Positions 1 to 64,000 of a stretch of 64,000 nucleotides of DNA are shown here, piece after piece; position 1 is the stretch's first letter, and each line of letters begins with the position of its first letter. Position numbers and translations under genes: made by a program. This DNA is from Brachycybe producta (lineage: Eukaryota > Arthropoda > Diplopoda > Playtdesmida > Andrognathidae), in contig JAUPFP010000001.1 of the NCBI GenBank assembly GCA_036925085.1, forward strand, positions 18,053,842 to 18,117,841. Direction: 5' to 3'. The notes beneath the pieces were generated by a model, which was not told the DNA's origin, did no database searches, and worked only from the letters and a program-made list of their open reading frames with translations.

Positions 1-136
1 TATCTCCATGAAGACGTCCGCACATATCCATAATGGTACTCGCTTTTGATCTTTCGAAGCGTGCTAATCCATCCGCTGGATCAGCGGTGGATGGTTTATG
101 ATCTTTAAAGGCAGCGATGGTGTCTTTGTAGAACAT
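1..136 (-). other. Exon-like open frame cut by window edge
   Basis: Read on the minus strand, a pyrimidine-rich stretch ending in ctctctag (acceptor-like) is followed by an uninterrupted frame of about 45 codons that runs off the left edge. It begins MFYKDTIAAFKDHKP and contains RFERSKAST. The frame differs from that of the transposase fragment just upstream, whose family similarity ends near position 165. It could be a 3' exon of the same transposon gene or of another gene. I do not recognise the protein, and the acceptor is only suggestive. Confidence 0.25.
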
Positions 137-1298
137 CTAGAGAGATAAATAAGGTTTGTTTCTGATATTAATTTTACACAATGACCAGATAGTCTAACCT
201 TTAGATCACCCCCAATCCACAAGTGCAGCAATTTCTTCATAACTTCCAAACAACAACAGTGCATATAATCAGTTGGAAAGGTTGAAACCATGCATATGCC
301 TAGCTGGATTAATGGAGACACACCTCGGTGGTGCTCATCATTAGTTTGTGAAACAAATGAGTCATCTGTTCTGTCAGGAAAAGTTAACCCCCTCAGAACA
401 ACTCGCCTATTTATGTACTCTCCATGTATTGTACATTTGTCACAAGAAGAATATCCACCATGTTGTTTCACACATTTGATGTATGCTTTTGCAGGTGCAT
501 CACATATTAAGCTATGCACAAGAATTATGTACTTCTTTTCATTAAAGTGAAATCCATTTGTCATCAATATGTGCAACTCATTAACAAATTTATTTAAATA
601 TGTAGAAAGTGGGTTTGGCTTGTCAGTTCCACAAAAAATACCAACAACAAAAGGGGTACTATCACCAACTACTGGATCTTTAATCTGAGCTAAAATTGGC
701 CAGAACTGAACCTTAGAACTATGGAATAAGGGGAGACCATCTATATTAAATGAAAGACTTAATTGCTGTACATTACAAACTGGGTGAATGTTGCATACTT
801 GCTGCAAACCAACTTCTAATCCTATATGGCAGTATTCACCATTATCTAATATTATAATTTCAGTTTTTAGAGGTGTTTTAAGTAATGTCCTTGCATCCAA
901 TGGCAAATCAATATGAAAAGGGGATAATATGTGAAGGAGATCAGTAACAGCAGTTTTAGTAACATTATGTTGCAAGGACCACTTTTTCAGTGATTCTTTG
1001 AGATTCAAATTAACAGAAATTTTGTTTTTATCAACACAGATTTTCTTCATTTGGATATTTTGTACCCAAATCACTTTCAAATTCTTCATATGGATCACTA
1101 GGTTCATCAGGCGCTTGCTCTATCTACTTCATTGTTGATACTATGATTCATGTGTTTTTTCTTATCAACTGTTAATATTGGTGCATATTCATTAATTTCG
1201 ACTTCATTACTTTTACACTGAGTATGTGAGTTTTTAAGGGCCTTTGCAATACGGCGATACCTTTGTCGTTCTCCAACAATTCTTTCTTTACTTAACAT
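137..1298 (-). pseudogene. tnp2/CACTA-like transposase-domain protein, frameshifted
   Basis: The protein resembles a widespread animal transposon family with the block order 'SFNIDGLPLF..S....FWPIL', 'CDAPAKA(F/Y)(I/V)KCVK.H.GY.SC.KC' and 'DYMH....EVMKKLLHLW'. All three are visible here, at about 700-750, 430-500 and 220-270. The short basic N-terminal part (1298-1107) and the main part (from about 1107) lie in different frames. An acidic stretch (DEPSDPYEEFESD) continues in the third frame between them, so at least two small indels have broken the gene. Its C-terminal half is absent or past the window edge. The start is only 30 bp beyond the stop of the DUF4806-type gene on the same strand, which suggests a two-gene transposon. 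The superfamily (CACTA-like versus KDZ-like) is not settled. Confidence 0.6.
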
Positions 1299-1327
1299 TT
1301 TATTGATTTGTTAAAAGTACAACAAAA

Positions 1328-3362
1328 TTAAATGTTTCTCCTGGCTTGTTTTTCAAGTTGTGTCTTCACCCGCTGTGGAGCATGTTTTAGCCACATCTGG
1401 ATTTGGTTCTTTGCACAACACCTAGAACTAATGTCACTTTAAAGATTTAAAATAAGAAATATCCAATGAACATATTATACATATGTGGCAACCTGGTCTG
1501 CTCAAATTTTAATTTTTGAGTGAGCAGACAAATTTCCCTATGGTGGTCTGCCTGACAGCTACAGTAGACTGTTAGGACGGACGCCATTTTGGTGCCAGCA
1601 GACCTCTCACCATGAAGTCTATGGGTGAGAGGTCAGATGTGACCTCTGTCCCCTCCAGGTTGAGTTGCCTGGAGGTTTCCTGTGGCCTAGTCAACCACAG
1701 GATCGGGGCAGTTGGTTGAAGGCAGCTGATGTGACTAGACCTGTGGGTGGAGGTCAAGGAGACCTCCACTGGCCAGCATCTGGATCTTCTTTGTTTTGCC
1801 TTTTGGCCTGTTGGCCTTTATTTGTATAAAGTGCTTGTGGGCTGGTCAAACGGACCAGCCCCTTCTTGTATATATCACTGCCACCTTTTATCACCGAAGT
1901 GTAAATTAAAACACTTATTCATCGTTTTATACTTTGTGTCTGTGTGTTTTCTTGGGGGTTTACCGCGGGAGGTTGGGTTTTCGGTTAGGGGAAACTCCAC
2001 CGTCCTTTCCGACCTCTTTCGGCCGGTAAATCGTGTCGGCTCGCGGTGAAACTCCTGTTTCACCGCGATATTCTCGACGAGGCGGCGTGTCACCGTCGTG
2101 TTTCACCGTTGGGAAAGCTCCGCGTCAACACCACCCAAGGGGTGCACCGTGTGGAGAGGCGGCTGCGGGTACGGTCCTGTCCCCATCGTCGGAGCTCTGG
2201 TACCGGTAAGTGTGAGCGTTTTCGAAGTTTCATTTACCGCGTATTGTAACGGTCCAGCGGGACGTTACACTATTATATCTTTTAATTTTAGATTTTGAAA
2301 AGCTTCTTTTTCATTCCGTGTTCCTGAGTAGCTATATTGGCTTGCAAGTTTATCACTCATTAATTTTGACATTGCCATGTTAATGGTGTTTACGAAGCCA
2401 TTTCCTCCAAATGATGAAAAATATAACTGAAATAATGATTATAAATCATTTCATTAAAAGTGAAGATATTTTTAATAAACATTGAAGCCTGTTATTATTT
2501 ACCATCATACATTTATGGAAAAGTTATCCTTGTTTTTCACATAATGTTCCATGCCATTTAAATCCTCTTTTGAGTTCAAAGGCAAAGTAACCGGAATGCC
2601 AGTAGGTACTGCTGCTGCCGGGATATCTTTCTTTATTTGTTTTTGTACCCAACTTAGGATTTGTGTATGTTGTTCTTTTATACACAAATACACATAATAG
2701 TCTTTAGCATTATGATTATCACTGACTTGATAAACAAAATATACAAACCGTTGTTACTATCATTTCCTAATTTTTCTTCATTGAAATCTAATAATGTGAA
2801 ACCCATTTATGAATATACACACCTTATTTAATTTGTTCATATACCTGTATGCAATGAGATTGTTGTTGAGTTTTGCAGTGGTGTACACATTTGTGATGAG
2901 GAATTAGTAGGGAAACTTGATTCAAATAAATCTGGGTCAGGTCTCATCATCAGAAATGCTCAGACAGTGTGATTTGCTTTTTTTAGGGGGGCTATTTTGT
3001 GTTTCATCATCAGAAAAATCTTGGTAAAGGCGGTTTGGTTTCTGTTTTTTTTTACTTCGGGCTGCAGACTCTGTTTCATTACCATCTGTAGCAACATCAG
3101 ATGTAATTTCAGCTTCTTTAGCTTTTTGACGAGCTTTCACTAAATCGTCTACAAAGTAATTTATTTAGTATTTTTTAAACATATTAATCATTGTGATTAT
3201 AAATGCAAAGTACATGAAGAATAAAATTGACGTTGAACAGCAAACAATTCCCAGGTGTCCTCCACAGGTGCCTCGCCTGATGTTAATGCTTTCTGAAATC
3301 GACATTGCGTTTTGTAATTAGGCCAAAAAACATTATTTTTCCGAGGTGTGAAAGACAGCATA
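1328..3362 (-). pseudogene. DUF4806-type gene, four exons, split by a solo LTR
   Basis: Minus-strand exons that join in phase at canonical GT..AG sites: ~3362-3214 (NNVFWPNYKT, then EDTWELFAVQ); 3148-2845 (DDLVKARQKAKEAEITSD, then acidic/basic low complexity); 2721-2511 (VTLPLNSKEDLNGMEHYV); and 2426-2270 (SSFGGNGFVNT, then LASQYSYSG). The last exon is interrupted by the LTR at 2269 and resumes at 1483-1328 (MWLKHAPQRVKTQLEKQ, then stop). The order matches the DUF4806 family found beside tnp2-like transposases in invertebrate genomes: a tryptophan-rich N-terminus, a charged linker, then the 'lPl.s.edl..le' and GG blocks. Exon 2 changes frame near 2940, a probable indel. The role in the transposon is unknown; nucleic-acid binding would be a guess. 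Confidence 0.6.
1484..2269 (+). mobile_element. Solo LTR related to element E3
   Basis: The 786-bp unit starts TGTGGCAACCTGGTCTGCTC and ends GACGTTACA. It aligns along its whole length with the E3 LTR: the same start, the same 'gccattttggtgccagcaga' block, the same GC-rich end with CACCGCGATATTCT. It is clearly more diverged from E3 than the two E3 LTRs are from each other. No internal retroelement sequence flanks it, so it is a solo LTR left by LTR-LTR recombination. It interrupts the last DUF4806 exon. Flanking 4-mers (cata left, ctat right) do not match, so the target duplication has mutated or the LTRs came from different copies. Confidence 0.85.
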
Positions 3363-3486
3363 GCCAGAGTTTTAGCAGGGTGGCTGTTTTTTTAGTTTGA
3401 AGAAGAAGAAAAAACAAATTAACCCATTTTTTTTTGTTTAACCCATAATATGTTTTTTTTTATAAAAAAAATTACTACATTTTCAA

Positions 3487-3695
3487 TAAGACACCACCAC
3501 ACTGGGTGTTTAGGTTAAAACCACGTATGCCACCCTGAGTTTGAGTATTGGAGTACTCAAAATCAGGGTGGCGTGGTTTTAATCACTTGGTTTTTTAAAT
3601 AAACCTTTGGTTTTAACCAAAGACAACTAAACTCGAAAAAATATTACTATACTGACTATAAGACACCGCCACACTGGGATCCCAGTGTGAAATTC
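3487..3695. repeat. Hairpin-bearing repeat with two direct copies of a 20-mer
   Basis: Arms at 3515-3547 and 3553-3582 are near-perfect inverted repeats (ttaaaaccacg..gccaccctga) with a short loop. A sequence ATAAGACACC(A/G)CCACACTGGG occurs at about 3486 and again at about 3659. In the second copy it runs into its own complement (cccagtgtg). This looks like a small MITE or a pair of related termini. No target duplication is evident. Confidence 0.5.
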
Positions 3696-3894
3696 TAAAT
3701 TCAAGATGATCCCTTATACCTAGTACACACATACACAGTTAAATGCATTTAAATATTAAACACGTTCTACAGAGTCATGTGAAAGGCAAATGGACAATAT
3801 GTCGAATTCAATTTTCTCAGTTAATAATCTGAAAATATTCAGTTAATACTTAAATATAATATAGAAACTATTGACAAAATATTGATTTAGTATT

Positions 3895-4380
3895 TCAATT
3901 TAAACCAGATAAAGAACCAGATAAGACGCATTCAAAGAAATAGTGCGCTGATACGGACGGATTCTTATCAAAAATATTTTGAGTAATAAATATAACACTT
4001 ATATTTAGATGATGCGAATCGCACATAAAGAGTTGAGAAATACTCCTATCCACATCTTGAAAGAGATCGAGAACAATAAGATGATTTCTATCGCATCTAA
4101 GCATTTTCATGTCGGGCATTCCTTTTAGAAATACCGCTCGAGTTCCATAAAGTGAATACCAGTCTTGATATTGAGAATAGTGCCAAATTACTCTTTCCGG
4201 TGGGGGCTTAATCATTCCCCTGGTATGATCCAACATTTTCTTAACAAAGGTTGTTTTTCCGCAATGCAGCCCATAGCAATGTATTTTATACTCGGCTTCC
4301 TTTTTTGCGATACGACATTTTCCTCTATCGTTAAGCGCGATATTTCATCTTGCTCCACCACTTTAGCTTCAAGAAAGTAA
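3895..4380 (-). pseudogene. Packaging-ATPase-like protein (A32/FtsK-HerA type), degenerate
   Basis: The minus-strand frame holds a Walker-A-like CGKTTFVKKML (the usual glycines before it are lost: YGLHCGKTT), then IKPPPERVIWHYSQYQDWY, a Walker-B-like LIVLDLFQD that lacks the usual second Asp, and ISVIFITQNIFDKNPSVSA. That order is the one seen in packaging ATPases of Polinton/Maverick and adintovirus-like elements in invertebrate genomes. Those motifs normally lie in a protein of about 200-250 residues; here about 160 can be followed, with frame changes upstream of 4300 and loss of similarity near the C-terminus. It is a dead copy. It lies co-directional with the ORFs at 4442-5443, which may be part of the same remnant. 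Confidence 0.45.
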
Positions 4381-4441
4381 CAAGAATGAGTGCATAACGT
4401 GATATTTATTCAGTATCAGTACAAGTTTTGAAAATTTCACA

Positions 4442-4759
4442 TCACCACTCATAACCTGACCAATGAGCGATCAGATACAAAATTCCTTGAAAAATAACAT
4501 TTTTATTCGGCTTGCTAGCTTCGATCCAATGTTTAAACACAAACAGGGAGTTTATACGATCGAATAAATTGCTCATTTTTGTTCGTTCATATTCCTCGGG
4601 AAACATCACACAAAAATGAGTCAAAGCTTGACCTCCATCGCCCGTTTTCAAGAGTTCGTTTTGAAGATTACAGTCAGGACACGATGTATTCCAATCTGTT
4701 TCTGACATCAATACTTTCATCATTTGGCGGACATGGTTTCGAATATCTGGAAAATCCAT
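4442..4759 (-). CDS. Unrecognised 105-aa ORF in the Polinton-like remnant
   Basis: Open for 105 codons with a Cys pair (CPDC) near residue 28 and a tryptophan-containing C-terminus. It starts with MDFPDIRNHVRQMM. No family is recognised. Its position between the ATPase-like fragment and the 4819-5443 fragments, on the same strand with gaps of 60 bp, suggests it belongs to the same former element. It may be an internal piece of a longer protein, because both neighbours are frameshifted. Confidence 0.35.
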   Translation of the reverse strand: MDFPDIRNHVRQMMKVLMSETDWNTSCPDCNLQNELLKTGDGGQALTHFCVMFPEEYERTKMSNLFDRINSLFVFKHWIEASKPNKNVIFQGILYLIAHWSGYEW

Positions 4760-4818
4760 TGTCTCTGAAATTCTGAGAGAAATAAATTGTATACATTAAC
4801 TTATTTCTGTTTTTGTAC

Positions 4819-5443
4819 CTATAATCCAAAAATATTAGCTTCATTTTTGGCACAATGTACTATTCCATTTCCCCATTTTTCATGACGATCACACGTAAAG
4901 TCAACTGCTTGTGGACAAAATATTGGCAATAAATTTTCGTATTTCATACAAAGACCTAGTTCTTCGAGATTTACGCAGGGAATGTTGAATTTCAATAATA
5001 AATTTTTTTCAACGATGCCACCCTTATAAGCAAATAAGGCATTTGGATTTTTCTTAGAGGCACGCATATATAAGTTACATAAAGTCTTGCGTAATGCCGA
5101 AAATGTAACATCGTTGGCATCATTTTTGTAGCGAAGCCCGTGAATATGATCTTTCACAAAACGTATGGTTCTGACATCCTTCTCAGTCAGCCATCTATTT
5201 TGAGGTACCCGTACGAATACATATATTACATAGTTACGGATCACCGATAGAATAGTATCCCAATTCTTTATCGAAAAAATTATTTCCAATTTGAAATCCA
5301 TCGCAATCAATAATAGTGGCTATGTTGTCGAAAGTAGTCATTCTGCAATTTTCATTCATAAAACGGAATTGCGTTAAGAACAATAAAACATACCTAAGGT
5401 TGGTAAATCTGAAGATTCCGTCAATGAGTAGATCTTGCATCAT
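4819..5443 (-). pseudogene. 'DCDGFQ..KELG..HGL' family protein, frameshifted
   Basis: Two overlapping minus-strand frames belong together. The first (5443-5234) ends IATIIDCDGFQIGNNFFDK ELGYYSIGDP. The second, in a different frame, continues with HIHGLRYKND, FAYKGGIVEKNLL, IPCVNLEELG and a Cys/His-containing end. This order (DxxGF, KELG, HGLxx, a KG-E block, then a C-terminal C/H cluster) recurs in invertebrate genomes next to virus-like or Polinton-like genes. The function is unknown to me; the acidic positions would be compatible with a nuclease fold, but I do not assign one. One frameshift near 5240 breaks it. Confidence 0.4.
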
Positions 5444-5499
5444 CGCAACCTTTTCACGAAGAATTTATACCCGTGGATTATTTCATTCCTGTTTCTGAG

Positions 5500-5820
5500 G
5501 AGTGTAGGTAAATCACGAACTCGTCGAAACAAGACTAGACACGTTTAGACTTGTTCAAACCTGTCTTGATGAATCATTTCTGAAAGGGTGTTTCTATAAA
5601 TCATGGGCTCGTAAGCAGACATGTTGAGTCATGTTTACTCACGAAACCTCGCCTTTCTTAAACCGGAAGTTATTAAGAGAATAAGTTTATCCTTAATGGT
5701 ATTTTCATAATTTGACAAGATTAGAATCTTTAAAAGTTGACTGTTTAGGAATCAAGAAGTTTGACCGTGGAATCCTCGTACCCTATTTTATTGCATCCGT
5801 AATAATAAATAAAACAAGGT
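5500..5820. other. Intergenic, no gene seen
   Basis: AT-rich sequence with no open frame of note and no clear repeat beyond two loosely similar segments (gactagacacgtttagac, acttgttcaaacctgtc). Nothing supportable. Confidence 0.6.
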
Positions 5821-5828
5821 GCTAATCA

Positions 5829-6044
5829 TTAGTAAATGCGGAACCACATGAACAAAATGACCCCAGGGGCCTGAGGAGATGCGCAGACGTCGTACATGGC
5901 ATCCCATGATCCATTATCTCGAAACCACGATGCTGATGACTTGAACACGTATTCACCAATTGCACTGCTGTTGCTTCCTCGAATCCAGATCTTGCCAGTT
6001 GGAGGACTATGAGGTATGAAAAAATGAGGAAGTGGTGTAAACAA
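5829..6044 (-). other. Unrecognised coding-like ORF (71 aa)
   Basis: The minus-strand frame contains TGKIWIRGSNSSAIGEYVF and ASWFRDNGSWDAMYDVC, a composition that looks protein-like (tryptophans, a spaced Cys) rather than random AT-rich translation. It lies just downstream of the spliced gene at 6007-7309, in a frame that does not continue it. It could be a further exon or a remnant of another gene. The family is not recognised. Confidence 0.25.
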
Positions 6045-7309
6045 TATAACAATAGCTGCTACGCTTGAGAGACCACATTGGAAAAAACAGACATTGGAAT
6101 GTTGTGTTGAAATTAAGCCTCCAATAGTAGTGTATGGGAAAAAGTGATGTAGAAATGTATTTTCCTATACTACTTGTGTCCTTAATTTGCTTCTTAATTT
6201 CAGTTGCCTTTTCTTCACGTACTTTCTCTCTAAAATTGTGAATTGACGACCTGTTGATGAGAAAATCCTGGACATCATGACCCAGTGCTTCGGTAGTAGC
6301 AATAAGGATGTGAACTGCATCCCTGTCACTGATTTTACATTTATCTAAGGCAGCCGCAAGCTTAAGAGTCATTATTGCATGACGTCCTCTTTTCTTTTTT
6401 ACTTGTTTTGATGAAACTTCTGAAACAGTATTCTCAGTGGATGTTGTAGCAACTGGTTCCCCGAGTTCGAATACATTCATATCTGATTCTAAACTGCTGC
6501 TTGAACTTGACGACATCAATACAGCAGTTTGAACTTTAAACAGAAGAAAAAATACAGAGAGCAAAAATTTGCAAAAATTATCAATATTAAAGTTTTCAAA
6601 AATAAAAAAATCAATCATTTAATTTAATTTTTTTGTCCATTCGTTTCTGGTCCCAGATTGTTGATTATTTTAAATACATTAGGTACTTACTTTGTTGTTG
6701 GATTTCGCAATCGCTTCGCTCTTTCCTTTTCAAGACTGCCTTTTCTCGTTCTGCAGCTCTTTCTCGTTCAAATCCTTCGTAATCGATTCCATGCATGAAC
6801 CCAGGTCGTCCTTTCAACCGTTGATTAATCAAAAACAGTTTATCTTCCTCAATGGTGATCATTTCCAAAGCATTAGCATGGGCAATATCAAAAAGATCCT
6901 CGAGTTTCAGAATGAAATCTGCTTCTTTTGTTTTATGAGACTCTGATGATCTACCAGCGTGTTTTTGTAGTTGCCTCCATGGTTGGTACAAAGCTTCTAA
7001 TTTTGGTATGCAGTTTCTCATCTCCTGTGTCTGAATTCGTGCTTTTTCCCAATAAAGCATCACTTCCTGCAAAGCTAGTCTGGCACTTTCACGTACAGTT
7101 AACTTCAACACACGCAGATTCGAAAAGAAAACACTTAATGTTTGTTTAATTGATGACAGTTTGCTTCCAGTTATTTCAGGGGAGTAATATCCAAGCAAAT
7201 AGATTTTCTCACGTAAATGAACAGAAGACATCGTGCTAGTAATCTTTGCATTCACTTGTTTGAATTCTGCGAGAAGACTGGAGTAGTGTGGTTTTGAAAG
7301 TCTGCTCAC
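6007..7309 (-). CDS. Transposon-associated protein of a widespread invertebrate family, spliced, partial
   Basis: Exon 1 (7309-6691) encodes MSRLSKPHYSSLLAEF.., a central KLEALYQPWRQLQKHAGR, then LEDLFDIAHANALEMI and a basic end (ERAAEREKAVLKRKER). It ends at a perfect donor (gtaagt, 6690-6685). Exon 2 starts at 6533 after a pyrimidine-rich acceptor. The split codon (A|TT) restores the frame into a serine run, then KKKRGRHAIMT, KISDRDAVHILIATTEALG and INRSSIHNFREKVREEKA. This architecture is common in cnidarian, mollusc and arthropod genomes, where a DDE-like catalytic part with a 'VHWDGK' start usually follows. Here similarity stops after KDTSSIGKYISTS and the catalytic part is missing, so the copy is probably inactive. 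The superfamily (hAT-like or other) is not resolved. Confidence 0.5.
6534..6690 (-). other. Intron of the spliced transposon gene
   Basis: Donor gtaagtacc at 6690-6682 and acceptor tttcttctgtttaaag ending at 6534 (minus strand). It is 157 bp and AT-rich. The exon phases match exactly across it. Confidence 0.6.
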
Positions 7310-7507
7310 TTCCCACTTCCCATACTAGGTGATATTCTACTTGTGATTTTTTTTCGATATTTTCAAGGGCCAGGGGCACCCTTTCCCTTTATCCTATTGA
7401 GATCAAATTTTGCACAGATTAGTTTTTCATGAAATGGAACCCAACCGGGGGTAGCACAAAAATTAAATCGAACTTTGAAAATAAGAGCCACCCTAATATA
7501 CATAGTA

Positions 7508-8453
7508 GGGTGGAGTGAAAAAAATATTTTTGCAAAATAAAAATAGAATACTTTGGAAATGTTGTAGGTTGACTATAAGGAACCATGCAAAATATTTTTT
7601 TTCTAATGTTGCATTTTGAGGTGCCCCCAGAGTTTTGAAATTTTGATATTTTCAGGGTGGAGTGAAAAAAATTATTTTTGCAAAATAAAAATAAATACCT
7701 TGGACATGTAGGTTGACTCTATAAGGAACCATGCACAATACTTTTTTTTCTAATGTTGCATTTTGAGGTGCCCCAGAGTTTTGAAATTTTGATATTTTCA
7801 GGAAAAAATGTCTATTTTTAATGATAAATATCTATAATGTATGTTTTAAATCTTAACAGAATACATAGGAACATGTTTAAAAAGCACTTTGTAGTCTCAC
7901 AGATGCCACACTAGATGCCCCACCTCCCACATATTTTTCCCAGGTGGCTCTGCTCACTATAAACATCATCCGGGGGAGGCTTCTATCGCGTAAGAACATG
8001 CCATAACATAACTTGTTTGCAACTATTGTTTTTATATTTCTTTCGATTACTATTAATAAAACAAAATAAAGAACATCCTATAATAATTACAAAAATTTAT
8101 TTCATTTTTCATCTTTTTTTATTTCTAGGGCTTCTGGGGCACCTCAAAACTCTAGATTAGGGCAGCTATAGTTTTTTTTATTCAAAATCTAGTTAGAAAA
8201 CACGTTTTGTGACTATTCCATATGTTTTTTTTGCATACTCAAAACAATACGATTTATAGAAAATTAATAGAAAATTGCAAAATTTTGCAAATTTCGGATC
8301 ATTGGGGGCACCTCGAAACTTAAATCTAGAAAATTGCCATTTTGCACATTTAAATGTTAAATAGAAAGACAGCTTTTAGCAACTATTCCATTACAAAAAT
8401 CGAAAAAAAGTCGTTTTTCATACATTTTCACTCCACCCTAATACATACACTAT
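7508..8453. repeat. Foldback element with internal tandem duplication
   Basis: The left end TAGGGTGGAGTGAAAA (about 7508) is the reverse complement of the right end ttttcactccaccct (about 8436-8453). Further in, ttttgaggtgcccc(c)agag on the left is matched by ctggggcacctcaaaactc on the right. The left arm contains two adjacent ~150-bp copies (7508-7660 and 7661-7800) of a unit running from gggtggagtgaaa to gaaattttgatattttca. No coding capacity is seen. It is most likely a non-autonomous DNA element. Confidence 0.5.
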
Positions 8454-8559
8454 TTTACCAATCTAGTTTTGAAAACAATTCGAGTTTTTTTATAATGTTA
8501 CTTTAAAAAAAACATTCACTTTTTTGCGTTCAAATTTTACAAAAACGTCTGTGGAGCGT

Positions 8560-8902
8560 CATTAGTACTCATTACCAACTGCAGTGGCGCCATAAATGGG
8601 GAAAGCAAACTACATAATGTGGTCTAAAGCGATGACCAGTGAATGTGCTGCTGTTGACTATGTTTTGCTATGGAAATTGTCCAAACATTTTCAAAAAAGC
8701 GACACTCCGACTACATTTTGCAGTCATACATGACCACCAAAAGTTCTTATGAAAAGACTCTTAGAGCCTTTTCACACGAGCTCCTTTCTTAGTGGACGAG
8801 TTTAACTGCGTAATGTTGTCAAAAACGATGACCTGTGGTTATGCTGGCATTGACTGTGTTTTGCTATAGAAAGTGTCCAGACCTTTTCATACAAGCGACT
8901 GG
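8560..8902. repeat. ~195-bp diverged tandem repeat; LINE target site
   Basis: Two units are visible. Unit A (about 8590-8785) has aatgtggtctaaagcgatgacc and gttttgctatggaaattgtcc. Unit B (about 8790-8902) has aatgttgtcaaaaacgatgacc and gttttgctatagaaagtgtcc. Unit B breaks off after caagcgac. The missing continuation (tgaccaccaaaa..) reappears at 26183, directly beyond the LINE poly(A). This fixes the LINE insertion point. Confidence 0.55.
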
Positions 8903-9953
8903 CTAGCTACAGTTGAGGTAGTGCAGCTTGAGGTAGAGGTGGCTTGGCTGAGGGAGAGGCTGGCTGTGTTTGAGTCACAGCCAGGCCCTTCTCACAGCAG
9001 GGAATCTGTGCCTTTTGCTACACCCCTTAAGCATAATACTGGGGGTGTAGGTTGGGGAGTTGTTTTAGAAAAAGAGAGAAGAAAGGTTAGGCCAGCTTTA
9101 GCTTCAGAATGTACTCCAGTAAAGAACAGGTTTAATGTTTTTAGGGAATTATCAGTGGGATCTGTGGAGGTAGTAGAAAGTGTAAATGTAGAGCAGAGGT
9201 GCAAGGGGTCTGGGAAGTATAAGAAAGCAAGTGTAGGGAATGTAAATGCAGCTCAGGAGGGTGTTAGCAAGGGTAAGAAGCAAGGTATTAGTAAGGATAA
9301 GAAGGGTATTAGTAAGGGTAAGAAGGGTGTTAGTAAGGGTAAGAAGAATGATGCTAGACAGGGTAAGAAGAATGTCAGTAAGGCTGAGGAAAGAAATGAG
9401 GGTGGGGTTATTTTGGAAAGGGTGCAGAGCAGATCAGTAATTTTTGTAGGTGATAGTAATGTCAAAAAACTTGATAAGTGGGTGGTGGGTGAAGATAGAG
9501 GAAAAGTAAGTGTAGCTTGTTTACCAGGGGCTCAGATTAAAGATGTTAAGGAACGTATCAAGAGAATGGTATGTGGGGAAAAAGTGGAAGAGGTCTTAGT
9601 TGTTCTGCAAGTGGGGGCTAATGATGTGTGTAGACAGTTTGGCAGGGAAGTTTTAGATGGGCTAGCGGACTTAGTAAAGCATACTTTATGTTGTAGGGCT
9701 GGAGTTACTGTTAAAAGTTAGTGCTATTCCTGAGAGGTGGGATAGGGGTGATATAGTTACTCTTAAGGCACGTTATGTAAATGCTAGATTAATTGATGCA
9801 TGTAGTAAGGTGGGGGCCAAGGTAATAGACTGGAGGGCAGCTATGCTCAATTTTGGGGGTTCCTGGAGTAGGGATGGGGTTCATTTTAATTACAGGGCTG
9901 GTAGGATTGTGGGTAAAAAGATAGGTGATTTTGTTAAGCATTTTTTAGGGTAA
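8903..9953 (+). pseudogene. LINE ORF1 with SGNH-hydrolase (esterase) domain, frameshifted
   Basis: An N-terminal leucine-rich, coiled-coil-like segment (LEVEVAWLRERLAVFE) is followed by a tandem basic stretch at about 9270-9390 built from units of the type (G)(V/I)SKGKK. Next comes an SGNH hydrolase: block I FVGDSNVKKL near 9440, block III VGANDV near 9625, block V DGVHF near 9875. CR1-group ORF1 proteins are RNA-binding and often carry such an esterase domain. The frame changes at about 9690-9715, so block V lies in another frame and the protein ends at the TAA at 9951. The true start is uncertain: the first in-frame candidate upstream is a GTG inside the host repeat. Confidence 0.65.
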
Positions 9954-9998
9954 GGTTTTGGGGTTTAGGTGCAAATGCTTTAGGGGGTTGATACTAAT

Positions 9999-12876
9999 AT
10001 GAATGCTCCACATCTTGTTGCTGGGAACAATAGTTCCTTTGTTTCAGGTATTATTTCTTCAAACACTGTCCAGGAAGGAAATCATTTAGGAAAACCCACT
10101 TCAGCTATTCCTTCACATGTAAAGGTTATGGTGGTTAACTGTAGGAGTCTACGAAACAAAGTTCCTGAGTTCATTGCGGCAGTTGAGGAGACTGGTTGCA
10201 ATATAATTCTTGGTACAGAGTCATGGCTTGATGATACTGTTAATAATGGGAAAATATTTCCAGATTTTTTCACAGTGTACCGTAGAGACAGGGTTGGTCG
10301 TTCTGGGAGTGGGGTTTTCATAGCTATTTCACAAATATTTCATAGTTGCAGGGAAACAAGTTTTGAAACAGACTGTGAAATAGTATGTTGTAGTTTAAGG
10401 CTAAAGAATGGTAAAAAGGTGTTTTATATTCTTTCTATCGGCCACCGGGATCCTCCATAGCAGATGTCACTAGTGTAAGACCTTCTTTGGACACTCTTCA
10501 TTGTAAATACCATAGCCCAATCATTATTTTAGGAGGTGATGTAAATTTTCCAAACATCAACTGGGAAATGCATACGGTGATCAGTGGCAGTGACAAACCA
10601 TTAGCAGTTTCATTTTTAGATAGTATGAATACTTATTCTATGGAACAGGTTGTAACTAAACCAACCAGAAATGACAAAATTCTTGATGTAGTACTGACTA
10701 ATAGTCCGGAGTTATTATCCAATGTTAGGGTATCAGAGGGAATTAGTGATCATCAGATTGTCTTATGTGATGTTAATGCATGTGTGGAAAAAATTTCTGA
10801 GGTTAAAAGAGTAGTGTTTCTTTTTAACAAATGTAATTGGGATGGTTTTAAGTCACATTTGATAGATAATTTTCATAAATTTAAAGAATGTTTTCATCTT
10901 CAAAATGTGAATTTGAATTGGTCACGATTTCATAGTTTAATTTTAAGTGGGTCTTCCTCCTTTATTCCAACCAAGGCAGTTAGAGACTGTGCCACACCAG
11001 TATGGTACACTAGCAAAGTTAAAAGGGCTCTTCGTAAGCAACGCTTATGGAGGAATAGGGCTAGAAATCACCCAAAATTAGTGAATTGCAATGAATTCCG
11101 TATTGCACGCACAGCAGCGAAACGGGAAATCTTGTTAGCTCACGATAATTTTAAAACAGAAACGCTTGGAGAATGGTTAAAAACGGACCCAAAATTATTT
11201 TGGCGTTACATCAAGAACTCTAGGCGAAGTAGAGAATCTATTCCTTCTCTGGTTGACACAAATGGGAAGCTTGTTTCAGATCCAGTAGGGAAAGCTACCT
11301 TGTTAAATGAACAATACAAGAAGGTCTTCACAATTGATGATGGCATACCACATGAGGGTTTTCCTTCAACATCTCTTTGTATGGATCAAATTGTAATAAC
11401 TGCAGATGGGATAGTCAAGGAACTTCTAAAATTAGACTCAAATAAAACCTGTGGTCCAGATGGGATGTATGCTATCATTTTAAAAAATCTTGCACAAGAG
11501 TTGGGTCCATACCTTCAGTTAATTTTTCAACAGAGTTTAGATGTAGGTATTGTACCAGATATGTGGAAATTAGCTAATGTTAGTCCAATTTTTAAATCAG
11601 GAGACAAGTCTCAGGTAACTAATTACAGACCCGTGTCTTTAACCTAGATAGTTTGCAAGGTCCTTGAACATATTATATATTCCTCCTCAATGAATTTTCT
11701 TATGGAAAACAATCTTTTGTGTGATAACCAGCATGGCTTTCTTAGGGGGCGTTCATTTGAAACCCAGCTTATTCTTTTAGTTGATGACCTTCAGAAAATT
11801 TTAGACAAAGGCAGTCAGATTGATTTGGTTTTTCTTGATCTCTGCAAGGCATTTGACACAGTTTCTCACTCAAAACTAATGACAAAAATTAGCGGGTATG
11901 GATTGGGTGAACAGGTGTATAAATGGGTGCATTCTTTTTTGAGTGACAGGAAACAAAGGGTTGTTGCAGGTGGGTCTGAATCTGACTAGATAGGGGTTAC
12001 ATCAGGGGTTCCTCAGGGTAGTGTGTTGGGTCCGCTTCTGTTTCTTTTATATATCAATGACCTCAGCAGTCAAGTTAGCAGCATTGCCGGCTATTTGCAG
12101 ATGATACAATAATTTATCGTGAGGTTACCTCTGACAATGATTGCCATATTATTGATAGTGACTTGAAAGCAATAGAGGCATGGTGTTCTAAATGGCAACT
12201 TCAACTTAATTAGGGAAAATGTTGTGTAATGAGGGTAGCGAGGGGAAGGAATCCAATAATATTTCCATATAGAATAGGTGCCATTCCACTTAATAACGTA
12301 GATTCTTATAAATATTTGGGGGTAACGATTACAGCTAAACTTTCTTGGAAGCTGCATGTCGAACAGATTATTTCCAAGTCTATGCAGATGCTTAGGTTTA
12401 GTCAACACATTCTAAGAAGGTGTCCCAGGGAGGTAAAATGTATTGCATATAAATCATTAGTATGTCCCCATCTAGAATACTGCAGCTCCGTGTCGAATCC
12501 CCACACTGAAGACTTAGCTCACTCTTTAGAAATGGTCCAACGCAGGGCTGCTAGGTTTGTTTGTGGTAAATATGGATATGCCGACAGTGTAACTAAAATG
12601 CTTTCAGAGCTTGGTTGGGATAGTTTACTTGCAAGACGTTCAGAATTTAGTCTTAATATCTTTAATCGAATGCTAGAAGACTCTTGCCCTAAACCTACTT
12701 CAAGTAAACTTTGCAGGGCATTATATTTGGGTAGTGGTGACCACTCTAACAAAGTAGGAGAGATTTTTGCATGAACAGATTCTTATTACTGGTCATTTGT
12801 CCCTAGGGCGATTCGACAATGGAACTCGCTTGCTGGGGATTTTGTGGAGGAAAAACGTATTTTATGGGAGTCATAA
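9999..12876 (+). pseudogene. LINE ORF2: APE endonuclease and reverse transcriptase, broken
   Basis: Endonuclease motifs: NCRSLRNKVPEF (about 10137), TESWLDDTV (about 10220), GGDVNFPNINWE (about 10533), SDHQIVL (about 10747). Reverse-transcriptase motifs: CGPDGM (11452), NYRPVSLT (11623), QHGFLRGRSFETQL (11732), VFLDLCKAFDTVSH (11830), [12 protein letters not shown] (12008), [10 protein letters not shown] (12090, in a shifted frame), YKYLGVTI (12308). The C-terminal 'PRAIRQWNSL' block is in yet another frame, ending at 12876. Lesions: a frameshift near 10440, in-frame TAG at 11645 and 11987, a frameshift near 12090, a TAG near 12211 and a frameshift near 12775. The catalytic FADD residues survive, but the ORF cannot be read through. 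The family is the CR1/L2 group by motif style and the esterase ORF1. Confidence 0.8.
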
Positions 12877-12916
12877 TTTTGTTTTGTTTTGACAATGCAT
12901 ATATTTGCAGCATTAA

Positions 12917-13755
12917 TGTAACGACCCGACTTGGTCGCTACAATACCTACGGCAAATTCGAACCAACTTACCGTCGCTTGACCTCCTTGGGACGGGTCGA
13001 AGCGCTGGCCAGCCCTCCTCTTGTACCCGTCCGTGCCACGGGTAGCGCCGGTTGGAGGTCCTGTCCCTCGCTGCAAGTCGACGGACGAAAGACCGCCGAA
13101 CAAGACGAGGAACCCACGGTAGATCCCCGATGGATCCTACCGCGGAACCGCGCGCGAAGCACCGGCCGACACGCTGGAAAACACGCCGGACACAGGACGG
13201 TGAAGTACCGGTGCACCCCACCGGTAAACCCCCACCCTCCTCGCGGTAACTTCCCCACAATGTATTATTAAAGGACACGGACACAGTGGTTAAGGAGTGA
13301 AAATAAACAATATATATTTATTCAACAAGAATAAATGAACAATAAAACACTCACTGTAAATAGGCAATATCTGCTGGTAAATTCTACCAGCAGAGAGCCA
13401 AAACAAGAGATGCAAATAGATGATAAAAGATGAAACTCCTGGCTAATCCCAGCCAGGAGAAGAGGTTAACAACCTCCACACTCCAAGGAAACAAAGAGAT
13501 GAATGGCGGCCATCTTGGCCACCTGCTGAATGATGAGAGCATACACCTATCCTCACACATCAAGGGTTTCACTTCCACTGTCCAGTATACAATGGCCGCC
13601 GCCATTATATACACCCCCAGGCTGCTCCACCTGGGGGAGGACAGGGACCCTTGCTGGCCATTTTGTCGTCTGCCTGGCACTCAATTTAGCAAGTGCCTAG
13701 CAGACGACATGGGATTTAGTTCTGCACCACAAAGGAGCAGAACTGGGTCGTCACA
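12917..13755 (-). repeat. E1 3' LTR
   Basis: 839 bp, from tgtaacgacccgacttgg to ctgggtcgtcaca. It differs from the other LTR by an extra 3 bp near 13016 and one T/C change near 13072. A minus-strand AATAAA lies at 13317-13322. Confidence 0.92.
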
Positions 13756-13771
13756 ATCCTCTCAACTTCCC
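13756..13771 (-). promoter_or_regulatory. E1 polypurine tract
   Basis: Minus strand GGGAAGTTGAGAGGAT immediately upstream of the 3' LTR, identical to the tract of E3. It would prime plus-strand DNA synthesis. Confidence 0.7.
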
Positions 13772-13835
13772 TGATCCGCCCCGGGATCAGGTCGGCTGAG
13801 CCAGCAAGGATTGCGCCCATGACCCCCACTCAGTT

Positions 13836-14425
13836 TCAGACTGATTTCTTCGGTGGTGGATTCATCGGAGCCACCATCCACTCCGACATCCACCGACGTA
13901 TCCACCATGAACACATCCGGGTGTTTCTCCACCCGAGGCCGACATCGAAATCAGTCCCCCTGAGTCTTAACACCTCTTGCTGTCGAAACGCTTCGACGGC
14001 AAGTGTGTCAAGTTGCGGACTCTGACGAAGAGTCCGACTTGTAAGAAGGTCTACGAGGGCGGCCGCGGGATCGGACACGCTACCTCGTAGAGGGTGGGTG
14101 ACAAATTCTCCCACCATTCCTTCCAAGTCGCAGCCAAGGAGACGCTGGACGTATGGGGCCGCGAGCTGGGCTATACGTACGAGCCCAGCTCCTGTCCCCA
14201 CCACGTCTAGAACAGCAAAGCATCTCCTTACCGGGTTGACGACCAGCAACACCGGATAGTCTGTACTGCCAAATGCCAGCACATACCGCATGGCAAATGA
14301 CGGCAACGACGGCGTCCACGGAACTTGGAGTGGCTCTCCCAGACGATAGTATCCGTGGTATTGGTACCCATCCATTCCCGGCTGGTCCTGCCACAGACCA
14401 AGCCGGTTATTCAGAAAGACCTCTC
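13836..14425 (-). other. LNNR-WQ domain of E1 (C-terminus of the tail)
   Basis: About 195 residues. It starts LNNRLGLWQ, has Y and G at fixed positions 19 and 21 and E at 27 counted from the L, then RYVLAFGSTDYPVLLVVNP and a Trp-rich end (GWRNT..CSWW). The same signature occurs in E2, E3 and E4. No known family is recognised. Confidence 0.7.
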
Positions 14426-17400
14426 CTTCTGAATACGGAGGCTCCGCACCAAAGCGTCGACCTTCGCCCTCGGGCTCAGGAGACTTGGCTCTTTCTTCCG
14501 GTCCTAGGGCCACAAAGACCCCATCATCGGGACCCGGAGAGAAGGGTGTCCTTCCTACGGAAGGCACGGGACCACGTTTGGCGGGAACGTCATTTTTCCC
14601 CGCCGGGCTGCCCCCACCGCTAGGTAACGGTGAGCTGACCCGGTGGAGAGTTCCCACCGACCGAACTAACAAGTTTGGTACCGCCACCACCTTCGGGGAG
14701 GATGACGGTATACCGAGAACAACGTCTCGCATTGACCGATCATCCATCCGCGCCGTCCTACTATGAAGGGTATGGTGCGGTTGGCTCCCGGCCGACACGG
14801 CCGCACCGTGTCGGGACTCCTCCTCCTCGGTCCCGATACTTCCACCACCACCAGTCCCCTGGGACACACGGGTGGAAGCTTTCGGACCTCCCTTCTTCTC
14901 ATGATGGGCCTTCTTGCCCTTCTTTTTCTTCTTTTTCTTTTTCTTCTTTTCATGAGAAGAAGGTTCACCGCGCTGTGAGCTGGACGCACCAAGGCTCGCA
15001 GACTTACCAGGCCGGTCAGCCTTAGGAGGGTGGTTAGCCCCCTTCGATTGACCGGACTTACTAGTCGCAGACTTTCTAGCCGAAGCTGTACTAGTCTTTG
15101 AACTAGCTCCCGTAGCCGAACTGACGGTTGAGGACGCTCGTGTCGCCACGAAGCGTCCCTTTCCATCCCGGGGAAGATCTCTCTTCTCCGGGGCAAGGGT
15201 CGGCTGACCCTTGCCACCAACAGGTTTAACTGCCGCACCTTGGTGAGGTGCCTTGGCAGCTTGTATCGCCCCCCTCTGGGCGATACGCTGTTGGCCAGCG
15301 GCCGTGGTGGCACTCGGAATAGGAGTGGCACCAACTCCGACGGGAGGTTCCCCTGTTCTGAGCGGGTTCCTGGCATCAGCGTCCCGCAGGGGCGGAAACT
15401 GAGAGGCCTGGAGCTCAAACTCCCGACGGCGTGCAGCCTTCTTGTCCCGCAGGACAAGGGCAGCACATCTGGCCGCTTGTGCCTGGTGGTACCGCAAGCG
15501 GTCCTCCTGGCTCCACTTTCCTTTGGGAAAGCCGGCCGGACCTCCACGAGAGGTCTTAGCCTTCTTTCCCACCGGATTACTGGCCGAAGGTGGGGTGAAG
15601 GGGCGGGGACGTTTCTGTCCCTGACCACCACCACCACTGGCACGAGTGCTCTTCCTTGGAGCGGGAGGAGAAGGCTGATTGGCCTTCTTTTCCGCTCTTC
15701 GGTCCCTCTTGGGAGTTGCAGACTGCCAGCTTGAACAGCCAGCCTCCGCTTCGGTTGGTCCCGAAACCGGAGGCTGACCCACAGGCCAGGCAGCACCAGC
15801 AGCTCCCTCAGGATGAGCTGGCGACACAGGGAGAAGACCCACTGCCGGCGTAAACTTCGCCAAGGCAGCCTTCGTCCGCTCCAACTGTGCCTCCCTCTTC
15901 GCCAGGGCTTTCATCCTGGCGGTGTACCGAGCAGCTCCGGACTTCTTTTTGGATTTAGAACCGTCCTTACGGAACTGCTGGGTAGGGTACTCCCCAACGA
16001 AGTAGCGTTTCCCATCCGATGCCAGGAAACCACCTGACGCCGATTGGTACTGCGCAGCTTCATCCTGCCTTTCCAGACAGGCCGCTTCCGTCTCCCCAAC
16101 AGGGTCGACCGGAATTGGACTGCCCTTCCGGGCTGGAGTACCCTCCTGGGATCCGGTCACAGACCGTTTACCCAGGGAGCCTGACCCTCTCCCTTCAGAC
16201 TCCGAAGAGTCCTCTGAAGAGAGGATCCGTTGGCCTCGCCACCGCCTGGAGACGGGCACCACATCATTTTCCATGGTGTCCATCTCCGCCTCCGTGTCAA
16301 TGACCAGAGTTCCTCCCAAGGAGGCATCTCTGCTTCCCTCAGCCAGGCTAGCCAATTCTAGCCGGCTTTGGTCCACCGGAGGATCACACTTCGTCAAAGA
16401 GGTAGCTGCCAAACCGGTGACCACCTCCTCGACGGGCGTGCTGGCCCGCACCGGCTCACCAACCGCCGGGATCTCCATGGCTCCCAACTTAATGGTCACC
16501 TTCGGAGAACCCACGGTGGGAGGCGGTGTCAACCGTCCCCAAACAGACCCATAGTATAGAGGGGTCCAAGGGGACGGCTGGGTCACCACAGCATCGTCAA
16601 CCAATAGCAGACCCAAAGGTCCGCCGTCGGCCAAGTCAGCTATGGCCCGACCCAAAGAGTCCGGGGAGCAAGCGCCATCTGACTCCAACAGCTCTGCATC
16701 ACCCGGATGCAAAGAGCTGAGGGAGGAGGAACCGCTGCCACCCCCGCCAGTTTCGTCCTTCTCCGTCGTGGCTACCTGAAAAAGATCAAAAAACATGGTA
16801 AGTATTTGACCTACTACGGTAGGAAACATTTTCCACGGCCCAAAACCGCGAAAAAATGTTTTCCGGCCGGGCAGGCACCGTGGTACACGGCCAAAGCCGT
16901 CCCCAACGGTAATTGCACGGTCGGAACCGGCCAAAAACATTTTTGGTCGGTCCAAATTCCGTAATTTTTCGTTCGGTAACTTGGGCGGTGATTTCCACGG
17001 TAAATCACCGTAGGAAATCCCGTTTCCACCGTGCATATCCCGTGACCCACGGTAAAAACCGTCCTTCACGGGACTCGCACGGTCGGAATCGGCCAAACAG
17101 GTGTTTGGACCGTCCAAACGTGGCACCGATAATTCAGGTTGCTTGGGGCGTGGTTTACACGGACAACTACCGTGCAAAGCCACTTTCCGTCCGTTAGAAC
17201 ACCGTGGATCACGGTCGAAACCATTCTCCACGGTGGTTTCACGGACAGAACCGTGCAAAAACACCTTTTCACCGTCCAAACTCCGTAGAACTTGGTCTCC
17301 ACCAAGTCCCACGGTGTTCTGACGGTAAAACACCGTGTTATGCACGGCCCCATCGGCGGTAGCATCACCGTCAAAATTGTCACGGTGACGCCTCCACCAA

Positions 17401-19721
17401 AACCACGTGTTCAAGCGGTCAATGACCGCTTGACACACCCAAAAGCAATAAAAGAATACTGCCAAAGGGCAGGAAAAGGAAATTCCCCTTTGGGGACTTA
17501 CTGTTTTTCTTGTAGCATCCAACTGGCCTGAGTCTTTGCCGTTCTTTCGGTGAAAACGTTTTTTAGTCAAATTAGCGGCAAACGACCGTCTAAATTTTAA
17601 TTTAAAGGCAAGATGGCATTTAGCCGCTAATTTCACCGGAGGAACGGCTAACAGCGGCGGCTTGGCGGCTAAAACATTATTAGCCGCCTCCATTGCTGTT
17701 ACCATAGAGATTCTACCGTCGTCTGCCTCAATAGGAGCAGATACACGGCCTGAATCTCCATGGAAAGACTCAGGAGAGAGATCTTTAGGAGAAATCACTG
17801 CTGCAGACTCCTCTTCGAGTTTGCAGCTGGGAACTGTGGATTTCTCCACCCAGCTCCCCCTGAACAACCGCCATCTGTCCGCGACAGACAGGCGGCGCCC
17901 AGTCCAGGGGTCGCTGCGCTCCCAATCTTTATTTCCCCAATTCAGGTCCTCATCCCACAACAGAGAATGACCTGCTCTCTCCCACCAGGACAGGGACTTC
18001 CAAAGTCCCTGCACCACCCCGGTGCCTATTGGAGCTCCAGAGGAAGCTTGCATAACCTCAAAGGCCCTGGGTTTCCTCGGACGGAGGTAATACCGGGGCC
18101 GAGGTGCTTCCTCTGCCTCAGAGTCAGTTGACTCCACCACCAAGCTAGGCTGGCCAGAAGGTCCTGGAGAGACATCATCCCTCCTCTCACTTCCAGCTGA
18201 CCCAGACTCAGCGTCACTGGTCCCTTCGGAGTTCGATGAGGTTTCAGAGCCACCTAGGCCATCTTCCTCACGAACCCCACATGTGGGAATGTACGGCTTC
18301 AAGTTATCCACATGAAACCGGTCCCGCACCTTCCGACCATACCCATCTACGAATTCTATCTCGTAGACTAGGTCGGAAACCTGCCGGACCACCGTACCCA
18401 GTTCAGCCTTGTAAGCGAAATTCCACTTCTTGGCTTGACCGAGCTTCCCAGCCATGTCCCTTATCCAGACCTTATTACCAGGCTGGTATCGGGGTGGCTC
18501 CACCCGGCCGGCGTCATACCGACTCTTCTGTCTTCTTTGAGCGGCCGCCAAATTTTGACGAGCACGCTCTTCCACGGCTTGCTGGTCGGGCAAGTCGCGG
18601 ACCGGACCGTTAGGAAGGAGATTGTCAATCCCCAACCTAGGCTCACGACCAAACAACAATTGGTACGGAGACACTTCCGTGCTCTCCTGCACCGCAGTGT
18701 TGTAGGCCCACACGGCGGGCCGCAATTTCTCCCACCAATCACGTTGCTCCTTGAGGGGATCAAGGTAACGCTTGATGGTTTCCATCACGGTCTTGTTCGT
18801 ACGCTCCGTAAGCCCATTAGCTTGCGGATGGTACGCCGTCGTGAAGTGCTGCGCGATATTATAGCGCTCCCGGAACTTTCGCAAAATCCTGCTACAGAAC
18901 TGGGATCCACGATCCGAGATGAGAGTAGTCGGTGTGCCATACACCGACAAGATCTCATCTTTCAGAAACTTGACAACACAAGCGGCCGTAGCCCTTCGTA
19001 CTGCCTTTGCCACGCCGTACCGGGTGAAGTAGTCCACCATAATCAATACATATGTGACTCCACCCACGGACGCGGGAAAAGGCCCAACGAAGTCCATTCC
19101 CCAGGCATGAACCGGGTACTCAGGAACTATGGGTTGCAAGAATCCTTGAGCTCTTGCGAACTGTCGTACTCTCTGACACACTAAGCATGACTTAACATAC
19201 TCCACCGTGTCACGTTTCATTCCTAACCAGTAGAAACGAGTACGCATACGTTGGTAGGTCTTGTACACTCCGAAGTGACCAGCTTCGGAGCTATCGTGCA
19301 ACTTCCGCAAGCAGAAGGCTTGACACGACCTCGGCACAACCAACACAGTTCTAGTGCGATCCTGAATGGATTTGATGGCATACAACAACTTGTCTGCCAC
19401 CACGAACTTGAACCTTAAGTCCGAGTCGGGGTCGGTGGAGAGCTCACGCTTCACCTTGGAGCACCAACTGTCGTTGGCCTGCTCCATTACCCAATCCACC
19501 TCAGACCGGATCCGGTAAATCACCTCACCCACGTCGGCTTCGGCGTGTTCAGGCAAAGAAGGATCAACAACTTCATTCACCGGATACCGACTCAGACAGT
19601 CAGCATCCTCGTGAAGTTTCCCCTTCTTGAACTGAATCTTATACCGGTACTCCTGCAACTGCATTTGCCAACGCCCCAACCTGCCTTGCAGGTTTTTGGC
19701 AGTCTGCAAATGACAGCGCAT
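13836..19721 (-). CDS. pol: E1 integrase fused to long tail ending in LNNR-WQ domain
   Basis: A single open frame of about 1960 codons. The first residues complete RNase H after a frameshift. The integrase has an HHCC zinc module (KLHDSSEAGHFG.., CLVCQ, about residues 140-185) and a catalytic triad in MDFVGP (~208), SDRGSQF (~268) and TERTNK (~304). The second Asp and the Glu are 35 residues apart, as usual for the family. A SPYQLLFG block and an SH3-like KVWIRD..GKLG segment follow. Then come about 1,450 residues with no known enzyme: serine/proline-rich linkers, three degenerate tandem repeats (coded by about 16.8-17.4 kb), a coiled-coil-like ARMKALAKREAQLERTKAAL, a lysine run near 14905-14955, and a C-terminal domain from LNNRLGLWQ (about 14405) to the stop. 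Gypsy Pol normally ends soon after integrase, so this tail is exceptional. Confidence 0.85.
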   Translation of the reverse strand: MRCHLQTAKNLQGRLGRWQMQLQEYRYKIQFKKGKLHEDADCLSRYPVNEVVDPSLPEHAEADVGEVIYRIRSEVDWVMEQANDSWCSKVKRELSTDPDSDLRFKFVVADKLLYAIKSIQDRTRTVLVVPRSCQAFCLRKLHDSSEAGHFGVYKTYQRMRTRFYWLGMKRDTVEYVKSCLVCQRVRQFARAQGFLQPIVPEYPVHAWGMDFVGPFPASVGGVTYVLIMVDYFTRYGVAKAVRRATAACVVKFLKDEILSVYGTPTTLISDRGSQFCSRILRKFRERYNIAQHFTTAYHPQANGLTERTNKTVMETIKRYLDPLKEQRDWWEKLRPAVWAYNTAVQESTEVSPYQLLFGREPRLGIDNLLPNGPVRDLPDQQAVEERARQNLAAAQRRQKSRYDAGRVEPPRYQPGNKVWIRDMAGKLGQAKKWNFAYKAELGTVVRQVSDLVYEIEFVDGYGRKVRDRFHVDNLKPYIPTCGVREEDGLGGSETSSNSEGTSDAESGSAGSERRDDVSPGPSGQPSLVVESTDSEAEEAPRPRYYLRPRKPRAFEVMQASSGAPIGTGVVQGLWKSLSWWERAGHSLLWDEDLNWGNKDWERSDPWTGRRLSVADRWRLFRGSWVEKSTVPSCKLEEESAAVISPKDLSPESFHGDSGRVSAPIEADDGRISMVTAMEAANNVLAAKPPLLAVPPVKLAAKCHLAFKLKFRRSFAANLTKKRFHRKNGKDSGQLDATRKTVSPQRGISFSCPLAVFFYCFWVCQAVIDRLNTWFWWRRHRDNFDGDATADGAVHNTVFYRQNTVGLGGDQVLRSLDGEKVFLHGSVRETTVENGFDRDPRCSNGRKVALHGSCPCKPRPKQPELSVPRLDGPNTCLADSDRASPVKDGFYRGSRDMHGGNGISYGDLPWKSPPKLPNEKLRNLDRPKMFLAGSDRAITVGDGFGRVPRCLPGRKTFFRGFGPWKMFPTVVGQILTMFFDLFQVATTEKDETGGGGSGSSSLSSLHPGDAELLESDGACSPDSLGRAIADLADGGPLGLLLVDDAVVTQPSPWTPLYYGSVWGRLTPPPTVGSPKVTIKLGAMEIPAVGEPVRASTPVEEVVTGLAATSLTKCDPPVDQSRLELASLAEGSRDASLGGTLVIDTEAEMDTMENDVVPVSRRWRGQRILSSEDSSESEGRGSGSLGKRSVTGSQEGTPARKGSPIPVDPVGETEAACLERQDEAAQYQSASGGFLASDGKRYFVGEYPTQQFRKDGSKSKKKSGAARYTARMKALAKREAQLERTKAALAKFTPAVGLLPVSPAHPEGAAGAAWPVGQPPVSGPTEAEAGCSSWQSATPKRDRRAEKKANQPSPPAPRKSTRASGGGGQGQKRPRPFTPPSASNPVGKKAKTSRGGPAGFPKGKWSQEDRLRYHQAQAARCAALVLRDKKAARRREFELQASQFPPLRDADARNPLRTGEPPVGVGATPIPSATTAAGQQRIAQRGAIQAAKAPHQGAAVKPVGGKGQPTLAPEKRDLPRDGKGRFVATRASSTVSSATGASSKTSTASARKSATSKSGQSKGANHPPKADRPGKSASLGASSSQRGEPSSHEKKKKKKKKKKGKKAHHEKKGGPKASTRVSQGTGGGGSIGTEEEESRHGAAVSAGSQPHHTLHSRTARMDDRSMRDVVLGIPSSSPKVVAVPNLLVRSVGTLHRVSSPLPSGGGSPAGKNDVPAKRGPVPSVGRTPFSPGPDDGVFVALGPEERAKSPEPEGEGRRFGAEPPYSEGEVFLNNRLGLWQDQPGMDGYQYHGYYRLGEPLQVPWTPSLPSFAMRYVLAFGSTDYPVLLVVNPVRRCFAVLDVVGTGAGLVRIAQLAAPYVQRLLGCDLEGMVGEFVTHPLRGSVSDPAAALVDLLTSRTLRQSPQLDTLAVEAFRQQEVLRLRGTDFDVGLGWRNTRMCSWWIRRWMSEWMVAPMNPPPKKSV
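16790..17400 (-). repeat. Coding ~80-bp tandem repeats in E1 tail
   Basis: Degenerate units with a ~80-bp period (cacggtcgga.tcggccaaa at 16917 and 17078; related blocks near 16995, 17158 and 17243). They translate as repeated 'LD(G/R)P..(F/C)LA(G/D)SDRA..V.DGF' segments. The ACGG/CCGT-rich wording is the same as that of the non-coding leader array at 24340-25130. Confidence 0.6.
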
Positions 19722-22428
19722 GGTGATCTGTTACGATCACAAAGTCCCGGTTAAAGATGTAAGGTCGGAATTTACCCACGGCAAACATGATCGCCAAGCA
19801 TTCCTGCTCGGTGACACTATACCGTGTTTCCGGTCCCTTCATGAGACGGCTAGCGTAGGCCAGAACCCGAGGAGCCTTGTCCTCAGGTAGCTTCTGGTAT
19901 ACTACGACACCTAGACTGTACCCACTAGCATCGGTGTGAATTAACACCTCACCACGTGGATCATACATGGTGAGCACCGGTGCTTCGGTTAAAAATGCCT
20001 TTAACCGTTCGAAAGCTAGACCACACTGTTCCGACCAGTCAAAGGACGCATCCTTCCTGGTCAGATCATGCAGTGGTCTTGCGATCTTGGCGAAGTCCTT
20101 AATGAACCTACGGTAGTAGCCGGCCAGTCCAAAAAAACTTCGGACGGCGGTCACCGTTGTAGGGACATTGAACTCTTCGACTGCTCTTACGAGTCCCGGG
20201 TCCGGAGCAACTCCCTCGGCACTCACAATGTGACCGAGATATTTGACTTTGTCAAAACCGAAGAAACATTTCTTCGGCTGGAGTTTCAGCTCCGCCCCTC
20301 GTAACAGTCTCAGGACAGTACTCAAGCGTTCGAGAAACTGCTCAAAGGTGCTCCCAAAAACGATAATATCGTCTAGGTACACCAAGCAGCTCTCCCACTT
20401 GTGTCCCGCCAGCAAGAGGTCTAACGCTCTTTGCATAGTGGCAGGAGCATTGCAGAGTCCGAAAGGCATTTTTCGGAACTCAAACAGACCTTGAGAGCAA
20501 ATGAATGCTGTCTTCTCAATGTCTTGCTCCGCCATCCTGACCTGCCAGTAACCACTAGCAAGGTCTAGAGTTGCGAAATACTTCGCTCCAGCAAGTGAAT
20601 CGAGGGCATCATCGATGCGAGGTAACGGGTACTGATCCGCCTTAGTTTGGGCATTCAGTCGCCGATAGTCCACACAAAAACGGAAGCCACCATCCTTCTT
20701 GCGAACAAGCAAGATAGGGCTCGCGTAGGGACTATGCGAAGGTTGGATTACCCCTGCATCCAACATCTTCGCTACCTCTTCTCTCTCGATTGCACGAGCC
20801 GCCGGAGCGGTTCTTCGCAATCCTTCACGCACAGGAGGTAACCCACCGGTATCAATAGTGTGTTCGACGAGCGGGGTTTCCCCCAGCTCTGTATAATCGA
20901 ACGCAAAATGATCACGGCGTTCTAGCAGGAACTCCCGAAGCTGTGCCGCCTCATAAGGCTTCAGACTAGGTCCGATTTTAAGGCACTCTTCGAGAGTGGG
21001 CTTGACTTCCGCATTGAGGATCCGGCGACCTTTCTTGGTTGCCCCTCTCAACTTAGGCGGAAGCCCCCCTGGTCGACCATCTCCATGAGTGGGGTCTCCC
21101 CCTCTCAACTTAGATGGACCGTCCAGTCCCACCACTAGGGCTGCCTCCACAGCTTGAGCTGTCGCCACACCCTCCCCTGTTTCCAGGGCAATGGGTACGT
21201 CGGCAACATTCTCGAGCCAAATGTCGTAAGAGCCTTCTTCTGTGGCTTCGGCAATTCCTGCCACCGCCAACAGACCACGGCCACCCAAGGCTTTACGATG
21301 GGGCTCAACGAGAAGCAGCTGTCCAGGGCCAGCATGCTCTATCAAGCTCACGGAAACTACCTTCCGCTCATGAGCTGATAACCATACGTTCTGCAACAGT
21401 CGCAGGGAACAAACTTCCCCGCTTCTAATTGGAGAACTGGTCTCGGCAAGCGTAGGTGACACAATGTCAACCCACCCATCCACCTTTTCAGGCTCTGCAG
21501 GCATACCTTCCGGGAACCCGAAAGGAGGAAGTAGCACCGGCTCCACAGAATCGTGAAGCCTCGCCAACGCCTCCAATACGGAGCTCGGAAGTTGTACCGA
21601 AGTACCCTGCGCAGCCTGGATGGCCAGTGCGGCATGAAGATCATCTGGATGTGCATTCCAGATGTCTTCCCGGAAATAAACTTTCCGGCTCACGACGTCC
21701 AACATTAACCCAAACCGGGAAGCCAGGTCAACACCTATTACGGCTTCCCCTTCACCCTCAATGAGGAGAAGATGGGTACGTATGGACCGTCCGTGGATTG
21801 ACATGTCCACGTACATGACTCCTTCTATCTGGATGGAGTACCCGCTCATGCCCGTAAGGAATGAGGGGAGGCTAACCTCCTGCACCGGTAACTCCATCTC
21901 CCGTGCCACCGACATGCTCATTACCGATACTTCGGCACCGGTGTCGACGATCGACTCAACCAGCCGACCATCCATCGACACCAGAACACGCGGTGCCCCA
22001 CGCAAGTAAGCACGGCTCTGTAATTCCGGAATGGGCAACCGTCGTTGCCCGACATTACTTCTCTGAGCCTCATCCGGTCGTACCGGATGCTCAGGGGCCT
22101 GGCTTCCAGTCTCCACTCCAGGAGACCCACCAGGCCTGGGCGACAGCATGGGCGCACCAATGCTCGAAGCCCTCGTAATGCCCGTACCATTCGGACCTTC
22201 CTCCCCCTCATCAGGGAAGAAAGGTGCCACCCAGCTCTCCAGCCGGGCAAGCGCAGCTTCCAGTGTGGGGCTTGGCTCCTGAAATACCCACTGGGTAATT
22301 TCTGGGTCCGCAGACCTAGCCAGAGGCACCCCTGCGTCATGCAGGATACCCACATATCTGGAGACTGCCCGAAGGTACGCTCCTTCTTTACTTCGCCGGC
22401 TTTGCCGGACACCTGAGTTTTGTAGCAT
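19639..22428 (-). pseudogene. pol: E1 Pol: protease, reverse transcriptase, RNase H (frameshifted)
   Basis: An aspartic protease with IVDTGAEVSVMS (residues 161-172) is followed by a ~250-residue linker, then RT with FCVDYRRLNAQTK, TLDLASGYWQ, FGLCNAPATMQR, VYLDDIIVFG (catalytic YLDD near residue 681, 20361-20384) and YLGHIVSAEG. RNase H follows with HTDASGYSLG (~829), TEQECLAI (~871) and VTDHHAL (~899). Immediately after VTDHHAL the frame is lost (SFADCQKPAR..) relative to E3. Sequence comparison shows 4 nt fewer at about 19705-19715, and the remainder continues in the 19721 frame. The start is taken at 22428, 18 nt past the gag stop and in another frame, so expression would need frameshifting or reinitiation. 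Confidence 0.85.
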
Positions 22429-22445
22429 TACCGGTCGACTGCAGC

Positions 22446-23909
22446 TCAGTTCTGCAGGGACCGGCGCCGGTTTAACGAGGGCGGGCCCTCGTTTCTGGCA
22501 ACAGGTAGATAGAACATCTGTCCATCAATGACGGTGGACAGATACTCCCGGCCCTGCAGTACCACGGGTGCTAGACCCGGCAGGTACTGCACCACTGGGC
22601 TTTCGCCCGGTGGTACTCGAGCAACCTGTCCTTGGGCAACAGCCCTCGGACAGTCCTTCCTAAGGTGACCCATTTGGTTACACCGAAAGCATGGACCTGG
22701 TTGCCTACGAGTAGGACCTCCACCTCCAGCCGTTTGGCTGGAACCTGACGGGGCTGCTGTGGACTTATTTCCACCCTGGCTCTGCCGCTTCGTCCTTCTT
22801 CCCTTCTGCCCTCCGGTCTTGGCAGTAGCTCCGTCCGATTTGGACGGTGCCGCTGCCTTCCCACCCGAAGAGGTAGAAGTAGACGTAGCAGAGCCCTTGG
22901 GCTTTGCCACAGCACCAGAGACCTTGGCCGCAGCCTGGGTCCCTGGTACCGTCAAGGTACGGGCAGGTAACGCTCCCGCTGTAAGCATGTCGGCCTCGAC
23001 CAACATTGCCTCGGTGGTAAAGTCCCTGACCGTCTCAGCTTTCGATCCCCAGAGAGGTCTGAGAATCTCCGGCTGCAGTTTCTTCTTATACCGGAGGAGT
23101 CGACAAGACTCATCCTCACCAGGAGAAACTCGTTCTGCCAGCTCAACAAAGCGCCAGTAGAACGCCTGGAGTGATTCCGCAGGCCCTTGCTTCATGGCCT
23201 CGAAACGGTCAAAACAGGCCTGAGCCTGATTCTTCGTCCCAAAGCGGTGAAGCATAGCCTGCCTCAACTCCGGCCAGGTCAGGTTCGGCTTGAACTTCAC
23301 CAAACAGGCGTAATGTTCCTCAGCCGGACCATCGAGCAGGTACGTAAAGAAACTGCACCTGGCCTCATCCGTCCAGCGCTGAGCCCGAGCTTTGGCTTCG
23401 AACTGCCGGAGAAAAGGCGTAATGTCCTCTCGTCCATCATACCGGATGAACGAGTGAACTGGGTTAAAGAACCCAAACGCCTGGATCTCCGACGGGACAG
23501 CCGGTGCAGGCGTCCACGGCGCGGTACTTACCCGCCGTGGTGCCCTGCTCCGGTTCCCCGAAGTCTCAGCATCGGGTTCAGCATCCTCGGGTTCCACCAA
23601 GTGGACCCGTGGTCGCTGAACGGGCGGAGGAACTCCCCGACCGCCTCCCATAGGAGCGGTCCGAGTTCCTCCACCTGGAGGCACCCGCCTGGCCGGAGCC
23701 GGCGGCACCTCCCTACCTGCACCTTCCCGGTGCACGGGCGACGGTGTGAACCGAGGTTGCGACCGATGGAGCCGCCCGATCCCTGGGGAAAGATGACCCT
23801 GCAATCGCAGTTCATCAATCCCCCTGGCAACCTCACGGCGCTCCTCCTCAGTCATCGACGCCAACCATGACGTCGTGTTCACTGAGGGTGGCCCCGGGGT
23901 CCCTACCAC
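22446..23909 (-). CDS. gag: E1 Gag (487 aa)
   Basis: A proline/arginine-rich N-terminal third is followed by a Gypsy-type capsid region (FIRYDGREDITPFLRQFEAK, then EHYACLVKFKP, FGTKNQAQACFDRF and ESLQAFYWRF; about residues 155-300). A basic serine-rich linker leads to one CCHC zinc knuckle (CFRCNQMGHLRKDC, about residue 405). Gag forms the particle and binds the RNA. It is intact from ATG to stop. The capsid is recognisably related to the gags of E2 and E4. An upstream ORF (24325-23918) lies just before it in another frame. Confidence 0.85.
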   Translation of the reverse strand: MVGTPGPPSVNTTSWLASMTEEERREVARGIDELRLQGHLSPGIGRLHRSQPRFTPSPVHREGAGREVPPAPARRVPPGGGTRTAPMGGGRGVPPPVQRPRVHLVEPEDAEPDAETSGNRSRAPRRVSTAPWTPAPAVPSEIQAFGFFNPVHSFIRYDGREDITPFLRQFEAKARAQRWTDEARCSFFTYLLDGPAEEHYACLVKFKPNLTWPELRQAMLHRFGTKNQAQACFDRFEAMKQGPAESLQAFYWRFVELAERVSPGEDESCRLLRYKKKLQPEILRPLWGSKAETVRDFTTEAMLVEADMLTAGALPARTLTVPGTQAAAKVSGAVAKPKGSATSTSTSSGGKAAAPSKSDGATAKTGGQKGRRTKRQSQGGNKSTAAPSGSSQTAGGGGPTRRQPGPCFRCNQMGHLRKDCPRAVAQGQVARVPPGESPVVQYLPGLAPVVLQGREYLSTVIDGQMFYLPVARNEGPPSLNRRRSLQN

Positions 23910-23917
23910 CTCTCCGG

Positions 23918-24325
23918 CTAAGGGATTACCCCCCGTCCAACCGGACGGGAGGCGGTGGAGGTTAACAGGCCGGCCATGGGCCGTACGCCTGTCCCAGTTG
24001 GGGTCGGTGACCCTCCATCACCACCATCTCCCGGTGCTCCACCGGAGGCAGTGTCCCGACGGTGCGTCCGCACCGTCACAAAGCCTCCAGCCGGAGGTTG
24101 GTCCGTAGGTTCAACCTCTACGACACCTTCCTCCGTGGAATCACCGGGCGCGTTCCCGCCAACAGCACCCTCAACAGGGTGCCGCCCCTCCGGCCGCCTA
24201 CCGCGGCCGATAGTGCGGGAACGCAACTCCAATCCTTCCAACAAACTGCTTCCCCGACCAGACATCGGGAAAACAGGGTCTTGGCCGATTTCGTCCGTGC
24301 GAACACGGGCAAAACTGGCCACCAC
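23918..24325 (-). CDS. E1 leader ORF (135 aa)
   Basis: Open from ATG to a TAG nine bases before the gag start, in a different frame. It is rich in Gly, Arg, Pro and Glu (SGRGSSLLEG, VEVEPTDQPP). It could be a short upstream ORF, the original N-terminus of Gag separated by a frameshift, or chance openness in GC-rich DNA. No homology is recognised. Confidence 0.3.
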   Translation of the reverse strand: MVASFARVRTDEIGQDPVFPMSGRGSSLLEGLELRSRTIGRGRRPEGRHPVEGAVGGNAPGDSTEEGVVEVEPTDQPPAGGFVTVRTHRRDTASGGAPGDGGDGGSPTPTGTGVRPMAGLLTSTASRPVGRGVIP

Positions 24326-24339
24326 TTGTTAGAAGAAAC

Positions 24340-25130
24340 TCTACCGTGAAATACGGTGAATTTACGGACAAGAGTCCGCAAAACACCGACAATTAACGGT
24401 AGAACCGTAAACTACCGCAGTTTCACGGACAAAAGTCCGTGTCCCACGGTTAGATTTACGGTGGAGTTCCTTCTTACCGTTTTCAACCGGTGATGTACGG
24501 ACAACCGTCCGTTATTCACCGTCTAATCGCGGTAAAAAGCTCTTTCACCGTCCAAGAACGGAGATACACGGACAACGGTCCGTAATCTACCGTCCACCAA
24601 CGGTGAAACTGTCTTCTTACCGTGTTCGAACGGTGATTCACGGACAAACGTCCGTAATCCACCGTCTTCTTACGGTAAAACTTGACCGTAACCTGGTTTT
24701 ACCACGGTATCACGGACAAAAGTCTGTGTCCCACGGTATAACACCGGTAAACCTGGCCGTAGACGGGGTTCGGCCGCAGTTCCACGGACAAAAGTCCGTG
24801 CCCTACGGTGTACTACCTGTCTACCGGACAAGCTACGGTAAAGTTACCTTTTCACCGGGTTCTACCGGTCCTGCACGGTAAATCACCGTGCTACCGGTAT
24901 ACTGACGGTGAAAATGACCGTTATCCCGCGTTCGGACGGTCCTGCACGGTCAACCACCGTGCCCACCGTCCTACTTACGGATAACCTAGGGCTTTCCCCG
25001 GTGACCACTGCGGTATCACGGACAACCGTCCGCGTCCCACGGTCCTTCACCGGACTACTACGCCCTAAGCCGCGATCGGCCGTAGTTCCGTGGACAAATG
25101 TCCACGCCCTACCGGCACCCCACGACTCCG
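24340..25130 (-). repeat. E1 leader array: ~72-bp units carrying short palindromes
   Basis: The core ACGGACAA-NN-GTCCGT or close variants occurs at about 24364, 24426, 24497, 24569, 24640, 24715, 24784, 25018 and 25089, mostly 71-74 bp apart. Intervening degenerate units lie near 24870 and 24943. Each core is an inverted repeat (stem of six bases, 4-6-base loop). It lies in the untranslated leader between the primer-binding site and gag, where packaging or translation signals would be expected. Confidence 0.7.
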
Positions 25131-25169
25131 GTCTTACCGACCGCACAAGAGAGGCTGGTGGTAGCGCTA

Positions 25170-25186
25170 CCCGGCGCCTCCACCAA
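25170..25186 (-). promoter_or_regulatory. E1 primer-binding site
   Basis: Minus strand TGGTGGAGGCGCCGGGT starts two bases after the 5' LTR. TGG matches a tRNA CCA end. The priming tRNA could not be named. Confidence 0.6.
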
Positions 25187-25187
25187 T

Positions 25188-26023
25188 TGTAACGACCCGA
25201 CTTGGTCGCTACAATACCTACGGCAAATTCGAACCAACTTACCGTCGCTTGACCTCCTTGGGACGGGTCGAAGCGCTGGCCAGCCCTCTTGTACCCGTCC
25301 GTGCCACGGGTAGCGCCGGTTGGAGGTCCTGTCCCTCGCCGCAAGTCGACGGACGAAAGACCGCCGAACAAGACGAGGAACCCACGGTAGATCCCCGATG
25401 GATCCTACCGCGGAACCGCGCGCGAAGCACCGGCCGACACGCTGGAAAACACGCCGGACACAGGACGGTGAAGTACCGGTGCACCCCACCGGTAAACCCC
25501 CACCCTCCTCGCGGTAACTTCCCCACAATGTATTATTAAAGGACACGGACACAGTGGTTAAGGAGTGAAAATAAACAATATATATTTATTCAACAAGAAT
25601 AAATGAACAATAAAACACTCACTGTAAATAGGCAATATCTGCTGGTAAATTCTACCAGCAGAGAGCCAAAACAAGAGATGCAAATAGATGATAAAAGATG
25701 AAACTCCTGGCTAATCCCAGCCAGGAGAAGAGGTTAACAACCTCCACACTCCAAGGAAACAAAGAGATGAATGGCGGCCATCTTGGCCACCTGCTGAATG
25801 ATGAGAGCATACACCTATCCTCACACATCAAGGGTTTCACTTCCACTGTCCAGTATACAATGGCCGCCGCCATTATATACACCCCCAGGCTGCTCCACCT
25901 GGGGGAGGACAGGGACCCTTGCTGGCCATTTTGTCGTCTGCCTGGCACTCAATTTAGCAAGTGCCTAGCAGACGACATGGGATTTAGTTCTGCACCACAA
26001 AGGAGCAGAACTGGGTCGTCACA
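25188..26023 (-). repeat. E1 5' LTR
   Basis: 836 bp, nearly identical to the 3' LTR. On the minus strand it has a TATATAA at 25873-25879 and an AATAAA at 25585-25590, a plausible U3/R promoter and poly(A) signal order. Confidence 0.92.
25873..25879 (-). promoter_or_regulatory. TATA-like box in E1 5' LTR
   Basis: Minus-strand TATATAA about 145 bp inside the LTR and about 280 bp before the poly(A) signal, which fits an LTR promoter. Confidence 0.4.
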
Positions 26024-26174
26024 TTAACAAATATTGAAATTGTTGTTGGGTTTATATCAATAGGGTTTTATATTTTCTGGTTTTGACAATGCATTTTCTA
26101 TGCTGCACTTGGACTCTTGTCCCTCTGCCATAGGCCTTTATGGCTGCTTGCAGAGTAATTTAAAAAAAAAAAAA
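26024..26174 (+). mobile_element. LINE 3' UTR end and poly(A)
   Basis: Continuation of the LINE after E1 and its TTAA duplication. The sequence around gaccaatgcat/ttttgacaatgca resembles that just before 12916. It ends ggcctttatggctgcttg-cagagtaattt followed by 13 A (26162-26174), typical of a CR1-like tail. Confidence 0.7.
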
Positions 26175-26182
26175 GTTGAACT

Positions 26183-26845
26183 TGACCACCAAAACTGGTT
26201 TGTGTGAAAATGCTTTTAAAGAGACCATTACCTCCAGAAATTTATTTTCAAAATATTGTCAAGACGGGCAAGACCCTTCCAAGGATTGCCGAAACGGTTT
26301 TTCAAATTAAAAATCTTGAAGGATGGATACTCAAGATTCGAAAACTCGAATCTTGAAAAATATTCGAGATTCGAAAGCTCGAATCTTCGCGCTTTTTTCT
26401 TTTTTGAGTCCTAACCGAAAAAACTGTTAAAAACTCTGGTAAAATTAGTTTTAACTCCATTGACGTCCAATAGAAGAGTTCACTAACAAAGAAAAACGGC
26501 AATTTTTGCAATTTCGGTGGTACCCGGATCACCAATATCACTTTGTGGCAACCCTGAGTGCCACATTGTTGACAATTTATTAATAATGTAATATTATTTC
26601 ATTTTTTTGTATCTTAATGATAGGATTGATAGGAATGATAGGATTCTTATATGAATCACTCAAGATTCGAGAACCTTTTAGGACTCGGAATCAGATTCGA
26701 GAAAATTTAGGATTCGTCCCACCTCTAATTAAAATCATAAAAAAAAATTAAAAATGAAGTGACTTTTCATGAGCCACCAATCAATATTTTGACAATAAAT
26801 ATCTGGAGGTAATGATATCTTTAAGTACTGTTTTCATGGTGATAC
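26183..26845. repeat. Imperfect terminal inverted repeats, ~0.65 kb
   Basis: The left arm (26203-26262: gaaaatgcttttaaagag, attacctccagaaattta) is the reverse complement of the right arm (26795-26840: taaatatctggaggtaat, ctttaagtactgttttca). The interior has several copies of (g)attcgag/ctcgaatc words (26320-26400 and 26660-26720). No gene is seen. It is probably a non-autonomous DNA element sitting in the host tandem repeat. Confidence 0.45.
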
Positions 26846-27493
26846 TGCTGTCGCGACACTGCTGTTATGGCATGTTTGCATTTGTGTCATCGTGGGAACA
26901 GAGGTGTCGCATATCAAAAAGTTTTGATATGCGGCACTAGCGTTGTCACGACACTACCATCTACTTCCACACTCAGCAATATTTGCTTCCGCGCTTCTGC
27001 AAGCACAATGTGCAACATATTTCATTGATGTGTGCCACACGACAACTCAAATTTGTTGCACCAGCCGTATGAACAGGTTACTGCTGTGGTAGCAGATGTT
27101 TCTTCATTTCATGACATCGGTGTCGCAACATAATTGTCACTGAAAAATCGGGCTTTAGAGTAGTCTTGAGCATTTAAAATGAAGACGTAGTGTGTTTACC
27201 ATTTAAGTTCATTGACATAATTATGGGGATTTTTTGCACGTTGGACTTGTATGTACTGTTGTTAGTTCCCCTAAATGTTTTTGTTTTCCTCGGACAGCTT
27301 AAACTACGAAATAATAGACCTACCAATGAAATTATTCAATAAGTACAAATTTTGTTGTCAAAAATAATAAAACATTACCGACCTAAATAAAGTTTTGTTT
27401 TTTTATTTTTGTTGCTTAATGCAACCAAATTGCTATGTCTTGACAAGAAGGGACTTTGAGATGGTGGATGGTCTTTTTTCACAATTGTGAACA
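26846..27493. other. Unique AT-rich DNA, no gene
   Basis: A short hairpin catatcaaaaagttttgatatg lies at 26908-26929. Scattered gtcgcgacac/gtcacgacac words lie near 26860 and 26945. No coding region is recognised. Confidence 0.5.
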
Positions 27494-27600
27494 CTTAGCT
27501 AACAAAAAAATCCGCATCTCAACCTCTAATCGTTCTGGGGAGTTAGAACAACTCCCTAGAACGATTAGAGGTTGAGATGCGGATTTTTTTGTTAGATAAG
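27494..27600. repeat. Near-perfect 46-bp-arm hairpin
   Basis: Arms 27499-27544 and 27550-27595 match with a single mismatch around a 5-base loop. A few further bases pair outside. It is either a tiny MITE or, if transcribed, a dsRNA/miRNA-like precursor. Confidence 0.8.
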
Positions 27601-27925
27601 AGTGGGACAATATATCCTGACACTTGACAAAAGATTTCCGAGTGATCAATATTTGAAAATTCGATTATAGAAAAAGACAATTTGTTTTCTTCTCAGACAA
27701 CTGCACATGACGTTACAGGCTGTATGACTCACATATATTGTGTACATTGAATATGCATGAAACTGAAGAGCGTTTTGCTCAAATGAAGAGAAATTTGTAT
27801 ATATAAATATAAGCGTTCCTTTGAAGAGCTGGTCAGACTCAACCCATAGCCTTTGATACTATAGAAGGGAACGCCCACTGCAATAATTTTTTCATGTTGG
27901 TTTTCTGATTTGCTATAATGTAGGG

Positions 27926-28080
27926 CCTATATGTCTCATCCATTTGGTGTAATTGTCCATTACACGAACTGTACGTCCATTTTGCGTTTTGCATCAGGAC
28001 AATCTTATGTGCATTTTTCAAAATGAACAAACATTTTGTGTAATGGACAATTACCCTAAATGGATATGCGACATATATGT
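27926..28080. repeat. Foldback, arms ~45 bp
   Basis: Left catttggtgtaattgtccat (about 27941) against right tggacaattaccctaaatgg (about 28044), with outer pairing through atatgtctcat/cgacatatat. The spacer is about 65 bp. Confidence 0.65.
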
Positions 28081-28118
28081 ACATTATATAAGCGCCCCGT
28101 CTATTATTCTTTCACAGG

Positions 28119-28248
28119 CAATTGTGCCCATTGCAATTGGCAATTGCTCCGCCCTTTTATGAAATTCATCAATTTCTAATTGGTTTGTTACTTGGTCTGA
28201 CATCATAAAAGGGCGGAGGAAAAGAAATTCTAATGCTGGGCACAATTT
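28119..28248. repeat. Foldback, arms ~43 bp
   Basis: Left aattgtgcccattgcaattg and ctccgcccttttatga (28120-28162) against right tcataaaagggcggag and gctgggcacaatt (28203-28247). Mismatches lie in the middle. Confidence 0.65.
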
Positions 28249-29107
28249 TCAAATTACTCAAGCAACACAAGTCTGTAAGGTCCCTAGAGTTCTTTGTGTT
28301 TCTTGCTTTCGTTTCGTTTGCACGTAACTTTTATTTTTCGTGACTATAACATAACACTGACAACAGGCACTCGCATTTTAGTGAAATAATTTTTGAAGTT
28401 CTCAAAAAAAATCAAATTATGTATCTATCATTTTTGCATAAAAATACAAGGTTTTTTTTCTCAAAACATCAAAGTTTTCTTCGATTTGTCAGCTCACGAC
28501 AGAAAACTACGATGGAAGCGTAAGAAAAATTTTAAAATTATTGAAATGGGATTTTTTTTTATAAGAAAAAAAACAGAACACTTGTCATGTTTTAGTAAGT
28601 TTAAACTAGGCCTAATTAATAAATGCTTACATTAGTAGAGAGAACTTAAAGACCACAATCAAATTTAAAAACAACATTTTAAACTTAATTGGTTATAAAT
28701 AACGCTGGATGATTGTTTTGGAAGCATAAGTACCTTGCAAACGTTTTTCAGGAAGAACATTATGATAAAATTCAATTTTAGAAAACTAGAACTTTAAAAA
28801 TGTATGCTAAAAGTTTTTTTCATGTTATTATCTTCATTATCTTAAAAAATGAACAATTTGTACTGGTTTTAAAATGACTTGTTTTTAGTGTTTTTTTTTG
28901 GCATCAAATCTTGTTATAAAGTTTTTATTTTGAAACATATCAAATCATTATGGAAAGAAAAACAACTTTTTGTAATAACGGAGGCTGTTCTAGTTTCTAA
29001 ATTTTTCATAATGTTTTTCCTAAAAAAAAAAGTTTGCCTGAAAACTTGAATTTTCCCTTTGTGGTTCTACTAAAATTTAACTAAAAGTCAACCTTTTTAA
29101 CTGTAAT
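28249..29107. other. Unique AT-rich DNA, no gene
   Basis: Long poly-T/poly-A runs. One 80-codon plus-strand frame at 28393-28635 is Lys/Phe-rich translation of AT-rich DNA and is not a credible gene. Confidence 0.5.
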
Positions 29108-29350
29108 GCCGTTTTCACACACACATACCTGCTTTTCCTCTGCTCCGGCTCCGCCCATGGGGTCTTTCACACGTGTCGGTATTGCTCCACGCCTCTCCGG
29201 CATCCGGCTTGCTGAAATTATCGCCGGCGTGATCAGTTGCTGGGCGACACTATTGACGGGGATTGACTGTGTGTGAAAACTTCCATTTAAATTGCATCTG
29301 GTGCCGGAGTCGAAGCCGGTTACGATTTTACTAGTGTGTATGTAAACGGC
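29108..29350. mobile_element. Small MITE
   Basis: Termini gccgttttcacacacacata and tagtgtgtatgtaaacggc are inverted repeats (~19 bp, 3-4 mismatches). Inner gtttaaatt/tttcacacgtg words and a GC-rich body contrast with the flanks. No coding capacity. Confidence 0.5.
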
Positions 29351-29662
29351 CTGACAGTACTGAGCTGAACGCAATTTAAATATATTAAATTCTAAACCTT
29401 TTGAAAAGTAACATTAAGCATAAACCACCACTACAGCTAACAAATAAAATTCGTTTTAATTAAACTTTTGCTAATAAACTGATTAAACAATAAATGAAGT
29501 CAATTCTAAAATCAATTCTTAATTTAAAATTCATTAATTATCTGATTCAAGACCTAACTTTAACAAAAAATTTGATATGGAGCAATAATAGTTAAGAAAT
29601 TATAAACTTTATTAACAAGATAATTTTAAAAATTTAAATTAACAAAACAATGATTTTTACAG
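29351..29662. other. Intronic/intergenic, nothing recognised
   Basis: Very AT-rich. Probably the intron preceding the exon at 29663. Confidence 0.4.
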
Positions 29663-29807
29663 ATTGAATACTTATGTTCAACCTAAAGACCTGGACGAAG
29701 ACCGTAAAGCATTTTTAGTAACATATCCGCAATTGATTGAGGACATGATGTCTATTGCAAAACGAGATTCAGTGCCGCCCAGTGGTTATCTCGATCATTT
29801 CAGAAGG
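29663..29807 (+). CDS. Single exon of a host gene, possibly farnesyl-diphosphate-synthase-like
   Basis: A 145-nt open exon bounded by a clean acceptor (gatttttacag) and a donor (AGG|gtaaaa). It translates with one leading base as LNTYVQPKDLDEDRKAFLV, then TYPQLIEDMMSIAKRDSVPP and SGYLDHFRR. The composition and flanks look like a real cellular exon in unique DNA. The pattern (charged residues, F, P.LI..., a variable stretch, then ..FRR at an exon end) resembles the N-terminal segment of farnesyl diphosphate synthases just before the 'V(L/E)(D/E)YN' block, but the match is weak and made from memory. No neighbouring exon was found within the window, which is expected if introns hold large insertions such as E2. 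Confidence 0.5.
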
Positions 29808-30362
29808 GTAAAACACTAGGCCTATCAGTTTTTTTTTAAGATTTTCAAATAAGGCATGCTTTACACTGCAAATATATAATTAATCTTTCTACTGTGTGCG
29901 TGCAAAATACAATGACATAAGTAAATAAGTTGGTAAAACAAAATTGAGTTTGGCTTCCAGTACGAGCAAAGCAACCTTCAATCATGGTTAATGTAAACAA
30001 GTTACCTTTGTACTTATTTCTATTGTTGATATTGTCTTTCTCGTAACGAACATGTTTTGATTAAACAATGTTTGGACGTGTGTAATTATATCAATACTTT
30101 ATTCCTATTTTATTAAGGTGGGGGTACAGAAATATAACTAGTTCTCATGAAATTCACGTAGATGGCATTGCAGTAAATTGTAAAAATAACGGAATTCAGT
30201 GTCTAAACATAACCTTCATCTATGAAATTGTTAAATAGTAGAGGACTATGGTATAAATCTACATTATGTTGTAAATTGTATGGTTATATATCATTAAAAC
30301 GTTAAGAGTTAGCATGTTTGATTTTTCTGGTAGTGAGTGCATACTAAAATATCATTGACTCC
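29808..30362. other. Probable intron, nothing recognised
   Basis: AT-rich sequence downstream of the exon's donor site. No open frame or repeat of note. Confidence 0.4.
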
Positions 30363-30365
30363 TAA

Positions 30366-30839
30366 AGCCGGTATTACACTAGCAACTTTTAATGCAATAA
30401 AATGTGCAATGTAACATTGAACGAATTCCCGATTTCATGACTTTCGGTTTATGAACTTCCTGTTAGTTGATCACAATATGGACACAAACCAAGGGGGCAG
30501 ACATTGAAGAAAAGCATGTACGATTTTCACTAAGATTCACAGCAGATCGTGTTGATGGAACGTCATTTTACTTTTTAGCTGCATTTTACTGGATATCCAG
30601 AATAGAATTGAAATTTTAAAAGTCAGTAAAACGCGGATTAAAAATAAAATGGCTTCTGATACCGTACGATATTCACCCGAATGTCGGCCCCTTGACGTAA
30701 ACGAAGTTTTGAAAACTTGATTGGCAACTAGGTTGCATAGTGTGATATAGAAGTTTATTACAAAGTTCTAGTTGCAAGTCACATCACAGGTTGCATTGCA
30801 AGTTGAATTGCATTGGAGGTTGCTAGTGTAACACAGGCT
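30366..30839. mobile_element. MITE with 3-bp TAA duplication (PIF/Harbinger-like), interrupted by E2
   Basis: The left terminus AGCCGGTATTACACTAGCAAC (from 30366) is the inverse of the right terminus gttgctagtgtaacacaggct. The right end is interrupted by E2's 4-bp duplication, so the final GGCT recurs at 49096-49099. TAA lies on both sides (30363-30365 and 49100-49102). A 3-bp TAA duplication is characteristic of PIF/Harbinger elements. About 0.47 kb, no coding capacity. Confidence 0.6.
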
Positions 30840-31525
30840 TGTGAGCTTTTGACATCAACCAATATTTTATTACCAACCTTTAGATGACATTTTCTACTTT
30901 TCGTTTCTTCTCTGAGCAGTATGACACCTGCACAGAGAAGATCCGAGCTGTAGAGAGAGCTGGATGGAGATAGATTGTAGTCACTCTTCTGCATGGGGGT
31001 GAAATCGATGCAGGAGAGTGGCGGCCATCTCTCTCTCTTCCGGTTGATGCTGATATACATCTTCTCCATCGGTATTCCGACTAGAGAAGATGTTGTAGCT
31101 GCTGAGAATCGTATAGCTCCTGCCCTATGAAACCTCCGGCCTCTGAAGAGAAGTTATTTACATAAACATAGAGACAACGCTACTTCTTGTTACAACACTT
31201 TTATTCATTCCTTGTAAGAAGTACAGATACAAGGGTGAATAGTAATATACTAACTGGAAATCCTCAGGCCCATGATTTGGAATGTATCGCAAAAACAGGC
31301 AAAGGAAAGAACTACTGAACAAAGAGGAACATGGTCCTTTTATACCTTGGACCTGTGTACACCTGCGAGGTGTAACCAGGTCCAAGTGACCATGGTCCTT
31401 TATGTATCAATCCGCCGCTTGTGCATGAGTCAGAAAGGTGAGTCAGAGAGGAGGGAGGGACGGTTGAGAGTTGTTTACCCCCCAGGCTATGGTTTTGGCG
31501 GGATCACGATTTACAGGGTGTTACA
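30840..31525 (-). repeat. E2 3' LTR
   Basis: 686 bp, TGTGAGCTTTTGACATCAAC to TTTACAGGGTGTTACA. A minus-strand AATAAA lies at 31200-31205. Confidence 0.9.
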
Positions 31526-31540
31526 TACCCTCCAACTTTG
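31526..31540 (-). promoter_or_regulatory. E2 polypurine tract
   Basis: Minus strand AAAGTTGGAGGGTA next to the 3' LTR; it resembles the AAGTTGAGAGGAT tract of E1 and E3. Confidence 0.55.
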
Positions 31541-32054
31541 CTCGTACTCCAGCCAAGGGTGGAAGGTTTTCAAGTTACGCAGCGGGGGGACATGGGTGGC
31601 TGAGGACTTACCGTGTACAAAGGTGGTTATGGAAAGGCACTGGCACCGAAGTGTCAGCGCCCTTTAAAAATTGAAAAAGGCTGAAAACATAAAACAAAGT
31701 TAATTAATGCTCGCTGAGTGGCGAGCCGCTATTGAAATCTAAAAAGAAAAGAACAGTTGCAACGTATTTTATTTTTTTATAAATTTTTCGATACTGCCAC
31801 CCGGATGGGTGGCAACCACATGAGTACATGTGGCGCGCAGCTATCCCTGCTGCGGAGGGTGGGGAGGATCCTGGGTCCATGAACCGTACGGGGGGGTAAT
31901 CCCGCCGGACCTGGCCTCATTGGTAGCTGGATGCGGCAGACAGCCATTGTCCCTGGTCGTCAGGTAGATCCCGGTGGAAGATATTGAAGATGTCCCGGTC
32001 CCCGATAATCTTACGGGAGGACCGCTTGTTGTACAGCGTAGCCCAAGCGGCGTC
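31541..32054 (-). other. E2 region after ORF3
   Basis: The ORF3 reading frame stays open for 45 more codons past its TAG (DAAWATLYNKRSSRK.., to 31918), so the ORF may once have been longer. The remainder to the polypurine tract is non-coding. Confidence 0.4.
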
Positions 32055-34094
32055 CTATAAGATGGCGATTCGGTAACGAGGATCCGGTTCCGGAATGTAG
32101 TGACGACTGGTGCGGAACGTCTGTCCAGCTGGCAGTCCAAAGACGGAGTTGACGAAAGCTCCCAAAAGGGCTTCCGTGGCTTCATCGATGGCATCTCCGG
32201 CGAAACTGATGGTTTCAACAATCCGTCTTCTTGGGAAGACGATGGTGACGAGGACACTTGTTAGGCGGGAGAGTCCCACGACATATCGCTCCCGGGGAGG
32301 GAGGTCCAGACGGGGGAACCCTTCCTCCAAAGAGAAGTGTCCTACGTAAAGGGTGTTGGCAGAGCGCACTTCGCGCTGCCAAGTGACCCACCGATTGTTG
32401 AGCAACCTCTCGCCGGAGGTGGCTGCACGGAACGGATGATCCAGCGGTAACCGCCCCAGAGTAGCCCCGGCATGGGGTACAGTGGGCGGTGCGGCTGGTC
32501 GGGCTGGTGTTGGAGCCGCAGGTTCCAGAGAAACTGATGCGCCCACGATAGGCCTGGCATGGCGCAAGGCGGACCGGGCCATATCGCGGGCCCGCTGACG
32601 TAGTCGCTTCGATGCTGACTTCCTGCTCAGCGCCTCCAGTGGCTTGGCACTTCCTGGTGCACGGCCCAGTGCTTCCATGGGGTCGCCTCCCTGTTGCATG
32701 ACGTCTTGCAGAAGGTTTGTGATGGCCTTCTGTTTTTTCAAGAACGCGGCACGCTCGGCGGAAGGTGGCGGCATCAAAGGTGTAGGCGCAGGTCGTCCAG
32801 AAGGGTGGCCCGGAGGTGGCGGAGGAGGAGAGCGATGCGGGACCCGATTAGGTGGGCCCCGAGTTTCATAGCGATGGTCGCGGTCCAGTCGGACTCGGTG
32901 ATCCTGTAGATCTTGCCTGACCCTTGGGTCGAAGTTATTACGCGGCGGGAGGCCGCGTCCAGAGGAACCACGTTGTTCCTGCTGACTTCTTCCGTCGGGT
33001 CGGCGTCGGGGCGAAAGATGGGAACCACGTGGCGAAGAGCGACGTGGCTGTGGCCGTTGAAGAGAGTCTCGAGAAGAGTGGTGGCCCCTGTAGGACTGTT
33101 GAGGCTCCTTGGGGCGAGCCCCAGTGGAAACCTGAACACGAACAGGTTGGGGGACCACCACTATGGAAGGTAACTTTGGAGTCGGAGTTGGTGTGGCGGC
33201 CTCGCTGCGTGGAGGCGTGGCACATCGGGAGGTTGGTGGTGACGATAATGGTGTATGAGGAGGAGGCGGCGGAGTGATTGACGGCACCGGTGAGCAGTGT
33301 TGGAAAGGCTCTGGTGGCGTTATGGGTGGAGAAGGAGATGTGGAGAGGCCAGTTGTCAGGGTTGCTGGCGAGTCGGAGGATGGAGATGATGACGTAGCTG
33401 ACGACGTAACTCGGGCGGCTTCTTGGAGTCGGGCCTCGATTCGCAGGAGCTCCTCCTTCGGGAGTCGCGCCGTACACGGTAAGCCCAGCTCGACAAGGCG
33501 GGCGCAAACCGCACGGAGGTACGCCAGATTGTCCTCCCCTTCCTTCTTATCTCTGGCTGCCCGACGAAGAGCAGCCTCCTTCTGCAGCTCCAAGTGGAGG
33601 TCTTCGAGGGGGGAGGGCACAGATCCACCTCCCCCACGCTTCCCTCTTGCTTCAGCTCCACCCGGAATGGGTTGACCAGGCGCGATGCTATCGCGGAACG
33701 CCTGGTTAACCCCCCATGCCATGATGTTGATATCGATGCGGTCTTCCCGCTCCTCCCAGTAGTGTTTTGATGTCGTGACGTCGAAGGGGACGATGCTGCT
33801 TGGAGCAGCAGGCTTCCCTTCGCGCCCGACATTGGCAGGTCGCTTGAAGCTTGCTTTTAGGCGCTTCTCCCCACGCCGGTGAAAATTCTCCGGTTCGGAG
33901 GAGGTGCGGCGCCTATCTATTATGTTTGGCGACTCTCTTCTTGTTGTGGGCGCACTGGCGGCGCCCGCCTTTTGTAGCTGGCAGGTAGATTGAGAGAGGG
34001 GTTCAGCGGTCCCCGCCGTTCCACTCTCCGTCTCATCTTCACTAGAAGAGGCAGACATCATTCTGCCTCCTCTCCATGAGCCTCTACCTGGCAT
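32055..34094 (-). CDS. E2 ORF3: accessory protein with LNNR-WQ domain (679 aa)
   Basis: Intact from ATG to stop. The N-terminal ~90 residues are acidic/basic and disordered. A conserved segment at about 110-160 holds EDRIDINIMAWG, FRDSIAPGQPIPGGAEAR, followed by a charged coiled-coil-like stretch (KEAALRRAARDKK). The middle ~250 residues are Pro/Ser/Arg-rich. The C-terminal ~120 residues form the LNNR-WQ domain: LNNRWVTWQ (about 32370-32400), Y and G at fixed spacing, RYVVGLSRLTSVLVTIVFP, ending FVNSVFGLP. There is no signal peptide or membrane segment, so it is not envelope-like. The N-terminal segment is shared with E4, the C-terminal domain with E1, E3 and E4. Function unknown. Confidence 0.75.
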   Translation of the reverse strand: MPGRGSWRGGRMMSASSSEDETESGTAGTAEPLSQSTCQLQKAGAASAPTTRRESPNIIDRRRTSSEPENFHRRGEKRLKASFKRPANVGREGKPAAPSSIVPFDVTTSKHYWEEREDRIDINIMAWGVNQAFRDSIAPGQPIPGGAEARGKRGGGGSVPSPLEDLHLELQKEAALRRAARDKKEGEDNLAYLRAVCARLVELGLPCTARLPKEELLRIEARLQEAARVTSSATSSSPSSDSPATLTTGLSTSPSPPITPPEPFQHCSPVPSITPPPPPHTPLSSPPTSRCATPPRSEAATPTPTPKLPSIVVVPQPVRVQVSTGARPKEPQQSYRGHHSSRDSLQRPQPRRSSPRGSHLSPRRRPDGRSQQEQRGSSGRGLPPRNNFDPRVRQDLQDHRVRLDRDHRYETRGPPNRVPHRSPPPPPPGHPSGRPAPTPLMPPPSAERAAFLKKQKAITNLLQDVMQQGGDPMEALGRAPGSAKPLEALSRKSASKRLRQRARDMARSALRHARPIVGASVSLEPAAPTPARPAAPPTVPHAGATLGRLPLDHPFRAATSGERLLNNRWVTWQREVRSANTLYVGHFSLEEGFPRLDLPPRERYVVGLSRLTSVLVTIVFPRRRIVETISFAGDAIDEATEALLGAFVNSVFGLPAGQTFRTSRHYIPEPDPRYRIAIL

Positions 34095-35595
34095 ATTTTC
34101 TTAAGAGTTTAAAAGTTCTTACTTTTTCAAAAGTCCCGCTGCTGGTGGTTACTTCCAAATAATAACAGAAATCGGTCCCCGATCACTCTGTTATTATTTC
34201 AAGAGGTCCAAAGAGTTCTGAAGGCCTGATGCACTGCACGTGAGTTCAAAGGCTTGAAGGTGGCACTCAAGCTTTTGATTAACAACAAAAACTGATGAAG
34301 TCCGAAATTAGAATTTGGAACTTGGCACAAAAAGGACTTGAAGATTTGAAGAATCGAAGGTGAATATAATTGAGATGACAGGATGAATAAAACGAGTGCT
34401 TCTTTGAAGAGAGCAAATCGAGTGGTAATTGACCAAGTTTTGGTCACTTTTCTTTTTTTTTAATTTTAAAAGTTAGAAGGGCCGGCCCCTTTTAGAATAA
34501 GACACCTTACTCTAATTGGTTTCTTCACGACTTTATTTATTGGGGGTGGGGGTTGTCCCACCGACATTAGATGTGAGAGGTGTTGATCTAATTCTTATCA
34601 GAGTCCGTCCTGTTTATTATTTTTAGATAAACAAAAGGACTAAGGAATCTCGAGGGAGAAGGGCCGTTATTTTATTTCACACCGAGGTGTGAAGTTGCCC
34701 ATTAACTTTCTCCCCTTCTTTCCCTTAATGCCTTTTTTTGGAAAGAATAGGTCAGCAAGGTTACTAATGTACCTTGCTGTTTGTTATTATTTTTAGGGGG
34801 GAGTGGGACAGGAGTTGGTGTCCCACAATTCGATCTTAATTGAGAGGGTGACAGGTTCTTCAATTTTATTTTTTAATTGAAGGTGTCCGCTCTCACAAAA
34901 TCTTCAAAACTGATTTTCTTCCTTTTTTATTTGTTTATGGCCAGCAGTTTTTGTTGTTTGTTTTTTTTTCTTTGAAGTCCCAGTGCATTGGTCTGGCCCC
35001 CAGAGCAATTGTCTCTTTGAAGTTTCTATCCTTCTACTGTCAACAGCATGGTCAATGACGTCCGTCCATAATAAAGGGGAGCACGGTGTTTTTCTTTTGC
35101 TGACCCTTTTATGGCTCTTGATTTTTCTTCTGAACGTCCTTGACTGGCCTTCGGCGTTTTTCCCAGGTGTACCACGTGGTTGACAGTTGTTTGTGAAGGC
35201 CACGTGGTTCCGGTGTAGTTTATTGCATGTTTGAAATGGTTGCCAATATGTAAATATTGGTGGCCATTTTGAAAAGTTTAGAAGTGTTTCAAAAAATTAA
35301 AGTTGTGTGAATTTTGTAGAGTTTTGGGAGTTATTTGAGAGTGTTTAGAGGGGTTGTTGATGCTGTGGGGTTGTTTATTCGTTGGGGGTTCCTTTTATCC
35401 CCTCCCCCACCTCTTGACAACTGTCCTCAGTTGTTTCTCAACACAACATCTCAAATTCCTCCCGCTCTTTTATTGTTGATATTTGATGGTTGCTGGTGTT
35501 TATTTCCATAGTCATGAAATAAACACTGGTGAATTATTGTTTTATTTTCGTCGCGTTTGGTTTCTTGACAGCGTGGGTGGCCGTTGCTTTCGTCG
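34095..35595 (-). other. E2 non-coding spacer in place of RT/integrase
   Basis: About 1.5 kb between gag-protease and ORF3, lower in GC than the flanking ORFs and with no long open frame on the minus strand. In an autonomous Gypsy element this position holds reverse transcriptase, RNase H and integrase. I see no residual motif of these, so it is a replacement or a heavily decayed remainder. Confidence 0.6.
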
Positions 35596-37977
35596 TCACT
35601 TACGGGGTGGAGTTTCGAGGTTTTCCTTAGAGGTGCTGGCAGATTTGCCAGGGGCCTCTACGGAAGTTTCTCCCAAAGCCCATCCGATGTGTGCTTCGAT
35701 GCATTTCTGTCGGAGTGTGGACTCGAAGAGGTCGTCCTCCACGTATACTTTATTTGTTGTCATGGACACAGCTAAGTGCAGAGCCCGGCCTAGATCTCGG
35801 CCTAAGATGGCTTCGTGCCGGCCGGTAATCACTAGTAAGTGCCCTCGCACAGCGTGGGGGCCCAGCTGGACCGTCGCGGCGAGTCGCCCCACCACGGTGA
35901 TCCGTTGGCCTCCCACACCCTGAATGTTGGGTGGGATTAACACAGGCTCGATTTCGAACTTGTGTTCCTGCGCGAGTTCAATGGTGATAACGCTGCCCGT
36001 AGCTCCGGTGTCCGCGAGCATTCGTATACTCTTTCCGTTGATCGTGACGGCGATGCGTGGGTTCTTGTCGCTGGCATCGTAGTCTCCGACTTCTTGAGGT
36101 GAGCAGCTGCTTACCAGCTGCTCATACACCGTTGTCATTAGTCTTCGGCAGCAGGAGTGGCCCTTCGTCGGCGATTGGGTTCCGGGAGCCATGATGGCTA
36201 TTGTTTTATTTTCACGGCACCCAATCTCCTTGGTGGATTGTTTAAGGACGTCGAGCGTGTCCTGGCAAACGATTAGCTCGTCCGGGGTCCATTTATGTGC
36301 AGGAGCCCGGTCGAGCACCTTGACTGGTATGTCCTCAGAGTCGTCAGAGCTGTCGTTGTCGGGTTTATCAGGAGTAGGTGCTCCGGCGGCCGAGTCTGCT
36401 GCTGGAAGAGGAATCCGGCGGATTTGTCCCGCCACTCGTATCAGAGCAAACTCAATGCCGTCTTCGGTGATGATATCCGTTTCAGGCACCTCTCCTTTGA
36501 TGTCATAGTCGGTAACCGGCTCCCCAAACTGCTTGATTGCAACCTTCTTCTTTGGTTGCCGACACTCACGGACGAAATGCCCCAATTTGCCACAATTATA
36601 ACACGTCGACTTACTCTTGTCGAACGTGCGAGTGGTCTCTGGTTGGGGGTCCGCTGCAGAGTGTCGGTTTGAATTGGTGGCAGCAGTCTGACTAGGCTTT
36701 TTATCATGCCTAGACCGGTGTGGTTTGTCTTTAGGGCTGGCGGCTGCCGCCGGCTCCTGGTCGGTCTTCGATGCTCCTTTACCCGACTGTGAATCAGCTG
36801 CGGGTTTTGGTTCCGTCGGCCATTTATCCAAGGACAGCAAGACCACCTCCATATTGAGGACGGCGTTTGCGAAGTCCTTGAACGACGTCGTAGATGCGTG
36901 ATGCGCGGCGTTCTGTATGGTGGGATGTAGAGCGCGGCGCAACTGGCTTATACGCAGCTGATCGTCAAGTTGCGGGTAAACTCGGTCGCCGAGTATCATA
37001 AACTCCCAGATGAAAGCTTGTGTACTCTCACCTTCCTTCTGGAGCATCTCTGTATACTTTTTCTCCAAGATGGCCAGTTCGTTCGGCTTCCCGAACGTAT
37101 CTACCATCTGTACTCTCAGTGCTGGCCAAGGAATGTCCTGAAGCTCATACCTCAGTTTACTCAGCCACGTACGGGCGGCCCCAGTGAAACACCCCGTGAT
37201 GTATTCCTCCTTGTGGTGGTTTTTCCAACCGTACAGGTGTGCCACTTCCTCGAAATCTTCCAGGAAGGGACGGAAACCTGTTAATCCGTTGAATTTTTGG
37301 ATTGAGTCGGCAGGGTGGCGACCGCTGTATTTCTTATTGAACTCTTCCACGGAGGGTTCTCTGGGGGTTGGTCGATAGATGCCATCCTGGACGTTTGGCA
37401 TTCCAGCCGGCATCAGACCTACCCCTTGCGGTGGAAAACGTGGCGCGTAAACTGAAGTGCCTTGTGTCGCTCCTTGGTGAGGCTGTTGTTCCGGGGGTGT
37501 CGAGCGGCGACCGCTACGTGCAACCCGGACAAGCGAGTGAGGAGAATCAGCACGTGTCGTAATCGGTATTTCCGCACGCTCATCTCTGTGACGCGGATCA
37601 TCTGACTGCCCTTGTTGTTGCCAGTCAGGATTACGCGGTAGATGACGTGTGTGCGGTGTGTAATGTTTTTCGTAACGATCGTGACGCTCTCTGTAGCCAA
37701 CATAGGGAGTTGAAGAGGCGTCCGAGTCATCGTCGCGAAGTCGGTGTGTGCGTGTTGTCCGCCGTGGTGTAGTCGGTCGATTCGGTTTGAATCGGTCGCC
37801 TATGAGCTGGGACATACGAGTCGAGAGTGCAGCCACTTGTTGTGACAGGTGGTCAAACTCGGCCCCAGTCGGCTGCGGCGGTGGTGTCACATCAGTAGTC
37901 ACGGGTACTTCCAACAGATCTTCGTGTGAACCCTGGTGATCAGACAGGGACCCCGTATTGTCGTGTGAGGCAGCCAT
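35596..37977 (-). CDS. gag: E2 Gag-protease (793 aa)
   Basis: The N-terminal ~220 residues are polar and disordered (RTTRTHRLRDDD and similar). A Gypsy capsid follows (QKFNGLTGFRPFLEDFEEV, TGAARTWLSKL, FGKPNELAILEKKY, ESTQAFIWEF; about residues 225-390). Then come a basic linker, one CCHC knuckle (CYNCGKLGHFVREC, near 36570-36605) and an acidic linker. A retropepsin follows with the active site LADTGATGSV (near 35990-36015), VGGQRITVVG and AILGRDLGRAL. Here gag and protease are one frame, unlike E1. The ORF then stops and no RT follows. It is intact, so particles and processing could be self-supplied, with RT and integrase needed in trans. Confidence 0.85.
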   Translation of the reverse strand: MAASHDNTGSLSDHQGSHEDLLEVPVTTDVTPPPQPTGAEFDHLSQQVAALSTRMSQLIGDRFKPNRPTTPRRTTRTHRLRDDDSDASSTPYVGYRERHDRYEKHYTPHTRHLPRNPDWQQQGQSDDPRHRDERAEIPITTRADSPHSLVRVARSGRRSTPPEQQPHQGATQGTSVYAPRFPPQGVGLMPAGMPNVQDGIYRPTPREPSVEEFNKKYSGRHPADSIQKFNGLTGFRPFLEDFEEVAHLYGWKNHHKEEYITGCFTGAARTWLSKLRYELQDIPWPALRVQMVDTFGKPNELAILEKKYTEMLQKEGESTQAFIWEFMILGDRVYPQLDDQLRISQLRRALHPTIQNAAHHASTTSFKDFANAVLNMEVVLLSLDKWPTEPKPAADSQSGKGASKTDQEPAAAASPKDKPHRSRHDKKPSQTAATNSNRHSAADPQPETTRTFDKSKSTCYNCGKLGHFVRECRQPKKKVAIKQFGEPVTDYDIKGEVPETDIITEDGIEFALIRVAGQIRRIPLPAADSAAGAPTPDKPDNDSSDDSEDIPVKVLDRAPAHKWTPDELIVCQDTLDVLKQSTKEIGCRENKTIAIMAPGTQSPTKGHSCCRRLMTTVYEQLVSSCSPQEVGDYDASDKNPRIAVTINGKSIRMLADTGATGSVITIELAQEHKFEIEPVLIPPNIQGVGGQRITVVGRLAATVQLGPHAVRGHLLVITGRHEAILGRDLGRALHLAVSMTTNKVYVEDDLFESTLRQKCIEAHIGWALGETSVEAPGKSASTSKENLETPPRK

Positions 37978-39960
37978 GATTAATGATGTGGCTTGTGTAA
38001 TGTGAATGTGCGGTGATGAACGAGTCCGGCGAAGTCCAAGTCGTTGTGTGCAGCTCCGAGGGTTCTCGAGTACACTCTGAGCTATACTTTCGGGTTCCAG
38101 TATGATGGGACTCGTTCAGTTCGTGAAGTTGTAGGTCGGTGATGTCACTGTGCGTTGGTAATTTAGTGCTTGTCAGCAACCGACACTATCGTACTCTTAT
38201 ACACTGAGTAACGATAGATTACCTAAGCTTGTGACGTGTATAACGAAGTGGCCGTTCACTCCGTTAGTGTGGTGATGGTTGTATCGTATTGATCGTGTCC
38301 TCAGTTGGGCGTGTGACGAGTTTTGGTTCCCAACTGGTGTAGCATCGTGAGTTCTCTATTGAGTGTCAGATTTTAGAAGGATCTCTCTCGACACGTGGTA
38401 TTTGGCGACCACGTGGAGGTTGCGAGAATTCCAAAAAGCCTCAATAGAGAAACAGCAGATGTACAATACAATCCCGAGCGTGGTACACCACCCAATCAAG
38501 ATTGCACTGCGGAAAGTGAATTAGAAATGAAAGTGTATTGCAGTTGCCTGACGAAGAGGCAAGCAATGAAGAGTAAAGCTAGAGCGCGGTGCCCGCACTT
38601 TTAGTTTTACTTGGAAACAAGAATGAAGAGTGTGTGTGTAAAGAACACACAAAGAGCAAAAAGTTCAAGATGGCTGAACTTTTTAAATGCACAAACAAAG
38701 GAGAAGTTCAAGATGGCTGAACTCTCCAAAGAAGCAAGAAAAGAAAGCTGTTTTACTTGAAAAGTTTAAAACTTAGGTGCGGTGCCCGCACATCAAAAGT
38801 TTTAATTTAGTTTTATTAAAAAAAGTAAAACAGTGTAGAAATTGAAGTGTGTTCAACAAGCTAAATGCTTGGTGAACCAGAAGAAATGTTCAGACTGTAG
38901 AAATTTTGAGTCCTCACTGCTGGATGGCTCTGGATGAAAAAGACAGAGTCAGTGCCCAGTGAGGGACTATGTTGAGTAGAATGAAGAAGTCCGTAGGTGG
39001 CGCTGTGGTGGCCACTTCCGGTCAGTTTATTGCAATGTCCAAAAATTGATGATTGAAAAGTTCCTCCGGGGCACGTTTTTATGGTGGCCAGGAGAAAGAC
39101 ACAAACAGAGAGAAAATTCAAAGGAAAAGAGAAGTTTTCTCTAACAAGAGGAACTCCGCCAGGGGGCGCGTGAGTGCAACCCTCTGGAAGAGAAGAGAAG
39201 AGAAGATAACACAAAAAGATGAGAGAAGGTACAACAATGAGTCACATGGAGCGAAAAACCGCTCCGTTGGCGCTTTTTGAAGAGTGTCCGGTCGATCCAA
39301 GATGGCGGCCGGGCTTCGGTGCTGTCCAATGGAGAAAGTTCATGTGATGATGCATTGAGGTGATGATGATGAAGAAATTGAAGAACATGACTTGGGACAT
39401 AGAGGGTCCCAAGGGAAACACAAGTGTAAAAACAAAGAACAAAGGAAAAGGGGGGACAAGAAAGTCCCACGTGGCTAGGAAAAGTGTGTTTTAAGCTTGT
39501 AAGCCCCCTAACAATGAAATAGAGTTAGGAAGAATCTTGCTTGAAAATTAAAGATGAAGAGTGAAGATAATAGGACATTTTAAAAGACACACACGTCATT
39601 TAAAAGCCTATTAATAGGTGGATAGATTAGTAGATGAGATTTGTTTGCTCATCTCATAATGAGACTGCAAACTCCTCTCGGAGAGTAAGAAGAATTTGTT
39701 TAAAGTGTTGCCCACGGAGTGTGGGTTTCACTTTGAAAATTAAAGAAGAACAAAGGTGAAAGTGGGTGATGATAATGGAAACATAAAATACAAAAACACG
39801 GACGGAAACACATGTGTCAAAGAACTACTACCAAGGTGTTGCCCACGTGCTTGATGGATGTCGATGCAGCAGTTCCTTTAACATGTGTCTCTAAGGACAG
39901 GACACAGAATCGCGCGGTCGACACGTGGTGTGTGTAGCCACAAGTCTCTTTCGCGATTCC
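37978..39960 (-). other. E2 5' leader, unique part
   Basis: About 2 kb before gag. It contains short AG-rich runs (gagaagagaagag near 39187), two copies of gttcaagatggctgaact (38664 and 38705) and no convincing ORF. Probably untranslated leader. Confidence 0.45.
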
Positions 39961-39964
39961 ACAA

Positions 39965-40330
39965 AAACGGTACCATGCGGTTGGCTTTGACGTGATCGAG
40001 GGCCTCCATACATGGTCCCAACATAAAAAGGCGCCACGCGGTTGGCTTTGACGCTATCGAGGGCCTCCATACGTGGTTCCAACACAAAGGACGCCGCGCG
40101 GTTGGCTTTGACGTGATCGAGGGCCTCCATACGCGGTTTTACAAACGGCGCCACGTGGTTGACTTTGACGCTATCGAGGGTCTCCACACGTGGTTCCAAC
40201 ACAAAGGACGCCGCGCGGTTGACTTTGACGTGATCGAGGGTCTCCATACGCGGTTTTACAGACAGGCGCCACGCGGTTGACTTTGACGCTATCGAGGGTC
40301 TCCATACGTGGCTCCAACATAAAAAAGGAC
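39965..40330 (-). repeat. E2 leader array: six ~60-bp units coding 20-aa repeats
   Basis: Units with the core gcggttg(g/a)ctttgacg begin at 39974, 40037, 40097, 40154, 40214 and 40272, spaced 63, 60, 57, 60 and 58 bp. Two alternating subtypes exist (gacgtgatcgag with cgcggttttac; gacgctatcgag with gtggttccaacac). On the minus strand a 118-codon frame (40247-39891) reads as four tandem units of the type ME(T/A)LD(H/S)VK(V/A)NR. Either a repeated leader signal or a repetitive small protein. Confidence 0.6.
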
Positions 40331-40415
40331 GGACGAAGCCTCGTGAGGCACAATCACGAGACTTAGGACAAAGGACGGCTTCTGTTTACAGGTCGGAGAA
40401 GGCAGATGGAGCTAT

Positions 40416-40434
40416 ACCCCGCACCTCCACCAAA
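40416..40434 (-). promoter_or_regulatory. E2 primer-binding site
   Basis: Minus strand TTTGGTGGAGGTGCGGGGTA directly after the 5' LTR, identical to that of E4. Confidence 0.6.
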
Positions 40435-40639
40435 TGTGAGCTTTTGACATCAACCAATATTTTATTACCAACCTTTAGATGACATTTTCTACTTTTCGTT
40501 TCTTCTCTGAGCAGTATGACACCTGCACAGAGAAGATCCGAGCTGTAGAGAGAGCTGGATGGAGATAGATTGTAGTCACTCTTCTGCATGGGGGTGAAAT
40601 CGATGCAGGAGAGTGGCGGCCATCTCTCTCTCTTCCGGT
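40435..40639 (-). repeat. E2 5' LTR, left piece
   Basis: First 205 bp of the right-hand LTR, up to the CGGT target duplication of E3. Identical in layout to 30840-31044. Confidence 0.9.
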
Positions 40640-41436
40640 TGTGGCAACCTGGTCTGCTCAATCAAATTTTTTATTGAGCAGACCAACTCCCTATGGTGAT
40701 CTGCCTGGCAGCATATAGTAGGCTGTTGGGTCGGACGCCATTTTGGTGCCAGCAGACCTCTCACCATTGAAGTCAATGGGTGAGAGGTCAGAAGTGACCA
40801 CTGTCCCCTCCAGGTGGAGTTGCCTGGAGGTTTCTTTGGCTTGGTCAGCCAATGAATCTGGGCAGTGTGTTGTAGGGAATTGACCAGACATCATCTTTGC
40901 TGGAGGCCAGGGTGGCCTCCATTATCCTTTGTTTGGATTTGTTTGGTGTTTCTCTGTGGTTTTGTTTCCATGGAGGCTTGGCTGGTGGATTGCACCAGCC
41001 AAGTTGTGTGGATAATCTTTATTACTACCACTGCATCTTTTATTTGCATAATTAACAGTAAGTGTTAATAAACATCTCTTTTATTTTAACCTTACTCTGG
41101 TGTTGTGTACCTTATTGGGAAGTACCGCGGGGAGGGTGGGGAAATCTACGGGTTTTCACCGTCTCTTTCCGGCCTATTGTCGGCCGGTACTTGCGTCGGC
41201 TCGCGGTGAGAGAGGTCTCACCGCGATATTCTTGTTGTGGCGGCGGATCGTCCGTCGTGTCTGGCAAGGGAGACTCCGTGGGAGTCGACGTGTCCCCAAG
41301 GCTACCGTGCAGAGGACTGCTACGGGTACGATCCCGTCCCCGTAATCGGAGTCTGCAGCCGGGTAAGTTTTGTTGGTTCATTCTAACCGTACAAAGTTTG
41401 CCCGAGGTGTTGTGACGGACCAGTCGGGTCGTTACA
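40640..41436 (+). repeat. E3 5' LTR
   Basis: TGTGGCAACCTGGTCTGCTC to CGGGTCGTTACA, with AATAAA at 41067-41072. Homologous throughout to the solo LTR at 1484-2269. Confidence 0.92.
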
Positions 41437-41448
41437 ATTGGTGGAGGA
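41437..41448 (+). promoter_or_regulatory. E3 truncated primer-binding site
   Basis: ATTGGTGGAGGA: only the first ~11 bases match the site of E1. The sequence then joins protease-domain coding sequence, so the deletion breakpoint is inside the site. Confidence 0.55.
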
Positions 41449-41831
41449 GCTGGGCAATTTTGGGCGTTAATATCGCCGCACGCTTCGGCTTGATGGTGGA
41501 TATCGTGCACCGGAAAGTGTATTTCCGGGAGGATGTCTGGACCGCACATCCAGACGCCCTTCAAGCCGCTTACACTGATCGAGCGCTTGGGAAACCTGTG
41601 GAGGTGGAAGTTGCTCCACCGCCGATACCAGAGGCTCGGCCTCAGGGACGGCAACTCCCAGACATCCCACGGGCGCTTGAGAAGGTTGATGGGTGGGTGA
41701 ACCTTGTTTCACCGGAGCTGTGCGAGACCAGTGTTCCTATTGGGAGCGGGGAAGTGTGTTCCCTGCGACTGAGGGAAAATGTCTGGCTACCACCCCACGT
41801 ACGACGTGTCGTATATCGGTGGGATTGGTAG
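41449..41831 (+). pseudogene. pol: E3 protease C-terminal fragment
   Basis: Starts at ILGVNIAARFGLMVDIVHRK, which corresponds to VIGVDLASRFGLML in E1, that is, after the DTG active site. It continues through the linker (KVDGWVNLVSPELCETS) to VWLPPHVRRVV, where a small indel near 41815 puts the rest (GLVEHAGPGQLLL) in another frame and this frame stops at 41831. Confidence 0.8.
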
Positions 41832-43725
41832 AGCATGCCGGCCCTGGCCAGCTGCTTCTCGTGGAGCCCCACCGTAAAGCCTTGGGTGGACGTGGTGTGT
41901 TGGCTGTGGCAGGTATTGCCGAGGCCAACAGGTTGGGCGAGTACGATATCTGGCTCGAGAACGTGGGAGAGGCACCCATAGCCCTGGAGACAGGGGAGGG
42001 TGTGGCCACGGCTCAAGCTGTGGAGGCTGCTTTAGTGGTAGGGCTGGAAGGGCCGTCTGAGTTGAGAGGGGGAGGCCCCACTCATGCGATGGTTCGACCA
42101 GGGGAGTCAAAGTCAAAGTTGAGAGGGGCGTCCGGATGCGGACGCCAGGTCCTCAACGTGACGACGGCTCCTACCCTCGAAGACTGTCTTAAGATTGGTC
42201 CCAATCTGAAGCCTGAGGAGGCGAGGCAACTTCGAGAGTTCCTGCTAGAGCGCCGGGATCATTTTGCGTTTGATTACACCGAGTTGGGTGAAACCTCCTT
42301 GGTGGAACATACGATTGATACCGGTGGGCAACCTCCAGTGCGAGAAGGATTGCGTCGAACCGCTCCAGCGGCCCGTGCGATCGAGAAAGAAGAGGTGGCG
42401 AAGATGTTGGATGCAGGTGTCATCCAACCTTCGCGTAGTCCCTACGCGAGCCCTATCTTGCTTGTTCGCAAGAAGGATGGTGGCTTTCGTTTTTGCGTGG
42501 ACTACCGGAGACTGAATGCCCAGACTAAGCTGGATCAGTATCCGTTGCCTCGCATCGATGATGCGCTCGATTCGTTGGCCGGTGCGAAGTTCTTTGCAAC
42601 CTTGGACCTGGCTAGTGGTTACTGGCAGGTTCGGATGGCTGAGCCAGACGTTGAGAAGACAGCATTTATTTGCTCTCAAGGTCTGTTTGAGTTCCGAAAA
42701 ATGCCTTTCGGACTCTGTAATGCTCCAGCCACGATGCAGAGAGCACTAGATCTCTTGCTGGCAGGACATAAGTGGGAGACTTGTCTGGTGTACCTGGACG
42801 ATATTATCGTCTTCGGGAACACATTCGAGCAGTTTCTTGGGAGACTGGCCACTGTCCTGGGACTGTTGCGAGGGGCGGAGCTGAAACTCCAGCCGAAGAA
42901 ATGTTTCTTTGGCTTTAACAAAGTGCGTTATCTCGGTCACATAGTGAGTGCCGAGGGAGTTGCTCCGGACCCGGATCTCGTAAGAGCAGTCCAGGAGTTC
43001 GATGTTCCGACGACGGCTACAGGCGTCCGTAGTTTTCTCGGACTGGCCGGTTACTATCGGCGGTTCATCAAGGACTTCGCCAAAGTGGCAAGACCGTTGC
43101 ATGAACTGACCAAGAAGGATGCGTCCTTCGAGTGGTCAGAACAGTGCAAACTAGCGTTTGCTCGGTTAAAGGCATTTTTAACCGAAGCGCCGGTACTCAC
43201 CATGTATGATCCACGTGGTGAGGTAATGATCCATACCGACGCTAGTGGGTACGGCTTGGGTGTCGTAGTCTACCAGAAGTTGCCGGAGGACAAGTTCCCC
43301 CGTGTTCTGGCCTACGCAAGCCGGCTCATGAAAGGAGCGGAAACCCGGTATTCTGTCACCGAGCAGGAGTGCTTGGCGATTGTGTTTGCCGTGGGTAAAT
43401 TCCGTCCTTACCTCTTCAACCGGGAGTTTGTGATCGTAACAGATCACCATGCTCTTTGTGCTCTGCTGACTGCCAAGAACTTGCAAGGCAGGTTGGGGCG
43501 TTGGCAGATGCAATTGCAAGAGTACCGGTTCAAGGTTCAGTTTAAGAAGGGAACACTCCACGTGGATGCTGACTGTCTGAGTCGGTATCCGGTGCGTGAT
43601 GTTGAGGACCTTTCTTTACTTGAATACGTCGAGTCTGACGTAGGTGAGGTGATTTACCGAGTCCGCTCGGAGGTGGATTGGGTCGAGGAGCAGGCAGCCG
43701 ATGGCTGGTGCTCCAGGCAGACGAC
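41820..43725 (+). pseudogene. pol: E3 reverse transcriptase and RNase H
   Basis: RT motifs FCVDYRRLNAQTK, TLDLASGYWQ, FGLCNAPATMQR and VYLDDIIVFG (42784-42813) are intact, as are RNase H motifs HTDASGYGLG, TEQECLAI and VTDHHALCALL, which are complete where E1 is broken. After SEVDWVEEQAADGW (about 43710) roughly 70 bp present in E1 are missing, and the frame shifts into the next segment. Closely related to E1 but not the same copy or a direct descendant. Confidence 0.85.
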
Positions 43726-46700
43726 ATGTTGTATGCCATCAGATCCATCCAGGATCGGTTGCGAACCGTACTGGTAGTGCCTGCGTCATGCCGGGCTTTC
43801 TGTCTGAGGAAGCTGCATGACACTCCCGAAGCTGGTCACTTCGGGATGTTTAAGACCTACCAGCGACTGCGCTCACGCTTCTACTGGATTGGTATGAAGC
43901 GTGACACTGCCGAATACATTAAGTCGTGTTTGGTGTGTCAGCGAGCGCGACAGTTCGCAAGAAGTCAGGGATTTCTACAACCGATAGTGCCGAAGTACCC
44001 AGTTCACACCTGGGGAATGGACTTCGTTGGGCCGTTTCCTGCCTCCGTGGGTGGAGTCACCTATGTATTAATCATGGTTGACTATTTCACCCGGTACGGT
44101 GTGGCGAGAGCGGTGCGAAGGGCCACGGCCGCTTGTGTTGTGAAGTTCCTGAAGGACGAGATCCTTTTGGTGTATGGTACACCGAAAGCTCTTGTTTCGG
44201 ATCGTGGGTCCCAGTTCTCCAGCAAAGTCCTGCTGAAGTTCCGGGGGCGCTATAACATAGCGCATCACTTCACGACGGCGTACCATCCGCAAGCTAACGG
44301 GCTTACGGAGCGTACGAATAAGACCGTAATGGAAACCATCAAGCGGTACCTTGATCCGCTCAAGGAACAGCGTGATTGGTGGGATAAATTACGGCCCACC
44401 GTGTGGGCTTATAACACAGCTGTGCAGGAGAGTACGCAGGTCTCTCCGTATCAGTTGCTGTTTGGCCGTGAGCCTCGGATGGGTGTTGATAACCTCATTC
44501 CGGATGGTCCGATCCGCGACTTGCCTGACCAGCAAGCCGTGGAGGAGCAGGCGCGTCAGAGATTGACCGCTGCTCAAAGGAGGCAAAAGGAGCAATATGA
44601 CTCCGGCCGAGTGCAGCCGCCCCTATACCCGCCTGGAGCGCAGGTGTGGATTAGGGACCAAGCTGGGAAGCTCGGCCAGGCGAAGAAATGGAGTTTAGCA
44701 TACAAGGCTGAACGTGGTACGGTCGTTACGCAATACTCCGACCTAGTCTACGAGGTAGAATTCGTAGATGGGTATGGTCGGAAGGTGCGAGACCGGTTTC
44801 ATGTGGACAACTTGAAACCGTACGTACCCACCTGCACCGTGAGGGAGGAAGATGGACTTGGAGTCTCTGAAACCTCCTCCGATGCAGGCAGCGATGATAC
44901 GGATGCTAACCCGGAGGTTTCGGCGGGGAGCAATGGTACTCCAACGCCAAAACCACCGTCCGTTTCTTCGGAGTCTACTGACTCGGAGGCGGAGGACCCC
45001 CCTCAACCTCGGTATAATCTCCGTCCACGGAGACCGAGGGTGTTTGAGGTGAGTGGGTTTTCTGCCAGAATTGGGCATGAAACAGTCCAGGGTACGCTCA
45101 ATCAGCCCCTGCCCTGGTGGGAGAGAGCCGGTCGTCCGCTAGTTTGGGCGGATGGCTGGGAGAGGAGGCAGCCAGACTTGCCTGCGTGTTGGGACCGCCC
45201 GGTTTCCGAGGAGGAAACCCGTGGGCGACCCACTGTAGGTTGTCTGACTGAGGGCCCGAAGAAGTCGGTCCCTAACCGGACGGAAACGCCCGGGAAGACC
45301 TCCGTCTCTGTTCACGTTAGTATTAACGTGAAGGCTCCTCCAGGCCAGTCAATTCTTTCGGCGACTCACCATGTGTCCACCCCTAGAAAGGCGGACAATG
45401 GTGAGACGTCGGAGTTGACCGGGGTGGTGGCGGCTGAAGAAGATTCAGCCACCCAACCACGGTCGAAGACCGCTCCTACAGTGGAGAAGAATCGACCGGC
45501 TACTGTAGATGCCTGTGCCGCTATGTGCCATTCTGTCTTGGACCGTATGGACACATGGTGGGAGTGGTGGAACCGTCATGGATGTTGCCATGGGGGTTCT
45601 GCTGGATCGGAAGGCGCTCTTCCGACGGGTTCGAACCGTCCGAGTACCGTGGCGCTTGGGGATGCCCAAGGTCAGCGGAATTTGGACGGCAGGAACCCGA
45701 AAAAGAGCGGTTGCTTCCGTTTGAAAGCCGTGGATCATGGTGATGACCATGATTGTCCGATTTTCAACGGTCGTAGTGGAAAAAGGCAGCAGTGGTGGAG
45801 TCGTCACCATGCTACAGAGGATTCTTTGGAGTCTGACGGGCATGGTGCGACCGCCGTGAGTAGACCGTCAGTGGCGGGAACCCATGGTGTTCTCCTGCAG
45901 GAGATTCCGGCCGTGCGAGCGAGGAAGGACTGTGCCATGAAGCGCAAGAGAAAGTCCGGAGCTGCACGGATGGCTGCCAAATTGAAGGCTCTTGTAGAGA
46001 GGGAGGCCCAGCTGAAAGCCCGTATGACTGCTATGAGTATACTTACTCCGGCGGTGGGTCTTCCAGCTGTAGCTCTCGCCCACCCTGATGGAAGGGACCG
46101 GCGAGTGGAGAAGAAGGCGAAGCAGCCTCCAGTATCCGCTCCCGGTAATATGGGTAAATCTACAAGTGGTGGTGGTGGTAAGGGACAGAAGTTGTCCCGC
46201 CCTCACACCCCACCAGTGGCCGATCACTTAAGAGGGAAGAAGGCCCGGCCCTACGAGCAGGGACAGGCCTTCCCACCTTGCAAACCGAAAAGCCAGGAGG
46301 ATCGAGTTCGAATCCTCCAGGCAGGCCAGCAGCAAATTGCCAGGAGGGTGGCAATGCAGTCCACCAGGGCACCAGCCCATGGTGCGGTGGACAAAACTGC
46401 TGGTAGTAAGAGTCTGCCGACTCTTACACCGAAGGGAACTGTTCTCCTTCGGGACGGGCGGGAATGGTTTGTCTGCGGACTGCCTTTCTCGGCCGCCAAG
46501 TCGGCTAAGGGTGTTTCACCGAAGCGAAGTACGGCTCCGGCCGGAAAACCTTCGGAGAAGAAGTCCGAGAAGGCGAAGGGGGCTAACCACCCGCCTAAGC
46601 CTGACCGGCCCGGTAAGTCGTTGAGTGCGGTTAAGTCTGGCTCAATGCACGGTAAACCTCCCTCCAAGTGTGAGAGGAAGGGGTGTCCGACACCTTCCAT

Positions 46701-47736
46701 GAGTAAGCGCCAGGGAGCTCAAAATGGAAGCGTTGTGGCGGAGAAGGAGGAGTCCCGGCATGCTAAGTCGAGCATGCCGGCCGGGAATCAGCCGATCCAT
46801 ACCCGTCCTGTAGAGGCGGCGCGGATGGATGGTAGGATTATGCGTGACATTGTGGTCCGCATGCCTCCATCCTCCCCGAAGGTGGATGCGGTATCGAGCT
46901 TGCGAGTTCGATCGATTGGAACCCTCCATCAGGTGACTACGCCCTTACCGATGGGCGAAGGAACCATGTTGGATGGAGTTGTTCCGCCAAAACGTGATCC
47001 CGTGACCCCCAGTGGGGGTACACCCTTCTTTCCGGGCCGCAGCGGTGGGGTATCTGAAACCCTAGGACCGAAAACATCAACCTCTCCTGGGCTTATGCCT
47101 AAGGAACGGTGTATTGGTGCGATGCCCCCGTATTCAGATGCAGAGGTGTATCTGAATAACCGACTGTGTCTGTGGCAGGACCAGCCGGGAATGGGTGGTT
47201 ACCAATACCATGGCTATTATCGTCTGGCAGAGCCACTGCCAGAGCCGTGGGTGGTGAAGCTACCACCGTACAACATGAACCATGTGGTGGCGTTCAGTTG
47301 TGAGGGTATACCGGTAGTAGTGGTCGTGAACCCGGTCAGACAAGCGTATAGTTTTGTGGATGTGATGGGACTAGATGCCGAGATGGGATGTTTATCTCGG
47401 CGTGCAGCCCCATTGATCCGACGCTTGTTGGGATGCGACCTAGAAGGTATGGCTGGTCAGATGGTTTCTGAGCCACTACCAGGGGCTACGATCATGCCCG
47501 TGATCGCCCTGGTAGACCTTCTAACGAGCCGGGTGCTGAGAAGGCGCCCGCAGCTCCAAGAGATTCCTTTCGAGGAATTGCGAATCTTGGAGGAAAACCG
47601 TCTTAGGGGGTCGGTCTTCGATCCTGGACTTGGGTGGCATAACACCCAGGTGTGCTCGTGGTGGGCACACCGGTGGGCAGCGGAGTGGATGGGCTCCACT
47701 CGCGCTCCACCACCAGGGAAGCCGTCTGGACCCTAA
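43726..47736 (+). CDS. pol: E3 integrase with long tail and LNNR-WQ domain
   Basis: The HHCC zinc module (LHDTPEAGHFG.., CLVCQ, 43814-43940), the triad in MDFVGP (44018), SDRGSQF (44198) and TERTNK (44303), SPYQLLFG and an SH3-like end follow the E1 order. The tail is about 1,000 residues, shorter than in E1: the tandem 'LDG..' repeats are reduced and the lysine run is absent, but ARMAAKLKALVEREAQLKARM and the C-terminal domain (YLNNRLCLWQ at 47146, then NHVVAFSCEGIPVVVVVNP, ending CSWW) are kept. Uninterrupted to the stop 60 bp before the polypurine tract. Confidence 0.85.
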   Translation: MLYAIRSIQDRLRTVLVVPASCRAFCLRKLHDTPEAGHFGMFKTYQRLRSRFYWIGMKRDTAEYIKSCLVCQRARQFARSQGFLQPIVPKYPVHTWGMDFVGPFPASVGGVTYVLIMVDYFTRYGVARAVRRATAACVVKFLKDEILLVYGTPKALVSDRGSQFSSKVLLKFRGRYNIAHHFTTAYHPQANGLTERTNKTVMETIKRYLDPLKEQRDWWDKLRPTVWAYNTAVQESTQVSPYQLLFGREPRMGVDNLIPDGPIRDLPDQQAVEEQARQRLTAAQRRQKEQYDSGRVQPPLYPPGAQVWIRDQAGKLGQAKKWSLAYKAERGTVVTQYSDLVYEVEFVDGYGRKVRDRFHVDNLKPYVPTCTVREEDGLGVSETSSDAGSDDTDANPEVSAGSNGTPTPKPPSVSSESTDSEAEDPPQPRYNLRPRRPRVFEVSGFSARIGHETVQGTLNQPLPWWERAGRPLVWADGWERRQPDLPACWDRPVSEEETRGRPTVGCLTEGPKKSVPNRTETPGKTSVSVHVSINVKAPPGQSILSATHHVSTPRKADNGETSELTGVVAAEEDSATQPRSKTAPTVEKNRPATVDACAAMCHSVLDRMDTWWEWWNRHGCCHGGSAGSEGALPTGSNRPSTVALGDAQGQRNLDGRNPKKSGCFRLKAVDHGDDHDCPIFNGRSGKRQQWWSRHHATEDSLESDGHGATAVSRPSVAGTHGVLLQEIPAVRARKDCAMKRKRKSGAARMAAKLKALVEREAQLKARMTAMSILTPAVGLPAVALAHPDGRDRRVEKKAKQPPVSAPGNMGKSTSGGGGKGQKLSRPHTPPVADHLRGKKARPYEQGQAFPPCKPKSQEDRVRILQAGQQQIARRVAMQSTRAPAHGAVDKTAGSKSLPTLTPKGTVLLRDGREWFVCGLPFSAAKSAKGVSPKRSTAPAGKPSEKKSEKAKGANHPPKPDRPGKSLSAVKSGSMHGKPPSKCERKGCPTPSMSKRQGAQNGSVVAEKEESRHAKSSMPAGNQPIHTRPVEAARMDGRIMRDIVVRMPPSSPKVDAVSSLRVRSIGTLHQVTTPLPMGEGTMLDGVVPPKRDPVTPSGGTPFFPGRSGGVSETLGPKTSTSPGLMPKERCIGAMPPYSDAEVYLNNRLCLWQDQPGMGGYQYHGYYRLAEPLPEPWVVKLPPYNMNHVVAFSCEGIPVVVVVNPVRQAYSFVDVMGLDAEMGCLSRRAAPLIRRLLGCDLEGMAGQMVSEPLPGATIMPVIALVDLLTSRVLRRRPQLQEIPFEELRILEENRLRGSVFDPGLGWHNTQVCSWWAHRWAAEWMGSTRAPPPGKPSGP
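47146..47736 (+). other. LNNR-WQ domain of E3
   Basis: Same spacing as in E1: LNNR, WQ at +7, Y at +18, G at +20, E at +26. About 66 residues upstream of the stop, a GWHNTQVCSWW end matches E1's GWRNTRMCSWW. Confidence 0.7.
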
Positions 47737-47797
47737 GTGGTCAGGTTTGAGGGAGCAATCCGTGCTGGCTCGACCTACCTGTTCCCGGGACGGAACA

Positions 47798-47813
47798 GGG
47801 AAGTTGAGAGGAT
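47798..47813 (+). promoter_or_regulatory. E3 polypurine tract
   Basis: GGGAAGTTGAGAGGAT directly before the 3' LTR. Confidence 0.7.
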
Positions 47814-48610
47814 TGTGGCAACCTGGTCTGCTCAATCAAATTTTTTATTGAGCAGACCAACTCCCTATGGTGATCTGCCTGGCAGCATATAGTAGGCTGT
47901 TGGGTCGGACGCCATTTTGGTGCCAGCAGACCTCTCACCATTGAAGTCAATGGGTGAGAGGTCAGAAGTGACCACTGTCCCCTCCAGGTGGAGTTGCCTG
48001 GAGGTTTCTTTGGCTTGGTCAGCCAATGAATCTGGGCAGTGTGTTGTAGGGAATTGACCAGACATCATCTTTGCTGGAGGCCAGGGTGGCCTCCATTATC
48101 CTTTGTTTGGATTTGTTTGGTGTTTCTCTGTGGTTTTGTTTCCATGGAGGCTTGGCTGGTGGATTGCACCAGCCAAGTTGTGTGGATAATCTTTATTACT
48201 ACCACTGCATCTTTTATTTGCATAATTAACAGTAAGTGTTAATAAACATCTCTTTTATTTTAACCTTACTCTGGTGTTGTGTACCTTATTGGGAAGTACC
48301 GCGGGGAGGGTGGGGAAATCTACGGGTTTTCACCGTCTCTTTCCGGCCTATTGTCGGCCGGTACTTGCGTCGGCTCGCGGTGAGAGAGGTCTCACCGCGA
48401 TATTCTTGTTGTGGCGGCGGATCGTCCGTCGTGTCCGGCAAGGGAGACTCCGTGGGAGTCGACGTGTCCCCAAGGCTACCGTGCAGAGGACTGCTACGGG
48501 TACGATCCCGTCCCCGTAATCGGAGTCTGCAGCCGGGTAAGTTTTGTTGGTTCATTCTAACCGTACAAAGTTTGCCCGAGGTGTTGTGACGGACCAGTCG
48601 GGTCGTTACA
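47814..48610 (+). repeat. E3 3' LTR
   Basis: 797 bp; one substitution against the 5' LTR (gtgtctggc versus gtgtccggc). Followed by CGGT. Confidence 0.92.
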
Positions 48611-49095
48611 CGGTTGATGCTGATATACATCTTCTCCATCGGTATTCCGACTAGAGAAGATGTTGTAGCTGCTGAGAATCGTATAGCTCCTGCCCTATGA
48701 AACCTCCGGCCTCTGAAGAGAAGTTATTTACATAAACATAGAGACAACGCTACTTCTTGTTACAACACTTTTATTCATTCCTTGTAAGAAGTACAGATAC
48801 AAGGGTGAATAGTAATATACTAACTGGAAATCCTCAGGCCCATGATTTGGAGTGTATCGCAAAAACAGGCAAAGGAAAGAACTACTGAACAAAGAGGAAC
48901 ATGGTCCTTTTATACCTTGGACCTGTGTACACCTGCGAGGTGTAACCAGGTCCAAGTGACCATGGTCCTTTATGTATCAATCCGCCGCTTGTGCATGAGT
49001 CAGAAAGGTGAGTCAGAGAGGAGGGAGGGACGGTTGAGAGTTGTTTACCCCCCAGGCTATGGTTTTGGCGGGATCACGATTTACAGGGTGTTACA
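48611..49095 (-). repeat. E2 5' LTR, right piece
   Basis: The remaining 481 bp of the LTR after the CGGT duplication. One A/G difference from the other E2 LTR (near 48851 versus 31281). Followed by GGCT. Confidence 0.9.
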
Positions 49096-49102
49096 GGCTT
49101 AA

Positions 49103-49811
49103 CACCATTCACGATAGAAAGAAACTGACCACATGTAGTAAAAGATTAAGTGCTCTTCTGTATATGTGAATAAACTTTCATGCAGAAATAGTTAATAATT
49201 TTTATTGCAGTTTACAGCTGCACATAAGGTTCCCCAAACATTTTTATTGAGAAAAAATGACACTTAAAAAAGATTTCAAGTGAAGTAGAAATAAAATACG
49301 ACCGTCATACTCTACTATGTTTAGAGAAACACTGTGTATAGTGAATACAACTTTGCCTACACATAACAGTGTAAACACTCCACCTCACTATGTGTCGCTA
49401 TTTTTCATGCGTGACACATTTTTGGCCAGCCTTCATATCTTATCCTCTTATCTTTGGTGACACTTCACCTCTCACTCATAGCGCAACCTGTGGTGAGAAG
49501 CCTGCTGGACCGAACATGGCATCTGCCTCGCTGCCTACTACAAACGAGCCTTGCAGACCGCCATCAGGAATTCGTTTGCTCTGCTTCCCCACATTAATGG
49601 AAGGGACAGAACAAACTGTTTCAAGTCCTACCCGCGCTTATCCTATTAAGTTTTTGACATTTCCCTAAAAAAACAAAACTGCTAAAATGGAAAAAATGTC
49701 TGAAACTGCGGGTTTCAGTTTTATCCAGGTTTTACTTTACATCTTTTGTATAAAAAAATATATAGAATCAAACAGACTTGCTATATAAGACAGTGGTATG
49801 AAAGGGAGGGT
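49103..49811. other. Unique DNA, no gene
   Basis: AT-rich with a less AT-rich part near 49450-49620. The 92-codon frame at 49390 has no recognisable features. Confidence 0.45.
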
Positions 49812-49819
49812 GTGTTAAT

Positions 49820-50441
49820 CAGTGGCATAGCCAGGATTTTTGTTAAGTCGGGGTCTGCGGCCGTGCCGCCTAGAAGACCTTTCTATTGTATGTGTCATAT
49901 GAAATCAAACGGTGCAACGTCTGCTACAAGGCGGCACGCTGCGACATGCAAACCGGGCTTGCAGAACTTCCATGCTAGAAGTCTTGAGGAGAACCGAGAA
50001 GCATTTTTTGTGTGTGGGAGTAGACAGAAGGACCAGGAGAAAAGCGCGCTCATGTGACATTCAGACAACACTCAGGTGTCTTGTTGTAAACAACAACATG
50101 TGTATTTTGAAGTGTGAACGTGTTTAACTTGTCTTCAATAAGTGGCAGAGTTGTGCTGGCACGTTTATATGGTCGGAGTCTCGGATGGAATGTTCGACAC
50201 GGCAGGTCAGGGCGGAACAGCATTGCATGCCATAGTGGGCGACTAGCTTAAAAGTCGCTTAGTTGAGCATCTATCACGGTGGTGTTACAGAAAATGAGTT
50301 CTGAAGATAACAGGTTAAGAGAGAGAAAAAAAAAGATAGAGAAAAAATTATCAAATGTAAACACAGCTCTTTTTAGCATGTAGGTAGAATTTTGGGAGGG
50401 GGAATCCTGACCCATGGACCCCCCCCTTGGCTACGCCACTT
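49820..50441. mobile_element. Non-autonomous hAT element
   Basis: Termini CAGTGGCATAGCC and ggctacgccactt are inverted repeats. The 8-bp duplication GTGTTAAT flanks both sides (49812-49819, 50442-50449), which is diagnostic for hAT. No transposase is encoded. Confidence 0.85.
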
Positions 50442-50458
50442 GTGTTAATATGTAATTA

Positions 50459-51224
50459 CTAGTGGGGTAACCCGTCATAAATGACGGGAGCAAAATTCAC
50501 AGGCAATTGTGCGCATGTGCGTCGTTTGTTCCTTTTTTACTCCTTTCATTTCAATTTCAGTCACCCCTCTCCCTTTTTCCTCCCTCCACATTTCTCTTTC
50601 CCCCCCCACTACTCTTTCCCCCCACTACTCTTTCCCCCCCCCCACTACTCTTTCCAACCTTTCCCCCCCCCCCTCTCCAATTTATTACCATGGGTTCTTG
50701 GGTGGGAAGGGTGCAACATATATAGTTGACCTTGAGAAAAAAAAAAGCTGTTCATGTCTTCATATATTCAAATTTATATAAATTCTGACATGCTTCAATG
50801 GTTGTACAGCGTTACTTCAGAGACAGAAACACATATAGATAGATACACAGACCTGGGATATTATATATATATAATAATTATATATATAATATCCCAGATC
50901 TCTGTGTGTGTGTGTGTGTGTGTGTATGTATGGAGTAACAAAACCATTGAAGCACGTCGGAATTTATATAAATTTGAATAAATGAACCGTTTTTTTTCTC
51001 AAGGTCAACTATATGTTGAACTCTTCCTTTGGAAAGTGTAGAAGGGGGGAGAGAGAGAAAAGTGGGAGGGGTGAGGGGAAAAGATTGGAAAGTGTAGAAG
51101 GGTGAGAGAGAGAAAAGTGGGAGGGTTTGACTGAAATTGAAATGAAAGGAGGAAAAAACGACGCGCATGTGCACAATTGCCTGTGAATTTTGCTCCCGTC
51201 ATTTATGACGTGTTACCCCACTAG
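50459..51224. repeat. 766-bp palindromic foldback
   Basis: Ends CTAGTGGGGTAAC and GTTACCCCACTAG. Complementarity continues inward through caggcaattgtgc/gcacaattgcctg, the C-rich/G-rich tracts and aatttatataaatt.tgaa to a central perfect palindrome at 50853-50897. TA on each side is compatible with a TA duplication, though the right flank is a TA microsatellite. A (GT)n run lies just right of the centre. Confidence 0.85.
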
Positions 51225-51705
51225 TATATATATATATATAAAATAACTATACATTTACACCAAGCAGGTATACTTGTGTATACAAATTATTATACATACA
51301 TGTATATACATCATACTGTATATTGACTGTCTCCTGTCAGAAATTTTTTTTTCCACTGTCTGCAAAATATTTACTTCTGTCTGACTGTCTCGGTAAATTT
51401 TCAAAATAAAGAAAAAGACAAGAGGGATTGACAATGTTTAGGATTGTGTCATCTTCGTCTGAAAGGAGTACTAAAAATGCATTTGTAAACTCTTGTGTAC
51501 TTTAGGTGTAAATTTCATCTCCTACTTCTAATATTTTATTACAATCTTTATTTAAATCTAAAAATGTACTTATTTTAATTGTTAGTTGAATTGTATATGC
51601 ATTAATCTAATTTTTTAGTAACTCATAATTTATGTCGAGATTTTCATCATACAACAATAAAATGTTTTTTTTTTAAAAAACTACCAAACTTAAACATCCA
51701 GTATT

Positions 51706-51765
51706 GGCATTTTTCTGGGTCTTTTTTGAATAGAAAAAACTATTCAAAAGACCCAGAAAAATGCC
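51706..51765. repeat. Hairpin, 26-28-bp arms
   Basis: ggcatttttctgggtctttt pairs with aaaagacccagaaaaatgcc across a six-A loop, with a 2-base bulge. Confidence 0.75.
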
Positions 51766-53749
51766 GACATAGAAGAATATTCTTAAAAATTAAATTAAAA
51801 TTTATCGTTTTCTAACAATTAATGTACGTTGTTGTTTGTATATTTTAGTTAGGTTTAGTTAATTTTGGTTAGGTTAGGTTTAGTAATAGTTAGGTTTAGT
51901 TAGGTTCGGCCCTCATTTTTAAAATAATTATGAAATTCATTTAATTAGTTGATTTATTTTTTGTTGTGTAATTTATATTTATTTAAAATTGAAGATGGTA
52001 AAGTGCATTGCAAGAATATAGAGTATAGAATATAAATATAGAATATAGACATTTATGACGTCAAAGGGACTGGAAACACGATTGTGTCAATTTGTATTGT
52101 TGGCCGTTCTCTATGTGTAAACTTTATTGGTGAGAAAGGCCAACTGATTTTTTAAAACTCACGTTCATCAGATCAATGAAGATCTATAATGAAATTTTCT
52201 GTATATAAAGTCACTCATCAACTCACTACATCAACTTGACTTAAAATTAATAAATTGTTTATTATGACAAAATATGGGTTATAAGTTACATACAAACAAA
52301 CTTAGATATAAACTACAAAAATCAGACTTTAGCATTAGTTCATTTAATTATAAGTAAAAACAAAGTTAGATATATTATGTTAATGAGTGTTAAATACATA
52401 ATGCAACAAAATGTAAGGACCAAAATAGTCCAATTAGGGCATAAAAAAAGGAAAAATGAATAAAACTATTAATGGTGAAAGGGGTATAACCATAGGGCCA
52501 TATCAGCCTAGAGCAGTTAAAAAAAGGTAACAACTTACAGTACAAACAGCCCAACCTTCATGTTGTCCAAGTTTTCCAAGTTTCACACTGTCAAGCCTAG
52601 AAGATTTCTAGTTTTTTCTCTTAAGGTATTCTTCACACACTGGACCAACAATCATTTTGAATGGTAACTCATTTGCTGTCAGACACGACCAATAATCAGA
52701 TTATGGTGACTTATGTGACCGAAGGCAAAAAAGACCTATCATATAGTGATTTTGTGGTTACCTGCGTGCAAAGAACCATCAGAGTCAAAATTGGTTATAG
52801 TCAACCTTCCATCACAGATGCCTTTAAAAAAGAAAGACCTACAATGCACAAGTCATGGTAACTGATGTAACTCCATTTTAAAAGGCCAATTATCCAATAT
52901 TATGGTAACTTATTTGGTGGAGACAAGAGACCTACTACTTGCAACATTTATGGTAACTTTTTGTTGTCAGGCTGATGGTTTCTAGCATGAGCTGTATACC
53001 AAGCTTATCCAATGTTCTTAGGATCCAAGATTCTCCTGAGAGTGGAATGGGTGCTGATCCACCGATTCTGCTTTTTCAGCCAAAATGTTGGCCCTTTTAT
53101 AGAAAATCCCTCTCATAGAGGGTCATGGAAGTTCTATGATTGGTTGACTAGTTTCTCATTAATTCCCTCTTATTTTTATGAATTTTATGCAATTTTTTTA
53201 TATCAAAAGTTGACATTAGGAAATTTATGGCCATGAGAAAATATATTTAAGTTGGGGTCTTAAATATATTTCCCCATGAGAAGGGGAGGGGTGGAGAACA
53301 TTTCAGTTGGAGTTCTATTAGTTCTCATGCCCTCTTGTGACCCTAGCTGTAGAGGTTTCTTGGGAAAGTTATTATACTTTCATAAATCATAGTTTAACTT
53401 TTAATGTTTTCTGACATACACTTGTAATGCCATCTGATTGAGGCAAATGATGTATGAGTTTTGAAAATAGTTACAACTAAGGATACACTACTAGAACAAA
53501 ATATTGGGGAAGTTTATTTTTAAACAGAAAAGAAAGCATAAAAAATATAAATAAATAAGCCTAAACACACATTGATACAATAAAAGGAGCAGCTGAACAA
53601 ATAATTATGCAATTAATAATAGTTTAAAATCCTATAAATAGTTTAAAATCCTATAAAACAACTTGAACATCACAATAAAAAGGCGCCATTTTACGACATA
53701 TGTGTATACAAATTAGTAATATAAAATACACTTGAAGTGTGAGGGGAGG

Positions 53750-54190
53750 GGTTCTGGTTCCTAAAAGCTTTTTTAGAAATGGACACTTATCAGTATACAA
53801 AATAAAACAAAAAGGGGAGGGTAAGGTCTGGATGTTTAAAATTTATTGGGCTACAGGAGGTGTAGGCCTACATGTAAGTATCAGATAGGCCTATCTACTG
53901 TTTATGATTTATGGATACAGTCTGAGTACAGAAATTAGGGTTTGTTATATTTTTCTTGTTAGGTTCCCTTCAGGCTGAGGAGAAGACTTTTAACAATAAA
54001 GTTAAAAAATAAAAAGAGGGTAGGAGCTAAATGTTTAAAAGTCATGGAGAAATCCAGGCTGTGTAGGCCTATGTTATAGATAGGCCTATCTAGAATTGTG
54101 GTTGTTTTTATATACATACAGCCTAAGAGCAAATTTAGGCAAAGACTTTTTATAATTCCCCAAGTTTGCCGGACTTTTTTGTTTATTTGA
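53750..54190. repeat. Diverged ~230-bp tandem duplication
   Basis: Both copies contain a gggtaagg/gggtagga start, atgtttaaaa, a gtgtaggcctac/gtgtaggcctat word, ataggcctatct, and a 'cag.ctgag/cagcctaagagca' stretch in the same order. Confidence 0.45.
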
Positions 54191-54550
54191 AAAGGGGATA
54201 TAAAACTGCAAACAGGGGCCATATGAAAAGTTCAAAAAATATTTTTGAAAAATGCATAAACAAGTAAATATTACAAAAAAATAAAGTTTATTATTCCTTA
54301 TCTATCATCCCATTAACCTAGTAAATATAATAAACATTAATAGTAATAATGAAAATAATAATAATGAAAATAATAATGATGCTAATGATAATTGAAACTA
54401 GTGGTAAGCTTAAAAACTAAAAAAAATACGCATTTTTCATCTTGAAAGTTAGGCTTATGTAGAATGAAATAATTCTTCATTCTACAGTATCATAACAAGT
54501 GGTAATAGACACCAAATATATACATTATTAGCATATGTACTGTATACTGT

Positions 54551-55303
54551 TGTAACACGCCGAGATTCTGTTTCCGGGCGGTCTTGTGAATGGGGAACCT
54601 CAACCTACACTCACACGATTTTGTGTCCCGAAAATAGTGAATGCGAAGACGGAGAGAATGTAAAACAAACTTTAATAAACAAATACAAGATATAAACGAA
54701 GATATGACACTTATTTACAGTAAAGAACCTCAAAAGGCTTGACAGTTGTTCCTTTTCAGGAATATCAAAATAACGATGCATCCAGATTGATGATCAGCTG
54801 AGAAAGAACAGCTGGTATTTGAATTTGCCTCTCAATTTGATAGCGATCGTCTATGCCCCATTGTGACGTATCGATCGTCTATGCCCCTTTTGTGACGTAT
54901 CGATCGTCTATGCCCCTTTTGTGATGTATCGATCGTCTATGCCCCTTTTGTGACGTATCGATCGTCTATGCCCCTTTTGTGACGTATCGATCGTCTATGC
55001 CCCTTTTGTGATGTATTGATCGTCTATGCCCCTTTTGTGACGTATCGATTGTCTATGCCCTTTTTGTGATGTATCGATCGTCTATGCCCCTTTTGTGACG
55101 TATCGATCGCCTGATTGGCCAATTGAACTACCAGCCATGACATCAGCCGTCATCAATCTGACCTGGTGAGACAGCTCTCAATTTGAAAGAGAAAGAGAGG
55201 AAAGAAGGGAGATCGATACGAGTATCGATCTCTACATATAGATTATACGGCTTCAATAAGGATAACCCCTGCAAATATGACACCCAAAACATGGGGTGTC
55301 ACA
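54551..55303 (-). repeat. E4 3' LTR
   Basis: 753 bp, tgtaacacgccgagattctg to aacatggggtgtcaca, containing nine copies of a 29-bp unit. Confidence 0.85.
54841..55110. repeat. 29-bp tandem array in E4 3' LTR
   Basis: Nine copies at exactly 28-29-bp spacing (ctatgccc at 54851, 54879, 54908, 54937, 54966, 54995, 55024, 55053, 55082). Unit tatcgatcgtctatgccc-cttttgtga(c/t)g. The other LTR has one copy (63237-63267). Each unit has a TGACGTA or TGATGTA word resembling a CRE half-site. Confidence 0.9.
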
Positions 55304-55314
55304 CTCCCCCAACT
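55304..55314 (-). promoter_or_regulatory. E4 polypurine tract
   Basis: Minus strand agttgggggag next to the 3' LTR. Confidence 0.5.
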
Positions 55315-56190
55315 AGCTGTGAAACACGTCCCCATGTTTCCGAAAGAGCAGAAGATGAAAGGAAGCATAGAAGAAATTTTGCAGGGCTGGAACGCTTAGT
55401 TCAACATTCCAGCGAAAACAACCACCTTATCAAAATTTTGCATAATAAAAATAACGATTTCTTAAAAAAAACCCCAGCCTCTTGAGGTTGAGCAAGAAAA
55501 ACATCAAAGATCCAACTATGCCTGTGGCCAGTGGAACCCATCAGCCTCTGACATTCACAACGAATACAAATATACATACTTGTTTGAAATAACAGCTTAA
55601 AATAAAAGAAACTAGTCGAAACATTTGACCAGTTTTCCATGCATAAATTGCAATAAAATTAAACTAGATGAATGTGAATACGAACTGATCAAAACAGGTG
55701 ATCAGTATTCATGCAGAGATTCGATTAATGAAAGTAAGCGAATGAGGTAAAAGGAATATCTGTATAAAATATAGACGATTTCTGGTAGAAGTCTAGTCAA
55801 ATAAGTAACTAACACACATGCACAAACGTGTACCATTCATTATATATGAATTTTAAACAAATGGCTCAAAATGACAACCCGGACAAGACAGCTGACCGGT
55901 GATCATATATTAAAATGGCTAGCAAACGAATTAACTGTTAGAAACAATTCGGATAAACAGGTTTAAATATTAAATGCAAACAAATCAACAGATTCGAATG
56001 ACACCTCAGATCACAAACATGCCAGTCTCGATTTAGTCCTGCTAATATTCAGCATCAATCCATTTTTGATCCCGGCCGTTGAGGTCCCTCAGAAATAAAC
56101 CATTTATTGTTGCATCAGCGGCTGCCTCCCAGGAGTTGGTCAGTTGTTTCAGATGGTGGTAAACGGCATACCACAGTATGGCGGGCCTGT
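55315..56190 (-). other. E4 3' non-coding region
   Basis: AT-rich with no open frame of note between ORF3 and the polypurine tract. Contains tgatcagt/aactgatc words near 55685-55710. Confidence 0.45.
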
Positions 56191-56198
56191 AGATTTAC

Positions 56199-57780
56199 TC
56201 AGTCGGCTGTTGTTGATGGCCCACTACCCGGAATGACGGCCCCATTCTGCACAAACACTAGCACTGAATTGATGAAGTCCCACCTGGTAGGCACAAAAAT
56301 TGACCTGCCCCGGAAAGTAGACGACCTCGATGACCCGGGAACACTATCGCGGTGACCAGAGATTGGCAGTCTGTCAGGCCAAGGACAAGGCGTCGCGGTG
56401 TCATTGGGAAAGACAGTTCGGGAACTCACTCCTCCATATCGAAGTGCCCCAGGTAGATGGTACCAGTGGGCCTGGCTTTTGTTTGCCAACATACCCAGCG
56501 ATTGTTCAGCAACGGTAGTGAATCCTGCGGACCTATCGGTCTTCACGATGGTAGTGTTCTGGCTAGTACATGGTACCAGGGACCAATTTGTGGCCTTGCT
56601 AGAAGTGGCAGACTGATTTGACGTCGGATACCCAGCAACAAAAGCTGCATCACGAGCCATCATCTCGGCAAATGTATCCTCCCGAGCAGCTTTGGATTCC
56701 TCAGTAGAGGTAGCAACATCTCTGGTCTCCTTCCACGACAGTTCCGGTGGAAATTTCAGAGGACACAGACGACTGCTCACCCTCCAGTATGACAGTTTGT
56801 GATTCCATGACCATTGACTGAGCTCCGCGTTCCGGTGGATCCATGCTCTTGTGGTTCACCACCAACCGAGCTCAACGGGCTTGGTGCGCAATGACTGCCA
56901 TCATTTCGAGAATTGTGGTATGGAGCATTCTTCCTCCTCTTCTTTCTTTTCATCTTTACCTCAGTCTGCTCATCCTGGCCAGGCAATTCCTCAGCCTGCC
57001 CTAATTCAAGCTTTCCCGGAAGGAACATCGTTGGAATACAGTTCACATTTGTCTTGGAGTCTGAGGAAGCATTAACCTCATCAGTCATCAGCAATGATAT
57101 CCACAATCACTTCTCCCTTCTCAACTGGTCGATCCCTCAAATCTGTGGCAGAGAGCCTCCAGCCTCCCGAACTCGGAGGCACTCAGTCTAAAGTCCTTGA
57201 ACTTCCTGCTTATAGTGATTTCTGTCTTCCTGATTTTCTGAGGACTCAACCCCGATGGAGGCAGTTGTTGTAGCTGCCCCCGCAAATCGAACTGTCCGGG
57301 CTTGCTTCATAATATCCAGCACTTCTTGGGGATTTAGCTATGGCAGCCTCCTGCCGCTTTCTGCCTCGTATTCCGCATCGAATTTTGCTTTTTCCCTCAA
57401 AGCTTATTGCTTTGAATCACAGGGCAGCTCCATTATTGATAATGTTGGCAGCTTCTCAGTCACTGGCAGCCCCGCCTGTCAATTCCGTTCGTGTATCTGC
57501 TGCAACTCCACCAGGCTTTGTCGCTGATGGCCCTCAATTTCTTGGTTAATCTGATTGAGTCGTTCCCAAAGATCCTCTTGCTCCTCCCACTCCTCCACAG
57601 TTGGACCTTGGCCACAGCTTCTGGGCTCTGCTTCCCCTGGCATACATTGGCCCAGAGCAATTGATTCACGGAATTCCCGTGTCGCCCCCAGAGGCATGGT
57701 CTCAATGTCGATCCTTGACTCACACTGCTCTTGGATATGGACCGATTCGTCCAGTCGCACTGGTCGAATCGAAGACACAT
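56199..57780 (-). pseudogene. E4 ORF3, broken, with LNNR-WQ domain
   Basis: Minus-strand pieces in several frames line up with E2 ORF3. 57780-57479 has ESRIDIETMPLG, FRESIALGQCMPGEAEPR and a coiled-coil-like end, against EDRIDINIMAWG and FRDSIAPGQPIPGGAEAR in E2. 57106-56777 is a charged linker (KMKRKKRRKN). 56516-56430 has LNNRWVCWQ.., IYLGHFDMEE, then a TGA. Beyond it RLVLGLTDCQSLVTAIVFP and, in another frame, FINSVLVFV against FVNSVFGLP in E2. At least three frame changes and one stop are present, so it is dead, but the conserved blocks are intact enough to align without gaps. Confidence 0.65.
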
Positions 57781-57965
57781 AAGGCTCAGTGCCTTCCCAA
57801 CCTAGATTGGCTGGCTGTTGTCCTCTAACTTGATGTCGATGGTCCCCAGTGCACTGGAAATTTGTGGGTCGTTGGGATCATCATTCTGAGCAAGATCGAC
57901 GATTTCCTGAACCCGGAAACCGTGTCTCACGCCCAGAGCGATCCTCAGTCGTTTGCGGCAAATAC

Positions 57966-58160
57966 TCAGCTCGAAGATGTTTCCGCCATTAAAACAATGT
58001 CAAAGTCACTCATGACCAGTGTCCAAGATGGCTTCACAGCAGCAAACGTCTTTCTACGAAAATCAGCTGTCCAAATCGACGCACAACAATTTTTCCGGAG
58101 TTCTTCAACTTCGGGAAGCGCCTTCCAAATTTCAACGTTGCCACTGACAACTTTTTCCAA
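57966..58160 (-). other. E4 ORF, unrecognised (64 aa)
   Basis: Open frame between the Pol end and ORF3, starting MEKVVSGNVEIWKALPEVEEL. It may be the start of ORF3 or a short linker gene. No family recognised. Confidence 0.25.
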
Positions 58161-59507
58161 CTAAAACTTTTTCGTAGACAAAAAGTAATTCAACTGTTTC
58201 AACCTTGAAAAAGGCTTTTGTTTTCGGCCGAGAAAAATAAACTTTCGAAGAACAAAGGAACACAATAAAAGTATCACAATTTCCCCGTCCTTCCCCTCTG
58301 GTAACCAAATCGAAAGGGAAGAGTAATTTGGCACTTCTTTCAGCAATTCGTTACAATAACCCTGCGTGTGGATATAGCCACAGGTGGTATTGGTCAGTTG
58401 CCATATCACTTCCTTACCGTTATTGGTCCATGACCCTCTTCTTGCAAATATGGGTGGAGCCTCTGATGTCATTTGTTGACATGTGATGGTACCAAAACTC
58501 CACATTTCTCTTGGATTTCGTGCCTGTGTGTGAAGTTTCTCTTGAATTTTGATGACGTCAGTTGGATTCATTGGCTTTAATCCCAACAGTTCTTTTATAC
58601 AATTCAACTTCTGAAGCATCAACCTCTCCATTTTCAACAGGTTGTTGACATTTTTGCCGCTAAATTCATCATAGGCACGTGTTGTTCGCTCTACCAGATA
58701 AGTTTTTGATTTTATTTTGCCGATAAGAAGTTTGTCAAGGGGAAAACATTCTTCCAGTCGAACTTCAGGGATATGGACGAAAGGTAAATCATCATTCCAC
58801 TTATTTTCATCATTAAATAAGTTGGTTGCATGACTGGGACCAGGGGTAGGTGATATATCTCTCCCCCAACTAAGTCTTGAACATCTTTTCGCCTCTCGTA
58901 GTATGGGCACATATGATCACCTTGTCTCTGACCATTGTTCCCAAAATGTTCTCATGTTCTAGTTCATACACTGTGTCAGTGATTTTATTTGTTACAGTGT
59001 ATCTTTCTTTGTAGATGTATCACAGCTTCTTTGCTTCATTCAACACCATTTTTGGAGTCTCGGACTAGCACTATTTGTCCGACTCGGTACTTTCAGGCTC
59101 TTTCTTCTTGCATCATAATAATTCTTTTGACGCAGGTGGGCTTGATGATTACTTTTGGCTACCGGGAGCGAATCTTCTGTCTCCTGTATACCTCCAGTCT
59201 TCAGCTTCACATTCATCGTTTTTGGAAGGTTAGGAACCCTGTTGTCGATCGGCAGTCTAGCCTCCCTTCCGAATATCAGTTGTTAAGGTGGAAATTTAGC
59301 AGAACCATGCTTGGCTGTATTGTAAGCAAATACAGCTTGTTGTAGATGAAAGTACCAGTCTTTCTGCTTCTTTCCAGGTGTCAAAGCTTTTCTAAGACCC
59401 GATCCGTTCACTATATCCGTCAAGTAAAGCTCCTCCAGTTCACGTTCCTCATCTCTGAGTTCATTGATGGTATTACGTGTTGGACAGTTTCTGGAGAAGT
59501 GTCCCAT
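58161..59507 (-). pseudogene. pol: E4 integrase C-terminal part and Pol end
   Basis: After the gag zinc knuckle (CYKCQGMGHFSRNC, 59495-59540) the frame runs into WYFHLQQAVFAYNTAKHGSA, the segment just before the GPY/F block in Gypsy integrases. It continues in another frame with IFGREARLPIDNRVP and then a 249-codon ORF (58910-58161) with an acidic start and FGTITCQQ. Protease, RT, RNase H and the integrase catalytic core are missing between knuckle and integrase end, so a large internal deletion fused the two. The 249-codon part has no recognised domain. Confidence 0.6.
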
Positions 59508-60330
59508 TCCTTGACATTTGTAGCACTTTGCCCTGGTCTCGTCTACTTTTTTTCTTACAGCCGATGAGCTTTGGGCAGCTCCAGTTGCTGCTGGTCCACT
59601 CTTCGTGCTTATTATGTTTGTTGTGGTCCAGTTCGAATTTCTGGACGAACCATTGGTATTGTTTGAGTTTGTGTACTTGCTGAACCTGAGGAATTCGCAG
59701 CATTGGTATTTCCCTGTGCTGTTGGTCTGGAGCTTGATGTCCTGCTGGAAGTTCTACCAGTAGATCTCTCAGCTCGATCTTCCTCTCCATCCTCTCCTTG
59801 ATTCAGCTTCCATCTCCCAGCCAAGAACAAGATGCTTTCCATGTTGACAACGTACTCCATGAAGGCTTTCAAGTTAGTTCTAGGAGCGGCCAGCACTGCA
59901 TCACTCATAGTATGATGTAAAGCCTCGCGAATCTGTCCTATATGCAATCCATCAGTCATCACCAGGTAAAATCTCTTGGATAACCGCAGGAATCTCCGAA
60001 TGAAGGACTGAGTAGGTTCTCCCTCTTTATTTCGTGTCCGACAGTTCTTTTTGAGGATCAAGTCATTATCGGGTCGTCCGAAGGCTTTCAACATAGTTTC
60101 TTTCAATCTGTACCAGTCCAATCCATGATTTTGAGCTCTGGTCTGTGATAACCAATGACAAGTGTCCTTCTTTATGCATGTTATGTAGAAGTTGCGATGT
60201 CGGGGTGACCATTCATGTAGAGCGTCGATCGTTTCGAACTCCTCCAGAAATTCATTAACTTGTCCATTTTTTGTGAAAGGTTTCAGCTGGTCAAGGGGGT
60301 GATGGTGACTGTATCGTCAATTCAGCTCTT
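59508..60330 (-). pseudogene. gag: E4 Gag capsid region
   Basis: Capsid blocks in order on the minus strand: VNEFLEEFETIDALHEW, then WYRLKETMLKAFGRPDNDL, GEPTQSFIRRFLRLSKRF, IGQIREALHHTMSDAV and FMEYVVNMESIL. They align with E2 (FLEDFEEVAHLYGW, RVQMVDTFGKPNELA, STQAFIWEF, LRRALHPTIQNAA, NAVLNMEVVL). A Ser/Thr-rich linker and the CCHC knuckle follow in other frames. Frameshifts occur near 60125 and 59610. Confidence 0.7.
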
Positions 60331-60511
60331 CCACGGTGAGTTCACAGACTACGGGGTCTGGACACTGATTTCCCGGATCCTCTTGTGATGATTCAGTCTC
60401 CTCACCTCGATGGCTGGAAGGAAGCCTGCAATAGACTGCTTCCTCCACTGCCCTTCTGGCCCCGGCCCATGGCTCGGGTTCACTTGGGATCATAAGAGGA
60501 ATTCCCTCCGG

Positions 60512-61777
60512 TCATCTGTCAAGCTCCATGCTCCTCATATTCACAGAGAAAGCAGGTTGGTGATGTTGCACAATTGAAGTTGGCTCCTCGGTCAAAAGCT
60601 GAGCCGGAACTTGCTCTGGTTCCGAAATGACAGGTTGAGTAAGCTGTTGTTGCTCTGCACTTGCGAATTGATCGTAATATTCAGCCTGAGCAGGCTGTTC
60701 AGTTCGTGAAGCTGAACCAGGCTGAGTAAAGCTGACGTTGTTCTGCACTTGCAAACTGATCATGCAGTTCAGCATGAGCTGACTGTACAGCTCGTAAAGT
60801 CAAAACAGGCTATGTGGACACGTCAGTCTGACTTGTCTGTCCCTGTGGAACAGGCCATACAGGTCGAAGAACTCAAGTTGATGTAACCAACTGAGCTGGT
60901 TGAATTGGTCGGAAATGTTGTATAGTTGAAGCAGAAGAAAGCTTCTGCACAGGTGAGACAGGTTGAGTAACCTGATAGGTTGATAGGGCTGCACAGGCTG
61001 CTCATATGAGGCTGGCTGTTGAAACCCCCCAAATGTCCCAAACCCCTGTGGTCTGCTCTCTGGATAGATGTAGGGCTGGTAATACTGGGGCCCCATTGAT
61101 AAGAAGGGCCCTTGTGGCTCCCCAGGATAGGGTTCCATGTTAATCGCAGGCCGCTGTTGGGTACCACTAGCATCTGTGTAAACATTGCCTGTATGATGGC
61201 ATCATTGTTTATGGAAAATGATAAGATAGTAATAATAGTAATAATGATAGTAGTAAAATGATAGTATAAGGGGAAAATTCAAATTTTCCCACCCATTCAT
61301 TGCCATGGTGTTATGAGGGAAAGGATTTGAAATCCCTCTCAAATATGTTAACATGGGATTTGTGAGAAAATGAGCTGATGTCATAGGATAGAAATATCCT
61401 GATTGGCTTGAAGAAACTCCAGCTGTTGGAATCTTCTGTGCCATCATTGGTCGAGTGTAAACTGCTGCCGTAGTAGCTCCTCCCATCCTGGTATTGATTG
61501 GTCCAGGGGTTATGTGTGTTGAAACCCCCCATTGGTTGATAAAGTTTCTCTCACGTACTAGAGATAATGATGTCATGATAGAGTGCCTGCCAGAATATGT
61601 AGCAGCTCTATTTTGCTCACCAGAGTACATTGGACTAAGTTGTGGAGTGCTCTGCTCAAATGGAGCAGCAACCAATATGGCATCTGGTGAAGACATGGAT
61701 CTTCTGTTTATTTCTTCTCCACCTGTTGTTAGAGGAGAGTCGATCGATGGAAAATTAGGGAAATTTCCCCTTTCCAT
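60512..61777 (-). pseudogene. gag: E4 Gag N-terminus, Q/P/Y-rich
   Basis: Three minus-strand frames (61777-61202, 61138-60800, 60775-60512). The middle one is rich in Pro, Tyr and Gln (PQYYQPYIYPESRPQGFG). The last has Q-rich repeats (EQPAQAEYYDQF, SAEQQQLTQP). The repeated DNA word (ctgagcaggctg / ctgaaccaggctg) suggests slippage expansion. Probably the disordered N-terminal arm of Gag, now frameshifted. Confidence 0.4.
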
Positions 61778-61910
61778 CGTTCAATTTTCGAAATTCAAAT
61801 TTCCTCTATAGGAAATTAATGGATTCCTCTTCGTACAGGGATTCTGGAGAACCCTACTGCCAATAGAATCTTCGAATTGACCGTTGGACTGGTCAATTTT
61901 CTCCGGACTT

Positions 61911-62174
61911 TCAGACGGATTTATCATCCAGTGAGTTATTTAATTTTTTGATTCCCCCATATATTTTGGGGAACCAGAAGTATCTTTTTAGTTTCTTTAA
62001 ATACTGTATCAGCACAAAGTTATTTTGAAGCACTAACACTGTTTTTCGGTCGAATTTCGACCACACATACATAAAAATACACTTTAATTCGTTAAAACTT
62101 TCTCCTGACCCACAAAACACTTCTTGAAACAGTCTATTTCAAGCTATTTCGGGGCGTACGAGTGGGTTGCAGGT
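61911..62174 (-). other. E4 leader
   Basis: AT-rich leader between the primer-binding site and gag. The 69-codon frame here has no features. Confidence 0.4.
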
Positions 62175-62193
62175 ACCCCGCACCTCCACCAAA
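62175..62193 (-). promoter_or_regulatory. E4 primer-binding site
   Basis: Minus strand TTTGGTGGAGGTGCGGGGTA directly after the LTR, identical to E2. Confidence 0.6.
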
Positions 62194-63469
62194 TGCAACA
62201 CGCCGAGATTCTATTTCCGGGTGGTCTTGTTGAATGGGGAATCTCAACCTACTGTAATATGCCTGGACCCAGTCCAGGGTTTTGTTTCGTTCGTTCTGCT
62301 TCTGATGTGGTGGCTGGTCCTGTACCAGCCGGTTGAGTTGAGATCATACGCCGCTCCGCACCTTCCAAGCTCGGGCTCTGCAACCTGCCGGGTGATCCAG
62401 GTCGACTCGATGACCTCTACCTCTACCTCTGGTTGGAGTTGGACTCCTCGGCAGGTTGTCTTTTGGGGTTCCGTTTGTACTGGACTCCGAGTTCCCACAA
62501 TTTAAAGAAACAATGATGATTTCACAATAAAAAGACTTTCCTCTTAACCAATTGGTTTATTGTAGATTATGCGATACATAGTCGAAATAAACGATTGCAT
62601 CTTAAACTTCAAATCAACGAAAAATCAACATGAATCAGCCCTGAGCTTGCCTTACGCAAGCACTTTTATGTTTTGGTCCTTGGGAGGGGCCACTCGATTC
62701 TAGGACCTGCCCATTGGTCTGATTGACCAATGGCCAGTCCTGCTCCCCAAATATCTCCTTATTTGGAAGCAAATTCTTACAAGAATTTGCATAATTCCAG
62801 AGAAATAATTCTGGAATTAACGGCCGTTTCTATCCGTGAGAAACTGTCTTTCGTCATCGTTAAAACTGTCAATTTTAATGTCTTCTTGAGACAGGTCATT
62901 TTTGGACACCACCGGGTGCCATCCAGCTGAAGAGGATCAAAGGGAGCGACCTCACTCACACATTCTGCAGCTGGCACATGTGTGGGTGGTGTCACACTAC
63001 ACTCACTCCATTCCGAAATAGTGTAAAATAGTGTATGCGAAGACGGAGAGAATGTAAAACGAACTTTAATAAACATATACAAGATATAAATGAAGATATG
63101 ACACTTATTTACAGTAAAGAACCTCAAAAGGCTTGACAGTTGTTCCTTTCCCTGAACATCAAAATGACGATGCATCCAGATTGATGATCAGCTGAGAAAG
63201 AACAGCTGGTATTTGAATTTACCTCTCAATTTGATAGCGATCGTCTACGCCCCTTTTGTGATGTATCGATCGCCTGATTGGCCAATTCAACTACCAGCCG
63301 TGAGAGATCAGCCATCATCAATCTGACCTCGTGAGACAGCTCTCAATTTGAAAGAGAAAGAGAGGAAAGAAGGGAGATCGATACGAGTATCGATCTCTAT
63401 ATATATATTATACAGCTTCAATAAGGATAACCCATAGCAAATATGACACCCAAAACATGGGGTGTCACA
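62194..63469 (-). repeat. E4 5' LTR, interrupted
   Basis: tgcaacacgccgagattcta to atggggtgtcaca. A 744-bp solo LTR plus a CTAC duplication sits at 62253. It has a single copy of the 29-bp unit that is repeated nine times in the other LTR. Confidence 0.85.
62253..62996. mobile_element. Solo LTR nested in E4 LTR
   Basis: 744 bp from TGTAATATGCCTGGACCC to GGGTGGTGTCACA with a CTAC duplication on both sides (62249-62252, 62997-63000). The outer LTR sequence resumes exactly at the second CTAC. It is a fourth LTR family; its ends and duplication length match E1-E3. Orientation unknown. Confidence 0.85.
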
Positions 63470-64000
63470 CAGTATATATGCAGGCTTATGTGTACAAAAC
63501 GATATAAATGTGTGTATTATACGAGCTTATATAATGTCCTAAGATGTGTATATAATTTAATATAAATACATGTTTTACAGTGTATTATCACACGCATATT
63601 CAGTATATAGTGTGTGTATATAAAACAATGTGTGTAACATAAATACATATACTTGTTGGCTCATTCTCTAATTGTTATCTTAGAAAGGCCAATTTATTTA
63701 ATTTCAGGTTCGGAAGATCAGTGACATTCTATTTGGCATCAATATATATGACCCGTACAATTAATAAATGAAAAATGAAATTTTATTTAGAGATAAACAT
63801 CAAGACAACCATTCAAAGAGATAAAACAATTAATAGTCGAAATAAGTTCTTACATGGTTTATCAAGGATGTTTTGTCATTCTCTTGTATGTTTGAAGCAA
63901 TTTTACAATCTTGTTAACTTTATATACAAAACTAGTCTTGTAAATTAAGTTTAACAAATGAACCATCTTTCTGATTACAAAAGTATTTAAATTAGTGCAC
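63470..64000. other. Unique AT-rich DNA, no gene
   Basis: Many atacata/tatgtgt words. A segment at 63684-63760 (gaaaggccaa..agatcagtga) resembles 52133-52200, so a dispersed repeat may be present. No supportable gene. Confidence 0.45.

What the first reader, a model, noticed from the sequence alone, without database searches (positions are those of the whole stretch)
13836..14425. An undescribed C-terminal domain (LNNR-WQ) shared by four LTR elements
Seen directly: E1 (14405 downward), E2 (32400 downward), E3 (47146 upward) and E4 (56516 downward) all encode L-N-N-R-x3-W-Q-x9-Y-x-G-x3-[LM]-x-E with no gap in 27 positions. A hydrophobic strand pair follows: RYVLAFGSTDYPVLLVVNP in E1, NHVVAFSCEGIPVVVVVNP in E3, RYVVGLSRLTSVLVTIVFP in E2, RLVLGLTDCQSLVTAIVFP in E4. 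Flanking sequence is low-complexity and hardly alignable, so the domain stands out as selected. Gypsy Pol normally ends shortly after integrase, and I know of no family with this signature. It has no signal peptide or membrane segment, so it is not an envelope. Inference: an accessory protein of this lineage, for example in nuclear import, target choice or particle assembly.
Basis: partly seen in the sequence, partly recalled or inferred. Interest (0 to 1): 0.88.

Follow-up and report, generated by a model that had tools for sequence, protein, structure and literature searches.

The report
Retrotransposon tail domain resembling dead protease
Jumping genes that are abundant in one genome end in a shared, selectively kept protein domain that matches no catalogued family searched here, may fold like a SUMO-cutting enzyme that has lost its cutting residues, and is kept even by copies that have thrown away their copying machinery.

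Summary
Four Ty3/gypsy-type elements share the 27-residue LNNR...WQ motif without gaps, and the domain around it evolves under purifying selection (dN/dS 0.07-0.35 in the 8 of 105 pairs with usable dS). In the 295-Mb host genome four queries gave 1443, 1429, 1138 and 750 first-look candidates, of which only 150 each were scored. The domain is the C-terminus of a very long Pol; 16 of 150 scored E1 relatives lie in open frames of 2870-2901 aa. Two subfamilies lacking RT and integrase keep it: E2 as a separate ORF, another fused in frame behind Gag and protease. That argues against a purely integrase-bound role.

No significant Pfam, PDB-sequence or protein-database relative was found. Two low-confidence AlphaFold models (the second without E1/E3 letters; the first's alignment did hold E2/E4 rows) retrieve almost only CE-clan (Ulp1/SENP/adenain) structures. 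The catalytic His and Cys are absent in 15 of 15 aligned members. Best reading: a non-catalytic Ulp1-like binding module working with the element's own particle. Sequence-profile tests do not support that homology (one weak exception), so fold and function remain provisional. Nothing equivalent appeared in ten literature-search listings.

The parts
13836..14441 (-). E1 LNNR domain (201 aa) at the C-terminus of the IN-tail ORF
14334..14414 (-). E1 LNNR...WQ...YxG...LxE motif (27 residues)
13836..19730 (-). E1 ORF: end of RNase H, integrase (H2C2, rve), about 1480-aa tail ending in the domain; no stop in 1483 tail codons
19639..22524 (-). E1 ORF: protease, RT, RNase H; separated from the IN-tail ORF by a frame change inside RNase H in this copy
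22446..24017 (-). E1 Gag with CCHC knuckle
12917..13755 (-). E1 3' LTR
25188..26023 (-). E1 5' LTR
32055..32432 (-). E2 LNNR domain, cut short by a stop in this copy
32055..34100 (-). E2 separate tail ORF (681 aa) carrying the domain
35596..38115 (-). E2 Gag-protease ORF; no RT or integrase match of E1/E3 in this element
30840..31525 (-). E2 3' LTR
40435..40641 (-). E2 5' LTR, one half (interrupted by E3; exact edge uncertain by 2 bases)
48611..49095 (-). E2 5' LTR, other half
47125..47736 (+). E3 LNNR domain
43648..47736 (+). E3 integrase-tail-domain ORF (1362 aa)
41690..43777 (+). E3 RT-RNase H ORF; no Gag match and nearly no protease in E3, frame changes on both sides
40639..41436 (+). E3 5' LTR (E3 is nested in the E2 5' LTR)
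47813..48610 (+). E3 3' LTR
56429..56542 (-). E4 LNNR domain, first open piece
56321..56425 (-). E4 LNNR domain, second open piece
58921..59396 (-). E4 integrase fragment (two pieces, 40 and 43% identical to E1)
59810..60355 (-). E4 Gag fragment (38% identical to E2)
54600..55304 (-). E4 3' LTR with a 29-bp tandem array
62992..63470 (-). E4 5' LTR

Best explanation
The LNNR region is a compact domain at the very end of an unusually long Pol polyprotein of a Ty3/gypsy lineage, reached through a long, partly basic, less conserved linker. Shown: it is shared by at least two clades, is under protein-level purifying selection, is abundant in this genome, and is kept by subfamilies without RT and integrase, once as its own ORF and once fused behind Gag-protease. 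Predicted, not shown: it has the CE-clan (Ulp1/SENP/adenain-like) fold. Given that fold, the sequences show that the catalytic His and Cys are missing in every member aligned (15), so it should not cut as those enzymes do. Inferred: it is a binding module (a pseudoprotease) that stays with the element's own particle or RNP and docks onto a ubiquitin-like modifier such as SUMO or NEDD8, or onto modified host or Gag protein, helping that particle assemble, reach the nucleus or escape restriction. The selected, element-encoded copy in RT/IN-less elements suggests it acts preferentially on the element that encodes it.
Confidence: 0.45

Rival explanations
1. A structurally novel, non-CE accessory domain that serves particle assembly or RNA handling together with Gag; the CE resemblance of the models is an artefact of low-confidence prediction.
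For: No significant Pfam or PDB sequence relative; profile tests against Ulp1 fail for the larger clade; the domain travels with Gag-protease in RT/IN-less elements.
Against: Two models with different query sequences return almost only CE-clan structures in their listed rows, and the idea had been noted before modelling.
Confidence: 0.3
2. A target-choice module at the end of integrase, analogous in place to the chromodomain of chromoviruses: it tethers the integration complex to a chromatin mark.
For: It sits at the C-terminus of Pol beyond integrase in E1, E3 and L092/L073; a basic linker precedes it (pI 11.0 in E1 residues 1248-1763).
Against: No chromodomain or other significant Pfam match; subfamilies without integrase keep the domain. 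Insertion sites were not surveyed.
Confidence: 0.15
3. A captured active-type Ulp1 protease that has simply decayed and has no present function.
For: The catalytic residues are lost in 15 of 15 aligned members, while an intact Ulp1-type set exists in a MULE-like ORF of the same genome (label by my reading).
Against: dN/dS 0.07-0.35 between subfamilies, 15 invariant residues over 15 members and long open frames in many copies.
Confidence: 0.05
4. A remnant of an envelope (ORF3) protein.
For: Position between integrase and the 3' LTR, where envelopes lie; hydrophobic 19-mers occur in the tails of E1 and E3.
Against: Those two stretches lie outside the domain and at different places; E2 has none; no transmembrane-like anchor is seen in the domain beyond the predicted core; in L092 the frame is continuous with Pol.
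Confidence: 0.03

Closest known systems
Ty3/gypsy (Metaviridae) LTR retrotransposons
   Same: Gag with CCHC, aspartic protease, RT, RNase H, H2C2 and rve integrase, LTRs, 4-bp target duplications
   Different: About 1480 residues follow integrase in E1, ending in a domain with no catalogued relative found here
CE-clan peptidases: Ulp1/SENP (C48), NEDP1, adenain, poxvirus I7L
   Same: Predicted order of strands and helix, and top structural matches
   Different: No catalytic His or Cys in 15 of 15 members; no Pfam C48 match; no profile-level similarity apart from a weak E1-clade signal
Ginger1 DNA transposons (Bao and Jurka 2010, PMC2836005; passages read)
   Same: Gypsy-type integrase followed by a C-terminal Ulp1 (or OTU) domain
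   Different: Ginger1 is a DNA transposon with terminal inverted repeats; its Ulp1 is presented as a protease domain, whereas this one lacks the catalytic residues
Bdelloid rotifer LTR elements with captured ORF3 (PMC5408684; passages read)
   Same: Extra coding capacity downstream of pol acquired by LTR elements (GDSL esterase, DEDDy exonuclease)
   Different: Different domains, reported with invariant residues intact
Gypsy_Ds1 of the ostracod Darwinula stevensoni (PMC7998251; passages read)
   Same: An atypical extension (250 aa) beyond integrase with no detectable homologues at first search
   Different: Coiled-coil similarity was reported there; sequences were not compared here
TR-GAG and other Gag-only non-autonomous LTR elements of plants (search listing only; otherwise recalled)
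   Same: Non-autonomous LTR elements that keep Gag but lack RT and integrase
   Different: Here the extra domain is kept as well, separate or fused to Gag-protease
Retand elements with antisense TRP28 ORFs (PMC11963269; abstract read)
   Same: A long region between pol and the 3' LTR with a conserved domain of unknown function, and some non-autonomous members
   Different: Antisense ORF in plants; here sense-strand and continuous with Pol in L092

Membership tests
Ty3/gypsy LTR retrotransposons | Gag, aspartic protease, RT, RNase H, then integrase between LTRs | tested here: met
   E1; protease to integrase order in L092 and L094. E2 and L093 lack RT/IN matches and E3 lacks Gag: non-autonomous derivatives.
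Ty3/gypsy LTR retrotransposons | Short target-site duplication | tested here: met
   4 bp for E1, E2 and E3, read from the flanks printed.
CE-clan / peptidase C48 (Ulp1) | CE-clan fold | tested here: inconclusive
   Two low-confidence models with nearly pure CE lists.
CE-clan / peptidase C48 (Ulp1) | Catalytic His at the start of the HW strand | tested here: not met
   0 of 15 rows of A5 have His within 3 columns of the site.
CE-clan / peptidase C48 (Ulp1) | Catalytic Cys at the start of the central helix | tested here: not met
   0 of 15 rows at the site; one row (L087) has a Cys four columns before it.
CE-clan / peptidase C48 (Ulp1) | Catalytic Asp after the second strand | tested here: inconclusive
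   Asp present in 4 of 15 rows, all of the E1/E3 clade.
CE-clan / peptidase C48 (Ulp1) | Match to Pfam PF02902 or profile similarity to Ulp1/SENP | tested here: not met
   No PF02902 match in 15 of 15 members; none of 12 genome matches coincides with a listed LNNR locus (LNNR lists capped at 150 per query); HHalign no better than shuffles except weakly for the E1 clade.
Chromovirus (chromodomain at the end of integrase) | Chromodomain match | tested here: not met
   No such Pfam match.
Ginger1 transposons | Gypsy-integrase-like transposase between terminal inverted repeats, a DNA transposon | tested here: not met
   LTRs and RT present.
Envelope-bearing LTR elements | Signal peptide and transmembrane anchor in the post-pol protein | tested here: inconclusive
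   Hydropathy scan only; no dedicated predictor was available.

The most novel reading that the evidence does not exclude
A whole Ty3/gypsy lineage has turned a SUMO-protease fold into a non-catalytic docking domain that marks or protects the element's own particle. It is kept as a cis-acting 'passport' even by high-copy derivatives that have discarded RT and integrase, and in one case it became a direct Gag-protease-pseudoprotease fusion.
Probability: 0.25. Interest if true: 0.82.

Novelty: new variant of a known kind. Interest (0 to 1): 0.62.

Why it matters
Non-catalytic relatives of Ulp1 in LTR elements did not appear in the listings of the searches made here. If the reading is right, a retroelement lineage carries its own reader of the ubiquitin-like modifier system, a system known to control LTR elements: in yeast, tethering of Ulp1 at nuclear pores restricts Ty1 transcription (PMC8585004, abstract read). 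The RT/IN-less subfamilies are a natural deletion experiment showing which parts selection retains, and they make the question 'what must a non-autonomous element still encode?' testable. Even if the fold is wrong, the domain is a large uncatalogued family that Pfam-based annotation misses.

Tried and rejected
Searches that found nothing: protein database with the E1 region and with A1; genome contigs and viral contigs with the E1 domain, viral contigs with E1 integrase and with A5; Pfam, PDB sequence and Rfam searches. The PDB profile hits (TopBP1, E 0.72-1.3; DNA polymerase I, E 1.4), and the single-member Pfam hits (E 0.16 and 0.23), were judged chance.

The RT search listed frog proteins high; the frog entries read carry two RT stretches in three of four or more chimeric pieces, so it does not place the lineage. 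Named relatives also include a spider, ticks, a pseudoscorpion and a sea cucumber. The host species is unknown. One paper (PMC6338049, part 1 of 4 read) gave background only.

A first within-family pN/pS count (end) was wrong because I did not orient the loci; one search replaces it (0.08 for 30 E1 copies, 0.11 for 30 E2 copies). Those loci were the best-scoring proteins, so the ratios are biased low and I do not lean on them. I first took the stop in window E2 for the natural end of the family; one search shows it is peculiar to that copy among the 30 loci.

Rows dropped: of 20 regions fetched, chosen by me for diversity and mostly long open frames, 12 went into A5 (L069, L070, L072-L074, L076-L078, L083, L085, L087, L088). 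L071, L075, L079, L080, L081, L082, L084 and L086 were left out as truncated, partly withheld or near-duplicates. Six of the eight usable dN/dS pairs come from only four E1/E3-clade rows. The open-frame lengths reported for the two withheld loci (L080, L084) run through N and are not used. Envelope, chromodomain and dead-relic readings were considered and set aside as told above.

Mended since: the two models were called non-overlapping (they share E2/E4 rows), residues at the two catalytic sites, the E2 LTR length, the reach of the Pfam and PF02902 statements, and the envelope row.

Full report
WHAT IS THERE. The window holds four LTR elements. E1 (12917-26023, minus strand) has Gag, protease, RT, RNase H and integrase followed by a tail of about 1480 codons without a stop, ending at 13836. 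By base composition alone such a run would have a probability of about 7e-26, while the other five frames hold 28 to 81 stops. In this copy a frame change inside RNase H splits Pol into two ORFs. E2 (30840-49095, minus) is split by E3, which sits in its 5' LTR. E2 has a Gag-protease ORF and a separate 681-aa ORF with the domain, and no RT or integrase match. E3 (about 40640-48610, plus) keeps RT, integrase, tail and domain but has no Gag match, with frame changes. E4 (54600-63470, minus) is a decayed relative of E2 that still shows an integrase fragment.

IS THE MOTIF REAL? Yes. The four sites are the top four of all six-frame 29-mers of the window, and the cross-pair score (38 and 42) exceeds every one of 500 shuffles (maxima 21 and 26). 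Over 15 aligned members from the window and the genome, E7, L10, N11, N12, R13, W17, Q18, Y28, G30, L34, E36, P47, P70, A85 and A128 (E1 domain numbering) are invariant.

SELECTION. E1 against E3: domain dN/dS 0.31 (bootstrap 0.18-0.46), integrase 0.11 (0.07-0.16), adjacent linker 0.63 (0.46-0.87); the two other frames of the domain give 1.11 and 1.33. E2 against E4 over 46 codons: 0.22 (0.11-0.57, from the 791 of 1000 resamples with finite dS). Among the 105 pairs of A5, the 8 with dS between 0.05 and 1.5 give 0.07-0.35, median 0.28; six of these 8 come from four E1/E3-clade rows, and most rows were picked for long open frames.

ABUNDANCE AND ARCHITECTURE IN THE GENOME. The window lies in a 295.3-Mb assembly of 442 contigs. 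Searches with the E1, E3 and E2 domains and a 38-residue E4 piece gave 1443, 1429, 1138 and 750 first-look candidates; 150 were scored in each and all 150 listed matched, so the lists are capped and candidates are not proven copies. In one search, 16 of 150 rows lie in open frames of 2870-2901 aa, a length that fits one continuous protease-RT-RNase H-IN-tail-domain ORF (inference; not read through). In one search about 105 of the 150 rows lie in frames of 700-754 aa (my transcription of the table holds 149 values).

Upstream stretches of three subfamilies were fetched. L092 (before L073) carries protease, RT, RNase H, integrase, tail and the first residues of the domain in one frame (2168 aa within the stretch). 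L094 (before L075, whose domain is itself cut short) has the same order from protease to tail. L093 (before L074) carries Gag, protease and tail in one open frame of 1912 aa running to the end nearest L074's domain, with no RT or integrase match. Two further copies have the same 2082-aa frame length as L074's. Of three more E2-type upstream stretches, L089 and L090 repeat Gag-protease, spacer, tail; L091 has LTR, leader, about 40 residues of the Gag start and then the tail ORF start. A second conserved block, around residues 67-221 of the E2 tail ORF, recurs in E4, L092, L093 and L094.

CATALYTIC RESIDUES. Ulp1 and SENP2 have His and Asp 17 positions apart in HW...DS. E1 matches this without gaps from Y62 to D79; the joint E1+E3 score is reached by 3 of 1000 shuffles, E1 alone by 9, E3 alone by 53, and E2's best window lies elsewhere. 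In A5 the His column holds Y, I, F, A, V, T, K or S in 15 of 15 rows, with no His within 3 columns. The Cys column holds P, F, H, L or Y, and one row (L087) has a Cys four columns earlier. Asp is kept only in the four E1/E3-clade rows. E2 has no Cys at all in its 125 residues.

RESULTS AGAINST. Profile-profile comparison does not support homology with Ulp1/SENP. The only sign is the E1 clade, where HHalign picks the predicted strands and 7 of 150 shuffles reach its score. The Q...DC helix gives no signal. The N-terminal LNNR part is modelled mostly below pLDDT 50. The fold claim therefore rests on the agreement of two weak models; I put it at about 0.6.

HOW IT MOST LIKELY WORKS. Shown: a selected domain at the end of Pol that is not lost when RT and integrase are lost. 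Inferred: since RT/IN-less elements must use enzymes made by relatives, keeping their own frame under selection suggests a product acting on the encoding RNA or particle. The Gag-protease-tail fusion (L093/L074) would place the domain in the particle. If the CE fold is right, the lost catalytic residues leave the surface that in Ulp1/SENP holds SUMO-type modifiers (established knowledge), so docking to a ubiquitin-like modifier is the most economical function. Alternatives are assembly with another fold or chromatin targeting. An RNA signal embedded in this region could also explain its retention, but not the low dN/dS.

RELATION TO KNOWN SYSTEMS. The nearest architecture is Ginger1, with Gypsy-type integrase and C-terminal Ulp1 or OTU (PMC2836005, passages), but it is a DNA transposon. 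In this genome PF02902 gives 12 matches. Of the five stretches read, one is a MULE-like transposase ORF with an intact Ulp1-type set and one a NEDP1/SENP8-like gene (labels by my reading). None of the 12 places coincides with a listed LNNR locus; seven were not read. Ten literature searches listed no paper that I recognised as describing an LTR element with such a domain; subscription literature and Repbase/Dfam were not searchable.

VERDICT. Real, selected, abundant and uncatalogued in the libraries searched; a new variant of a known kind (a Ty3/gypsy lineage with an accessory Pol domain), with a provisional pseudo-Ulp1 identity.

Noticed in passing
L093:1-5736 with L074:341-871: A Gag-protease-tail-domain fusion in one open frame without RT or integrase match; two further copies have the same frame length.
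   Followed up: partly
window 1484-2269: A lone LTR about 70% identical to the E3 LTR.
   Followed up: no
window 50448-51235: Inverted repeat with 91-nt arms, 90% complementary, 606 nt apart; MITE-like.
   Followed up: no
window 54844-55109: About nine copies of a 29-bp unit inside the E4 3' LTR.
   Followed up: no
window 39973-40323: 60/117-bp tandem array in the E2 leader.
   Followed up: no
window 10415-11647: Endonuclease-reverse-transcriptase-type ORF (PF14529), probably a LINE fragment.
   Followed up: no
L095:981-4127: MULE-like ORF of 1049 aa with an intact Ulp1-type catalytic set and a PHD-like C-terminus, by my reading; a second genome place has the same score and length.
   Followed up: partly
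window 33438-33902 (E2 tail ORF residues 67-221): A second conserved block of the tail, shared with E4, L092, L093 and L094, also without significant Pfam match.
   Followed up: partly
E1 IN-tail ORF residues 752-770; E3 IN-tail ORF residues 793-811: Hydrophobic stretches in the tails of E1 and E3, at different places.
   Followed up: no
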